From positions 199,001 through 263,000 of the forward strand of contig JBBHKE010000672.1 in assembly GCA_037447655.1 (NCBI GenBank): a stretch of 64,000 nucleotides of DNA, in the 5' to 3' direction. The notes beneath the pieces are model-generated. The model saw only the letters and a list, made by a program, of their open reading frames with translations, did no database searches and was not told the origin of the DNA. This document shows positions 1 through 64,000 of the stretch, piece after piece. Each line of letters begins with the position of its first letter. The first letter of the stretch is position 1. The translations under genes and the position numbers were made by a program. The stretch is from Zygnema cylindricum (taxonomy: Eukaryota; Streptophyta; Zygnematophyceae; Zygnematales; Zygnemataceae).

Positions 1-970
1 GAGGTCCACCAGTAGTAGTGGATGTAGACATAGACTTCAGCAAAAGCTATCAGAAATCCTATCAAACAACCAACTTTGATATAACACAAAAAGTGCTCAC
101 AGTTTCCAAATATTACCAAAATGCAGAATAATACATTATCACATGCAATCTAGCAATTCCCGAAATTGCAACACCATTGAATTAGTATACAATAAGATAC
201 AACACTTGGAAGTTTCCCAAAAACTGTCCCTTAGAGAGTTAGATCTTAATACTCGATAATTACAATTTTGGCTAAGTCCTAACTTTATACTCACAGAGAT
301 TATCTAATGAAAACTAATTAATCCGATGTCTACACCTAAAACAGCACTACTGTACTACACTTAGGACAAGGTACCGATTCATTACACTAATTGTAATGTG
401 AGTACGTTAAAACCCTATTTGACTACTAATAAAAATATACTTAGTGGAACACTACATTCTAATCCGCTAAGTTCAAACTATTGTGTTTCAGATATGCAAA
501 TAGATTCCCATACAGTAGTGATGAAGGTGCTTAGTCAGCAGTGGATGCTAGCGTCCAACCGGCTGTTGATCAAGTGCTTCAAGTTACCTGAGATCTTACA
601 AAGTGATGAGTCATTTGTGGTCCCACGCGAATCTCGTCCGTTCACTCGATTCACATCTATGGTCGTTGTTGAATGTTGTACGACTATCTTCGCGGGTAAT
701 CGATTGAGTCTCTATCCGTTCGATTCTTCAATAGTATTCGTTTGATGTGTGACGCGTGGTAAAGTATGTCGGCGCTTTCCCGAAAAACCCGTATGTTATT
801 TATTTTTTGACGCGTGTCCCTCAAGAATTACAATTCACTCAAAAGTATTACTGCTACTGTCACACTAAAGGAGGTAAGTATTTCAACTTATCGAGACCAA
901 AAAATATTCTAAGTACTTGGTCTCTCTTCACAGCTATATTTAGTGAGTATTAAGATTTCTTATTTCAACA
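1..970. mobile_element. Right end of an unclassified LTR-like insertion
   Basis: This AT-rich stretch shows no recognisable protein. It ends in TTTCAACA, like an LTR end, exactly where the gypsy RNase H coding sequence to its right stops. Short blocks resemble the LTR of element E at 34863-35857 (for example a CTAAGTCCT..TATACTCA block and an AGTTTCCCAAAAA block). I read it as the right-hand LTR of an element that entered the gypsy copy and continues off the window. The family assignment is an inference from weak similarity. An imperfect inverted repeat, GAGACCA..TGGTCTC, lies near 894-925. Confidence 0.45.
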
Positions 971-2030
971 TGCTGGTGATCAGGCATCTGGAGCACCAGA
1001 TGCTGCTTGAGGGAATCTTTCAAAAACTGGAAAGTGATTTGGTGATCTTTTGTCCACTGCCACTCGTGGTCCTTTTGCAATAATTGATTAAATGGCAAGG
1101 GGTGGCTGCTGAATTCGGGAATAAACCTCTAGTAATAGTTTGCAAGACCTAGGAAATTGCGGAGGGGAGAAATGTCTTGCGGGGGTGGAAGTGCGTTAAG
1201 AGCAGCCACCTTAACCATGTGGGGACCCACTATCCCTGGAGTCACCTCAAGACCCAGATAAATAATTTTCTGCACCCCAAATATTCCCTTCCCCGGATGG
1301 CACTTCAACCGCGTTGCTTGGAGAGCGCGAAGAACAATTTGTATATTCTCCAAGTGTTCTTTGAATGTCTTGGAGGAAATGATTACATCGTCGATGTAAC
1401 ACCATGCGCAATCAATTCCTCGAAGGGCCTCGTCCATAGACCGTTGGAATTTTGCAGGCGCATTTTTGAGACCAAATGGCATGTACAGCCACTCATACAA
1501 CCTAGACCCTGCCCAAAAAGCTGTCCTCTCTCGATGCTTTGGCTCCATTGAAATCTGGTGGAATCCATCCTTCATATCCAATGTAGAATAAATGGTGGCT
1601 CCAATAAGAGAATCGAACATCTCTTATGGGGTAGGCATTGGATAACGATCGGAGACAGCTGCCATGTTGAGCATCCGATAGTCTCCACACATCCAGAAAT
1701 CTACAATTTTCCTCGAAAGAGTCTTTCTTTGGCGGGAGCACTGCTAGAGAAGCAACCCATGTAGCCCGGTTCTCTCCTGCACAAGCCCTGCGCCCACCAA
1801 AGTCTATACCATTACGGTGATGAACTCCTTCTCCTTGAAGCTGAGAGGGTACTCTTTCTGCCAAACAGTTGACTTCTCATCGGTTAGATCTATCAGAAAT
1901 GGGGTCCTCTTATAGATTCCTATATCAGTGTCACACCAAGAGAACACCTGCCCGTTCTCCTCTAACAGCTTTGAGAGCCGAGCCTTCTGATGTGGATCTA
2001 GCTGTTCCCCTAAAGTCAAGTCCATGTTCC
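971..2030 (-). pseudogene. Ty3/gypsy reverse transcriptase and start of RNase H (copy G1)
   Basis: This is the RT that copies element RNA into cDNA. The minus strand reads from a pre-RT segment (LTLGEQLDPHQKARLSKLL near 2020), through NRATWVASLAVLPPKKD and LDMKDGFHQI, to YMPFGLKNAPAKFQ and the catalytic YIDD box at about 1390. The thumb/RNase H region (FLGLANYY, then a segment ending PDHQH) breaks off at 971, where the left-hand insertion begins. At least two frame changes occur around 1500-1860, so it is not translatable as one protein. RNase H core and integrase are missing from the window. The gypsy assignment is secure from the RT motif set; the clade is not determined. Confidence 0.88.
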
Positions 2031-2289
2031 ACTACAACCCATGCTTCCGGCGGTCGACCCCAAAGAGAGATGTCGAATTTAAGCTCCACTTGTGGATGTG
2101 TCCCTTGCTCGGCTATAAAAACCCTTCTACTTACAATTTCTTGTTCTTAGCTTCCGCTCCCCCCTAGTGAGGAAAAACCTGGGTTCAGGGTGCTCTCTGA
2201 ATGTAATTTTGTGAATTTTTCTCTTCTTGCCATTCTCCCCCCTTCAAGCTAGAAAGTAGCTTGCATAACTAACAATTATGGAGCTTGAT

Positions 2290-3425
2290 TGTATGTTGTG
2301 CGTGACTTTGGAGATTGTAGGCAGGAGAATGCTAGAGAATGTTACAGCACCCAAGAAATTCCATTCAAATCCATACTTTTTGCCTAATCAAACTGCACTT
2401 TTTTGAGACTGAGACCCCTGGTACTGTTGTGGTTCCCTGTTGAAATCTCATTGCTTGTTGCCGTTCTTCAATTCGTGGTGTTGTCCACGTAGCAACTGTG
2501 CTGTCAAATATTATTCCTGGGGAACCTGTCCTGTATGCATGGCTGTTGGGGAATGATACCAGGGTTGGTAGGGTTTTTCCGTGGATTCTCGGGCTGGTTG
2601 CAACAGAAGAAGTGTGCTCGGTTGACTTTGGTCAGGGGGGTGGCTTTTCGCCCTGGTCAGAGAATCTAATGAACTATGATGCTAAGATCCGGAACCTGTG
2701 TTTTCAACAGCTGTTGGAGGATAAGAAGAGGAACCAAGTTGGTCCAATAAGCCTGAACTCTGTGGTCTCTTGATCCGATCTCAGGTGCGTCAAAAAATAT
2801 GGGAGTCCCCAGAACCTGAGTTACTCGATTCGAACTGCTAACCACCTGTTTTCTTTTATCATCTGTGTGGTGAACATTTTCCAGGACGTACCCCATTAGC
2901 GTGTCTTGCTGTTATCAGTCGCGTCATCTGAAAGAATGTTATGCTACGGACAATCTGGTGTCCCCTGCCTTATCCTGCTAACGAATACCCTTGGCATGGC
3001 CATCCAGCGACCACCAGATCTACTCGTCCCAACTTTTCCAAATGTGAATTTGTGATGTTGTCCAAATTTTGGGGAAGCTTGTGGTGAGAGTTAGACATGG
3101 CAGATACCAGTTGTTACTATGGGTAAAGTTGGTGAAGCTGCTGTAGTCTATACTGGCTGACTGCTCGGGCGTTTGGGTCAATCTTGACTGCTGAGTATGT
3201 TTCTACTCTGTATCCAGCTTTCAACACAGCATCCAGGTCGGAACAGATACCGAAAAATAATGATAGAATCATAAGTTCCGAAGGCGGGATCTCCAATGAC
3301 ACCACTTGTCGATTGAAGTCCTTCCCTTTTTGAGAAACTATCGGAAGTTCTGACCAAAGAATCTTTGTTGTTCCGTGCGGTATGGCGGCAAATCTTTTGT
3401 CCAATTTTTGCCGAAGTGTGGCCAT
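2290..3425 (-). pseudogene. C5-cytosine DNA methyltransferase domain inside gypsy element G1
   Basis: On the minus strand the conserved DNMT motifs appear in order. Motif I (SAM binding) reads LSLFFGICSDLDAVLKAGY at about 3210-3266, followed by a KIDPNARA block where the family usually has EIDP. The catalytic motif IV is DLVVAGWPCQGYS, with PCQ at 2991-2999. Motif VI is YVLENV, with ENV at 2873-2881. The SRDHRVQAYWTNL block (2729-2773) corresponds to motif VIII. A motif IX/X-like ending (ERQQAMRF..GTTTVPGVS..LIRQ) lies at about 2374-2473. The family transfers methyl groups to cytosine C5. Stops at 3117-3119 and just after it, another after motif IV, and frameshifts between motifs IV and VI and further on make this copy dead. 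It lies between protease and RT, and a second gypsy copy has the same layout, so it is part of the element and not a chance insertion. DNMT subfamily is not resolved. Confidence 0.85.
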
Positions 3426-3479
3426 CTATACCAATTTATTATAATACTCCCTTACCCACCGCTTGGAAATAGGGAATTG

Positions 3480-4030
3480 CTATATGAAGTCATCAACATT
3501 TGTGGAGTCTCCGAACAGCTCTGAAGGTTTTGATGCAAAGTATACGAGATAGCATCTAGATACCAGAATAGTTGTTCTCCCCCGATTCCATAAATCAAAG
3601 GGGACCATCACTTTGGTGCCATTTAGGTCATTCGGGTCTGAAACTGTAATCTGTTCTTTCCACACGCTCAATTTCATGTTCAATCTGATCCAAGTAGCCA
3701 TTCCCAGCAAAATCTCAAACTGCTTAACTTCCACCACTAGGAAGGGGAATTGAATTAGTACGTATTGGCCCACGTCATCAGCAAATTCGATTTCCATTGC
3801 CTTGATGATGCCGTATACTGGTTGGTTCACTGTGCTTACCGTACTCAAGCAGATGTCACTTAGACTGATTTTTGGCCGAAGTTCCACGAGCATTTATTGT
3901 AATGCTGATGTGGTGATGAGATTTGGGAGAGCTTCGGTGTCTACCACGGCATCATCATACCCGCCGTATCCATTGAATTTAAAATTTCGTGTCTTGTTAA
4001 GAATAAGAGCCACCGATGGGGCCTTATAAT
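3480..4030 (-). pseudogene. Gypsy aspartic protease domain (G1)
   Basis: This retroviral-type aspartic protease would process the polyprotein. On the minus strand an active-site-like segment, AVVDTEALPNLITTS (near 3915-3955), is followed by a flap and body, and then by EILLGMATWIRLN, equivalent to the family's ILG-DWL strand. The usual D-S/T-G-A triad reads DTEA here, so Gly is replaced by Glu, which would be expected to impair catalysis. A stop separates the active-site segment from the 137-residue open frame at 3480-3893. It lies between gag and the DNMT domain. Confidence 0.75.
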
Positions 4031-4689
4031 CTCTATCCGCCATAGAAGTTTTTGGTTCTACCGCCATGAAGCTTATCTTAGGTGGTTCTGCAAACGCGAC
4101 CCTTTCCCTCTTGGTGTGAATCTCTTCCCCTAATGCCTGTATGAGTGTTTATTTGGGCAAATTGTGAGAGGAGGCTATCGTTTTAATGTGAGTCAAAGCG
4201 TAGGGCATCAAGTGTCGTACTAGCATTACTGTCGGCTTGGAAGAAGGAGGTAGAGCTCAGGGCGATGAAATGGGTGAATCGATGTCTTCTAATTTCTCTT
4301 CTTCCCCCCCCCTTTGCTTCCTCACTTTCTTCGTCAGAATTTCTTGTTGGAGGTGTCATTGGCGATTTTGTGGTTGGTCTTTTAGCCAGGTATCGGTCAA
4401 ACCATTCTTGATCTGTCTCAGTGGTTGAAAGATCTGGGGTTTCTTAAAATCTTTGAAACCAAGAGGAAGTTTCTTTGGAGTTGGAGGAGGTGGATGATTT
4501 GGCTTTAGGCCTAGCCCAATGTTACTGTTCAGGAGGACCGCTCTAGGTGAGAAGGATAAAGGACCGGTGGCTTTGCAGTCATGGTCCCTTCATTCCAGCG
4601 GCTGTTTGTCCTTTCTTTGAGAGGACGTTGTAGAGCGCACTTGCCTACGACAGTCCCCTACTCCAACGTTCCAGGCTTCGGATAGAAAT
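4031..4689 (-). other. Gypsy gag-protease linker (G1), no domain recognised
   Basis: This is minus-strand sequence with similarity to 19641-20390 of the second gypsy copy and with charged, low-complexity coding potential. It is frame-broken, and I recognise no catalytic motif. Confidence 0.5.
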
Positions 4690-6230
4690 GTCCGAGCATG
4701 ATGAGCCTTTGGAGGCTCCATATCCCATCCCACTAGGTCATCATCATCACCACCCACCGTGGTTTGTTGTTCCTGGTTTGCCAGCTTTTGCCGCAGTTTT
4801 GTTTTTGTTTTTGGAGTTTCTGAACTGGTGTCAAAGGTCGGGGGGTGCGAGCATTTGATCCCAAGTGGAGAGTAACCAGTTCTGCTGCCAAGGTGGCCAA
4901 TTGGGTGCTCTATTGCTGGATGATATGTTCCAGTGTCATTGTATTGGGTCTCGGTGCACCGAGAAATCGCCGTTTTCGTGGAAACAAAAGTTATAGGGGC
5001 AAAGGATAAACGGTTGTTTCACCTTCGCCTCTGAATAGTGTGTATTGCAACTTGTCTTTTGTGACTTCGTCCTTCGAGAAACATTGCCCTTCTTTGTGCC
5101 CCATGAAACCACAAGCCTCACATTTTTAGCCCTCAGTCGTATACTTTCCCCATAGCTCATTTGAGATCTAGTCATCATCAAATTTAGGAAGTCGGATTTG
5201 TCTTAACTGGGATTGAGACATCTTTGTTGTCTCAAAGCGTGGAGTAGTTTTATAGGTGTCTCTAGTGACCGGCGGGCAGTTCCCTCCTTCGCCTCCTTGC
5301 CTGCCTTGCTGATGCCTCCGGGTTCTTTCTGCACGTTCTTTCTCAAACTCTTTTTGCTTCATCGAGAGTTTTGGGTTGATTTTCCTAGGCTATCTTTTCC
5401 ACCCGTGGCCTGTTTGGTTGCAGTTCAGGCAATTGTAAAGATAAACTTTTTCATCTGCCCCCATTGTGGGTTTTGGTCTAGTTTCAGCTTCTTGTTTTCC
5501 ATTAAGCTTCCGCAAAGCTTGAAGTTCAGTTTGTTCCTCTCGGCTGAGAGATGATTCCCCCACAAAACCTGCAAAGTTGGCTTTTGCTTTTCCGTTAACA
5601 GCCTTTTCTCTCGCCTCGCTATTGACATAATGATCATACAACTTCATTGCCGCTAGTGAAATTTCTTGCGCTTTTGGATTCTTGTTGTGTATAGCTTGAC
5701 TAACACTCCAATTGTCTAGAGCAGCCTGCCCTGTTGGCCCGAATGAATTTCGAACAGCCACATAGTATTTGGTGGCCGTTGGTGGCGCATCAAAGGTGGA
5801 CAATTTGGTTTTTTGACAGAGGCTGGAGAGTCGATTGGACATAGTCTAAGGGGTTTCACTCTTCAAACGTTGGAACTTGGTGAACTCCTTGATTGCTGTT
5901 TTGTTCCTTTGTGTATAAAGGAGTCTTCAGGCGTCAAGGAGAGTTGTGCAGGGAGTTGGGTTGGCAATCATCCGGGTGGCGGCCTCGGCGGCTTGGACAG
6001 CCTGAAGATGATTGACATAGGCACCACCTTGGGCTTGCACCTTCATGTCTATAGTGAATGTGGCTGTGATAAGAGCTGCGGCAGCGGCGGCAAAGTCGGC
6101 GGCTGCCTGAAAAACATCAGCGTCCAAGTCTTGATCTGATAATTTTATACTGGGAGCTATCAACAAGGGTTGAAGCTCCTTATAATCGGCCAACGCCCCC
6201 CAGGCTAAATAATTGACCATCATTGGAAAA
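4690..6230 (-). pseudogene. Gypsy gag core with two zinc knuckles (G1)
   Basis: This nucleocapsid/capsid region packages element RNA. Read on the minus strand, the capsid-like segment 5927-6223 is rich in Ala and helical. Segment 5390-5842 follows and ends in a first CCHC knuckle, CLNCNQTGHGWKR, which is interrupted by a stop before its last Cys. A Lys/Glu-rich stretch (5168-5362) leads to a second knuckle, CEACGFMGHKEGQC, at about 5085-5130. A Gln/Leu-rich segment (4700-4850) follows. Two knuckles about 90 residues apart, split by a basic linker, is unusual for gypsy gag. The same arrangement is present in the copies at 20650-21150 and partly at 61560-61630. Frameshifts and stops occur between these segments. 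Confidence 0.75.
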
Positions 6231-7263
6231 AGGGTTGTTTTGAAATCTTGTGGGATGGTTCACCCCCTGTATTTGTTAATTTCGGATTGTGTGAAAGATT
6301 TCCATAGCAGTTCGAAATCAGAAAAAGGAATCCCAGAGTTATCCCCCGTGAAGATCCAGACGTCCCCCATTTTCTTTTCCTCCTCCGTAGTACTGATGAA
6401 CCGTGGTGAGGCCTGTCCGGTGGGATTGACAAACTGAGCCGGTGAGACCGCTCTAGGGTTTGGAATCTCAGGATCCGAAATGGTCCCTCCTCGAATAGGA
6501 AAGGCGGTAGAAGCAGAAGTTATTCCTTCTCCCATTTAGGAGGTTCCTGCTCTCGAAGAAGATGGTAGATCGCCTGCTCCTCTATATTGAGAAGAATCTT
6601 GTTCTTCCCTTAACATGGTTTCCACCGATGGAATGTGCATGCGAGGTCAAGGCCCCCGGGAGATGGCTGACGGTAGAGAACGAACGGCTGGAAGCTTGGA
6701 GGAGAGGGTGTCTGTCTTATAAAAAGTGTCTGTCTCCTGTGCCGCTTTTGGAGATCCTCTAGAGGAGGAGGACCGGCACTGGAGGATGGGGATTGCCGAT
6801 GAGAAGGTGAGTATGCAGTGTATTTGTAAGGAAAAACAAGCGGATCCGAAGGCCCACGGACAGCTATAGCTGGGGAGAAGGAAGGGGAGGGAGAGGAAGC
6901 GTGAGGTGGTGATGGAGGAGGAGTAGTTAGTCCAAGGGAAATGTGGAGTCTCTTGTCGAGTTGTAGTTGTACCACGGCCTCCATTGTAGAAGATCCCGCC
7001 ATCAAGACAAAAGTAGGAAGCTCAGTGGACGGTGCTACCCGACGACTCGGTGGATCTGCACCCAACCCCTTTTTGTTAGCCCCTGTGGTGTCCTCCCCTT
7101 CCAGCTAAATAAGAGATTTTTGTCAGGTTCCGTTGAGGCCTTAGGATCTCTCGTGGTAGGAGGGGTGGCCTCTGCCAGAGGTTGTCCTTCTACCGATGTA
7201 CTTGTCCTAAGAGAAGGAGATACCTATCCCCTAATAATCCCCCCTAATCTTTGTTTAGCCTCT
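6231..7263 (-). pseudogene. Gypsy gag N-terminal, proline/serine-rich region (G1)
   Basis: On the minus strand, 6610-7065 is open and rich in Pro and Ser (runs such as TPPPSPPHASSPSPSF). 6260-6535 carries a more ordered segment (WIFTGDNSGIPFSDFELLW, SFTQSEINKY) that is conserved at 21960-22230 of the second gypsy copy. This looks like the start of the capsid domain preceded by a disordered N-terminus. The function is inferred from position only. The reading frame is cut at 7263 by a solo LTR. Confidence 0.55.
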
Positions 7264-8295
7264 TGTAACTGTGAGACCTCCATAGGACCTCAGAGTAGGC
7301 AGCTCACACGAAGCCTCTAGGATAACCCTGACCCCTTTGTGTTTCAGCAAGAGTAACTGCCACCCTGGCAGACCAAAACTTTTACCACTTTCACCCCTGT
7401 ATAGGCAAGACTCTCGTGAGTCTACAGCAAAAAGAATCTCTGAATTTGCTCCCCTGAGCAGTAAGTTATGAAGGGTCAAAGTTGACCTTTTGTACAGGAG
7501 CTCTCTGGGAGAGAGGGTCTAATCAATCAAATTTTTCTAAGTCCTATCTCGCTCTAAAACTCATTTAGTGAAGTACGGCACCAATTATAATAGTGTATCG
7601 TACATAAAGGTACATGTGCCGATGTACTTTATGTACGGATATTGTACTACATGGCCAAAAAGTCGACACATGTCATTTTTGGATTCGTTCTTAGAATCCC
7701 AAGAGATGTCGTAATCCAATGTGATTGTGCCACGTGGCAATTGACGTGACGTCAACCGCAAACCGCCGAAAACCTATTCCACGATCTCGGCATGCTTCGT
7801 GGCCGTCCGATTAAGCCGGATTACAATCGTGACCGTCATAAATACTTCCGCAGTATTTCTTTCGCTTTCTAAACAAAATGCGCAGTATTCGTTTCGAAAG
7901 TTCCGTGGCCGTACATTACAACTGTATCTATGTCTAAATATTCCGTTGAATGAAAATAGGCTACGTGTTAACATCTAAATAATTACAAAACCCTATATGT
8001 CCAACCATGATGCCAGACTAACTAGCTAAGGCTACCGGCTATGTTGACAGACGATAGGTACCAGGTTCAAATCCAGGGTCCGTCAATTTCAATTTTGGTA
8101 AATCTACCAAAATCTACAACCCGTAACTCTATCTCTAATCAGCATAGGCAGCCATGGCTCTAGCTCCCTCTTCAACCTTTAGTGACTACGACAAGTGTGG
8201 GAGCTGAAGAGAGAAGTTAGAGGCAGCCTGCCTCGACTTCTTTTCTGCATTTTGCAAAACCTAGAAAATACTAAAATAACCTTTTTATTTCTACA
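7264..8295 (-). mobile_element. Solo copia LTR inserted in gypsy copy G1
   Basis: A 1032-bp LTR of the C/D/H family runs from TGTAACTGTGAG to TTTCTACA. It is flanked by CCTCT (7259-7263) and CCTCC (8296-8300), a 4-of-5 target-site match. Gypsy sequence resumes on both sides. It retains the tRNA-like module (about 8020-8090), the stem-loop with loop AGTGACTACGACAAGT (8181-8196) and the small hairpins near its left end. No internal region remains, so it probably arose by LTR-LTR recombination. Confidence 0.85.
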
Positions 8296-9373
8296 CCTCC
8301 CGTATTAGGAGCAGATCTTGTTCCAAGGCTTTCTTCCTTTCTTCTTCCAGGGCATCCCAATCTATCGTGACGGGTCCGGCCCCCGCCGTAGCCTGTCTTA
8401 GAATCGAAGGATATCCACTAGCTTCTGGGTACTGCTCACCACACCCGAGAGATAAGCAATCCCTAAACCGGGTACCTCAGGGTTTGTAGTTCTTGAACGC
8501 CAAAATCCTTCGGAAGGTCGAACCACCACTGCTGAGGGTGAAATGGTTAGTGAAACTGAGGTGGAAGGAAAGAAAGGCTCCTCTTTCGTTAGGGGAGCAA
8601 ATCGGCTTTCGTTATCCTTATGGTTGAACCGGAAATCTCTCTTGGTTTCTGGCAATTTAAACTTGCTGGTTTTTTCACCTACCCGAGCCCGAGAAGTTAC
8701 CCAGACTTTAGACCATTTATTGGTGGTAGTGTCTCGATATAGGGTGGGCTGTTGACGAGAAGTCCCTTGCCTCCCCTGTTGCTCCTGGATGGATGTTGAA
8801 GAATTGCTCTCAGAAGAACTGCTTAGGATTTCAACTACACCTCCCACTAGGCGTATGATCCGGGCTCGGTCGCTCTTGGCAACACGCTGGACAAGCTCCT
8901 TCTTTACCTTTAGCTCATGGATATTGTGCAAAGCTAAAATTTCCTTTCGACCTGGCCGACTAGGATTTGTCAAGATTTCAGGATCCACATATGTCTCGAC
9001 TATTGGAGCTTTAGACCAGGTATAACGTAACACTTCAGGAAGTGGGCCATGAACTGTTTCCTTATGGACCAAAACCTTTCTGCAGGATTGAGGAGCTCCA
9101 GCCTATCATTCCTCCTTCCCCGTAGCTCTAGCCCTGGCGACTTCCGACAACTTAGGGAAGTGCTCGAAAGAGAAGACCAACCAAGGTGGGGGAGATGGTT
9201 GCTTCTCTGGCTGTTTGGGAGGAGTCTCTACTATGATAGGCGTAGGCATCATTCTCTTGAGAAACTGCTCTATGTTTAATGCGGAAGCAAAGGGGACTGC
9301 TTCCTTGGGCACTTGCGACTCTTCCTCTTGGGCCAGTGCTTCATGCCTCTCCCGCTCTTCATGACTTACACAT
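8296..9373 (-). pseudogene. Gypsy leader ORF upstream of gag (G1)
   Basis: An open frame on the minus strand at 8398-9072 (224 residues) lies between the 5' LTR and gag. It is rich in Lys, Arg, Ser and Thr. A conserved block, HELKVKKELVQRVAKSDRARI, followed by GGVVEILSSSSE, is matched closely in the second gypsy copy at 34166-34489. I do not recognise a domain. It could be an N-terminal extension of the gag polyprotein or a separate accessory product; the sequence does not decide. Confidence 0.55.
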
Positions 9374-10774
9374 GTAAGATCCCAATTCTGATCATCCCCT
9401 CATCCCCTCCGCCCATGACTGACCTGAAAAGAGGAGCTAAATCTAGTTATAAAAGTACATTACCCTAACCAGCTATCCTCTTTAACTAAAAGGGGACAGT
9501 AGCTTTTTCATTACTGCTCTAATTTGCCGGGAACCTACTAAATGCTACACCCCTGACCACCCTCCAAAGAATAGAAAGGAAGTGATAGTCGTCCAATCCG
9601 GCCCACAGGAACTCCGGACAGAAAACAAGGACGACCACAAAAGTACGCAATTAACTCCCACGCAAAAATATTGAAACAATAAAAATCGGCTCTTTCAGAT
9701 TAAGCAATATCACCTTGCCCTAGAGAATGGAAACAAAGATAAAATGTCAATGATAACGGTGAAGCGAGGGAACATACCCCGGAGTGCACCGATGACCAAA
9801 CTCAGAAGAAGGAAACTCTCCCAATGGCCCCGAAGACAAGTATAAGTCTCCCTCACCCTCGGTTCCGCTGTACGGATACGACAAGACTATTCTAAGTTTC
9901 AAACGGCGAAAGTCTAAACCTCCCAAAGAGAGAATAGTGCCAACCACCCACCCGAGCTACGGTCTCCACAAAAGACAATCCAAATCAAAGATGGCAATAG
10001 AGTCAATGACACAATGCAATAGTTCTCCAACAGAAAGGTTGATTTAAATCTCTAAGGGGTTTCTCAAGAGACAGTAGTGAAAAAACAACCTATATCCTTC
10101 GGCCCCAAGTGTCTTATACAACAAAAGTGTGTCCTATTGCATCTATCAAAGTTAAAGCAATGCTCAAAGCCAATCAGCGGCCAACAATTGGTATCGTATG
10201 GACACAAGACAAACCAGGGTGTTCTACACTCAGGGCAAAATGTTAGGCGACTGGCTCCGGCTGGATTGATAGCCAAAGGTCCTCCTATGGTAAAGTAGTA
10301 AGCAACAAAGTTTTGAATTGAAGTGAAACGTCTAACTTTGACCCGGTGTAATAAATGCTCTGCCCATCTGTTGGGCCTCAACTAACATCCTAGTGATTGC
10401 TAACAGCATGATCTACAGGAAAATCTTAAAGGCTGCGTGCCGTTCCACAATGTACCCCTCCGCTAGAGCTACATAGAACAGATGCTATGTAATGGTGCCG
10501 CCACCTTTACACCGTACCAACTCCGTAGTTCGACCTCCGTTTGAGGTGAACTAAAGTGCGTCGTGCTCCATAGTAAAAATACAAATTCTGATCTAACGGG
10601 TTGTTCCCCCCTTCTCCGTACGCTGGAGTTTGTACAAGGTGGAACGAGGCCTCGGAACTCTTGGGAGTGCAAATGTGCCGAAGATGCAGACAAGCTTGAC
10701 AAAGCGGCTGTAGCCATGAAATTATTTTTATCATCTGAAAGTAAGTTCGACTTCTGCTATTCTGAGGGTTTTTT
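9374..10774 (-). mobile_element. 5' LTR of gypsy copy G1 (boundaries approximate)
   Basis: This non-coding sequence aligns with 40600-41748 and with the solo copy at 29730-30874. Shared blocks include a GGCTCTTTCAGATT..AATATCACC block near 9690, an AAGGTTTGTTGG-type block, and CCTCCGTTTGAGGTG near 10540. It lies on the 5' side of the minus-strand gypsy coding region, which is why I call it the LTR. Both ends are uncertain. The last 60 bp resemble DNMT coding sequence (see findings). Confidence 0.55.
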
Positions 10775-10974
10775 GGAAATATAAGGTGAGGCCCACAATC
10801 CACCTTAGTTGGTGTGGGAGTCTTGCAAATGACCACGGATGCCCGTGCTTCCCATGATAGTGACCATGCCCATTTTTGCCACCAAATCCCTTAGGGAAAT
10901 GCATGCAAAACAAAAGAGACAATGGAGCCCCCATGGGAAATGAAAGTGTGGGGAGGTGAAAAGATACCATATCA
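10775..10974. mobile_element. Start of a second gypsy LTR, cut by element D
   Basis: This aligns with the left part of the solo gypsy LTR at 29430-29600 (a GTGAGG..GCCCACA block, TGCTTCCCA, TGCATGCA, a GAAAAGAT block) and with 60767-60851. It follows directly on the tail of another gypsy LTR. Element D interrupts it at 10974. Probably the 3' LTR of the next gypsy copy. Confidence 0.5.
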
Positions 10975-12017
10975 TGTAACAATGAGACCTCCATAAGTCC
11001 TCAGAGTGGATAGCTTCCAAAAAGCCTCTAGGATAACCCTCACCCCTTTGTGTTTCAGCAAAAATAACTGCCACCCTGGCAGACAAAAATTATGACCAAC
11101 TTCACCTCTGTGAAGAAAAGACTCGATTGAGTCGAGAGCAAAAAGAATCTCTGAATTTGCTCCCCTGAGCACTAAGTTATGGAGGGTGAAAATTGACCTT
11201 TTGAACAGAAGCTCTCTGGGAGAGAGGATCCTATCTCCTAATTTTTCTAAGTCGTATCTCTCTCACAGACACTATCTACTGATGTACGGAACCAATCAGA
11301 TTTCTCCTCCGTACACAAAAGTACACTCGCCGGTGTACTTTAAGTATAGAAATTGTACAACATGGCCTAAATGTCAACACATGTCATATTAGATTCAAAT
11401 GCTGTAATCTCCGGAGATACCACAATCCAATGTAATTATGCCACGTGTCATCCAATCTGGAGATGCCCACAAACCGCCGAATTCTTCTTCCGAGATCTCG
11501 GCGCTAATTCTAGCCGTCCGATTAAATTCACATTTGATCGGAGCCGTAATGAATACATGCGCGGTATTTGTTTCGCTTACGAAATCAATGTGCGGTATTG
11601 ATTTCTTATCCGTACCGCAATTCGTAATTTTATACTACCGATTCTATGTATCTCGTAAACAATTATAGTTAAATGATTTATCCTACATATTAATGTTTAA
11701 TTAATCATCAAACTATATAGTACGTAACACTACTTCAAGACTTAACGGCTAAGGTTACCGGCTGCCGGCAGCTTGCTCTCCGACAGGTACCAGGTTCAAA
11801 TCCTATGGCCGCCGTATATCTTTTTACTTAATAAACCCCAAATATATATTTCCCGTAAACCTCAAGATAGCCTAGGCAGCCATGGCTCTAACTTCCTCTC
11901 CAATTTCTCAGTGACTGCGACAAGTTTAAGAGTTGGAGAGAGAAGTTAGAGGTAGACTGCCTCGACTTCTTTTTTATTTTTGACCTAGAAAATACTTTAA
12001 AACCATTAATTTCTACA
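10975..12017 (-). repeat. 3' LTR of element D
   Basis: It begins TGTAACAATGAGACC and ends TTTCTACA. A purine-rich tract (minus strand AATAAGGGGA, 12018-12030) abuts it, as expected for the polypurine tract at the 3' LTR. Confidence 0.88.
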
Positions 12018-15000
12018 TCCCCTTATTTTTTAGTTAATCTTTAATTTCAGACCACACTTCTACCTGCAAAAAATTAGTTTAGGGGAAGGCACAGGTTTGG
12101 TCATCATATCTGCTACCATCTCACTATCTGGTCGGTACTCTAAACTGATTATTTTATTTTCTACTTTCTCTCTAACAAAGCTAGGTTTAATATCCATGTG
12201 TTTGTCTTTAAAATGATGTTTAGGATTGGCAGAAATAGCAATTAATGCCTAATTATCACAAAAAAAATTATGCACACCACTCTTAAGGTGACCAAGCTCA
12301 CCAAGCAAAGACTTGACCCACATCAATTCTTTTACAGCAAAGCAAGAGGCCATATACTCAGCCTCCATGGTGGACTAAGCAATAACTTTTTGCTGTTTGC
12401 TACTCCAACAGCAAGCCCCATCACCCACATATAATACATATCCAGAAGTGCATCTCCTCATCGGAGCCTCACCATAACTGGAATCACTCCAAGTAGTGAT
12501 GTCGGTATTCTCCCCACCCAAATGCAACCACAGATCCCTAATTCCTATCAAGTATCTAAGAACCCTCTTAGCTGCCTCCTAATCCCTCTTAGTGGGAGCA
12601 TATAGACTCCTACTCAGCATTCCTACAGCTACAGCTAAATCCGGCCTGGTACAATTCATAAAATAGATTAGACTTCCCACTACTTGTCTGTAAGGAATAG
12701 TCTGCATGAACTTCTGTTCTTGAGGAGATAATTCCTCGTCTAAGACTATGACTCTTTCTTCCTCACTCCCCTCACTTCCCTTCTTAAACTCCATTGGAGT
12801 TGTACAACTATTAGCTCTATCCATTTGAATTTTTTCAAGCATGTTCCCTATTGCTTCTTTTTGAGTCAATCTTATAATTTTTCTTTTCTGGTCTCTTTCT
12901 ACTTGAATTCCCAAAATATATTTTGCTTCTCCCATATCCTTCATTTCAAATCTCCCCTTAAAATCTGTTTTCAGTTTATTATTTTTTTTCCATTGATTTA
13001 CTTAACACAAGCAAATCATCAACATAAATTGCAATAAATATAAAACCTTCCTCATCTTCGAAAACATAGATTGGGTGATCTGAGTTGATCCGGATATATC
13101 CCAGACCTGTAAGAAACTCATCAAGCTTCTTATTCCACTGTCGAGGCGCGTGTTTCAAACCATAAAGAGATTTAATCAGCCGGCATACCTTACTCTCCTC
13201 TCATTCCTCCACAAACCCTTCGGGTTGTCGCATGAAGATCTCCTTTTCCAATTCTCCATGCAAAAAGGTTGTTTTGATGTCCATCTGGTGCACTTTCATG
13301 TCTTCCGCTGCTGGTAGGCTAAGAAGTATGCAGACAGAGGGAAATCTGACCACCGGGGCAAAGGTTTCCTCGTAGTCAATTCCCTCCTTTTGTGTAAATC
13401 CCTTTGCCACTAGTCGGGCCTTCTAGCGCTCGATTGTGATATCTCGCTTCAGTTTTAACTTGAAAGCCCACTTTTAACCGATTAGTTTTCGGTTAGGTGG
13501 ACAATTCACCAGCTCCGAAGTATCGGCTGCCATGATTGAGGACATCTACTCCTTGATGACAGTCTTCCACCGGTTTCTATTGGACAAGTCATCGCCTCTC
13601 AATAAGTTTGAGGTTCATCTTGATGAGATAGTTTAGTTACCTTGTTATTAACCTTTTTTCTTGCATTCTTTTGCTACTTCTCATCCCCCCTTCAAAATCT
13701 GAGGTCGGAATAGATGGTTCTCGTGGATTCTTTCGAACAAACTCGGCTTCTCCCCTATCCCTTGATTCCGAATCAATTTCCACCACGTCTTCCGCTTCAG
13801 GTAGAGTTGTCACTGTAGTTTCCACAGCCGAGTCCTTTTCGGTTCGATTTGTACCTGCAAGAATGTCATCTTCTATAAAATCTAGATAGTTAGGAAGCTC
13901 AAAGTCATCGGAATTTTCTGACTCAAATCTGATTTTTACTGACTTCGTATATTTGAAGGGATCCACAGACTTTCCTTCTTCCATAACTACTAGATGCTTT
14001 ACTAAGATTATATCTACCCTATTTAGATCATAAACTCTATATCCTTTAACATCCTCATCATATCCTAATAAGTATCCCGGTTTTCCTTTAGGATCTAGCT
14101 TCCAATTGGACCGATCAGTATCTAGTTTGAATACTTGACTGCCGAAAACCTTTAAGTGAGATATGTCTGGTTTCCGGCCTCTCCATCTCTCATAAGGTGT
14201 TTGATCTTTTATAGTTGAAGTAAGAACTCTATTTTTGAGGTAATTAGCACAGTTCATTGCTTCTGCCCAAAACCTTTTTCATATCATTTTATCTAACAAC
14301 ATACTTCTAGCACTATCACTTAGTGTTTTATTTAACCTTTCAGCTACCCCATTCTTTTCCCGATTTTCTGGAACTGTCTTTAGGTGTTGGACCCCGTCTT
14401 CCCTCTGGAAATCCTCAAACTAGTTAGAAGTATACCCTCCACCATTGTCACTCCTTACTCTCTTGATTGGAGTTTCATGGAGTTTTTCGCTCCATGCTTT
14501 TATATTGTCTAAAATAATCCTAAGCTTTTGACTTGTTTTTCAAAAAATACACCCAGGAATATCGAGACCAATCATCAGTTATAGTCATCATAAATCTCTT
14601 CCCCCCGGTGAGGGCACTTTAGCCGGTCCCCAAATATCTATATGTACTAGATCTATAATATTTTCTCCCTTATAGGTGGATGTTTTAGGAAAGGGTAACC
14701 TGTGTGCTTTACCTTGAGCACATCCACTACGATCACTTATATCATCACTCTCACTGAACTGAATCCCTTCTACAACTCCTATCTTTTTCATCTCTTTTAA
14801 CTTATCTAAATTCACATGCCCAAGCCTCTTATGCCACATCATAATATCATGAACACTAGCATAATAAAGTTTCTTCGTTTCATTACTTAAAATCAGCCTA
14901 AACATCCCATGGCTACCTTTCTCAGCAATGAAATAGACATACTCCTCAAAACTTGCAGTAAAGACTCCTTCCCTAGTGCTAGTGAAAAAACCCTTATCAT

Positions 15001-15474
15001 CTAATACAGATGTAGAGATAAGGTTTTTGTTCAGCTCCGGAATAAACAATACTTCGGAGAATGTTAATATGGATGTGTTTCTTTCTACTAACATGTTCAG
15101 ATCTTCCGATCCTACAAGAGTAGTGGTGATTATCCTCCCATCCCTGTACTCTATCTTTACGGTGGGAATCTTTCTTATCTTAGTGAACAAGTGCCTATCC
15201 TTACACATGTGCATAGAGGCACATGAATCTATAATCGAGCTTGCTTCACCTTTCAATAAACATAAGCACATTTTTGCCTTCGTGGAATTTCGACCTCAGT
15301 TTTCGCCTCCAACTCTTCATCCAAAATGAGCTCATCGTCCTCGTCCTCGGATCCCGCCTCAAGTACCTGTGTAACAAGGGACTTTTTCTTTCCTCTCGGG
15401 TACCACCGGTCTGCCCCTCCTTTAACCGAAGCCTGGTTAGCTTAGTGCACCCTGCCATATAGTGCCCCGGTTTC
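12018..15474 (-). pseudogene. Element D pol (protease, integrase, RT, RNase H)
   Basis: On the minus strand, 14588-15271 carries a protease-like start (IIDSCASMHMC, with Gly of the DSGA motif changed to Cys) and the integrase zinc motif WHKRLGHVN..CAQGK. The integrase core and GKPGYLLGYDEDVKGYRVYDL are at 13637-14257. RT fragments with EGIDYEETFAPVVRFPSV are at 13201-13410, and KDMGEAKYILGIQ..YRQVVGSLIYFMNCTRPD is at 12579-12944. The RNase H end (MEAEYMA, KAKHMDI) runs to about 12060. Frames change repeatedly and several stops interrupt the coding sequence. It is clearly a relict of the same protein as at 49222-52644. Confidence 0.88.
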
Positions 15475-16366
15475 TTACAAAAATGACATAAACCTTTAAA
15501 AGCCCTTGGTTCGAACTCATCGGCCTATTTTTTTATGCTCCCTACCCCCATAGTTTCCGACCGGTTTTCGGGAATCCTTGTTCCTCCAATCACTCGCTCT
15601 TCCCAAGGCTTGGCCACTCTTTCCTCACCTTCGGATCTCAATCGTATTCCCTTGAACGACAATCATCCCTACCACTGAGTTCCATATCCACCTTGAGTCT
15701 TGCAAGTCCTGCACACGGTTGACTATATTTTAGAACTCATCAGGTAACTTAATCAGTAAAGAGTTAACCTTTTCTTTTTCACTTAAATCTTTTCCCGCAC
15801 ACTCTAGCTCCATGAAGTGTGCAGCAAGCTCATTGCAAAAATCCAACATATTTCTCCTTTTGTATACATACTCTTTAACTTTCAGATCAGCCAACTGTTG
15901 TTGCTGAATTGTACCACTTCGGTACATCTCTATGAGAGCCATCCAAAGATCGGATGCCCTTTTTACCTGCAAATGAGTACATGCAAGTCCTTGAGTTAGA
16001 TGGCGTAGGATGAAGTGCTTTGCCGCCATATTGTTGAAGTACCAGGTTTCAGTATCATTCTCCTCGTTCCTGGGAATAGGTGACATGAATGCCGAACCAG
16101 TTGTTACTTGTGTGGTGGTCTCCTTCTCCTTTCCTTTGTCCACCACCTCTTTTTCTTTTGTTTCCTCTATTGAAGGTGGATCCTCTTTCTTGGTGAATCT
16201 GTTTCCTCCAAACCTTGGAGGAATTCTAAAGCTTGATGGACGCCCCAACCGTCCACTGACTATCCCCCAAAACATTTTTTCGCATAGAGCTCCTATCATC
16301 ATACTTTCCTAGTATATGAAGCTAGTTCCATTTAAGATTGGTACCCTAGAGGATGGGCCTATAACC
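15475..16366 (-). pseudogene. Element D gag
   Basis: The minus strand carries copia gag. ALCEKMFWGIVSGRLGRPSS lies near 16280, the FNNMAAKHFILRHLTQGLA block follows, then a MLDFCNELAAHFMELE block. A CCHC-type knuckle segment lies near 15470-15500. The start codon expected inside the primer-binding site reads ATA here instead of ATG. Stops and frameshifts follow 15730. Confidence 0.85.
16352..16366 (-). other. Primer-binding site of element D
   Basis: Read on the minus strand this is GGTTATAGGCCCATC, directly abutting the 5' LTR. It differs at two positions from the sequence shared by the other elements, which is complementary to the anticodon arm of initiator tRNA-Met. Confidence 0.75.
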
Positions 16367-17407
16367 TAAAACTCTGAGACCTCCATAAGTCCTCAGAGTG
16401 GACAGCTTCCAAAAAGCCTCTAGGATAACCCTGACCCCTTTGTGTTTCAGCAAAAATAACTGCCACCTTCGCAGACAAAAACTCTATCCAACTTCACCCT
16501 TGTGAAGAGAAGACTCCCTTGAGTTGATAGCTAAAAGAATCTATGAATTTGCTCCCATGAGCAATATGTTATGGAGGGTGAAAGTTGACCTTTTGTACAG
16601 AAGCTCTCTGGGAGAGAGGATCCTCTCCTAATTTTTTTAAGTCCTATCTCTTTCACAAACTCTATCTACTGATGTACGGAACCAATCAGATTTCTCCTCC
16701 GTACACAAAAGTACAGTCGGCGGTGTAGTTTATGTACGGATATTGTACAACATGGCCTAAATGTCAACACATGTCATATCGGGATTCAAATGCCATAATA
16801 TCTGGGGATACCACGATCCAATGTAATTATGCCACATGTCATCCGATGTAGCGATGCCCACAAACCACCAAATTCTTCTTCCGAGATCTCGGCGCTAATT
16901 CTAGCCGTCCGATTAAATTCACATTTGATTGGAGCCGTAATGAATACATGCGCGGTATTTGTTTCGCTTACGAAATCAATGTGCGGTATTGATTTCTTAT
17001 CCGTACCGCAATTCGTACTTTTATACTACCGATTCTATGTATCTCGTAAACAATTATAGTTAAATGATTTATCCTACGTATTAATGTTTAATTAATTATC
17101 AAACTATATAGTACGTAACACTACTTCAAGACTTAACGGCTAATGTTACCGGCTGCCGGTTGCTTGCCGTCCGGCAAGTACTAGGTTCAAATCCTGTGGC
17201 TGCCACATATCTTTTTACTTAATAAATCCAAATATATATTTCCCGTAAACCTCTGGATAGCCTAGGTAGCCATGGCTCTAGCTTCCTCTCCAATTTCTCA
17301 GTGATTGCGACAAGTTTGAGAGTTCGAGAGAGAAGTAAGAGGTAGACTGCCTCGGCTTCTTTCTTATTTCTGACCTAGAAAATACTTTAAAACCATTAAT
17401 TTCTACA
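16367..17407 (-). repeat. 5' LTR of element D
   Basis: It runs from TAAAACTCTGAG (TG end mutated to TA) to TTTCTACA. It keeps the CTCTGAG/CTCAGAG hairpin, the tRNA-like module near 17130-17210 and the stem-loop near 17275-17345. Confidence 0.87.
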
Positions 17408-17514
17408 TATCCCCCCTTCTAGGGTTGATATCCTTATTTCCTCCCCTCTGAGTAAACCTTGTCTAAGATATAAATTTACCAGCCCAATTCATAATTCCCA
17501 CAAAACCAAGTTCC
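17408..17514. mobile_element. Short gypsy-related segment right of element D
   Basis: Non-coding sequence that I read as the continuation of the gypsy LTR start broken at 10974. The join to the gypsy coding sequence at 17515 implies a deletion. No gene seen. Confidence 0.35.
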
Positions 17515-17769
17515 TTATGGTTCAAGCTGAGTGGATACTGTCGTCTCGTTTATCAAATTGATATGAAAGGGGGTCCCTTTATAAGTGCCAACGTTATAAT
17601 CTGGGTAAGAAAACACTTGTTTGTTCTCCTCTAAGAGTTTGGATAGTTGGGCCTTCTGTTGGGGCTCTGGTTGCTCCCCTAAGGTCCAATCTAACTTCTC
17701 GGGTTCCACCATTGCCCATGTTTCTGAAGGCCTATCCCAAAGGGAGATGTCAAATTCCAACTCTACCTA
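17515..17769 (-). pseudogene. Gypsy pre-RT segment, copy G2
   Basis: The minus strand encodes LDWTLGEQPEPQQKAQLSKLL, then NKQVFSY and GTYKGTPFHINL. This matches the segment just before RT in copy G1. The RT itself is absent, because the element is truncated at 17515. Upstream residues EFDISLWDRPSETW are also shared with G1. Confidence 0.75.
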
Positions 17770-18960
17770 TTAGTTTACTTCTCCTCCTCTTCTAATGATG
17801 CTACTGCAAACAACCCCCACTGAGGAATCCCTTGATTTGAGTGAAATGTTGGGGATAAAAAATATTGTTGGTACAGTCTTTCTCCTTGCCTCTCTCCCCC
17901 CCTTAAGCTGCAAGTTGGCCTGTACTACTAACAACTTTGAGGCTTGATGGTAAATAGCCTTAGATTGTAGAGACTGTAGACTACAAAAGGCAAAAGAATG
18001 TTTTAACACCCATGTGACCGCATTCAGATCCATGCTCTGTCTGAGTTGGCTACACCTCTGGAGGTCTGAAATACCTATAGCGGCCGTTTTTGTAGGTCAA
18101 AATCCCATTGCGTGTTCTCGTTCCTCGACTCTCCGTTTTGTCTAGACTCCAACCTTGGTGTCGAATATTATTAAAGCCGCTACTTTTCGATATGCATGGT
18201 TGTTAGGAAAGGAAACAAAGGTTGGTAGGGCTTGCCTTGGCCCCCAAGTTTGTTACACCAGAAGAATTGGGGACGATCACCCTTGGTCTTTGGAGTGGCC
18301 ATTCGCCCTAGTCCGAGGATTTGGTAGAGAGTTGTCTTGGGATCTGTTTTGTGGGTCTGTAATAGTTGTTGGAGGACTCAAAAATGGATTAGATTCGTCT
18401 AGTAAGCCTATACTCGGTGAGTGATTGATCCTGGTTGTGCTGCATCAAAAACAAGTGGAGCCCCTAAAACCTTTATAACTTCGTTCTAGCTATAGGCGAC
18501 CTATTTTCTTTTATCATCTCTCGTGTGGACATTTTCCAAGATGTACCCCACCGGTGTGTCTTGTTATTGCTACAGCAGGAAAATTAATTTGATCATCAAG
18601 AAGAAAGTTCGACTTCCGTTATCTTAATGTCCTTTACCTTTCCATGCTACACAGTATCCGTGACATGACCATCCTGCTATTACCAGATCTACTCTTTCCA
18701 GCATGTCTAAATGGGGTTCCAGGATGTTGTGAACATTTTGGGGAAGACTTTAATGAGCTGTACAGATTGAGGATATGGGAATTTGTTGGGGATACAATTG
18801 GTGAAGTTGTTGTAGCTGCTGCTCACTGATAGCTCGGGTTACGAGTGAGATTTCCATGGCTACATAAGACTCCACCGTATATCTTGCCTTCAAAACATCA
18901 TCTAGGTCCGTGATGATTCCAAAGAAAAGTGATATTATTCAAAATTCCGGAATTAAGAAC
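17770..18960 (-). pseudogene. C5-cytosine DNA methyltransferase domain, gypsy copy G2
   Basis: This is a second copy of the methyltransferase domain in the same place, between protease and the pre-RT segment. Motif I reads ISLFFGIITDLDDVLKARY near 18870-18945, followed by VESYVAMEIS. Motif IV reads DLVIAGWSCHGYC with the Cys codon at 18663-18665, so the Cys is kept but the Pro and Gln of PCQ are lost. Then comes GSRTFFLMIKLI, motif VI YILENV (ENV at 18528-18536), a target-recognition segment (RPQFFWCNKLGG near 18245-18275), and the motif IX/X end with HAMGF and SMDLNAVTW near 18000-18110. Stops occur at several points. Divergence from G1 over the whole domain suggests the domain was carried through many rounds of element copying. 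Confidence 0.82.
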
Positions 18961-19089
18961 TGATAATGATACCATCTCTCGATCAAATTTCTAATCTTCA
19001 GGCAGAACCTCCGAAGGTTTCGACCGAGGCTTCGAGGTCTTATCCTTTATAAAAACAACTGAAAAAGACTGGTCCACTTCTCGCCAAAG

Positions 19090-19640
19090 TGTGGCTTTCT
19101 GTGATAATCTGCTCTGGTATCCTTCTTCTCACCGTTTAGAAATAGAGAATTGCTATATTACCTCAGCGATGTTATGGCGTTGGCTAGCAGTTCTGATGGA
19201 ATGTGGGTGGCATAAACAGGATAACATTCGAAAACGTAAACATTGGTCTTCCCTCGATTCCATAAATCCAAAGGTAACTCCACCTTAGTACCCTTCGGAT
19301 TGTTAAGGTCTTGAAGCGTTAACTGCTCCTTCCACACACGTAAACCAATATTCAACCTTGTCCAGGTGGCCATCCCCAGCAGAATTTCAATCAGCTTACC
19401 TTCCACCATGAAGAAGGAAAGTTGGATTTGGACTCGCTGACTCGCATCATCGGAGAACGTGATTAACATATCCTTGATGATCTTGTGAATCGGCTGGTTC
19501 CCACTGCTAACTCTGCTCTAGCATATGTTACTGGGGTAGATCTTTGGCTGGAGTTCCTTGGGCATCTGCTGCAAAGTCGAAGTATTTATTAGAGTTGGGA
19601 TTGCTCTCTTGTTGACCACAACATCCTAGTATCTTTCGTA
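19090..19640 (-). pseudogene. Gypsy aspartic protease domain, copy G2
   Basis: The body is open on the minus strand at 19158-19469 (EILLGMATWTRLNIGLRVWKEQ, GTKVELPLDLWNRGKTNV). The active-site position, near 19580-19625, reads VVVNKRAIPTLINTS, so the catalytic Asp is replaced by Asn. An LNKYERY segment precedes it. A stop codon lies just upstream. Inactive by sequence. Confidence 0.72.
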
Positions 19641-22600
19641 TTTGTTAAGTTTGAAATTTCCGGTGCAGTTGTGGATTAGCGCCACGGATAACGTCTTATA
19701 CTCCCTATCCAATATAGGGGTCTTAGGATCTGTTGACAAAAAGACTAAGCTGGGCTGGTCTGCCACGTCTCTTCTCTCCCTTCCCGAGTGAATTTCCTCT
19801 TCGAGTGCCTGAATGAGGATTTCTTCAGGCACGTTATGGGAAGAGGATAGTTATTTTACATGGGTGAGGGCGTAGGGCATGAGGTGCTTTACTAGCATAA
19901 TTGCTAGTTTGGAGGAAGGAGGTTGAGTTTTTGGAGACTATGTCGGGGAACATAGTTTTGTCGGTTTCTTCTGTTCCCCCCCCTAATTCCTTACTCTCAT
20001 TGTCTGATTCCGTTGCGCGAGGCATTTCTGCTCTGTTCTCTTTTGAGTGTTCCGCCATATTCCTTTTGAACCAATCTTGATTCCTCCGTTTTTCCTCATC
20101 TTCTCCTTGTTTTCGCTTCCCCCTTTATCTATTTGTTTTGTACTCTGCGAATCTGGGAGGCATTTTCTTCACGGTAATGGGAGGCGAATTGGTTGGTTTG
20201 ATCCCGTAACCGATGTTGTCGTTCAAAATCAGCGCCCGAGGAGTGAAGCACAGTGGTCCCGTTACCTTTTCTGTTATGGTGTCCTTGGGCCAATCTTTGC
20301 CTCTCCTTTCTCTGCTCCGTAGTGGAGTTTCAAAGTTGTCTACGATTGTCTCCCATGTCCACATTCTAGGCTCTTGACATAAAGGTACATACATGGTGAG
20401 CATTAGAAGGTTCCATATCCCACCCCAATACACCGTCATCGTCTCCACCCGCTGTGGCTTCTTGTTCAAGCTCCACTAGCTTTTGTAGTAACTCCTGTTT
20501 CCTTCCTTGGAGTTTGTGAGCGGCCGTCAAGGTAAGAGTTTGGGAGCCACATCCTAAACGAAGTGTTGGAAATTCTGCGGCCATCGCGGCCAGTTTTTGG
20601 CTTTGTTGGTGGATGATATTTTATGGGGTAAGTCTTGCTTGACTCGCTGGCGTTAGTTATGGTTGTCCATGGTGCGACGCCCCCAAAGGTAAAGGAGCTG
20701 AAGAGGGAGAGGATTCGCGCCGATTTCCCCTCCGCCGGTAAATAGAGCGTACTGCATCATCTCCTTCGAGACTCCATTCTTCCGAAAACATTGCCCCTCT
20801 TTGTGTCCCATGAAACCGCAAGCCTTATAATTAGAGCCCTTGGTAGGGTATTTGCTCCTTAACTCATTGGAGATTTGCGCATCATCAAATTTTGGGAGTT
20901 TGATTAGTCGCAACTAAGCTTAAGACATTTTGGTAGTGTTTGACAGAGGAGTTGTACGGTAATTTTCTTTGGCTACCGGTGTTTTATCTTCCAATCCTCC
21001 TTCTTTGCGTTCCATCTATTTCCTTGTCCTTTTAGCTCTGTTTTTTTTGCAATTCCTTCTACTTTAGGACAAGTTCAGGTTTGAGCTTCCGTGGGCAGCC
21101 TTTCCATCCATGGCCTGTTTGTTGACAGTTTAAGAAATTATAGAGGAAGACCCTCTCATATGCCCTTATTGCTGGCTTGACCTCATTTTTTGCCTCTTGC
21201 TTTCCCTTAAGCTTCCGCAAAGCATAGAGTTTGACCTGTTCCTCCTAGTGCAAAGAGCTCTCTCCAACAAACCCTGTGAAATTAGTGCGAGCTTTTCCTG
21301 TGAATTTCTTTTCCTGGGCTTCTCTGTGGACAAAATGATCATACAACTTTATTGCCACTAAAGAGATGTCTTTTGTCGAGGGATTGATGTCGTGTATGGC
21401 TTGGCCGGCAATCAAACTATCACGAGCAGTTTGCTCTCTTGAGCCAAACAAGTTGCGAACCTCTTTAAAATATTTGATTACCATTGCTGGCATATCAATA
21501 GTTGAGAGTTTGGTTTTTTGGCAAAGGCTACAGAGTCTCTTGAATAAAAATCTGTAGTGTTTCAATTTTCAAAAACCCAAATTCCTTAAATTCTTTGATT
21601 GCAGATTCATTCCTCTCTCTATAGACGAGCCTCCACACGTTCAAGAAAGTCGAACACGGAGTAGGGTTAGTAACCATTTGCGTGGCGGCTTGGGCTTCGT
21701 GAATTGCCTGAAGATGGTTCACGTAGGCCAGTCCTTGTGCCTGCAATTTCATTTCATTTGTGAAAATGGCTGTAATAAAGGCAGTTGCTGCTACCACCAG
21801 GTTGGACTTAGCTTCAATAACTGCGGCATCTAGAATTGGATCTGAAATCTTTAAATTTAGAGCCATCAGAAGGGGCCGCCTCTCTTTTCAATTTGCCAGT
21901 GCTCCTCCTGAAAGATAATTAACCATCATATGAAACAAAGTTGTTTCAAAGTCTGTTGGAATGACACCTCCCCAGTATTTGTTGATCTCAGACTAGGTGA
22001 AAGATTTCCACAACAGTTCAAAATCCGAAATTGTTATCCCCGAACTATCCTCGTAAAGACATAGACGTCTCCCATCTCTCTTTTTTCCTCTGCGAGATTG
22101 GTGAATTGTGGCGAGGCCGTTCTAGTGGGGTTGAAAAAATGAGCTTGCGAAATTGCATCTAAATCTACACCTTTTAGATCCAAACCGCTTTCTCCTCTGG
22201 TAAGAAGGTCGGGTGTAACAACATTGATCCCTTCCCCATTGAGGATGGTTTTGCAGTTAAAAGTGGTGTTGGATTTCTTGCTCTTCTATATCCACGAGAG
22301 ACTTGGAACTTAGAACCGTCTCCACCGATGGGATGTGGAGACGAGGTCTGTTCAAAGGTCTTTGGGAAATGGACGATGCTGGAGACGGAGACTGCTGGGC
22401 CCTATAAGATCATGCGTCACACTCCCAGATCGCTTCCTAGACGTCTCGGGAGGTAGAGTTCCTGAGGTGGAAGTAGGAGATTACCAGTGAGGAGGAGAAT
22501 AGGCAGGGATGGATTGGTCGTTTAAGACAGGCGGGTAGCGAGATCCACTAGTTGCGGACTCTAAGGAATGAAGTAGCGAAGGAGAAGAGGGAAAATCAAC

Positions 22601-22790
22601 GGATTGTCAGGCAAGAGAAAAAAGAGGAGTGGACCCCCTCAAGGGAATGTGAACCCTTTCGTGTGGTTGTTATTCCACCAAGGCTTCCACAACGAAAGCG
22701 TCATCCACTGAAACAACAGTTTGCACTTTTGAGGAGAAGTAGCAATGTCTAGAAGTATATCTGCACCCAAACCCTTTTCAGTAGGTTACG
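19641..22790 (-). pseudogene. Gypsy gag region, copy G2
   Basis: It follows the same order as copy G1. Second zinc knuckle YKACGFMGHKEGQC lies near 20780-20830 (first Cys replaced by Tyr). First knuckle FLNCQQTGHGWKGC lies near 21105-21150 (first Cys replaced by Phe). Capsid-like helices are at 21245-21866, with LYDHFVHREAQEKK and the Ala-rich NLVVAATAFITAIF. A Pro-rich N-terminal region occupies 22230-22790. Several frame breaks. The equivalence to G1 at 4031-7263 is clear from the ordered shared blocks. Confidence 0.75.
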
Positions 22791-23164
22791 TAGTTCCCCC
22801 CCCTTCGCGCGGAAGAGTGGTATCCCGACTCCTTTCTGAGTGAGGAATGCCTAGTTTGTTGCATGTGGTAGGGTTGGTTCCTTGAATTACTTCAACTAGA
22901 TGCGGCTCTGTCCCTAATGGAGTGGATCTCTCCCCACTGAGAAGTCTAGTGGACCTTCGTCAAGATTCCCGAATAAGGTTCAATTCTTGTTCCCATAAAG
23001 CCCGTCTTTCCTTTTCTAGAGCCTCCCAATCTATCGTAACTAGTCAAACCCCCGCTGCATCCTGACCCTGTGCTTTCACTATCTCCACCAACTCTTGATT
23101 TTTGCTAACCACCTTTGTCAAATCTACAATTATCATGCCTGAAACCTCTATATTTGTTTCCTTG
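22791..23164 (-). pseudogene. Gypsy leader region, left part (copy G2)
   Basis: This aligns with 8296-8480 of copy G1 (shared block CCTCCCAATCTATCGT versus CATCCCAATCTATCGT). It stops at the insertion site of element H. The sequence continues at 33946, where CCTTG repeats. Confidence 0.7.
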
Positions 23165-23396
23165 TGTAACTCTGAGACCTCCATAAGTCCTCAGAGTAGG
23201 CAGCTCACTCTAAGCCTCTAGAATAACCCTGACCCCTTTATGTTTCAGCAATAATGATTGCCACCATGGCAGAAAAAATCTCTATACACCTTCACCTTTG
23301 TGAAGTCAAGACTTCCTTGAGTATATAGCAAAATGAATCTTTGAATTTGCTCCCCTGAGCAATAAGTCAAGGTGGGTCAAACTTGACCTTTTTGAC
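23165..23396 (-). repeat. Partial H-type LTR
   Basis: About 230 bp matching the first part of the LTRs at 26042 and 32897, with the CTCTGAG/CTCAGAG hairpin and the small hairpin array. It ends abruptly after CTTGACCTTTTT, where gag sequence of element K begins. Confidence 0.8.
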
Positions 23397-24166
23397 CCCT
23401 ACGAAGCTCCAAAGTGCTTTCCCTCACAAGAATTATCCCCATGGCAATGCTCTAAGTCCATGAGGAGCCATCCATTTCTTACATATAGTTTATGATGTTT
23501 TCGTACTCATCTGGGAGTTTCATGATTAATGTGTTAATCTTTCTCTCCTCAGATTCTACACATCCCGCACTAGCAAGCTCAACATATAACGCAACAATAT
23601 CATTGCAAAATTCTATCCTGCTACCGCCTTTATAAACATAGGCCTTTATTTCCCGTTCTATCTACTGCTGCCTTTGTATAGTCTCACTCATATAAATCTG
23701 ACTTAGTGCTTCCTATTTCTTTGAAAACTAGGTTAAATTTATAAGATTGATAGCTATGGACTTAGATACGTTTCTAAGTATCATATGTTTTGCTATGGTG
23801 TTTTTATAATCCCTGATTTTAATGTCACTTTCTTTAGTTTTAGTTACAACCCATGAAAGTGGAACCATAGTCAAGAGCCTAGCTTCCCTCACCATCGGTG
23901 TTCCTTTTATCCTTCTCCTATTTTTCCCCTTCCACGGCAATGATTTTCCCTTCGCCTTCCATTGCATCTGAACTTTGGTTGGTAACTCGGTAGCCCAAGA
24001 TGATTCTCCATAGTGAGTTTCTCGAAATCCTAGTGGCGGACACCTCAGTCGTCCCGAAACAATTGCCCATAAGTGCTTCTCAAAAAGCAATCCCTCCATC
24101 ATAAATCCCCAATAAGTGAAGCCTATTCCATCAAACATAGGCACGCTAGATGGTGGGCCCATAACC
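23397..24166 (-). pseudogene. Element K gag fragment
   Basis: Copia gag on the minus strand. The start is the ATG at 24160-24162, inside the primer-binding site, giving MGPPSSVPMFDG, then a WGFMMEGLLFEKHLWAIVSGRL block. Later blocks include LIMKLPDEYENIINYM and a segment ending MGIILVRESTLELR. Stops and frameshifts are present. It is cut at 23397, and pol is missing. The divergence from element C is much larger than between C and D, so K is a separate subfamily. Confidence 0.82.
24152..24166 (-). other. Primer-binding site of element K
   Basis: The minus strand reads GGTTATGGGCCCACC, directly next to the LTR. It is complementary to the anticodon arm of initiator tRNA-Met. The ATG within it opens the gag frame. 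Confidence 0.8.
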
Positions 24167-25536
24167 TAAAACTTTGAGACTTCCATGGGTCCTCATAGTA
24201 GGCGACTCACAAGAAGCTTATCTAGATAGTGCCGACTCCAAATTGATATAAACCCAAATGATTGAACCCTTGAAAATCAGAACCCTATTAAAGCTTCACA
24301 CTTGTGAAATAAGACTTTCTATGTGCTCAGTTCCACCACAGAATGCAAAATTAGAATATGTGATTTGGACACATTAACCCACTTTGACTTTCCCTAAGAA
24401 CTGCATCCACCCTGGTAAGCAAAATTTATGACCGACTACACCTTTGTGTTGCCTAGACTCCCTTGTGTTGGCAGCAAAAAAATTATTGAAAATGGTCGAG
24501 TAAATTAATTATTATGAATGGTCAAAGATGACATTTTGTACAAAAGCTTTCTCGGAGAGAGGCTGCTACCTACTAAATTTTATAAGTCCTATTCCCTCTC
24601 TAAAACTCTATCTATTTATGTATGCCACAAATCAAATTACTGTAGAATCCCTTGTGTCCGCAGCAAAAAGAATCACTGAAAATGGTCCAGTAAATTAATT
24701 GTTATGGATGGTCAAAGATGACATTTTGTACAGAAGCTTTCTTAGAGAGAGGCTGCTACCTACTAAATTTTATAAGTCCTATTTCCTCTCTAAAACTCTA
24801 TCTATTGACGTACGCCACAAATCAAATTACTGTGTCGTACAGAAAAGTACAGGTGCTGGTATACTTTTTGTACGGCTATCGTACAATATGGCTATCGTAC
24901 AATATGGCTAAAATGTCGACACGTGTCAAATCACGATTTTTTCCCGTAATCTCCGGAGTTGTCGCAATCCAATGTCATCACGCCACGTGTTACCTGACGT
25001 GACGATGACCATAAAACCAAAAAGAAACTCTTCATGATCACTGCGCCTATCGTGATCGTCAGATTAAAGCTGGTTAGTCGTTGAAATTTGACTCGCTGTA
25101 TTTGTTTCGCTGTCGAAACAAATGCGCGATTTCCGTTTCATAAAATACATTCCAACCGTACTCCATACTATCTAAAACGGTATCCACGCACTACGTAATT
25201 ATTCTCGTTAAACGAATTAGTCTACGAGTAACTATATATATATTTATCAAACCTCCAATACCCTAACACTAGTCCTAGACCTAACGGACAAAGTTAACGA
25301 CCACTCTTACAAACGACAAGTACCAGAATGAACTCCTGGGTCCGTCAATATTTTTAGTAAACCTATCTGTTTTTTGCTACCTGTCTCTCTAGAAAGCTTT
25401 AGGCAGCTATGGCGCCATGGCTCTATCTCCCTACCCAGCCTTTAGTGACTAGAAGAAGTGTGGGGGCTTTAGAGGCAAACTGCCCTCTACCTTTTCCCTA
25501 TCATAATACAAACCTAGAAAATACTCAAATATCAAC
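24167..25536 (-). repeat. 5' LTR of element K (long, with internal duplication)
   Basis: It begins TAAAACTTTGAGAC and ends TATCAACA. At about 1370 bp it is some 320 bp longer than related LTRs. Part of the excess is a 189-bp tandem duplication at 24456-24833. It keeps a tRNA-like segment near 25275-25345 in degraded form. Confidence 0.8.
24456..24833. repeat. 189-bp tandem direct duplication in the K LTR
   Basis: Units 24456-24644 and 24645-24833 share long blocks, for example GAGAGAGGCTGCTACCTACT and CCACAAATCAAATTACTGT, in the same orientation. A separate 16-bp tandem pair (GGCTATCGTACAATAT twice) lies at 24874-24905. Confidence 0.85.
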
Positions 25537-26041
25537 ATTCCCCTTATTGGGTAGGATTAGCTCTTTAGCTTTTGAATATTTTTATTATAACTCCCTTTCT
25601 TTTATGAGAAGGTTTCCCTTGTATTGGTACAAGTTTATACAATTAATTCATGAAAGAGGAAAAAACAAAAAAACAGGATAAAAGAAATGTTATGGTTTTT
25701 GGGGGTTTTGAGTATTATCCTCCATGCCTACTTTACTTGCTCACAACAATGTCTTAGGGTACAAGTGCTTGTACATAACAATCACCATGAATTGCGCCAG
25801 TCGAGGATCCACATTTCACGTGAACATGTATCTAAAATAGAATGTGTGGAGGCTATCGCTATAAATTGTAAGTTGTCAATGATTGATAATACCATGATTA
25901 GATGCACAATAAATGACACACATTCTAATAATTTACAAAAGGAAGTGCAAGAAAAATCAAATTTTACTTTAATCATTTAAAGATAAAACATCGATATAAA
26001 CATAAAGTATAATAAAATGAGTTAAGAAAGCTTTATCTGAA
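25537..26041. other. 505-bp segment not explained by any element seen here
   Basis: AT-rich sequence between the K LTR and an H-type LTR. It matches no other part of the window by eye. It holds one small open frame on the plus strand (25687-25980). Confidence 0.5.
25687..25980 (+). CDS. Small hypothetical ORF with signal-peptide-like start
   Basis: 97 residues from ATG to stop. The first 17 residues are hydrophobic (MLWFLGVLSIILHAYFT) and look like a signal peptide or membrane anchor. The remainder is polar, with Cys at 18, 22, 53, 61 and 73. I do not recognise a family. No promoter or splice evidence can be judged. It could be a captured or flanking host exon, or a chance frame, since a short open frame in AT-rich DNA is not strong evidence. 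It is reported because it is the only part of the window that does not look like retrotransposon. Confidence 0.25.
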   Translation: MLWFLGVLSIILHAYFTCSQQCLRVQVLVHNNHHELRQSRIHISREHVSKIECVEAIAINCKLSMIDNTMIRCTINDTHSNNLQKEVQEKSNFTLII

Positions 26042-27089
26042 TGTAACTCTGAGATCTCCATAGGTCCTCAGAGTAGGTAGCTCACACTAAGCCTCTAGTA
26101 TAACCCTGACCCCTTTATGTTTCAGCAAGAATAACAACCACCCTGGTCGACAAAAACGCTGACCACCTTCACCCCTATGAAGGCAAGACTCCCTTGAGTC
26201 TATAGTTAAAAGAATCTCTGAATTTGCTCCCTTGAACAGTAAGTTATACAATGTCAAACTTGACCTTTTTCTATAGAAGCTCTTTGGGAAAGAGGGTTCT
26301 ATCTACTAAATTTCTAAATCCTTTATCTCTCTAAAACTCTATCTATTGACGTACAACAATAATCGTATTATTGCGTTGTACAGAAGGGTTCAGCTGCCGA
26401 TGTACTTTATGTAAGGACATTGTACGACATGGCAACAAACCGACACATGTCATATCCAGATTGGTTCACGTAATCAGCGAAGATGCCGCGATCCAATGTC
26501 ATTGCTCCACGTGTCATCCTATGTGGCGATGTTTGCAAACCAGTGAAATTTTTTTCCGCGATCTCGATATCATTTCTGGCAGTGCAATTAAAACCAGATT
26601 TCGATTGTAGCCGTCATAAATACTTGCGTGATATTTGTTTCGCTATCAAAACAAATTGCGAGGTATTTTTTTCTCTGCCGTAACGTACTCCGTACTTTAC
26701 ATAACTGAACATATGCATTCCGTATATAGTTTGTGGTTAAATGAATTAGTCTACATTTAATTGTTTATATAATTATCAAACCCTATATCTGTTAACACTA
26801 GTTCTAGACTAAACGGATAAAGCTACCGACTATCGAAGACTTTGAAAGATGGTATGTACCACGATCAAGTCCTGGGTCCGTCAGGCCCATTTTTTGTAAA
26901 TCAACCCATCTAGTGCTTGTCTTCCATTGGATAGCATAGGTAGCCATGGCTCTAACTCCCTCTCCGACATTTAGTGACTGCGACAAGTTTAGGAGTTTAA
27001 GAGAGGAGTAAGAGACAGAATGCCTCGGCTTCTTTTCTGAAATTTATTTTAGACCTAGAAAATACTAAAAAGAACCATTAATATCTACA
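26042..27089 (-). repeat. 3' LTR of element H
   Basis: 1048 bp from TGTAACTCTGAGATC to TATCTACA, same subfamily as 32897-33945 (shared blocks GACATGGCAACAAACCGACA and GTGCTTGTCTTCCATTGGAT). A purine-rich tract follows on the right (minus strand AATAAGGGGAG). The left flank CTGAA does not match the right flank CCTTG. Confidence 0.85.
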
Positions 27090-29409
27090 CTCCCCTTATT
27101 TCCAAGTCACCTTTTAATTTCAAACCACACTTCTCCTTGCATAAAATTAGCTTAGGGGAAGGCACAAGTTTGGTCATCGTATCAACTACCATTTCACTAT
27201 CTAGTTTATATTCTAAATTGATTATTCTGTCTTTTACCTTTTCCCTAACGAAGCTAAGTCTAATGTCCATATGTTTTGCTTTAGAATGGTGTTTAAGATT
27301 GGCAGAATAGTAATAGCTGCCTGATTGTCACAAAATACTATCTGAACACCACTTTTAAGATGACCAAGTTCACCAAGAAAGGACTTGACCCACATTAATT
27401 CTTTATAGCAGAGCCACAGGCCATGTACTCAGTCTCCATGGTGGAGTGGGAAATGACCTTTTGCTGCTTGCTGCTCCAGTAGCAAGCCCCATCACCCACA
27501 TACAATACATGCCCAAACGTGCATCTTCTCATAAGAGCATCCCCATAGTTGGCATCACTCCAAGTGGTGATCTCAGTATTGTTCCCACCAAAATGCAACC
27601 ATAGATCTCTAGTCCCTATGAGATATCTAAGGACTCTTTTAGCTACCTCTCATTCTTTCTTAGTGGGAGCATTTAGACCCCTACTTAGTACTTCTATAGT
27701 TGCGGCTATGTCAAGATGGGTACAATTCGTGAAATATATTAGGCTACCAACTACTTGTCTATAAGGAATGGTCTGCATAAATCTTTTCTCTTCCGGGCAT
27801 ATCTCATTATCCAAGATTATAACTCCCTCTTCCACACTCCTTTCACTTCCCTTTTTTAGTTCTGTAGGAGTGGTACAGCTTTTAGCCCTGTCCATTTGGA
27901 ATTTTTCTAACATGTTTCCAATGGCCTCTTTTTGAGTTAATCTTATTATCTTCCTATTTGTGTCTCTCTCTACCTAAATTTTTAAAATATACCTTGCTTC
28001 TCCCATAACTTTAATCTCAAATCTTCCTTTTAGATCATTCTTCAACTTATTATTTTTATCCATAAATTTACTTAAAACAAGCAAATCATCAACATAGATC
28101 GCAATAAAAATAATTCCTTCGTCATATTCAAACGAATAAATTGAGTGATCTGAGCTGATTTGAATATATCCCAAACTTGTAAAGAACTCATCGAGCTTCT
28201 TGTTCCATTGACCGGGCTCCTGTTTGAGCACATACAAGGATTTGATCAATCGGCATACCTTGCTCTCCTCCCCTTGCTCCACTAATCTTTCGTGCTGTCG
28301 CATAAAAATCTCCTCTTCCAACTCTCCATGTAGGAAGGCCGTCTTCCTATCCATCTGATGCACTTCCATGTCTTTTACTAACGCTATACTGAGAAGTATC
28401 CAAACAGAGCGAAACTTGACGATCGGAGCAAAAGTCTCTTTGTAGTGAATTCCTTCATTTTGCGTAAATCCCTTTGCCACTAACTGAGCCTTATAACGCT
28501 CAATGGTGTTATCCGGGTTCAGTTTCAGTTTAAATACCCACTTATTCCCAATTGACTTCCTATCAAAGAGACAGTCCACCAAGTCCCATGTATTGGCTGC
28601 CATTATCGAAGCCATTTCCTCATTAATGGTTGTCTTCTACCGGTTCCCCTCAAGACATTTCATCGCCACACCATAAGTATGGGGCTCATCGGGATGAGAC
28701 AGTTTGGTTAACTTATTCTTAACTTGTTTCTCTTACACTCTTTGGCTGCTTCTCCTTCCACCCTCAAACTCTGATGCCAGAATGGATGGCTCTCGTCGAT
28801 TCTTTCGAATAGTTTCGGCTTCTCCTCTATCCCTTGATAACTGGTATATTTCCACCACGTCTTCCTCTTCGCTTGGAGTAGGGACTAGGGGTTCCACGGC
28901 TGAATTCTTCTTGATTTCATTTGTACCTGCAAGATAATCATCTTCTCGAAAACGTGGATAGTTAGGAAGCTCATATTCATCAAAAATTTTCGACTCAAAT
29001 CTGATTTTGACTGTCTTTGAATGCTTAAAAGGATCTATAGATTTCCCTTCATCCATGACCACAAGATGCTTTACTGGGATTATATCTTCTCTCCTAAGAT
29101 CATATACTCTATATCCTTTTACATATTCATCATATCCTAGCAGATATATTGGTTTTCCTTTCGGATCCAACTTCTAATTTGACGGATTAGCGTCTAGGCT
29201 GAATACTTGACTACCAAAAACCTTTAAATGTGAAACATCTGGATTTCTGTCGGTCCATCTTTTAGGAGTTTGGCCTTTTACTGCAGAAGTGAGAACTCTT
29301 TTCTTGAGATAATTTGTATTGTTCATTGTTTCGGCCCAAAATCTCTTTCCTATCTTTTTATCTGAGAGCATACTCCTAACAGTATCACTTAGTGTTCTAT
29401 TTAACTTCT
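27090..29409 (-). pseudogene. Element H pol, integrase C-terminus to RNase H
   Basis: On the minus strand, the integrase end (KKIGKRFWAETMNNTNYLKK, 29174-29371) is followed by GKPIYLLGYDEYVKGYRVYDL (28733-29170). The RT at 27974-28615 has KWVFKLKLNPDNTIERYKAQ and the catalytic IYVDDLL box. The RNase H end is at 27395-27913 and 27085-27270 (MQTIPYRQVVGSLIYF, SDANYGDALMRRCT, METEYMACGS). Frameshifts break it into at least five pieces. RT residues look intact in the longest piece. Confidence 0.88.
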
Positions 29410-30874
29410 TGTCGAGCGTGCCTGATTAACGTGAGGGAAGGGCCCACAGCCAAGAGTCTTCGACATCGGAGTTATGCAAATAAATCCCGAATGCGAATGC
29501 TTCCCAAAATGATGATTATGACTACTACTGCCCCCATCCCTCCTATACACATGCATGCACAAATGGGAGAGGCAGAAGGATCGGGAATAGGAATGAGTGC
29601 ATGGGAAGTCGAAAAGATCTCCCCTCCCCCTGCCTTTTCCCATCGAGCCGAGGAAAGGGGGTTGGGTTTTGGTTTATCGGGTCGATGCCCTAATTTCCAC
29701 TTATCCACGGGAAATCTATTACATTTGTTCCTTAAAACCCACTGTTTCGATACAAGGAAGTTGCAGTTTTACTTCGAGAAGTTCACGTCAAAGCAAAAGA
29801 AACTACAAGCAAATACACAAATGCACTACCACGTTGACATATAGAAATAAATAGGAATGGCTCTTTCAGATTTAACAATATCACCTTGACCACATAAATA
29901 AAATATAAGATGGAGGATATAAAAGATGGCGAAGCAAGTTTAACCTACCCTGACAATTTACGATGAGAATGAGAAAAAGGTGAACTCTCTCTCAATGGTA
30001 GTGTAAATAGGTATGGTACTCCTTCAACCCTCAGTGTCCGCAGCTCGGAACCGAATAGACTCTTCTCAGTTTCAATCAGCAAAAAATCCAAAAATCACCC
30101 AAAGGGACGATTGAGCAAACTACTAGCCCGAACTATAATTCCTATAATGGACAGATCCAAAACAAAGGTGGCAATAAAGTCAAAACAAAGCACAGATTCT
30201 TCCAAAAGAAGGTTTGTTGGATTTTCTTAGGGTTTTCACAGGAGACAGTATTGAAAAGCAACCTGTCTCGTTTGACCCCAAGTGCCTTATACATTAAAGT
30301 TTGTCAAATTGCAGGTCTAAAAGTCAAAGTTACGCTATTAACCAATGAGCAGAAAGCAAGAGTAATTGAACAGACATAAGACAGAATAATTCGTACTACA
30401 CTCGGGGCAAAAAGTTGTGCTCCGGACTACGGCTAGATCCGCGGCCGGAAGTAATTATTTAGTCCCCTATTATAAGACAAAGTCCTAAAAATGACACTAA
30501 CTTGTCAGACTTTGACCTAACGTAATTAATGGACCAAAAGTCACCTAAGCCTGAGTTGAATTCCTACTGACGGCTAACAACATAATCTAGATGCAAATCC
30601 AAAAAGTTACGTGGCAATCCACAATGTACCCCGCACGGAGGCTGTTGGAAACTAGTCTCAGGTAACACAATTGCAATCTTTGAAACGGCATAACTAAATT
30701 TTCCGGCCTCCGTTACTCGCGAAATAAAACGCGTTCCGCTCAGTTTAAGAAATACAAGGATCTCGTCAGGCTTGGTGCACTCACTCCTGCGTACACTGAA
30801 GATCGTAGAGGGTAAAAAGAGCTCCAAATCCTTGGTGATATAAAGGTATGCTTGAAAAGCACATGAGATTGACA
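29410..30874 (-). mobile_element. Solo gypsy-type LTR inside element H integrase
   Basis: A 1465-bp non-coding block runs from TGTCGAGCG to GATTGACA and interrupts the integrase between GVAES and LNRTLSD-equivalent residues. Its middle and right parts align with 9540-10700 and 40600-41700, and its left part with 10775-10974. It is the only copy here that shows left and right parts in one piece, which helps define the gypsy LTR. Flanking pentamers CTTCT and CTCTC are not a clean duplication. Confidence 0.65.
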
Positions 30875-31790
30875 CTCTCAGCTACACCATTCTGCTCATG
30901 ATTTTTAGAAACTGTCTTTTGGTGTTGCACTCCATCTTTTCTCAAAAAATCCTTAATCTGATTGAAGGTATACTCTCCCCCATTATCACTCCTTACTCTC
31001 TTAATAAAGGTTTTATTGAGTTTCTCACTCCATGCCTTATATTTATTGAAAACTTGTGGGGCCTGTGACTTATTTTTCAAAAAATACACTCTAGAGTATC
31101 GCAACCAATTGTCGGTGATTGTCATCATAAACCTTTTACCACTGGGTGAGGGCACTTTGGCATATCCCCAAATATCAGTATGTACCAAGTCTAACCCTTT
31201 TTCCCCTTTATAAGTGGCTTCTTTTGGAAAGGGTAACGTGTGTGCCTTACTTTGAGCACAACCACTACAGTCACTTAGGTTTTAACTCTCTCCAAACTAA
31301 ATTCCTTTCACTATTCCCATCTTTTTCATTTCTTTCAATTTATCTAAATGCACATGTCTCAGCCTCTTATGGCACAACATAATATCATGAACACCAGCAT
31401 AGTAAAATTTATTCTTTTTATTGCTCAAAATCAGCCTAAACATCCCTGGGCTACCTTTTTCAGTAATGAAATAAACTTCCTCCTCAAAGTTACCAGTAAA
31501 GGTTCCTTTCCTAGTGCTAGTCTCAAAACCCTTATCATCTAACACTGACGTAGAGATGAGGCTTTTGTTTAACTTTGGAATAAACAACACATCAGAGAAT
31601 GTCACTATGGATGTTTTTCCCTCCACTAAGACTTTCAGATCTACCGATCTTACCATACTAGCAATGCCTACCCTCCCATCCCCATACTCTATCTCTACGG
31701 TGGGAATCTTTCTCATCTTTGTGAACAGATGATTATCTTTACACATGTGCATGGAGGTACCAGATTTCACAATCTAACCTCTTTCACCTT
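30875..31790 (-). pseudogene. Element H pol, protease and integrase core
   Basis: On the minus strand the protease remnant near 31770 reads SGTSMHMCKDNHLFTKMRKI, with Ala of the DSGA-type site changed to Thr. The integrase zinc motif reads CHKRLRHVH, so the first residues are altered. The integrase core at 30781-31188 reads HTDIWGYAKVPSPSGKRFM and VRSDNGGEYTFNQ, ending in EQNGVAES at the inserted LTR. Confidence 0.82.
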
Positions 31791-32896
31791 TCTAACCTCT
31801 AAAAGCACACTTTTGCTTTCGAGGAATTTTGACCTCAGTTTTTTCCTCTAACTCCTTATCTTGCAAGAGCTCACTGTCCTTGTCCTCAGATTCCTCCTCG
31901 TGTATCTCAGTCACAAGAGCCTCTTTTTTTCCACTTGGAGGTCCACCGGTCTACCCCTCTTTTAACCGAAGTTCGGTTAGCTTAGTGCACTCTGTCATAT
32001 AGTGCCCTGGTTTCTTACAAAAATGACACAAACCCTTATGAGCTCTTGGTCCAAACTCCTTGTTCTGATTTTTCTCACCCCCCCCTCCATAATTGCCGGC
32101 CGGTTTCCTAGAATCATTGTTTCTCCAATCGGTCCTAACAGCCAAGGATTGCCCACTCTTTCCTCCCTTCGGATCTCAATCGTGTTCTCCCGAACGAGAA
32201 TCATCCCTACCACTGAATTCTATATCCACCTTGAGTCTGGCAAGTCCTATACATGGTTGACTATGTTCTCGAACTCATCTGGTAACTTCATAAGCAAGCA
32301 GTTAATCTTCATCTTTTCAATTTCAACCTGTCTTACACTCTCTAGCTCCATAAAAAGTGTTGCGAGCTCATTACTGAAATCCAACATCTTCCCCCCCTTG
32401 TATAGATATGGGTTAACTTTTTGATCAGCCAACTGATGTTGCTGAATCGTACCACTTCGGTAAATCTCTATGAGAGCCACCTAAAGATCGGATACCCTTT
32501 CTACCTGCAAATGAGGAGATCCAAGCCCTAGAGTGAGATGGCGGAGGATGAAGTTCTTTGCCACCATATTGTTCTAGTCCCATGTATCGGTATCATTCTC
32601 CTCGTTCCTCAGAACATAAATGCCGAACTGGTTGCTATTGGTGTGATCTCGTCTTTCTCCTTTCCTTTGTCCACCACCTTTCTTTCTTTTGTCTCCCCTG
32701 TTGGAGATGGATCTGCATCTCTGGTGAATCCGCTTCCTCCAAACCCTAAAGGAATGCGAACACAAGATGGGCGCCTCACTTGTCCACTTACTATTCCCCA
32801 AAACCTTTTCTCTCATAGAGCTTTTGTCATAATATTCTCCAGTATATGAAACTAGCTACACTAAAGATAGGCACCCTAGAGGGTGGGCCCATAATC
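31791..32896 (-). pseudogene. Element H gag
   Basis: The start is the ATG inside the primer-binding site, giving MGPPSRVPIFSVASFIYW. Conserved gag blocks follow, including a MLDFSNELATLFMELE-type block near 32360 and KLPDEFENIVNHV near 32260. The zinc knuckle CHFCKKPGHYMTEC is near 31995-32040. At the gag-pol join the frame runs on without a shift, apart from one stop (TAG) after LRLKEG. This indicates that gag and pol are one frame in the ancestral family. Confidence 0.82.
32882..32896 (-). other. Primer-binding site of element H
   Basis: The minus strand reads GATTATGGGCCCACC next to the LTR, one mismatch from the common half-tRNA site. Confidence 0.78.
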
Positions 32897-33945
32897 TGTT
32901 ACTCTGAGACCTCCATAGGTCCTCAGATTAGGCTGCTCATTCTAAACCTCTAAGATAACCCTGACCCCTTTATGTTTCAGCAAGAATAACTGCCAACCTC
33001 GCAGAAAAAAACTCTAAACACCTTTATTTTTGTGAAGGCAAGACTCCTCTGGGTATATAGCAAAAAGAATCTATGAATTTGTGTCCTTGAGCAGTAAGTT
33101 ATGGTGGGTCAAACTTGACCTTTTTGTATATAAGCTTTCAAGGAGAGAGGGTCCTATCTATTAAATTTTCTAAGTCCTATCTCTCTCTAAAACTCTATCT
33201 ATTGACTTACGACACCAATCATATTACTTTGTTGTACAAAAAGGTACAATTGTCGGTGTACTTTCTGTACAGCCATTGTACAACATGGCAACAAACCGAC
33301 ACATTTCATATCCGAACTCATTCATGTAATCTTCAGGGATGGCGCGATCTAATGATTTTGCACCACGTGTTATCCTATATGGCGATGATTGGAAACCGTC
33401 AAAATCCTCTTCCGCGATCTCGGCATCATTTCCGGCCGTCTGTTTTAAACCATATTTCGATCGTAGCCGTCATAAATACTTGCCCAGTATTTGTTTCGCT
33501 ATCGAAACAAATTGCGCAGTATATGTTTCTTCGCCGTACCGTACTCCGTACTTTACATAAGTGAATATATGCATTCCGTATAAAGTTTGTGGTTAAATGA
33601 ATAAGTTTACATTTAATTGTTTATATAATTATCAAACCCTATATCTCTTATCACTAGTTCTAGACTAAAAACATAAAGCTACTGGCTATCGGGGACTTTG
33701 AAGGATGGTAGGTACCACGATCAATACCTGGGTCCGTCATGCCCATTTTTGGTAAATCAACCCATCTAGTGCTTGTCTTCCATTGGATAGTATACGTAGC
33801 CATGGTTCTAACTCCCTCTCCAACTTTCAATGACTACGACAAGTGTGGGAGTTGAAGCGAGGAGTTAGAGGCAGACTACCTCGACTTCTTTTCTAAAATT
33901 CATTTTTGACCAATAAAAAACTAAAAAGAACCATTAAATTCTACA
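32897..33945 (-). repeat. 5' LTR of element H
   Basis: 1049 bp from TGTTACTCTGAGACC to AATTCTACA. The right flank CCTTG (33946-33950) matches the pentamer left of the partial LTR at 23165. Confidence 0.87.
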
Positions 33946-34862
33946 CCTTGGTCCACCAAAATCCTTTCCAAGGTCTCACAAGTTGTACATTTGGAGGAGA
34001 CAGTCGAGATGCTGAGGTCGCCAAAGGATAGAAATTCTCCTCTTTCACAATGGATTGAAACCTCTTCTTGCTTTCCTGGTGGTCAAACCACTTACCCTTC
34101 CGATTTTCTAGAGAGTGCTTCGGGATGACTCCTTCCCTAGCCCAGGCACGCGAAGTGGTTCGACCTCAGGTTGACCTGATAGTGGTAGTATCCTCCGATT
34201 GTGGGACCTCTGAGCGTGTTGGCACTCTACTAGGTTTGTCCGGTACGGACTGAGATGAACTAATTTCGGATGAACTGGTGAGAATCTCCACTATTCCCCC
34301 TACAGGCCGTACCAACCTAGGTCGATCTCTGCGTGCCACCCTCTGAACTAACTTCTTTTTGACCTTTAACTCATGCAGATTGTGGAGTGGAAAGAGTTCT
34401 TTCCTCCCACGACCACGGAGATTTTTCAAAATCGCTTGGTCTATGAGGATCTCAGCCCTAGGAACCTTTGATCGGGTGTGGAACCCCACTTCTGGAAAGT
34501 GACCCGTGAACTACTCCTTGTTAGCTAACCCTTTTTGACTAGCCATAGAGGATGACTTCTTCCTCTCCTCCTCGTGTTCTTTGGCGACCTTAGCCAAAGA
34601 GGGAAATTGTTCAGGCATCACGCTAGGAGGAGGTGGAGGAGCAGATGCCCCGGAGGGTTCCTTCGCTGGCGAATCAAACACAAAGGCTATAGGGACTGAC
34701 TTCTCTAACAGCTGCGGTTCTTCTTCCCATATAAAAGTATCGAACTACCCTGCTCCTCAGATCTGATTTCTACAGCCCCTTTTTCCTAAGCTTCTCCCCC
34801 TCCCATCGAGTGATGTCTAATAGAAAGAACTGTCGTAACTCCTGGTAAAGAGAACCCGAATT
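33946..34862 (-). pseudogene. Gypsy leader ORF, right part (copy G2)
   Basis: This continues the leader cut at 23164. Minus-strand frame 34166-34489 carries LHNLHELKVKKKLVQRVARR and GGIVEILTSSSE, matching copy G1 at 8398-9072. No known domain. Element E interrupts at 34862. Confidence 0.7.
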
Positions 34863-35857
34863 TGTTGTCTATTGCCTATTTCAGCCATGGATTACTCACG
34901 GAAACACCCACAGACTACCTCAAAAACAGCTGTGTTTAAGAAAGCACAGATTACTCCACAATAAACAAAATCAATTCAAACTAAAACAATGTGCATTATA
35001 CCATATACACTGTAATCTCCCAAAGTTATTGCCAAATCCACCATGGAATCTAGAAGATATAAGCTCCAGAGTTTCCCAAAAATAGCTGACAGCTTCACAA
35101 ACTAACCACTTAGACTGTTCACAGAATCTTACATAGATACTGGAATACAATGAAACTTCACACACATATAGATTCTATATCATAAAAAAATTTCACAAAG
35201 TTTCACATGAAAGCACAAAACAAAGTGATCACACCAACAGGTCAAAGATGCAGAAAACAGTCTGCCATTACTTTGATTAACTTGACTGCGATACATAAAA
35301 TAGTCTAAGTCCTGCAAGTTATACTCAGACTACTTAATATACGGAGGAATACCATCCGTACTTTATCTACTCTAATAAACTAATTATCCAAAAGGACAAA
35401 CCTATGTTGTACAGACTATTTACACCGCAATCTTCATATGTCACAAAAAACAAAGCTACCGCTAAGCAACTACTAAACTACCACTACCGTACAATCATCA
35501 TTACTCGAAATCTATCCTAGTCATATTATCCGCAGCTGCGCTAGCTGCGCTGGCTGCGCTTGTCCGTACAGATCATATAAATAGCCGCAACTGCGTTGAC
35601 TTAACTGCATCGCAGCTCCACCGTACCGGCGGCGCTTATTTCAACATTCCGTTTATTTTACATCGGATCGCTTTGCGATCCGCCGTCCATTTGTCACAGC
35701 TTGTTCACACCACTCAATGAGTCTTTTATGTTACTTTAATTATATTAATCCGTTCGCTCCCCCAATCCGTGAATCTATTCAAACCTCCATATTAAATCAA
35801 ATTAGCAGTTACGCGCAAACTGTCTCGTACATATGAAACCGACTTTTCAAAACAACA
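34863..35857 (-). repeat. 3' LTR of element E
   Basis: It runs from TGTTGTCTATTGCC to CAAAACAACA. It contains a perfect 8-bp palindromic stem (CGGATCGC/GCGATCCG, 35664-35682) and a GCTGCGCT repeat cluster near 35532-35560. A purine tract (minus CCGGGGGAG) abuts it. Confidence 0.85.
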
Positions 35858-35898
35858 CTCCCCCGGAAATTTAGTTTCGTGCCCCCAAAGAAAATTAT

Positions 35899-36020
35899 GC
35901 AGCGTGTAATGTTATATTGCTACGCTGCGCTAGTTTGACATCGCAGCGCAGTATGAATACAAAGAGCAGCGTGTACTGGTATGCTGCTACGCTGTACTAA
36001 TTCGACATCGCAGTGTGAGC
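35899..36020. repeat. 67-bp tandem repeat with internal hairpins next to the E 3' LTR
   Basis: Two units begin GCAGCGTGTA at 35899 and 35966. Each contains GCTACGCTG..GACATCGCAG, whose arms can pair. The second unit diverges at its end. Confidence 0.7.
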
Positions 36021-37274
36021 TGTTTCTCTTTTTCACCCTTAACTTCCTCCTCATAGCCTCATCTACTGGGACTTAAGCTTTCAAATTCTACACTCCCCTA
36101 AAGCTTTTGACTCATTAGTCTATGTTTTATGTAAATATTTCCACTCTAATGGATAAACAAAAGAATAAAAAAATATATATATATATATTTTAATATTCAA
36201 ACATCTGTATTAACCTCACTGTTCATCATACAATAATTTGAGCAGAAACAACACATCACCACTGCTTTGCCGACGTCGCCATTGCTCTTGCTGCCCTCTA
36301 CCAATTCTTATTCGCTTGCTGCCTTCTTGTAAAAATTGTCTTGTAATAACTCCCCTTACGCCATAAATCCATAACCCCTGAATATTTAGTTGCGTGCACC
36401 AAGAATTGAATAATCAGCATATAAGTGTCATACGTCACCACTCTTTTCAATGCGCTGCTATGCTGCGTCGATGTTCGCGACACGAACTTCTTCCGATGAT
36501 TCTCCACTGCTTTCGCTGCGCTCTGCCATGTCTCCCGAAATTTTCTTTCCTGAACAAGTCATTGTTTCCACTACCTCCTTTGTCTTCAACAAGGAAGAAT
36601 ACAACTCTAAAATCCTACCAAAAACAGATCGAATGTCAAACGAAGTTGTCTTTATAAGGCATGCCTGTAATATATGTTTTTCCAAAATTAAGATTTCTCT
36701 AAATTCACATTCTTAAAAAAAAAAAAAAATGTCCTCCATAAAATCATTTCTTCTGCTCTCTTATCTTGATCACTTTATGAGCATGTTTTCTTCTACCCTT
36801 GATCCTTTGAATATTACATCTTCTTTTTGTTTTCTTCATGATCTTTTGTCTTTTTTGAAAGTTTACATTTTTGTCACAATTTTCTACTTGTTTAATGTCA
36901 AAAATACTAGTTTTCTGTTACACCTTCATGTTTTTCTCCATAGATTTGCTACTTCCATCAACTTCATTCATCTGAGAAATATTAAATTTGGTTCTTCTTC
37001 TTTTCAGCTGCACTCTTTTAACTTTTGCATTCTTATTACATTTTTCAATCCCACAAACTTCTTTTCTCACTCCAATTTTCTAAACAATTTTTCTTTGTTT
37101 TTCTCCTAGTTCACCGATTTTCACGACCACGTTACTTATAGTTTCTGCTTCTAAGTGTCCATCTCTTCCTTCAACTCCTCTTGCTTTTTCTTTAGTTAAC
37201 AAACTTCATTGTAAGCCATTTTCACTCACAGATTTGTCATTTGATAAGGTCACAGAAATCATGTCCTTCTCTCC
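36021..37274. other. AT-rich internal region of element E without a recognisable gene
   Basis: This holds low-complexity A/T tracts (for example 36165-36190 and an A-run near 36715-36730). Minus-strand frames around 36910-37080 are rich in Lys and Arg, but stops interrupt them. It may be decayed gag C-terminal sequence. No pol motif is visible. Confidence 0.45.
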
Positions 37275-38385
37275 TTAGTCCTTCACCACACTATCTTCGG
37301 TGACATAACTCCTTCCACCAGTTTCCACATAATATACCTCATTCCTAATTCCTGTTTTCTTCATATCTTCGTCCGGTCCTTCTAGAAAAATTGGGTTTAT
37401 TTTATTAGTCTTTATGTTTAAGTATTTTTCGGCTTCCAGTTCCAAGTGACCTTCACTTCCTCTAATTTCTCTTACTTCAAACAACTCTTCCTCCTGTAAC
37501 TCTTTGTTACTCACCAATCTTATGTCTAGAAAAGGGACTGACACCAAATCCTTTTCTGTCACCTCCTCCTTTACTCCATTCCAAACACCACAGAAGGTCG
37601 GTAAATACATAAATTCGTCAACACACTGTGTATGCCTTTTGTCATTTGTCAGGTCTTGTCTCTCACTCACGAAAGCACTTGATTCCTTTCTTGTTGGGTT
37701 TCGAACTAGTGTGTTGTCCCATCCATCTCTAAAATTCCCTCTAACACATGCACTTTTATACCATGGACATACCCTGAAGGTATGTCCTAAATCATTACAG
37801 TAAAAACAATTCTTTGGCCGATCTCCGAACTCACTACTACCTTTAAATTTCTGAAACTGAGACTTAGATTCCTTTATATTCCTTTCACTTGATAAGACCT
37901 TTCTATTAGCCTCTTCATCTTGAATAACTGGTCTGGCTACAGTTATGCTCCAATCATTTTTATCAATTAAAGTCAATCGATCTAGTGCACTCTTATATTC
38001 TTTAGGTAGACTTCTTATTAACAAGATAGCTTGTTGAGCATATGTAAAGTTTCCACCTGCCAAATTATTTTTTGCAAATAATACTTGTAAATCAATACAG
38101 TGTTTCTCCATACTACCTCCTACATACTTGTGTTCAACTATTTTGGTAACATTGCTAAGCAAATGATAAAAAGACGTCTTTCCATACATACATTCTAAGC
38201 TCTTCAATAATTCAGCTGCCTTTTTAAAATTGAGATATAACATTACCAAATCCTCAGTCAAGGAGTTCTTTATAACTCTTAGACACTCATGATTTTTCTT
38301 TTTCCATCCATTCGATGTTTCGGTCAAGGTACCGTCCACCACATCCATTAGCTCTATCATCTCGAAGTAGTTCTCGAACGTACAC
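37275..38385 (-). CDS. Element E gag (copia-like), open frame of 361 residues
   Basis: It resembles the copia retrotransposon gag. Near the N-terminus (38360 leftward) it reads MIELMDVVDGTLTE, then ELLKSLECMYGK and HCIDLQVLFAKNNLAGG, then ILLIRSLPKEYKSALDRL, a typical copia gag succession. The zinc knuckle CFYCNDLGHTFRVC lies near 37785-37830. Codons upstream of the first Met stay open (FENYFE), and the true N-terminus continues beyond the inserted solo LTR. There, 39444-39494 encodes LPIFDGSKYHY after the ATG of the PBS. The frame is unusually intact next to the other gags, apart from that insertion and one stop near the start. The C-terminal third is acidic and unassigned. Confidence 0.72.
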
Positions 38386-39443
38386 TGTAGAAATTAATGG
38401 TCTTTTTTAAAAGTATTTTCTAGGTCTGAATAGAAATAATAAGAAGCCAAGGCAGTCTATCTCTAACTTCTCTCTCCAACTTCTCAAACTTGTCGCAGTC
38501 ACTGAGAAATTGGAGAGGGAGCTAGAGCCATGGCTACCTAGGCTATCCAGAGGTTTACGGGAAAATATATTTTAGTTAGGGGTTTTTTTTTACTAAAAGA
38601 TATGTGCCGGCGGCATGATTTGATCCTGGTACCTGCCGGTTGGTAGACAGCCGGTAGCCGGTAACCTTAGTCGTTAAGTCTAGAAGTAGCGTTACGTAAT
38701 ATAGGGATTGATAATTATTTAAACATTTATATGTAGAAAATTTCATTTAACTGTAACTAATTACAGGAGACATATATCCAGTAAATGTAATAGTACGGTT
38801 TCCGGTACGGATAAGAAACCAATACCGCGCATTTATTTCTTTAGTGAAACAAATACCGCGCATGTATTTATTACGGCTACAATTAAATGTGAATTTAATC
38901 GAACGGCCGTAATTAACGTCGAGATCGCGGAAGAGGATTTCGGCGGTTTTTTGTCATCGCCACATCGGATGACACGTGGCGAAATGACATTGGATCGCGG
39001 CATCTCCGAGGATTAAAGAAGCAAATCCGGACATACCACGTGTCGACATATAGGCCATGTCGTACAATGGCCGTACATAAAGTACACCGGCAGCTGTACT
39101 TTTGAGTACGGAGGTGCATTCTGATTGGCTCCTAAATCAGTAGATAGAGTCTGTGAGAGAGATAAGACTTAGAAAAATTAGAAGATAGGACCCTCTCTCA
39201 CAGAGAGCTTCTGTACAAAAGGTCAACTTTGACCCTCCATAACTTACTGCTCTGGGGAGCAAATTCAAAGATTCTTTTTGCTATCGACTCAAGGAAATCT
39301 TCTCTTTACAAGGGTGAAGTTGGTCAGAGATTTTGTCTGCCAAGGTGGCAGTTATTTTTGCTGAAAAACAAAGGGGTCAGGGTTATCCTAGAGGCTTCTT
39401 GGAAGCTGTCTACTCTGAGGACTTATGGAGGTCTCAGAGTTCA
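38386..39443 (+). mobile_element. Solo copia LTR in element E, plus orientation
   Basis: It is the reverse complement of the C/D family LTR, from TGTAGAAATTAATGG to GGTCTCAGAGTTCA (one T lost). It interrupts E gag between SKYHY and FENYFE. Flanking pentamers TACAC and AGTAG do not match, so the duplication is lost or the insertion was followed by rearrangement. Confidence 0.85.
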
Positions 39444-39485
39444 AGTAGTGATATTTTGATCCATCAAATATAGGTAGCTATGGGT

Positions 39486-39499
39486 GTGGGCCCATAACT
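39486..39499 (-). other. Primer-binding site of element E
   Basis: The minus strand reads AGTTATGGGCCCAC next to the LTR. 13 positions match the half-tRNA site of the copia elements, although E is a very different family. The internal ATG again opens gag (MGPHP, then a stop). Confidence 0.75.
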
Positions 39500-40494
39500 T
39501 GTTGTCCATAGCCTATTTCAGCCATAGATTACTCACGAAAACACCCACAGACTACCTCAAAAACAGCTGTGTTTCAGACAGCAAAGATTACTCCACAAAA
39601 AAAAAATCACGTCAAATTGCACCAATAAGCAGTATACCATATACAGTGTAATCTCCCAAAGTTATTGCCAAATCCACCAAGGAATCTACAAGATATAAGC
39701 TCCAGAGTTTCCCAAAAATAGTTGACAGCTTCACAAACCAACCACTTAGACTGTGCACTGAATCTTTCAAAGATACTAAAATCTAATGAAACTTCACAAA
39801 CATATAGATTCTATATCAAAAAATAACTCCACAAAGTTTCACATGAAAGCACTTAACACAGTGATCACACCAAAATGTCAAAGATGCAGAAAAACAATCT
39901 GCCATTACTTTGATTAACTTGACTGCGATACATAAAATAATCTAAGTCGTGCAAGTTATACTCAGACTACTGAATGAACGGAGGAAAACCAGCCGTATTG
40001 TATCTACTCTAATAAACTAATTAGCCAAAAGGACAAACCTATGTTGTACAGACTATTTACACCGCAATCTTCATATGTCACAAAAAACCAAGCTACCGCT
40101 AAGCTACTACTAAACTACCACTACCGTATTATCATCATTACTCGAAATCTATCCTAGTCATATTATCCGCAGCTGTGCTAGCTGCGTTGGCTACGCTTGT
40201 CTTTACGGATCATATAAATAGCTTGAGCTGCGTTGACTTAACAACGTCGCAGCTCCGCCATACCGACGGCGGTTATTTCAACATTCCGTTTATTTTACAT
40301 CGGATCGCTTCGCGATCCGCCGTCCATTTGTCACATCTTGTTCACACCACTCAATGAGTCTTTTACGTCACTTTAATTTTATCAATCCGTTCGCTCCCCT
40401 AATCCGTGAATCTATTCAAACCTCCATATTAAATCCAATTAGCAGTTACGCGCAAGCTGTCTTGTACGCAGGAAACTGACTTTTCAAAATAACA
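39500..40494 (-). repeat. 5' LTR of element E
   Basis: It runs from TGTTGTCCATAGCC to CAAAATAACA, closely matching the LTR at 34863. The palindrome at 40301-40319 is conserved, with TTC in place of TTT in its loop. Confidence 0.86.
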
Positions 40495-41748
40495 GAACTC
40501 CTCTCAAGAACTGAGGGTTCCAAAATCTGAAGCTCGTATCCCCTCTAATTCGAGAAGACATGTGGCTTTTGAGTAATGTGCTACTCGGTTAGAAGTTTAA
40601 TAACAACCTACTTAAAACCCACGGTTTTGGCCCCAAGGATCCTTGTAGTCTACTCCGGTGAAGACGCACCCGAGAAGAACCACCAAAATGAACCCTAAAA
40701 TACTCTTCCAAACAGATATAATGGACATAAAGAATCGGCTGTTTCATAATTAAAAATATCACGTTGCCCCAGAAAATATAAATAAAAGATAAAGTCAATG
40801 TTGATGGCAATGTAAGCTACACGTACCCCTTGAAGCAACGATGGCAAAAATAGAAGACGAAATCTCCCCCAATGGCATTGCAGCAGGTAATGCACCCCCT
40901 CGCCCCTTGGTTTCAGCCATTCAAAACCGAATAAACTCCCTTTAGTTCCAAATAGAAAAAGTCCAAACCGCCCAAAAGATTGATAGTGCCAACTACACTC
41001 CAAGGTGTGATTTCCACATAAGACAATTCCAAACCAAAATGGCAATAGAGTCTAACACACCAGGACAAAGATTCTCCAAAAAAAGGTTTGTTGGAATTTT
41101 CTAGGGTTTTTATCAGGAGACAGTTCTGAAAAGCAACGTGTCTCCTTGGGCCCTAAGTGCCTTATACTTCACAGTTTGTCCAGTTTTATGACCCCACGTC
41201 AACGCTATCAAATTAGCCAATGTGCGAGAAGCACGTGTTAATGAACTGAGATCAGACCAAATCATCCATACTACACTTGGGGCAAAAAGTTATACTCCAC
41301 ATTGCGGCTACATCCACAACCTAAAGTCAAAATTAGTTCCACTATTAAACCACAAAGTACTAAAAAGGACATGCACAAGCCTAACTTCTACCTCATGTAA
41401 TTAATAGAATAAAATGCTAAAGGACCTACACTAAATTCCTACTAATATTTAACAACATTATTAAAATGAAAGTTTGGAAAGTGACATGGCGTTCACAATG
41501 AACACTGTAGAAGGGTTGGTGGAAACGGGTTTTATATTGCACTATGGCACAGTTTGAGATGCAATAACTCCGTGGTCCGGTCTCCGTTTGACGCAAAATA
41601 AAATATGTTGCGCTTAGTTCAGGACATCCAAGGATCTGGCGAGTTTGGTGCACTCCTTCCACCGTACACAAGTAACCGTACAAGGTTGAAGTGGCTCCGA
41701 AATCTGGAATAAACAAGGGTTTGCCGTCACCGCCACGAGCTTAACAAC
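40495..41748 (-). mobile_element. Gypsy 5' LTR region, copy G2 (start approximate)
   Basis: It aligns with 9374-10700 and 29700-30850. 40495-40600 is leader or LTR start. No protein is encoded. It ends near CTTAACA at 41747, after which a second gypsy LTR start (TGTCGAGCGAGCC) follows directly. Confidence 0.55.
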
Positions 41749-41785
41749 TGTCGAGCGAGCCTTGGAAATATAATGTGAGGACCAC
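41749..41785. mobile_element. Start of another gypsy LTR, cut by element A
   Basis: TGTCGAGCG matches the left end of the solo gypsy LTR at 29410. Sequence resumes after element A at 60767. ACCAC is present on both sides (41781-41785 and 60767-60771). Confidence 0.6.
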
Positions 41786-42675
41786 TGTTGAAAAGAGGTA
41801 ATTAAAATTTCACTTCTCTATTTTATTTTTACTTTAAAGAAAGAGAGTAAGGATCAAAGGCACGCCATGGCTGCCGCAATATTTAGAAAGTGGCAGATTT
41901 TGAAATAAAGGATATTTTACTAATATGATGCCTAAGTCCAGTTTGAAACTCGGTCTGTGGACTTCTATATAGTCGTCCGTCTTAACCACTAAGGCATTAT
42001 CGAAACGATACACGTGACGGGTTTCAAAGATATATAAACATTAACGCAATAGCTAATTAACATCAGACTAACCAAAAGGAGCAATTCATGCATGTACGCG
42101 AATCTGAACCGTGTAAAATATGTTTTGATCGGACGGCCAATATTATAGCCGCCACGCGAAGTGAGCTTTTGGTGGCATACGGAGATAGCGTCACGCAGTG
42201 CCACGTGGCGCCACATTATTTGATACCGGAGAAGATGGGAGGAGGAACCATGGCTTCCGATTTGACAGGTGTCACCTTGTAGACCTTGTCGTACAAATAG
42301 TTGTACAATAAGTACATCGCCCATTGTACCTTCTTCTACTTTATAGTGTTCCTATTGGACTAGGGTTTAATAGTAGGTAGTCGTGAGTAGGCAGACCGAG
42401 ACTTAGTAATATTTAGGTACCTTTCACTCTAAGAGAGCTTGTAACTATAAAGGTCGTCTTTGACCAGCCATAACTTACTGCTCGGGTGAGCAAATTCACT
42501 GATTCTTTTTGCGTTTGACTCAAGGGAGTCTTGTCCTCACAAAGGTGAGAGTGGTCAGAATACTTTTGTGCCTGGGCGCCCCTTATTCAGTGGGAAAGTG
42601 GAAGGGGCAAATATTATCCTAGAGGCTTTACATAGGCTACTCATTCTTTGGGTCAATGGAGACCACAAAATTTCA
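41786..42675 (+). repeat. 5' LTR of element A
   Basis: 890 bp from TGTTGAAAAGAGG to AAAATTTCA. It contains an antisense tRNA-like module at about 41931-42003 and the hairpin array TGCTC..GAGCA, GACTC..GAGTC and CCTCAC..GTGAG at about 42478-42552. Confidence 0.9.
41931..42003 (-). other. tRNA-like module in the A LTR (antisense to the element)
   Basis: On the minus strand ATGCCTTAGTGGTTAAGACG resembles a tRNA D-arm/A-box. GAGTTTCAAACTGG corresponds to a degraded T-arm/B-box; the other LTR keeps GAGGTTCAAATTTGG. The ends ATGCCTTAG and CTTAGGCAT can pair like an acceptor stem. It is not a functional tRNA by inspection, since no proper anticodon arm is evident. Confidence 0.5.
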
Positions 42676-42690
42676 GGTTATGGGCCCACC
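42676..42690 (+). other. Primer-binding site of element A
   Basis: GGTTATGGGCCCACC begins at the first base after the LTR. It is complementary to the anticodon arm of plant-type initiator tRNA-Met (sequence recalled, not searched). Confidence 0.82.
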
Positions 42691-43442
42691 CTCTAGGGTG
42701 CCCATATTTGATGGATGAGACTTTTTGTATTGGGAAATGATGATGGAGGGAGAAATATTTGAGAAGCATCTTTGGGGCATAGTGTCTGGACAAATTGAAT
42801 GCCCACCTCCACCTGGGTTTGGAGGGACACGTTTTTCTGGCACCTCCGCCTCTACAGTTGGTAGAACAGCTTCCACCATCACCGAGGATGAAGATGAGGA
42901 TGGAGAGGAGATTCTCATGAGAGGAGAAAAGGGAGGAGTTGCAACTGAAGTGACACCATTGCCGAAGGCGATACCGGCAGCAGAACCACCAGCAACAGCG
43001 ACAAGGGTTCAGATCGAAAGATCAGAGTATGAAAAGTGAAAATACAAAGACAAGGTTGCGAAGCTCTTAATTCTTAAAACTGTAGCAGAGGGCATTGCCA
43101 TTCCCCTTATGCATGTCAAATCTTCATCTCAGATATGGATATCACTAGTTAACAAATATAAGAGTGGATCATTGCAGCAACTACAGTTGGCGGAAAATAA
43201 GATTGCACCTTATACTTATAAAGGAGGAAGTATGAATAACTATTGCAATGATTTAGGAGCATTATTTGGAGAGTTAGAGAGTGCAGGTAACTCATGGTTT
43301 GTGAGACAAAGAGTGAACACATTAATGATGAAAATACCTGAAGAGTATGAGAATATCATTAACCGATTCCAGGACATAGGAGATAGCAACTGGAATTGGG
43401 ATGACATAGTGGGAATGATTTTAGTGAAAGAAAGCACCATAG
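42680..43442 (+). pseudogene. Element A gag, 5' part
   Basis: The start at 42680 is the ATG inside the PBS, giving MGPPSRVPIFDG, then a stop (TGA at 42716-42718), then LYWEMMMEGEIFEKHLWGIVSG. Later blocks include a MNNYCNDLGALFGELE segment and MKIPEEYENIINRFQDIGDSNW. The frame breaks again near 43036. It ends at VKESTI, where element B is inserted. Confidence 0.87.
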
Positions 43443-43898
43443 TGCAATTCTGTGTCCTCCATTGGACCATAGAATATAGGAAGCCTCTAGATACTATTTA
43501 ACTAACCCACTTTAAGCCACAACCATTGCTGCCCAAGAAGGCAAACTGACAATTTGATTGCACCTCTGTGTAGCTTAGACTCCCCTGATTCCGTATCAAA
43601 AAGAATCAGTGAAAATGGCCAACCATCCGATAAGTTATGAGTCAGCAAAGATACCAAGTTTATAGAAACTCTCAAAGTGAGAGGTTCCTATCTACCAAAA
43701 TTCTTTAAGTCCTAAATACCTCTCACAAACCCTATCTATTGAAGTACGAACTAATCGGATCACTGTAGAGTACAGAAAAGTACTATGGCCGATGTACTTT
43801 CTGTACGGCCTTTTACGGCAACGCCATTAAGTGGACGCGTGTCCACTTTTCACTTGTCGTTATGTTCGCCGGAATTCCTACGACCAAATGTCATCCCT

Positions 43899-43925
43899 CC
43901 ACGTGGCGCCACGTCACGCCACGTC
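43899..43925. promoter_or_regulatory. Cluster of three ACGT motifs including a G-box
   Basis: Within 27 bp there is CCACGTGG followed by two CCACGTC/CACGTC-type sites. Such motifs bind plant bZIP/bHLH factors; the role here is inferred. The cluster is repeated in the other B LTR near 55675-55701. Confidence 0.45.
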
Positions 43926-44159
43926 TATAAACGCCAAAAGTGACCATTCTGTGATCTCGGCATTGATGTACGTCGTGGGATCAGATTCGATATTAAATGT
44001 CCGCCGTCGAAAACAAATGTCCTATTCATTTGTTTGCGTGCGAGATAATGTTCGCACTATATAATACTTAGTTCCATGTTCTTTCGTTTGTAATTCCGTT
44101 TATCGAATTCATAAACGTAACATTGTTTAAGTAAATATCAAACCTAATGTATGCTAACG

Positions 44160-44240
44160 GACTTCTACGACAGACTGGTTAGAGCTAACGGCTAAGCCGC
44201 GCTCTACCGGTCGGAGGTTCGAGCCCTGCCGGAATCAACC
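44160..44240 (+). other. tRNA-like module in the B LTR (antisense to the element)
   Basis: GGTTAGAGC at 44178-44186 and GGTTCGAGCCC at 44216-44226 are the hallmark D-loop/A-box and T-loop/B-box sequences of tRNAs, at near-natural spacing. The B-box matches the GWTCRANNC consensus fully. No convincing acceptor or anticodon stems are seen, so this is a tRNA relic or pol III promoter mimic and not a tRNA gene. Confidence 0.55.
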
Positions 44241-44420
44241 TTTTGTTGAGAGTGACATAAGTCACTCTTTAGCCTTACCTGCTTAAGCTAGGACAGCCAT
44301 GGCTCAGCCACCCTCTCTATCCCTCAATGACTACGACAAGTATGGTGGGAAGAGAGTACCTTTTCTATTTGTACTAAGTTCAGACCTAGAAAATACCATA
44401 TAAAAATAATAATTTCAACA

Positions 44421-47400
44421 CTCCCCTTATTTTCTAGTCTAATTTAAATTTCATTTTTAATCCACACTTTTCCCTGCAATATTTAAACTTCGGAGAAGGC
44501 ACCGGTTTTGTCATTATATCAGCTACCATTTCCTCATCAGATCTATATACAAGGATCTAGATTTTATTCTCAACCTTTTCTCTTACAAAACTTAATCTTA
44601 TATCCATATGTTTAGCCTTAAAATGATAATTTGGATTAGCTCCAATTCGAATGGCAGCTTGATTATCACAAAACACTTCATGCACTCCCTCCTTCATATA
44701 CACCAGTTCTTGCATCAAGGATTTGACCCACATCAACTCTTTCACAGCAGAACAAGAGGCCATGTACTCAGCCTCCATAGTAGACTTAGCAACCACCTTT
44801 TGTTGCTTACTGCTCCAACAGCAAGCCACTTCCCCAACATACAACACATAACCAGAAGTGCATCTTCTCATAGGTGCGTCCCCATAACTAGCATCACTCT
44901 TAGTAGTGATGTCAGTGTGCTCCCCTCCCAAATGCAACCATAACTCTCTGGTTCCTACCAGATATCTCATGACTCACTTGGCTGCCTCCCAATCCTTCTT
45001 CCTAGGATCATTAAGACTCCTATTGAGTACTCCAACTGCAGCTGCTATGTCCGGCCGGGTACAATTCATAAAATATATTAAACTTCCTACGACCTGTCTA
45101 TAAGGAATAGTCTTCATAAACTCTCTCTCTTCTGTACTCATATGATCATCTAAGATCATCACTCCTCGTTCTACACTCCCATCACTTACTTTTTTCAAGT
45201 CCATGGGAGTGGTACAACTGTTAGCATTTTTCATCTAGAATTTCTCAAGCATATTACCTATTGCTTCTTTCGGAGTAAGTCTGATAATCTTCTTCCCCCT
45301 ATCTCTCTCCATTTGAATCCCCAAAATATATTTTGCCTCCCCTAAATCCTTCATATCAAATCTGATTCTAAGATCTGTTTTTAACTTATTGATCTTTTCC
45401 AAGGATTTATTCAACACAAGCACCTCATCCACATAAATTGCAATAAAAATGACACCATTCTAATCTTCAAACATATAGATAGAATGGTCAAAGCTGATAC
45501 GGATATATCCCATAGTAGTAAAAAACTCATCTAGTTTCTTATTCCACTGTCGGGGAGCCTGCTTTAGTCCATATAAGGACTTTATGAGCCTGCACTTTGC
45601 TCTCTTCTCCTTCTTCCACGAACCCTTCGGGTAATCTCATGAAAATTTCTTCCTCTAACTCACCATTGAGGAAAGCAGTCTTAATGTCCATCTGATGTAT
45701 TTCCATGTCTTCCGCTGCTGCCAGACTGAGGAGAATCCTTAATGATGGGAACCGAACAACTGGAGCAAAGGTCTCCTCATAGTCAATCCCCTCCTTTTGG
45801 GTGAACCCCTTCGCTACCAATTGAGCCTTATATCTTTCAATGGTATTATCTGGGTTCAGTTTTAGTTTAAATACCCATTTACACCCAATAGGTTTTCTGT
45901 TTGGAGGACAATCTGCTAATTCCCAAGTATTTGCATCCATGATAAAAGCCATCTCATCATTTATAACTCTAATCCATCTTTCTTTCTCTAGACTATTCAC
46001 TACCTCCGAGTAAGACTGATGCTTATCAGGGTGAGATAGCTTAGTTACCTTATGAACGGCTTGTTTTTCCTGTAATCTTTTGCTACTCCTCCTTCCTCCC
46101 TCGAACCCTGAAGCAAGAATGGATGGAAACCTTGGATTTTTTCTCACTGTTTCATCGGCTCCCTTGTCCATGGAAACTGGTTCTTGTCCCTCTTCTTCTA
46201 TCTCCTCAAAGTCCATAGGAGTATGTGAGGTTTCCGGTGAGTCTCCTATATCTTGGATCTCCCTTGAATCTGTAATCACGGTGTCATCCATGTCCCTTTC
46301 GGGAACAACCAAGTTCTCCTCACTTACGGACTCAAATCTGATCCTTATCTTCTTTGTATATTTGTAGGGGTCAAATGACTTCCCCTCATCCATGACAACT
46401 AAGTGTTTGACCAGAATGATATCTTTCTTTGCTAAATCATAGACTTTATATCCCTTAACATCCTCATCATATCCCACAAAGTATCCAGGTATTCCTTTAG
46501 CATCTAGTTTCTAGTTTTTCCTATCCGTGTCAAGACTGTAAACTTGGCTACAAAATACTTTAAGGTGTGAGATATCTAGTTTCCTTCCAATCCATCTCTC
46601 ATAAGGCGTCACTCCCTTTATAGCTGAGGTAAGGACTTTATTCTTAATATAGTTGGCAGAATTCATTGCCTCTGCCCAAAATATCTTTCCTATTTTCTTG
46701 TCTGCCAACATACTGCATGCACTATCTCCTAATGTCCTATTTAACCTCTCAGCTACCCCATTTTGTTCCGGGTTATATGGTACAGTTTTTTGGTGTTGCA
46801 CTCCCTCATCTCTCAGATATTCCTCAAACTGGTTAGAGGTATACTCCCCCCCATTATCACTCCTTATCCTCTTAATAGGGGTTTCATGCAACTTTTCACT
46901 CTAGGCTTTATATTCTTTGAAGTAAGTTGATGCTTTAGACTTATTTTGCAGAATGTAGACTCTAGAGTATCTAGACCAATCATCAGTTATTGTCATCATA
47001 AACCTCTTTCCTCCAACCAAAGGTACTTTTGCAAGTCCCCAAATATCTGTGTGGACTAAATCTAACACTTTCTCACCTCTATATGTGGCGGCTTTGGAAA
47101 AGGGAAGTCTGTAAACCTTACCTTGAGCACAACCACTACAATCATCCATCATTTCATTATCCCCAAACTGAATGCCAACTACTACCCCAAGTTTTTTCAT
47201 TTCCCTTAACCTATCAAAATGCACATGCCCAAACCGCTTATGCTAAATCATCACCTTAGGAACACTAACATAGTAAGCATTATTCTTTTCATTACTCAAG
47301 TTAAGCCTAAACATTCCTTGACTACCCTTATCTGCTGTGAAGTAAACTTCATCCCCATACTTAGCTGTAAAGACTCCCTTTCTAGTGAAAGTATCAAACT

Positions 47401-48159
47401 CTTTGTCATATAAAACAGACATAGAGACAAGATTTTTACTCAGCTGATGAATGTAAAGTACATTTGAGAATGTAAGTATAGAAGTCTTACCCTCCACTAA
47501 GACTTTCAAATCTAGTGATCCCACTAGATCTGTAGGAACCACTCTCCCATCCCCATACTCTATCTCTACAGTAGGAATCTTTCTTAACTTAGTGAAGAGT
47601 TCTTTATCACGACACATATGCATGGATGCACCTGAGTCGATGATCCATCATTCCAAGGGAGCTTCCCGGATTGCTCCAAGGGCACACTTCTACCTCCGAG
47701 GAATTTCTTTCTCCTCTAGACTCTCGTCAAGAAAAAGTTCCCCATCCTCCTCAGGTGACTCATCCTCGATTTCTCCTAACACTTTTGTAACCACAAGTGC
47801 CTTTTTCTTTCCTCCGGAAGAACCCCCTCCATGGTTCTCTTGGAGCCTTTGCTCACATAGCTTCACACAATCTGCAATAAAGTGTCCCGGCTTTTTGCAA
47901 TAATGATAAAGACCCTTTGGGGGCCTCTGTCCCCCAAAATGATATTTTTCCCCTCTAAAAGGTTTCTTCGCGTCCTTCCCCCATCGGTCCCCTCTTTTTC
48001 TGCTAGAGCTTCAATGCTCTTTCCTCCTCTCCTAATCTCCATTGTGTTTTCCTGCACAAGTATCATCCTGACTAGTATGTTCCATTTCCATGAACTATCA
48101 GACATTCCCTGTACCCGGTACACTATGTTTTCGAACTCATCAGGTAATTTCATGATAAG
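44421..48159 (-). pseudogene. Element B gag 3' part and pol
   Basis: Reading leftward on the minus strand: gag end (KLPDEFENIVYRVQGMSDSSW), protease start near 47640, and protease/early integrase 47243-47623 (MHMCRDKELFTKLRKIPTVE). The zinc motif is followed by DCSGCAQGKVYRLPF and HTDIWGLAKVP (46901-47224), then RIRSDNGGEYTSNQ and PEQNGVAERLNRTLGDSA (46511-46891). The RT N-terminal part is 45539-46477 (KWVFKLKLNPDNTIERYKAQ). 44974-45432 and 44557-44970 carry YRQVVGSLIYFMNCTRPD, SDASYGDAPMRRCT and STMEAEYMAS. Frame breaks occur near 45600, 45435, 46490, 46900 and 47240. The RNase H end looks intact. Confidence 0.9.
48155..48159. repeat. Target-site duplication of element C, left copy
   Basis: ATAAG, repeated at 54609-54613. 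Confidence 0.93.
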
Positions 48160-49208
48160 TGAAACTCTGAGACCTCCATAAGTCCTCAGAGTGGACAGCT
48201 TCCAAGAAGCCTCTAGGATAATCCTGACCCCTTTGTGTTTAAGCAAAAATAACTGCCACCCTAGCAGACAAAAACTCTGACCAACTTCACCCCCGTGAAG
48301 ACAAGACTCCCCTGAGTCGATAGCAAAAAGAATCTCTGAATTTGCTCCCCTGAGCAGTAAGTTATGGAGGGTCAAAGTTGACCTTTTGTACAGAAGCTCT
48401 CTGGGAGAGGGGGTCCTATCTTCTAATTTTTCTAAGTCCTATCTCTCTCACAGACTCTATCTACTGATGTACGGAACCAATCAGAATTGAGTTCCGTACG
48501 TAAAAGTACAGCTGCCGGTGTACTTTATGTACGGACATTGTACGACATGGCCAAAATGTCGACACATGTCAAATCCGGATTCGGTGCCATAATCTCCGGA
48601 GATTCCACAATCCAACGGAATTTCGCCACGCGTCATCCGATGTGGCGATGGCCACAAACCGCCAAAATCTTCCTCCGCGATCTCGGCGCTAATCCCGGCC
48701 GTCCGATTAAATTCGGCTTTAATCGTAGCCGTAATAAATACATGCGCGGTATTTGTTTCATTTACGAAACAAATGCGCGGTACTGATTTGTGTCCGTACT
48801 GTAAGTCGTACATTATATATTACTGGATCTATGTATCCTATAATTCATTGCAGTTAAATGGATTTTCGCACGTATACCTATTTAAATAACTATTAAACTA
48901 TATATTACGTAACACTACCGCTAGATTAAACGGCTAAGGCTACCGGCTATTTCCTTTCTGCCGGCCGGTAGGTGCAAGGATTAAATCCTGCCGCCGGCAT
49001 ATAAATTTTACTTAAATAAATAAATCATAATATAAATTTCCCGTAAACCTCAGGATAGCCAAGGTAGCCATGGCTCTAGCTTCCTCTCCAATTTCTCAGT
49101 GACTGCGACAAGTTTGAGAGTTGGAGAGAGAAGTTAGAGATAGACTACCTCGACTTCTATATTTCTTTTCAGACCTAGAAAATACTAATAAAACTATTAG
49201 TTTCTACA
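48160..49208 (-). repeat. 3' LTR of element C
   Basis: It runs from TGAAACTCTGAG to TTTCTACA. Hairpins lie at 48166-48192, 48285-48300, 48305-48318 and 48343-48356. An inverted repeat ATTTGTTTC/GAAACAAAT flanked by direct GCGCGGT copies lies at about 48744-48781. The tRNA-like module is near 48923-48996 and the stem-loop at 49074-49139. Confidence 0.95.
49074..49139. other. Conserved LTR stem-loop with AGTGACTGCGACAAGT loop
   Basis: The left arm TCTAGCTTCCTCTCCAA pairs with the right arm TTGGAGAGAGAAGTTAGA with few mismatches. The loop carries AGTGACTGCGACAAGT. The right arm can alternatively pair with the following CGACTTCT. The same structure is found in the D, H, B and solo LTRs. Confidence 0.6.
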
Positions 49209-49221
49209 CTCCCCTTATTTT
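49209..49221 (-). other. Polypurine tract of element C
   Basis: The minus strand reads AAAATAAGGGGAG directly upstream of the 3' LTR, the expected site of plus-strand DNA priming. Confidence 0.75.
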
Positions 49222-52200
49222 CTAGTTAATCTTTAATTTTAGACCACACTTCTCCCTGCAAAAAATTAGCTTAGGGGAAGGCACAGGTTTGGTCATCATA
49301 TCTGCTACCATCTCACTATCTGGTCTGTACTCTAAACTGATTATTTTGTTTTCTACTTTCTCTCTAACAAAGCTGAGTTTGATGTCCATGTGTTTGGCTT
49401 TAAAATGGTGTTTAGGATTGGCAGAAATAGCGATTGCTGCTTGATTATCACAAAATATTTTCTGCACACCACTCTTAAGGTGACCAAGCTCACCAAGCAA
49501 AGACTTGACCCACATCAAATCTTTTACAGCAGAGCAAGAGGCCATATACTCAGCCTCCATGGTGGACTGAGCAATAACCTTTTGCTGTTTGCTACTCCAA
49601 CAGCAAGCCCCATCACCCACATATAATACATATCCAGAAGTTCATCTCCTCATCGGAGTATCACCATAACTGGCATCACTCCAAGTGGTGATGTCAGTAT
49701 TCTCCCCACCCAAATGCAACCATAGATCTCTAGTTCCTACCAAGTATCTAAGGACTCTCTTAGCTGCCTCCCAATCCTTTTTAGTGGGAGCATTTAGACT
49801 TCTACTCAGCACTCCTACAGCTGCAGCTAAATCCGGCCGGGTACAATTCATAAAATAGATTAGACTTCCCACTACTTGCCTGTAAGGAATAGTCTGCATG
49901 AACTTCTGTTCATCAGGAGATAATTCCTCGTCTAAGACTATGACTCCTTCTTCCTCACTCCCCTCACTTCCCTTCTTCAATTCCATTGGAGTTGTACAAC
50001 TATTAGCTTTATCCATTTGAAATTTTTCAATCATGTTCCCTATTGCTTCCTTTTGAGTCAATCTTATAATTTTTCTTTTTCGGTCTCTCTCTACTTGAAT
50101 TCCCAAAATATATTTTGCTTCCCCCATATCCTTCATTTCAAATCTCCCCTTAAGATCGGTTTTCAGTTTATTAATTTTTTCCATTGATTTACTTAAAACA
50201 AGCAAATCATCAACATAAATTGCAATAAATATAAAACCTTCCTCATCTTCGAAAACATAGATTGAGTGATCTGAGCTGATCCCAATATATCCTAGACCGG
50301 TAAGAAACTCATCAAGCTTCTTATTCCACTGTCGAGGCGCCTGTTTCAAACCATAAAGAGATTTAATCAGCCGGCATACCTTACTCTCCTCTCCTTCTTC
50401 CACAAACCCTTCGGGTTGTCGCATGAAGATCTCCTCTTCCAATTCTCCATGCAAAAAGGCTGTTTTGATGTCCATCTGGTGCACTTCCATGTCATCCGCC
50501 GCTGCTAAACTGAGAAGTATGCGGACGGAGGGAAATCTGACCACCGGGGCAAAGACTTCCTCGTAGTCAATTCCTTCCTTTTGTGTAAATCCCTTTGCCA
50601 CTAATCTGGCCTTGTAGCGCTCGATTGTGTTATCTGGGTTCAGTTTTAGTTTGAAAACCCACTTACAACCGATTGGTTTTCGGTTAGGTGGACAGTCCAC
50701 CAGCTCCCAAGTATCGGCTGCCATGATTGAAGCCATCTCCTCATTGATGGCTGTCTTCCACCGGTTTCTTTCTGGACAAGTCATCGCCTCTCGATAAGTT
50801 TGAGGTTCATCTTGATGAGATAGTTTAGTTACCTTGTTATTAACCTGTTTTTCTTGCAGTCTTTTGCTACTTCTCCTCCCTCCCTCAAAATCTGAGGCCG
50901 GAATAGATGGTTCTCGTGGATTCTTTCGAACAAACTCGGCTTCTCCCCTATCCCTTGATTCCGAATCAATTTCCACCACGTCTTTCGCTTCGAGTAGAGT
51001 TGTCACTGGAGTTTCCACAGCCGAGTCCTTTTCGGTCTGATTTGTTCCTGCAAGAATGTCATCGTCTCTAAAACCAGGATAGTTAGGAAGCTCAAAGTCA
51101 TCAAAATTTTCTGACTCAAATCTGATTTTTAATGACTTTGTATATTTGAAGGGATCCACAGACTTTCCTTCATCTATAACTACTAGATGCTTTACTAAGA
51201 TTATATCTTCTCTTTTTAGATCATAAACTCTATATCCTTTAACATCCTCATCATATCCTAATAAGTATCCCGGTTTTCCTTTAGGATCTAGCTTCCAATT
51301 AGACCGATCAGTATCTAGACTGAATACTTGACTGCCGAAAACCTTTAAATGAGATAAGTCTGGTTTCCGGCCTGTCCATCTCTCATAAGGTGTTTGATCT
51401 TTTATAGCTGAAGTAAGAAATCTATTTTTGAGGTAATTAGCACAGTTCATTGCTTCTGCCCAAAACCTTTTTCCAATCTTCTTATCCGACAACATACTTC
51501 TAGCACTATCACTTAGTGTTCTATTTAACCTTTCAGCTACCCCATTCTGTTCCGGATTTTCTGGAACTGTCTTTTGGTGTTGAACCCCATCTTCCCTCAA
51601 AAAATCCTCAAACTGGTTAGAAGTATACTCTCCACCATTGTCACTCCTTACTCTCTTGATTGGTGTTTCATGGAGTTTTTCGCTCCATGCTTTATATTGT
51701 CTAAAACAGTCCTCAGCCTTTGACTTGTTTTTCAAAAAATATACTCGGGAATACCGAGACCAATCATCAGTTATAGTCATCATAAATCTCTTCCCCCCCG
51801 GTGAGGGCACTCTAGCCGGTCCCCAAATATCTGTGTGTACTAGATCTAGAAGTTTTTCTCCCTTGTAGGTGGGTGTTTTTGGAAAGGGTAATCTGTGTGC
51901 TTTACCTTGAGCACACCCACTACAATCACTTATATCATCACTCTCACTGAACTGAATCCCTTCCACCACTCCCATCTTTTTCATCTCTTTTAACTTATCT
52001 AAATTCACATGCCCAAGCCTCTTATGCCACATCATAATATCATGAACACCAGCATAATAAAGTTTCTTCGTTTCATTACTTAAGATCAGCCTAAACATCC
52101 CATGGCTACCTTTCTCAGCAATGAAATAGACATCCTCCTCAAAACTAGCAGTAAAGACTCCTTCCCTAGTGCTAGTGAAAAAACCCTTATCATCTAATAC

Positions 52201-52644
52201 TGATGTAGAGATAAGGTTTTTGTTCAGCTCCGGAATAAACAATACATCGGAGAATGTTAATATGGATGTCTTTCCTTCTACTAACACTTTAAGATCTACC
52301 GATCCTACAAGAGTAGTGGTGACTATCCTCCCATCCCCGTACTCTATCTCTACGGTGGGAATCTTTCTTATCTTAGTGAACAGGTGTCTATCCTTACACA
52401 TGTGCATTGAGGCACCTGAATCTATAATCCAGCCTGCTTCACCTTTCAATCCACCGTAAGCACATTTCTGCCTTCGTGGAATTTCAACCTCAGTTTTCGC
52501 CTCCAACTCCTCATCCAAAAGGAGCTCATCGTCCTCGTCCTCGGATTCCGCCTCAAGTACCTGTGTGACAAGGGCCTTTTCTTTCCTCTCGGGGTACCAC
52601 CGGTCTGCCCCTCCTTTAACCGAAGCTCGGTTAGCTTGGTGCAC
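49222..52644 (-). CDS. Element C pol polyprotein: protease, integrase, RT, RNase H (one nonsense codon)
   Basis: The Ty1/copia pol would cleave itself, integrate cDNA, and reverse transcribe the element RNA in virus-like particles. Counting from the Met at 52644, the protease active site DSGAS is at residues 75-79. The integrase zinc motif has His207, His212, Cys241 and Cys244. The integrase catalytic triad is Asp272 (TDIWGP), Asp335 (SDNGGEY) and Glu365 (PEQNG). The RT active site YVDD is at 810-813, and RNase H begins with SDASYGD at 989-995. A TGA at 49642-49644 follows residue 1000, where all related copies have TGC (Cys), so a single G to T change on the plus strand made it. In-frame coding resumes to 49222 with STMEAEYMAS and DNQAAIA, supplying the remaining RNase H residues. 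The true N-terminus is probably fused to gag. Confidence 0.95.
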
Positions 52645-53555
52645 TCTGCCATATAGTGCCCCGGTTTCTTACAAAAATGACATAAACCTTTGGGAGCCCT
52701 TGGTTCGAACTCGCCAACCTGTTTTTTCTGCTCCCTACCCCCATAGTTTCCGACTGGTTTCCGAGAATCCTTGTTCCTCCAATCGGTCGCTGTTGCCAAG
52801 GCTTGGCCACTCTTTCCTCCCCTTCGGATCTCAATCGTATTCTCTCGAACGAGAATCATCCCTACCACTGAGTTCCATATCCACCTTGAGTCTGGCAAGT
52901 CCTGCACACGGTTGACTATGTTCTCGAACTCATCAGGTAACTTCATTAGTAAACAGTTAACTTTTTCTTTTTCACTAAAAACTTTACCCGCACTCTCTAG
53001 CTCCATGAAGAGTGTAGCAAGCTCATTGCAAAAATCCAACATATTTCCCCCTTTGTATACATACTCCTTAACTTTCTGATCAGCCAACTGTTGTTGCTGA
53101 ATCGTACCATTTCGGTACATCTCTATGAGAGCCATCAAAAGATCGGATGCCCTCTCTACCTGCAAATGAGGACATGCAAGTCCTTGAGTGAGATGGCGTA
53201 GGATGAAGTGCTTTGCCGCCATATTGTTGAAGTCCCAGGTTTCAGTATCATTCTCCTCGTTCCTCGGAATAGGTGACATGAATGCTAAACCAGTTGCTAT
53301 TGGTGTGGTCGCCTCCTTCTCCTTTCCTTTGTCCACCACCTCTCCTTCCTTTGTTTCCTCCGTTGAAGGTGAATCCTCTTTCTTGGTGAATCTACTTCCT
53401 TTAAACCCTGGAGGAATTCCAAGACTTGATGGACGCCCCAATCGTCCACTCACTATCCCCCAAAACCTTTTTTCGCATAGAGCTCCTATCATCATACTTT
53501 CCCAGTATATAAAGCGAGTTCCATTAAAGAATGGTACCCTAGAGGGTGGGCCCAT
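52446..53555 (-). CDS. Element C gag
   Basis: Copia gag forms the virus-like particle and packages RNA. I start it at the ATG of 53553-53555, which lies inside the primer-binding site and gives MGPPSRVPFF, because the same start is seen in elements A, B, H and K. The frame is also open for 8 more codons into the LTR. Blocks in order are FWGIVSGRLGRPSS, FNNMAAKHFILRHLTQGLA, MLDFCNELATLFMELE, KLPDEFENIVNRVQD and the zinc knuckle CHFCKKPGHYMAEC. After the knuckle the frame runs about 65 residues and overlaps pol by 199 nt. In that overlap the pol frame carries the conserved acidic linker, so the gag tail is probably read out of frame after a 1-nt loss in an A-run near 52577-52580. Confidence 0.93.
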   Translation of the reverse strand: MGPPSRVPFFNGTRFIYWESMMIGALCEKRFWGIVSGRLGRPSSLGIPPGFKGSRFTKKEDSPSTEETKEGEVVDKGKEKEATTPIATGLAFMSPIPRNEENDTETWDFNNMAAKHFILRHLTQGLACPHLQVERASDLLMALIEMYRNGTIQQQQLADQKVKEYVYKGGNMLDFCNELATLFMELESAGKVFSEKEKVNCLLMKLPDEFENIVNRVQDLPDSRWIWNSVVGMILVRENTIEIRRGGKSGQALATATDWRNKDSRKPVGNYGGREQKKQVGEFEPRAPKGLCHFCKKPGHYMAECTKLTELRLKEGQTGGTPRGKKRPLSHRYLRRNPRTRTMSSFWMRSWRRKLRLKFHEGRNVLTVD

Positions 53556-53559
53556 AACC
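53545..53559 (-). other. Primer-binding site of element C
   Basis: The minus strand reads GGTTATGGGCCCACC, abutting the LTR with no spacer. It contains the gag ATG. Confidence 0.85.
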
Positions 53560-54608
53560 TGAAACTCTGAGACCTCCATAAGTCCTCAGAGTGGACAGCT
53601 TCCAAGAAGCCTCTAGGATAATCCTGACCCCTTTGTGTTTAAGCAAAAATAACTGCCACCCTGGCAGACAAAAACTCTGACCAACTTCACCCCTGTGAAG
53701 ACAAGACTCCCCTGAGTCGATAGCAAAAAGAATCTCTGAATTTGCTCCCCTGAGCAGTAAGTTATGGAGGGTCAAAGTTGACCTTTTGTACAGAAGCTCT
53801 CTGGGAGAGGGGGTCCTATCTTCAAATTTTTCTAAGTCCTATCTCTCTCACAGACTCTATCTACTGATGTACGGAACCAATCAAAATTGAGTTCCGTACG
53901 TAAAAGTACAGCTGCCGATGTACTTTATGTACGGACATTGTACGACATGGCCAAAATGTCGACACATGTCAAATCCGGATTCGGTGCCATAATCTCCGGA
54001 GATTCCACAATCCAACGGAATATCGCCACGCGTCATCCGATGTGGCGATGGCCACAAACCGCCGAAATCTTCCTCCGCGATCTCGGCGCTAATCCCGGCC
54101 GTCCGATTAAATTCGGCTTTAATCGTAGCCGTAATAAATACATGCGCGGTATTTGTTTCATTTACGAAACAAATGCGCGGTACTGATTTGTGTCCGTACC
54201 GTAAGTCGTACATTATATATTACTGGATCTATGTATCCCGTAATTCATTGCAGTTAAATGGATTTTCGCACGTATACCTATTTAAATAACTATTAAACTA
54301 TATACTACATAACTCTACCGCTAGATTAAACGGCCAAGGCTACCGGCTATTTCCTGTCTGCCGGCCGGTAGGTGCAAGGATCAAATTCTGCCGCCGGCAT
54401 ATAAATTTTACTTAAATAAATAAATCCTAATATAAATTTCCCGTAAACCTCAGGATAGCCAAGGTAGCCATGGCTCTAGCTTCCTCTCCAATTTCTTAGT
54501 GACTGCGACAAGTTTGAGAGTTGGAGAGAGAAGTTAGAGATAGACTGCCTCGACTTCTATATTTCTTTTCAGACCTAGAAAATACTAATAAAACCATTAG
54601 TTTCTACA
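53560..54608 (-). repeat. 5' LTR of element C
   Basis: 1049 bp, the same length as the 3' LTR and about 98 percent identical by eye. It drives transcription leftward; a CCAAT-type ATTGG lies near 53877 on the minus strand, but no clear TATA box was identified. Confidence 0.95.
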
Positions 54609-54613
54609 ATAAG
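54609..54613. repeat. Target-site duplication of element C, right copy
   Basis: ATAAG, identical to 48155-48159. It lies inside the gag of element B. Confidence 0.93.
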
Positions 54614-55214
54614 GGTGTTAATTTTCATTTTCATTGTAATTGTCCACCCGGCACTTACCATTTCTATATACAAACAAGAAAGATCATTACAGTAATCTAA
54701 CATCTTTTCTCCTTTGTAAGTGTAACTCACTAGCTTTTGCTTAGCCGACAGGAGCTCCTGAATAGTTCCATCTCTATAAATCTCCAACAAATTCATCCAC
54801 AACTCCTCGACCTTGTATATGTGAAGATGAGGAGTGGCCAAACCTTGAGTGAGGTGCCTCAAAATGAAGTTCTTGGCAGCCATGTTTACATCCTCCCACA
54901 TTTGAGTATAGTTCTCCACGGTCTTCACGATCGCCCATCCAGATACTGTGGCAATAGGAGTGAGGGGTGTCTCCTTCCCTTTCTCTTTTAAAAAATACTG
55001 CTGTCCCGATCATCTGCCTCCTCCGCTGAGGCAACTGTTGTTGCAGGAAACCTTACTCCCCCAAATCCTGGTGGAGTTCCCGAAGGTGGACGTTTCACTT
55101 GTCCACTGACAATGCCCCATTATCGTTTTTCACACAAAGCTCCCATCATCATGGCTTCCCAATAGATGAACCCAAATCCATTGAAGGTGGGCACCCTAGA
55201 GGGTGGGCCCATAA
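54614..55214 (-). pseudogene. Element B gag, 5' part
   Basis: The start is the ATG inside the PBS (55210-55212), giving MGPPSRVPTFNG, then FIYWEAMMMGALCEKR. A frame break occurs around 55000-55040. The frame then continues with VNMAAKNFILRHLTQGLA and MLDYCNDLSCLYIEM, ending at MKINTLI where element C is inserted. Confidence 0.87.
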
Positions 55215-55216
55215 CC
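55202..55216 (-). other. Primer-binding site of element B
   Basis: The minus strand reads GGTTATGGGCCCACC next to the 5' LTR of B. Confidence 0.83.
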
Positions 55217-56216
55217 TGCAATTCTGTGTCCTCCATTGGACCACAAAATACAGGAAGCCACTAGATAGTATTAAACTAACCCACTTTAAGCCAAAACCAT
55301 TGATGCCCCAGAAGGCAAACTAACAATTTGATTACTTCCTTGTGTAGCCTAGACTCCCCTGAGTTCGTAGCAAAAAGAATCACTGAAAACGGCAAACCAG
55401 CCGATAAGTTATGAGTCGGCAAAGATGCCAAGTTTATACAAACTCTCAAAGTGAGAGGTTCCTATCTACCAAAATTCTTTAAGTCCTAAATCCCTCTCAC
55501 AAACCCTATCTATTGAAGTACGAACCAATCGGATCACTGTTCAGTACAAAAAAGTACTATGGCCGATGTACTTTCTGTACGGCCCATGTACGGCAACGCC
55601 ATTATGTGGACGCGTGTCCACTTTTCACTTTTCCTTATGTTCGCCGGAATTCCTGCGACCAAATGTCATCCCTCCACGTGGCGCCACGTCACGCCACGTC
55701 GATAAACGCCAAAAGTGACCATTCCGTGATCTCGGCATTGATGTACGCCGTCGGATCAGATTCGATATTAAATGTCCGCCGTCGAAAACAAATGTCCTAT
55801 TCATTTGTTTGCGTGCGAGATAATGTTCGCACTATATAATACTTGGTCCCATGTTCTTTCGTTTGTATTTCCGTTAATCGAATTCATAGACGTAACATTG
55901 TTTAAGTAAATATCAAACCTAATGTATGCTAAAGGACTTTTACGACAGACATGTTAGAGCTAACGGCTAAGCCGCGCTCTACCGGTCGAAGGTTCGAGCC
56001 TTGCCGGACTTAACCTTTTGTTGAGAGTGACATAAGTCACTCTTTAGCCTTGCTTGCTTAAGTTAGGACAGCCATGGCTCAGCCACCCTCTCTATCCCTC
56101 AGTGACTACGACAAGTATGGTGGGAAGAGAGAGGAGGGGGAGGCACGCTGTCCACCTTTTCTATTTGTACTAAGTTCAGACCTAGAAAATACCATATAAA
56201 AATAATAATTTCAATA
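55217..56216 (-). repeat. 5' LTR of element B
   Basis: 1000 bp from TGCAATTCTGTG to TTTCAATA (terminal CA mutated to TA). It is followed by CATAG. It is 22 bp longer than its partner, mainly because the partner lacks an AGGAGGGGGAGGCACGCTGT-type stretch near 56130-56150. Confidence 0.9.
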
Positions 56217-56221
56217 CATAG

Positions 56222-57010
56222 AGCTTAGGAGAGGGAGTCCAAGTATTTAAGCATTGTGTGTAGGAGCTGATTGGCGGAAGCATGATGAGGAGAGAGGGAA
56301 AGATCCCTATCAAAACTTTGGTGGAAGAGGACAAGGAGGTGGCAGATTTGATAGACAGGGGAGAGGAACTTCTCGAGGAGGATTATGTCACTTATGCAAG
56401 AAATTGGGACACTATATTGCAGATTGTGACAGACTTGCAGAACTTTGAGTGAAAGCTGGTCAGGGAACCTCAAAGGATGGAGGAAAGAAAAAATCTTTCC
56501 TAACTTAAGTTCTTGATGAGGAAGTGGAAAAAAAAACTGAACCAGAAGAGGAGCTTTAGGAGCTTCTTCTTAATCCGAAAAACGCTAAAAAGCATGTCGA
56601 CATTCCACGGAGACAAAAGTGTGCTTTCGGAGGTAAGAGGGATCCACCTGAGGATGGGTGGATCATTGACTCAGAGGCTTCAATATATATGTGCAAAGAT
56701 AAGCGGTGGTTCACTAAACTGAGATAGATCCCAGCAGTTGAGATAGAGTATAGAGATGGTAGAGTACAAACTACAAGTCTTGTTGGAACTATTGAATTAA
56801 AGGTTCTAGTTGATGGAAAGGCCTCAATTGTAACACTCTCAAACGTTCTTTACATTCCACAGCTTAGGAATTACCTAGTCTCAATAGGTGTCCTAGATGA
56901 AAAGGAGTTCGAAATAGGAACTAGGAAAAGAATCTTCACAGCAAGCTTTGATAATAAGGTTTATTTCATAACTGAGAAGAGCAGTCAAGGAATGTTCAGA
57001 ATTGTTCTTT
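56222..57010 (+). pseudogene. Element A gag 3' part and protease
   Basis: This continues from 43442 as ELRRGS after removing one CATAG. The zinc knuckle CHLCKKLGHYIADC lies at about 56387-56428. Then comes an acidic linker with stops, and the protease start GWIIDSEASIYMCKDK (about 56658-56705), with the Gly of DSGA changed to Glu. Blocks RVQTTSLVGTIELKVLV and FDNKVYFITEKSSQGMFR follow. Several TAG/TGA codons interrupt it. Confidence 0.86.
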
Positions 57011-59870
57011 GAAATGAAAAGAGTGTTCTCTACTCGTGTGCAAGTGAGATGATGCTTTGTTATAAAAGGTTGGGGCATGTGCATCTAGATAGATTAAAGA
57101 AAATAAAGAAAAAGGGAATAGTGGAGGGTTTTACGTTTGAAGATGATGAGACCTTTGATGATTGTAGTGGATGTGCCCAAAGGAAGATTCATAGACTTCC
57201 ATTTCCAAAGGCAACCACATTTAGGAGAGAGAAAGTATTAGTTCTAGTTCATAGTGATGTTTGGGGACCTGCTAGGTATGCTTCACATGGGGGGAAGAGA
57301 TGGATGTTAACCATCACAAATGATTGGTCTAGATACACGAAGGTATACTTTCTCAGACATAAGTCAGAGGTATTTAGATGTTTCAAAAAGTATAAAGTAT
57401 GGAGTGAAAAACTACATGAAACCTCAATAAAAGAGATTAAAAAGTGATAATGGGAAAAAATACACCTCAAGGGAATTTGAAGAATATCTTAAAGAAGAAG
57501 GAATTCATCATGAGAAAACTGTTCCCTATATTCCGGAAGAAAATGGAGAAGCAGAAAGAGTGAATAGAACTTTAGAAGATATGCCCACAAGTATGTTAAC
57601 TGATAAGAGGATAGGGTTGCGGTTTTGGGCGGAGTCTATGAACTATGCTAATTTCATCAAAAATAGAGACCTAACTTCAGCAAATAAAGGGGAAACACTG
57701 TATGAGAGGTGGACAGGAAAAAATCCTGATTTGTCTAGTTTGAGAGTGTTCGGAAGTCAAGTCTACAGTTTGGATTCCGATAAGATTAAATGGAAGTTAG
57801 AGGGGAGAGGGAAGCCTGCATATCTTGTAGGATATGATGAGAGCACAAAAGGATACCGAGTGTATGACTTGAAAAAGAGAGATATAATTTTAGTAAAACA
57901 CATAGTGGTGATGAATGAATAGAAGTCCATTGATCCATTCAAATATAATAAAGAAGTCAAAATCAAATTTGAAACGGATCAGTTTTCTGACTTTGACTTT
58001 GAAAATGAAAAGAAGGAAGATGGAGAAAAAGGAAAATCTACAAATCTACCAAATGAGGACGAAAGGACAACATCGGAAGCAACCCCACAATACGAAGTGG
58101 AAACTGACGAGGATTTTGAAAAGAAACTGGAATTGGAAGAGAGGGGAGCTGAAAATCTTCCTAAACGAAACCCAAGGATGCCTTCTATACCGGCCTCCAA
58201 ATTTGAAGGGGGAAGAAAAAGAAGTAAACGACTTCAAGAAAGACAAGTAAATAACCAACTCACAAAGATGTCTCACCCGAATGAACCTCTTACATATTTA
58301 GAGGCCATAAACACCCCACAAAGTAGCCGGTGGATCACAACTATGCATGAAGAAATGGACTCTATCATGGAAGCCAATACATGGGAGTTGGTAGATTGTC
58401 CTCCGGACCGAAAACCGATCAGATGTAAGTGGGTTTTTAAACTTAAATTAAACCTCGATAATACCATTGAGAAGTACAAAGCTAGATTAGTTACAAAAGG
58501 TTATACTGAGAAAGAGGGGATAGACTACGAAGAAGCCTTTGCACCTGTAGTTAGATTTCCTTCTGTTAGAATCTTTTTAAGTATAGCCGCAGCGGAGGAT
58601 ATGGAAATCCACTAGATGGATATTAAAAAAACCTTTTTGCACGGAGAGTTGGAAGAAGAAATTAACATCAGGCAACGGGAAGGATTCGTGGAAAGTGGGG
58701 AAGAAAATAAAGTTTGCAAACTAATAAAATCACTCTATGGGCTTAAGCAAGCCCCGCGACCGTGGAATATAAAGCTAGACGAATTTTTGACAAGTTTGGG
58801 GTATATCAGAATTAGTCCAGATCACTCTATATATTAATTTGAGGATGAGAATGGAGTGATATTTATTGCTATTTATGTGGATGATTTGTTAGTGTCTTAA
58901 GCAAGTCCTTAGATAAAATTAACAAACTAAAACGGTATCTTAGAAGCAGTTTTGATATGAAAGATCTCAGCGAAGCAAAGTACATTTTGGGAATTCAGAT
59001 GGAGAGAGATAGAAGGAATAAAATTATAAGACTCACTCAAAAAGAAGAAATCGGTAATATGCTAGAAAAATTTCAGATCGAAAAGGCAAACGGATGTACT
59101 ACTTCTATGGATTTGAAAAAAATGTTTGAGGGGAGTGAAGAGAGAAGAATATTGATCATTAATGATGAGATGGATGAGATGGAAAGATAATTTATGGAAA
59201 ATATTCCTTATTAGCAAATTGTAGGCAGTTTAATTTGTTTTATGAACTGTACCCGTCTAGATATAGCTGCAGTTGTAGGTGTACTTAGTAGAAGTCGAAA
59301 TGAACCAAGAAAGAGAGACTGGGAGGCTACCAAATGGGTGATGAGATATCTGGTGGGGACAAGGGAATTATGGTTACATGTGGGAGGGGAGTACACTGAC
59401 TTCACCACCTGGAGTGATGCCAGTTATGGAGATGTGTCTTTAAGGAGTGTATGATTAGATATGTGTTGCAAATTTGATCCGGTGCATGTTGTTGGAGTAG
59501 GGAGAAACAAAAAGAAGTTGCTCAGTCCACTATGGAGGCTGAATACATGGCTTTCTGTGCTACCACCAAAGAATTAATGTGGGTTAAATCTCTTCTTGAA
59601 GAACTTCGGTTCATGAAGTCTGGAACTGAAAATGTTTTTTGTGATAATCAAGCTGCTATCTCTATTGTAGCTAATCCGAAACATCACTTCAAAGCTAAAC
59701 ATATGGATATAAGACTAAGATTTGTCAAAGAGAAGGTTAAAAATAAAATTATAAAACTGGTTTATAAAACTGATAGAGAAATGATTGCAGACATGATGAC
59801 AAAAGCAGTGCCTTCCCCTAAGCTGATTTATTGCAGAGAAAACTGTGGATTAAGATTAAAAAGTGACTAG
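57011..59870 (+). pseudogene. Element A integrase, RT and RNase H
   Basis: The integrase zinc motif has CYKRLGHVH (first residue altered) then DCSGCAQRK. The core reads HSDVWGPARYASHGGKRWM and, after a frameshift near 57447, a degraded SDNG box. A GLRFWAESMNYANFIKN and YLVGYDESTKGYRVYDL region is at 57560-57922. The RT N-terminal half is 58097-58615 (KWVFKLKLNLDNTIEKYKAR). A stop at 58615 is followed by MDIKKTFLHGELEEEI and SLYGLKQAPRPWN. IYVDDLL near 58870 is followed by a frame change. RNase H pieces are at 59242-59454 and 59532-59870 (SDASYGDV, MEAEYMAF, DNQAAISI). A purine tract TTTAGGGGAG precedes the 3' LTR. Confidence 0.9.
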
Positions 59871-59883
59871 GAATTTAGGGGAG
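59871..59883 (+). other. Polypurine tract of element A
   Basis: GGAATTTAGGGGAG-type sequence directly before the TGTTGAAA of the 3' LTR. Confidence 0.65.
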
Positions 59884-60766
59884 TGTTGAAAAAAGGTAAT
59901 TAAAAGTTCACTTCTCTATTTTAGTTTTACTTTAAGAAAGAGAGTACGAATCAAATTCACGCCATGGCTGCCGCAATATTTAGAAAGTGGAAGATTTTGA
60001 AGTAGAGGATATTTTACTAAAATGTTGCCTAAGTCCAAATTTGAACCTCGGTCTGTGGACTTCTATATAGTCGTACGTCTTAACCACTAAGGCGTTATCG
60101 AAACGATACACGTGACTGGTTTCAAAGATATATAAACATTAACGCAACAACTAATTAACAGCAGACTAACCAAAAGGAGCAATTCATGCATGTACGCGAA
60201 TCTAAACTGTGTAAAATATGTTTTGATTGGACGGCCGGCATTATAGCCGCCACGCGAAGTGAGCTTTTGGTGGCATACGGAGATAGCGTCACGCGGTGCC
60301 ACGTGGCGCCACATTATTTGATACCGGAGAAATAGGAGGAACCATGGCTTCCAATTTGATAGGTGCCACCTTGTAGACCTTGTTATACAATGGACGTACA
60401 ATAAGTACATCGCCCATTGTACCTTCTTGTACTATATAGTGTTCATATTGGACTAAGGTTTAGTAGTAGGTAGTCGTGAGTAGGCAAACCAAGACTTAGT
60501 AATATTTAGGTACCTCTCTCTAAGAGAGCTTCTAACTATAAAGGTCATCTTTGACCAGCTATAACTTACTGCTCAAGGGAGCAAATTTAGTGATTCTTTT
60601 TGCGTTTGACTCAAAGGAGTCTTTTCCTCACAGAGGTGAGGGTGGTCATAATACTTTTGTGCCTGGGTGGTGCTTATTCAATGGGAAAGTGGAAGGGGCA
60701 AATATTATCCTAGAGGCTTTACATAGGTTGCTCATTCTGTGGGTAAATGGAGACCACAAAATTTCA
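59884..60766 (+). repeat. 3' LTR of element A
   Basis: 883 bp from TGTTGAAAAAAGG to AAAATTTCA, followed by ACCAC. It keeps the tRNA-like module near 60024-60096 in a better preserved form than the 5' LTR. Confidence 0.9.
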
Positions 60767-60851
60767 ACCACAGCCCACCTTAGTTGGTGTGGGAGTCTTG
60801 TAAATGACCCATGATGCGCGTGCTTCCAATGAAATTGACCATGCCCATTGC
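60767..60851. mobile_element. Continuation of the gypsy LTR start after element A
   Basis: Aligns with 10788-10870 (CCACCTTAGTTGGTGTGGGA block). No gene. Confidence 0.6.
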
Positions 60852-61149
60852 TGTTGAATTTGTGAAGTATTTTCTAAGTCTGAATTGTTAAGTAGAAAAA
60901 CAAAAGGGAAAGCGTAGGCATTCTGCCTATACCCCTCTCTCTATCCCCAATACTTGTTGTAGTCACTAAATGAAAAAGAGAGTTGTGGATCCATGGCTGC
61001 CTCGCCTTCATTAGGCAGAACTAAAGAGTGACTTTAAGTCACTCTCAACAAAAGGTTAAGTGTGGCAAGGTTCAAACCTCCTACCGCCAGAGCGTGGCGT
61101 AGCATTCCGCTCTAACATGTTTGTCGTAGAAGTTTGCTAGAATTCATAG
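60852..61149 (+). mobile_element. Truncated B-type LTR in plus orientation
   Basis: It starts TGTTGAATTTGTGAAG and carries the conserved stem-loop with ACTTGTTGTAGTCACTAAAT (reverse of the loop motif), the CCATGGCTGCC block and the reversed tRNA-like module (GGTTCAAACC then GCTCTAACATG). It ends before the rest of the LTR. Confidence 0.7.
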
Positions 61150-61723
61150 GCTCTGGACTTAGGCTAACCAGGCTCCAGACAGAAATGTCCGAGCCTGATG
61201 AGCCTTTGGAGGCTCTATATCCCTACCAATGAGGTCATCTTCACCCACTAAGGTCTGTTGTTCTAATTCCGCTAGTTTTAGTAGCAGCTTTTGTTTCTGT
61301 TTTTGCAATTTTTGAGTAGGCGTTATAGGTACAGGTGTGCAAGCATTTGATCCTAAGCGGAGAGCAACCAATTCTGTTACCATGGCAGCCAATTTAGTAC
61401 TCTGCTACTGAATGATATGTTTCGGTGTCAAACTACTTAGTCCGGGTTCATCAGGAGATCGACGTCCCCACAAATATAAAAGTTAAAATTGCAAAGGATT
61501 AACGGTTGTTTCCCTTTCGCATGTGAACAAATCATATTGCATCATTCCTTTTGGGACCCCATTCTTTTAAAAACATTGCCATTTCTTTTGGCCCATGAAC
61601 CCACAAGCTTTACATTTTGACCCCTCATTTGTATACTTCTTCATTAGCTCGTTAGAGATCCGAGCATTAGAAAATTTAGGAAGTCTGATTTGTCTACTGG
61701 GATTGAGACATCTTAGCACTTTT
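61150..61723 (-). pseudogene. Gypsy gag fragment, copy G3
   Basis: Homologous to 4680-5230 of copy G1. The minus-strand frame 61159-61392 carries a Gln/Lys/Leu-rich coiled-coil-like segment (KLQKQKQKLLLKLAELEQQ) and IEPPKAHQARTFLSGAW. A knuckle near 61565-61620 reads CKACGFMGQKKWQC with its His replaced by Gln. Element L interrupts at 61724. Confidence 0.75.
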
Positions 61724-62772
61724 TGAAACTAAGAGACCTCCAAAAGTCCTCAAAGTGGACAACTTTCAAAAAGCCTCTAGGAAAACCTAAACCCTTTTGT
61801 GTTTCAACAAGAATAACTGCCACCTTGGCAAACAAAAACTATATCCACCTTCACCCTTGTGAACGCAAGACTCCCTTAAGTCGATTGCAAAAAGAATCTT
61901 TTAATTTGCTCCCCTGAGAAGTAAGTTATGGAGGGTCAAAGTTGAATTTTTGTACAGAAACTCTTTGGGAGAGAGGGTCGTATCTACCAATTTTTCTAAG
62001 TCCTATCTCTCTCTCAAACTCTATCTACTGGTGTACGACACAAATTAGATTTCACTGCCGTACACAAATGTACAACTGCCGGTGTACTTTATGTACGAAT
62101 TTTGTACGACATGGCCTAAATGTCGACACATGTCATATCCGGTTTCGGTCCTGTAATCCTCGAAGATGCCGCGATCCAACGTAATTGTGCCGCGTGTCAT
62201 CCGATGTGGCGATGACCATAAACTGCAAAGAATCTCTTCCGCAATCTCGACTTTCTTCTCGGCCGTCCGATTGAATGCAAATTTCAATCGTAGCCGTCAT
62301 AAATGCTTAAGCGGTATTTGTTTCGTAAAAGAAACAAAATGCGCGGTACTCGTTCTTTTTCCATACCAAATTCCGTACGTTTATATAACCGGATCTATGT
62401 CAACGTACACATCCGCTGTTAAATGAATTTCCCTACATGTAAACATTTAATTAAATATCAAACCCCATAGTATCGTCTAGGTTTAACGGTTAGGGCTACC
62501 GCCTATTGGCGTTCTACGGACCAAGATGAATTCCTAGTTTCGACATATTCTTTTAGTAAATAAACCTTCCACTCTATATAACAACTAATCTATTTCCCGT
62601 AAACCTCTAGATAGCCTAAGAAGCCATGGCTCCAGCTTCCTCTCCAACTTCTCAGTGACTACAATAAGTGTGAGAGTTTGTAAAGAGAAGTTTGAGGCAA
62701 ACTGCCTCAACATCTCTTCTATATTCCAATTTCGACGTAGAAAAAACTTTATACGGACAATTAATTTTTGCA
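61724..62772 (-). repeat. 3' LTR of element L
   Basis: 1049 bp from TGAAACTAAGAGACC to TTTTTGCA. The purine tract abutting it is changed to minus-strand AAACGAGGGGAG. Confidence 0.85.
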
Positions 62773-64000
62773 CTCCCCTCGTTTTCTAGAAAATCTTTAA
62801 TTTCAGACCACAATTCTCCCTGCAGGAAATTAGCTTAGGGGAAGGTACAGGTTTGGTTATCATATCTGCTACAATCTCACTATCTGGTCGGTACTCTAAA
62901 CTGATTATTTTGTTTTCTAATTTCTCTCTAACAAAGCTGAGTCTAATGTCCATGTGTTTAGCTTTAAAATGATGTTTATGATTGTCAGAAATAGAGATTG
63001 GTGCCTGATTATCACAAAAAAAATTATGCACACCACTCTAAAGGTGACCAAGCTCACCAAGCAAAGACTTGACCCACATCAATTCTTTTACAACAGAGCA
63101 AGAGGCCATATACTCAGCCTCCATGGTCGATTGAGCAATATCCTTTTATTGTATGTTGCTCCAATAGCAAGCCCCATCACCCACATATAATACATATCCA
63201 TAAGTACATCTCCTCATCAGAGCATCACCATAACTAGCATCACTCCAAGTAGCGATGTCGGTATTCTCCCCACCCAAATGCAACCATAGATCCCAAGTTC
63301 CTATCAAATATCTAAGGACTCTCTTAGCTACCTCCCAATCCCTCTTAGTGGGAGCATTTAGACTTCTATTCAGCACTCCTATAGCTGCAGCTAAATGCGA
63401 CCGGGTACAATTCATAAAATAGATTAGACTTCCCACTACATGCTTTTAAGGAATAGTCTCAAATGAACTTCTGTTCTTCAGGAGATAATTCCTCGTGTAA
63501 GACTATGACTCCTTCTTCCTCACTCCCCTCACTTCCTTTCATTAACTCCATTGGAGTTGTACAACTATTAGCTTTATCCATTTGATATTTTTTAAGCATG
63601 TTCCCTATTGCTTCCTTTTGAGTCAATCTTATTATTTTTCTTTTCCAGTCTCTTTCTACTTGAATTCCCAAAATATGCTTTGCTTCTCCCATATCCTTCA
63701 TTTCAAATCTCCCCTTAAGATCGGTTTTCACTTTATTATTTTTTTTCCATTGATTTACTTAACAGAAGCAAATCATCAACATAAATTGCAATAAATATAA
63801 AACCTTCCTCGTCTTCGAAAACATAGATTGAGTGATCTCAGCTGATCCGGATATATCCCAGACCTGTAAGAAACTCATCAAGCTTCTTATTCCACTGTCA
63901 AGGCGCGTGTTTCAAACCATAAAGAGATTTAATCAGCCGGCATACCTTACTCTCCTCTCCTTCCTCCACAAACCCTTCGGGTTGTCGCATGAAGATCTCC
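62773..64000 (-). pseudogene. Element L RT end and RNase H
   Basis: On the minus strand, the RT connection (FEMKDMGEAKHILGIQVERD, 63459-63731) is followed by MGSLIYFMNCTRSHLAAAIG and SDASYGDALMRRCT (63146-63436). The RNase H end, DNQAPISISDNHKHHFKAKHMD (62786-63031), has its conserved Ala changed to Pro. Frameshifts near 63450, 63740 and 63140. The YVDD-containing part lies near 63770 in another frame. Confidence 0.85.

Follow-up and report, generated by a model that had tools for sequence, protein, structure and literature searches.

A DNMT3-like methyltransferase within Ty3/Gypsy-type retrotransposons of Zygnema cylindricum

A frame-broken C5 cytosine methyltransferase lies on the minus strand, between the protease and the reverse transcriptase (RT) of a Ty3/Gypsy-type element, at positions 2290-3425 of the window, a stretch of 64,000 nucleotides from Zygnema cylindricum (C501:199001-263000 of a 352.8-Mb assembly in 2689 contigs, which was also the genome searched). 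By profile and by predicted fold the domain (DNMT below) resembles DNMT3, and it recurs in unbroken copies of two element families, A and B, elsewhere in the genome.

The DNMT motifs occur in C5 methyltransferase order and are spread across three frames with stops. With positions counted by hand from the translated frames, and hence approximate, LSLFFGICSDLDAVLKAGY is located in the stop-free piece 3425-3120 (minus strand, as are all pieces here), GWPCQGYS in piece 3113-2973 (PCQ at about 3002-2994), YVLENV (about 2890-2873) and SRDHRVQAYWTNL (about 2773-2735) in piece 2911-2669, and GTTTVPGVS (about 2436-2410) in piece 2631-2368. The domain, with motifs I, IV, VI, VIII, IX, and X, covers 2339-3272 (minus strand; approximate bounds mapped from pol residues 70-385). 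An earlier note, made from the letters of this stretch, had described the canonical motif order between protease and RT, which is present; GWPCQGYS is likewise there, a few bases away from the positions 2991-2999 assigned to it. The profile search that it proposed gave a significant Pfam DNA_methylase match to piece 2973-3113 alone (E = 4.4e-5; 23.5 bits against a cut-off of 22); the other three DNMT pieces, each searched singly, gave no DNA_methylase match.

When the DNMT region of locus L012, an unbroken relative in the same genome, is compared with the window by tblastn, it matches at E = 7e-139, with 76.6% identity over 171 aa in one frame (3419-2907) and 54.3% over 293 aa in a second (2911-2084). 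The RT of the same element follows just downstream of the window DNMT (1851-973; 82% to L012 by tblastn). The proposal of a DNMT captured inside a Gypsy Pol is right. Chance motifs are ruled out: in 200 dinucleotide shuffles of the region no score exceeded 25.4 bits, and the best HSP reaches 263. This copy (copy 1) is dead, since its codons, mapped to the unbroken relative, include eight stops in the DNMT and four in the RT.

Copy 1 belongs to family A and runs on the minus strand from its 5′ end at 10701 to 972, where it is truncated in the RNaseH region; blastn aligns it with a copy on contig C1374 in three blocks (20612-23015 with 10701-8296, 23012-23553 with 7262-6728, and 23897-29375 with 6445-972). 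No match to the integrase or PHD finger of L012 was found in window positions 1-971 or in the 4.5 kb past the window edge. The 5′ repeat A1 (9526-10701, minus strand; first letters TTGTCAAGC) is 80.5% identical to repeat A2 at C1374:35682-36858. The protease region (3483-4148, minus strand) consists of open pieces 3897-4148 and 3483-3893; in the unbroken relative, L012:3477-4313 has weak similarity to Asp_protease_2 (E = 2e-4; 22.3 bits, just below the cut-off of 24.3); the window pieces themselves gave no Pfam match. An in-frame TAG (3480-3482, minus strand; context ATA TAG CAATTCCCTATT), conserved in other loci, stands at the boundary of protease and DNMT. The RT and the start of RNaseH occupy 973-2025 (minus strand; pol aa 503-853, 81.5% identity), and Pfam RVT_1 recognizes piece 1132-1623 (E = 8.8e-24).

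A Copia-type solo LTR (7264-8276, minus strand; 75.8% to the Copia LTR) is nested in copy 1, filling the gap 8296-7262, and the 4-base overlap of element homology around it (C1374:23012-23015) is likely a target duplication. A second family A remnant (17527-22154, minus strand) has its own DNMT at 18938-17878. Two stretches of this remnant, of 232 and 255 aa, are respectively 62% and 52% identical to the L012 pol; it is more decayed, with 11 stops in the mapped DNMT codons. The window also contains a near-intact Copia element (48160-54586, minus strand) with ORFs at 49642-52644 (1000 aa) and 52446-53579 and LTRs (48160-49186 and 53560-54586) that are 98.05% identical; more Copia LTRs of that kind are scattered along the window. 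An Rfam scan of the window found nothing. For Zygnema cf. cylindricum SAG 698-1a, a genome of 360 Mb with 73.3% repeats and 29.8% Copia has been reported, in a paper whose main text does not mention DNMT or DNA methylation (PMC9915684). Among markers of host affinity, an HSP110 exon is 96% identical to a database protein, 81% to Mesotaenium endlicherianum, and 77% to Physcomitrium; rbcL gave no match, and phytochrome gave five, with one frame of 282 aa.

The genome contains at least 123 matches to the PF00145 profile (123 of 782 candidates scored), and the L012 DNMT as query gave 127 matches and at least 126 scored copies (126 of 1853 candidates scored), counts that may be up to twofold too high because contig pairs suggest that two haplotypes were assembled apart. 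Such pairs with the same hits are L037 and L038 (C2290 and C723), C839/C2519, and C2179/C2675. Eleven PF00145 matches are free of stops and lie in an open frame of 900 aa or more, and some DNMT copies lie in open frames of 1520-2395 aa; these young, unbroken copies are the intact frames that the earlier note had suggested looking for. A 5743-aa frame at C961 was set aside because the neighboring sequence is partly N (371 of 1300 bases). The L012 RT gave at least 105 matches (104 of 4421 candidates scored). For 54 of the 105 listed, a DNMT hit is listed no more than 3 kb upstream, and for one further hit the conserved TAG site lies there, the pairing being drawn from 127 L012-DNMT places, 16 hand-picked PF00145 places, and one TAG site. 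Four of the other 50 were sampled, and all four carry the domain. Among the hits covered in this way no family copy lacking the domain was found, an outcome that the earlier note would have counted against its reading.

The Pol of these elements, as predicted from sequence, has the order protease, DNMT, RT, RNaseH, integrase, and PHD finger. By Pfam, the natural ORF of L012 in family A (L012:4317-8876; 1520 aa) encodes DNMT, RT, RNaseH, H2C2, rve, and PHD domains, and that of L009 in family B (L009:2035-9219; 2395 aa) a zinc knuckle (weak, below the Pfam cut-off), DNMT, RT, RNaseH, integrase, and PHD. Both loci have the Ty3/Gypsy-type succession of protease, RT, RNaseH, and integrase (H2C2 plus rve), the protease being weak. 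In family B the PHD finger is clear, scoring 38.1 bits, with matches to the fingers of PHF12, BAZ2B, KDM5, and KAT6; that of family A is below the Pfam cut-off (17.5 bits against 24). Neither locus contains a chromodomain at E 0.01, the feature that marks the integrase C-terminus of chromoviruses.

Instead of plain LTRs at both ends, split repeats in the order A-coding-B-A-B were traced in one copy of each family, with element ends TGTC...GACA. In the family B copy on C1344, A1 (85514-86444) is followed by the coding region, B1 (94737-94978), A2 (94981-95911), and B2 (95912-96154); the A repeats are 100% and the B repeats 99.6% identical, and TTGG flanks the copy on both sides. The family A copy on C1374 has A1 at 20612-21797 and B1 ending at 31632; another 3.7 kb of other origin intervenes before a B-A2-B2 block (35345-37084), so that B is interrupted. 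The sequence that separates the first B from the B-A-B block (C1374:31633-35344; loci L012 and L030) is unrelated, and about 335 bases of the element 3′ end are present on both sides of it. At L013 and L027, A-coding-B gives way to unrelated flank, and no repeated flanking motif is visible at either locus. A 1.06-kb repeat beside family A (C1374:18663-19718) was considered as an LTR of the element and rejected, as it is a Copia LTR.

In family A and in its cousin L023, the protease ORF stops at TAG, after which QFPI and the DNMT continue in the same frame; at L027 the zinc-knuckle region and the protease share a single open frame that extends up to the TAG. Besides the window, the same codon in a near-identical context is found in 11 locus rows representing eight distinct places. 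A pattern with the TAG codon left free matches 451 places at one mismatch or fewer, against 10 for the reversed pattern, and at 100 listed zero-mismatch sites the same-frame stop between upstream ORF and pol is TAG in 91, TAA in five, and other codons in four. The preceding ATA/ATC/ATT codon and the base after CCC vary among these 100 sites, at positions where the search pattern permitted variation. The family B ORF at L009 has no stop at that place. At L012, L013, L022, L024, L027, and L002, codon 19 downstream of the TAG is an in-frame ATG; L048 and L023 lack an ATG at that codon. RNA folding after the TAG gave a covariation term of only -0.87 from nine sequences and is not convincing.

Fixation of the in-frame UAG suggests readthrough, and the ATG downstream means that internal initiation would also serve. 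The readthrough context of tobacco mosaic virus is UAG followed by CAA UUA; family A likewise has UAG and then CAA, but the next codon is UUC rather than UUA. Murine leukemia virus is alike in that a same-frame UAG parts the upstream ORF from pol (PMC4178896), but the stop in Zygnema comes after the protease, in the context CAATTCCC, and readthrough there is putative.

The assignment to DNMT3 is based on profile and fold comparison with solved structures, in which the domain is nearer to DNMT3 than to DNMT2, DRM, or bacterial enzymes (profile E = 1.4e-23 for DNMT3 against 9.4e-6 for the best DNMT2 chain). C5 methyltransferase motifs I-X follow one another in linear order, and L012 and L009 retain the catalytic Cys and ENV. 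Identity to DNMT3A and DNMT3B is 25-28%; the Pfam matches of L012 and L009 include no ADD or PWWP domain, and motif IV is PCQ or ECQ in the elements in place of the PCN of DNMT3A. In family B, Glu replaces Pro and Cys is kept in all 14 locus rows looked at (13 places: L004, L005/L016, L009-L011, L014, L015, L017, L018, L020, L025, L026, and L028). The same Glu occurs in 11 of 26 aligned database relatives, and P and E are scattered over the relatives. One relative that is otherwise well kept (P0006) reads PYQ, with Tyr replacing the catalytic Cys.

A database search with the L012 DNMT returned 28 proteins (7988 candidates scored); Marchantia polymorpha (two), Closterium (two), and Klebsormidium nitens (one) are named as hosts, and a PHD finger is listed for 15 of the 28. 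The L023 DNMT gave two matches. Two architectures are present. The DNMT precedes the RT in the present genome, in Closterium (P0013), and in Klebsormidium, and it lies between RNaseH and integrase in 13 relatives in which this order is wholly or partly visible. The latter are Gypsy-type polyproteins (P0007, P0009, P0011, P0012, P0014-P0019, P0021, P0023, and P0024), of which P0021 additionally lists a chromodomain (PF00385). In two Marchantia polymorpha proteins marked partial (P0008 and P0010), the frames with the DNMT end soon after it, so the RT may be reached by another recoding event or be missing. A single branch parts the two architectures both in the tree of DNMTs (96/98; 28 rows) and in that of RTs (98/98; 17 rows), which are unrooted and composed of elements and database relatives without host DNMT3; the DNMT tree includes 28 of 34 available domains, leaving out P0025-P0028, P0030, and the partial L023. 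This separation fits joint inheritance of DNMT and RT with one putative relocation.

Judged from substitution rates, the DNMT is under purifying selection within families A and B, meaning that the domain matters to the element; it may serve to hide from or manipulate silencing, as the earlier note proposed. Median NG86 omega, from pairs that are not independent and that share more than 150 codons (saturated or zero dS gives no omega), is 0.27 for DNMT (26 pairs) and 0.17 for RT (28 pairs) in family A, and 0.24 (13 pairs) and 0.28 (11 pairs) in family B. Between L048 and L012, dN is 0.178 for the DNMT and 0.032 for the RT with synonymous change near saturation; the DNMT thus evolves five to six times faster than the RT in this pair, yet is constrained. 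Among 40 paired places typed by hand, with the query's own place excluded, RT identities of 93-97% go with DNMT identities of either 89-96% (11 places) or 72-76% (seven places). Swapping of the DNMT module between near-identical elements was rejected as an explanation: L048 and L012 have an RT identity of 95.4% and a DNMT identity of 73.6%, with synonymous change near saturation in both, and faster amino-acid change in the DNMT suffices.

The three family A copies measured have an observed/expected CpG ratio of 0.66-0.67, and the three of family B one of 0.89-0.92, compared with 0.62 in the window and 0.56 in one Copia element. Because CpG is not below the surroundings in the six copies measured, they give no sign of heritable CG self-methylation, and this lack of depletion speaks against it. 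Of the 265 CG sites of L012, 115 are kept in the window copy and 78 are CA or TG there (33 the other way), a loss expected for the decay of a methylated dead copy.

The joint explanation that we consider slightly more probable than not is that copy 1 descends from a retrotransposon with a Ty3/Gypsy-type Pol that captured a DNMT3-type methyltransferase and keeps it under purifying selection. Readthrough of the UAG would yield a minority Gag-Pro-DNMT-RT-RNaseH-IN-PHD protein, with which the DNMT would be packaged into particles together with RT and integrase; the enzyme may then methylate the cDNA of its own element, either ahead of integration or in the course of it, and the PHD finger may tether the integrase to nucleosomes. 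Readthrough might be dispensed with if the downstream ORF started at the ATG 19 codons on, from a subgenomic RNA or by reinitiation, with the dose of DNMT-Pol set otherwise. That is possible, though we would not expect it: the ATG is there in the loci named above, and a Candida element with UGA between gag and pol has been studied for the same question (PMC2194720), but L048 and L023 have no ATG at that codon, and neither the TAG nor the bases that follow it vary, in contrast to nearby synonymous bases at positions permitted by the pattern.

A role in trans, in which leaked enzyme methylates the host genome or rival Copia elements instead of the element's cDNA, is unlikely, although the genome has so many DNMT copies, several of them unbroken, and accidental effects on the host methylome have been raised (PMC5890265). 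The single Copia element measured does have a lower CpG ratio than the DNMT-Gypsy copies measured, but the coupling of DNMT to RT and integrase in one polyprotein favors action within the particle, and the methylome of K. nitens is described as not highly divergent (PMC5890265). The variable motif IV (Glu in family B and 11 of the relatives, Tyr for Cys in P0006) and the absent CpG depletion would suit a domain that works on RNA or simply binds nucleic acid (the primer tRNA, for example, the genomic RNA, or an RNA-DNA hybrid) and is not a DNA cytosine methylase; we regard this as decidedly improbable given the retained Cys and ENV, a profile nearest to DNMT3 and far from DNMT2, and the CG methylation reported for relatives of the element DNMT (PMC5890265). 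Hardly credible is a passive passenger, a neutral leftover of one capture: copy 1 and the second window remnant are both dead, but it is opposed by the DNMT omega of 0.24-0.27 within families, by the DNMT dN of 0.18 at near-saturated synonymous change in one between-subfamily pair, and by the same domain in liverwort, desmid, and Klebsormidium proteins.

Beyond this in-particle explanation, we propose only tentatively that a streptophyte-wide retroelement lineage acts as a writer and reader unit, in which a readthrough-dosed DNMT3 would pre-mark the cDNA, the PHD finger would pick nucleosomes by H3 state, and the DNMT would have been relocated once within Pol (before RT or between RNaseH and integrase). 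New copies would then land already methylated in chosen chromatin. Since transposons are normally silenced by methylation, an element that retains a methyltransferase of its own presents a testable paradox.

Elements of this kind are already known. The precedent named in the earlier note, DNMTs captured by retrotransposons in dinoflagellates and a charophyte, is real: KnitGypsy-Dnmt3 of Klebsormidium nitens was described by de Mendoza et al. (2018; PMC5890265). Another paper states that some DNMT3s are embedded in retrotransposons, as earlier reported for streptophytes and dinoflagellates (PMC12344493). KnitGypsy-Dnmt3 (P0022 is KFL_009030040) and the Zygnema elements share a DNMT3-type domain in a Gypsy Pol before the RT, intronless and repeated, purifying selection, and the DIRS-like repeat order given in the Figure 4 legend of that paper. 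SymbioDIRS-Dnmt3 and SymbioLINE-Dnmt of Symbiodinium are likewise retroelements with their own DNMT (PMC5890265), and SymbioDIRS-Dnmt3 has A-coding-B-A-B repeats too, with two DIRS types that vary in Pol domain order; the Symbiodinium elements are of tyrosine recombinase or LINE type, however, whereas those of Zygnema have a Gypsy-type integrase (H2C2, rve).

In listings of open-licence papers, nothing was found on PHD fingers or readthrough in DNMT-bearing retroelements, nor, except for PMC5890265, on Zygnematophyceae with DNMT and Gypsy among the 10 listed of 107; the main text of PMC5890265 mentions neither PHD nor readthrough. The Zygnema elements differ from KnitGypsy-Dnmt3 in host, in the fixed UAG before the DNMT (family A), and in having an ECQ family; a PHD finger after the integrase may be a further difference, P0022 being partial. 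Four features go beyond that paper, as far as its main text extends: the fixed in-frame UAG, the predicted PHD finger downstream of the integrase, relatives whose DNMT stands between RNaseH and integrase, and the Glu that takes the place of Pro in PCQ. What the Zygnema genome contributes to the known systems is a host rich in copies, young and unbroken ones among them, with likely translational dose control and a PHD finger linked to the enzyme. Together these allow concrete experiments that ask if a retroelement marks its DNA ahead of integration.
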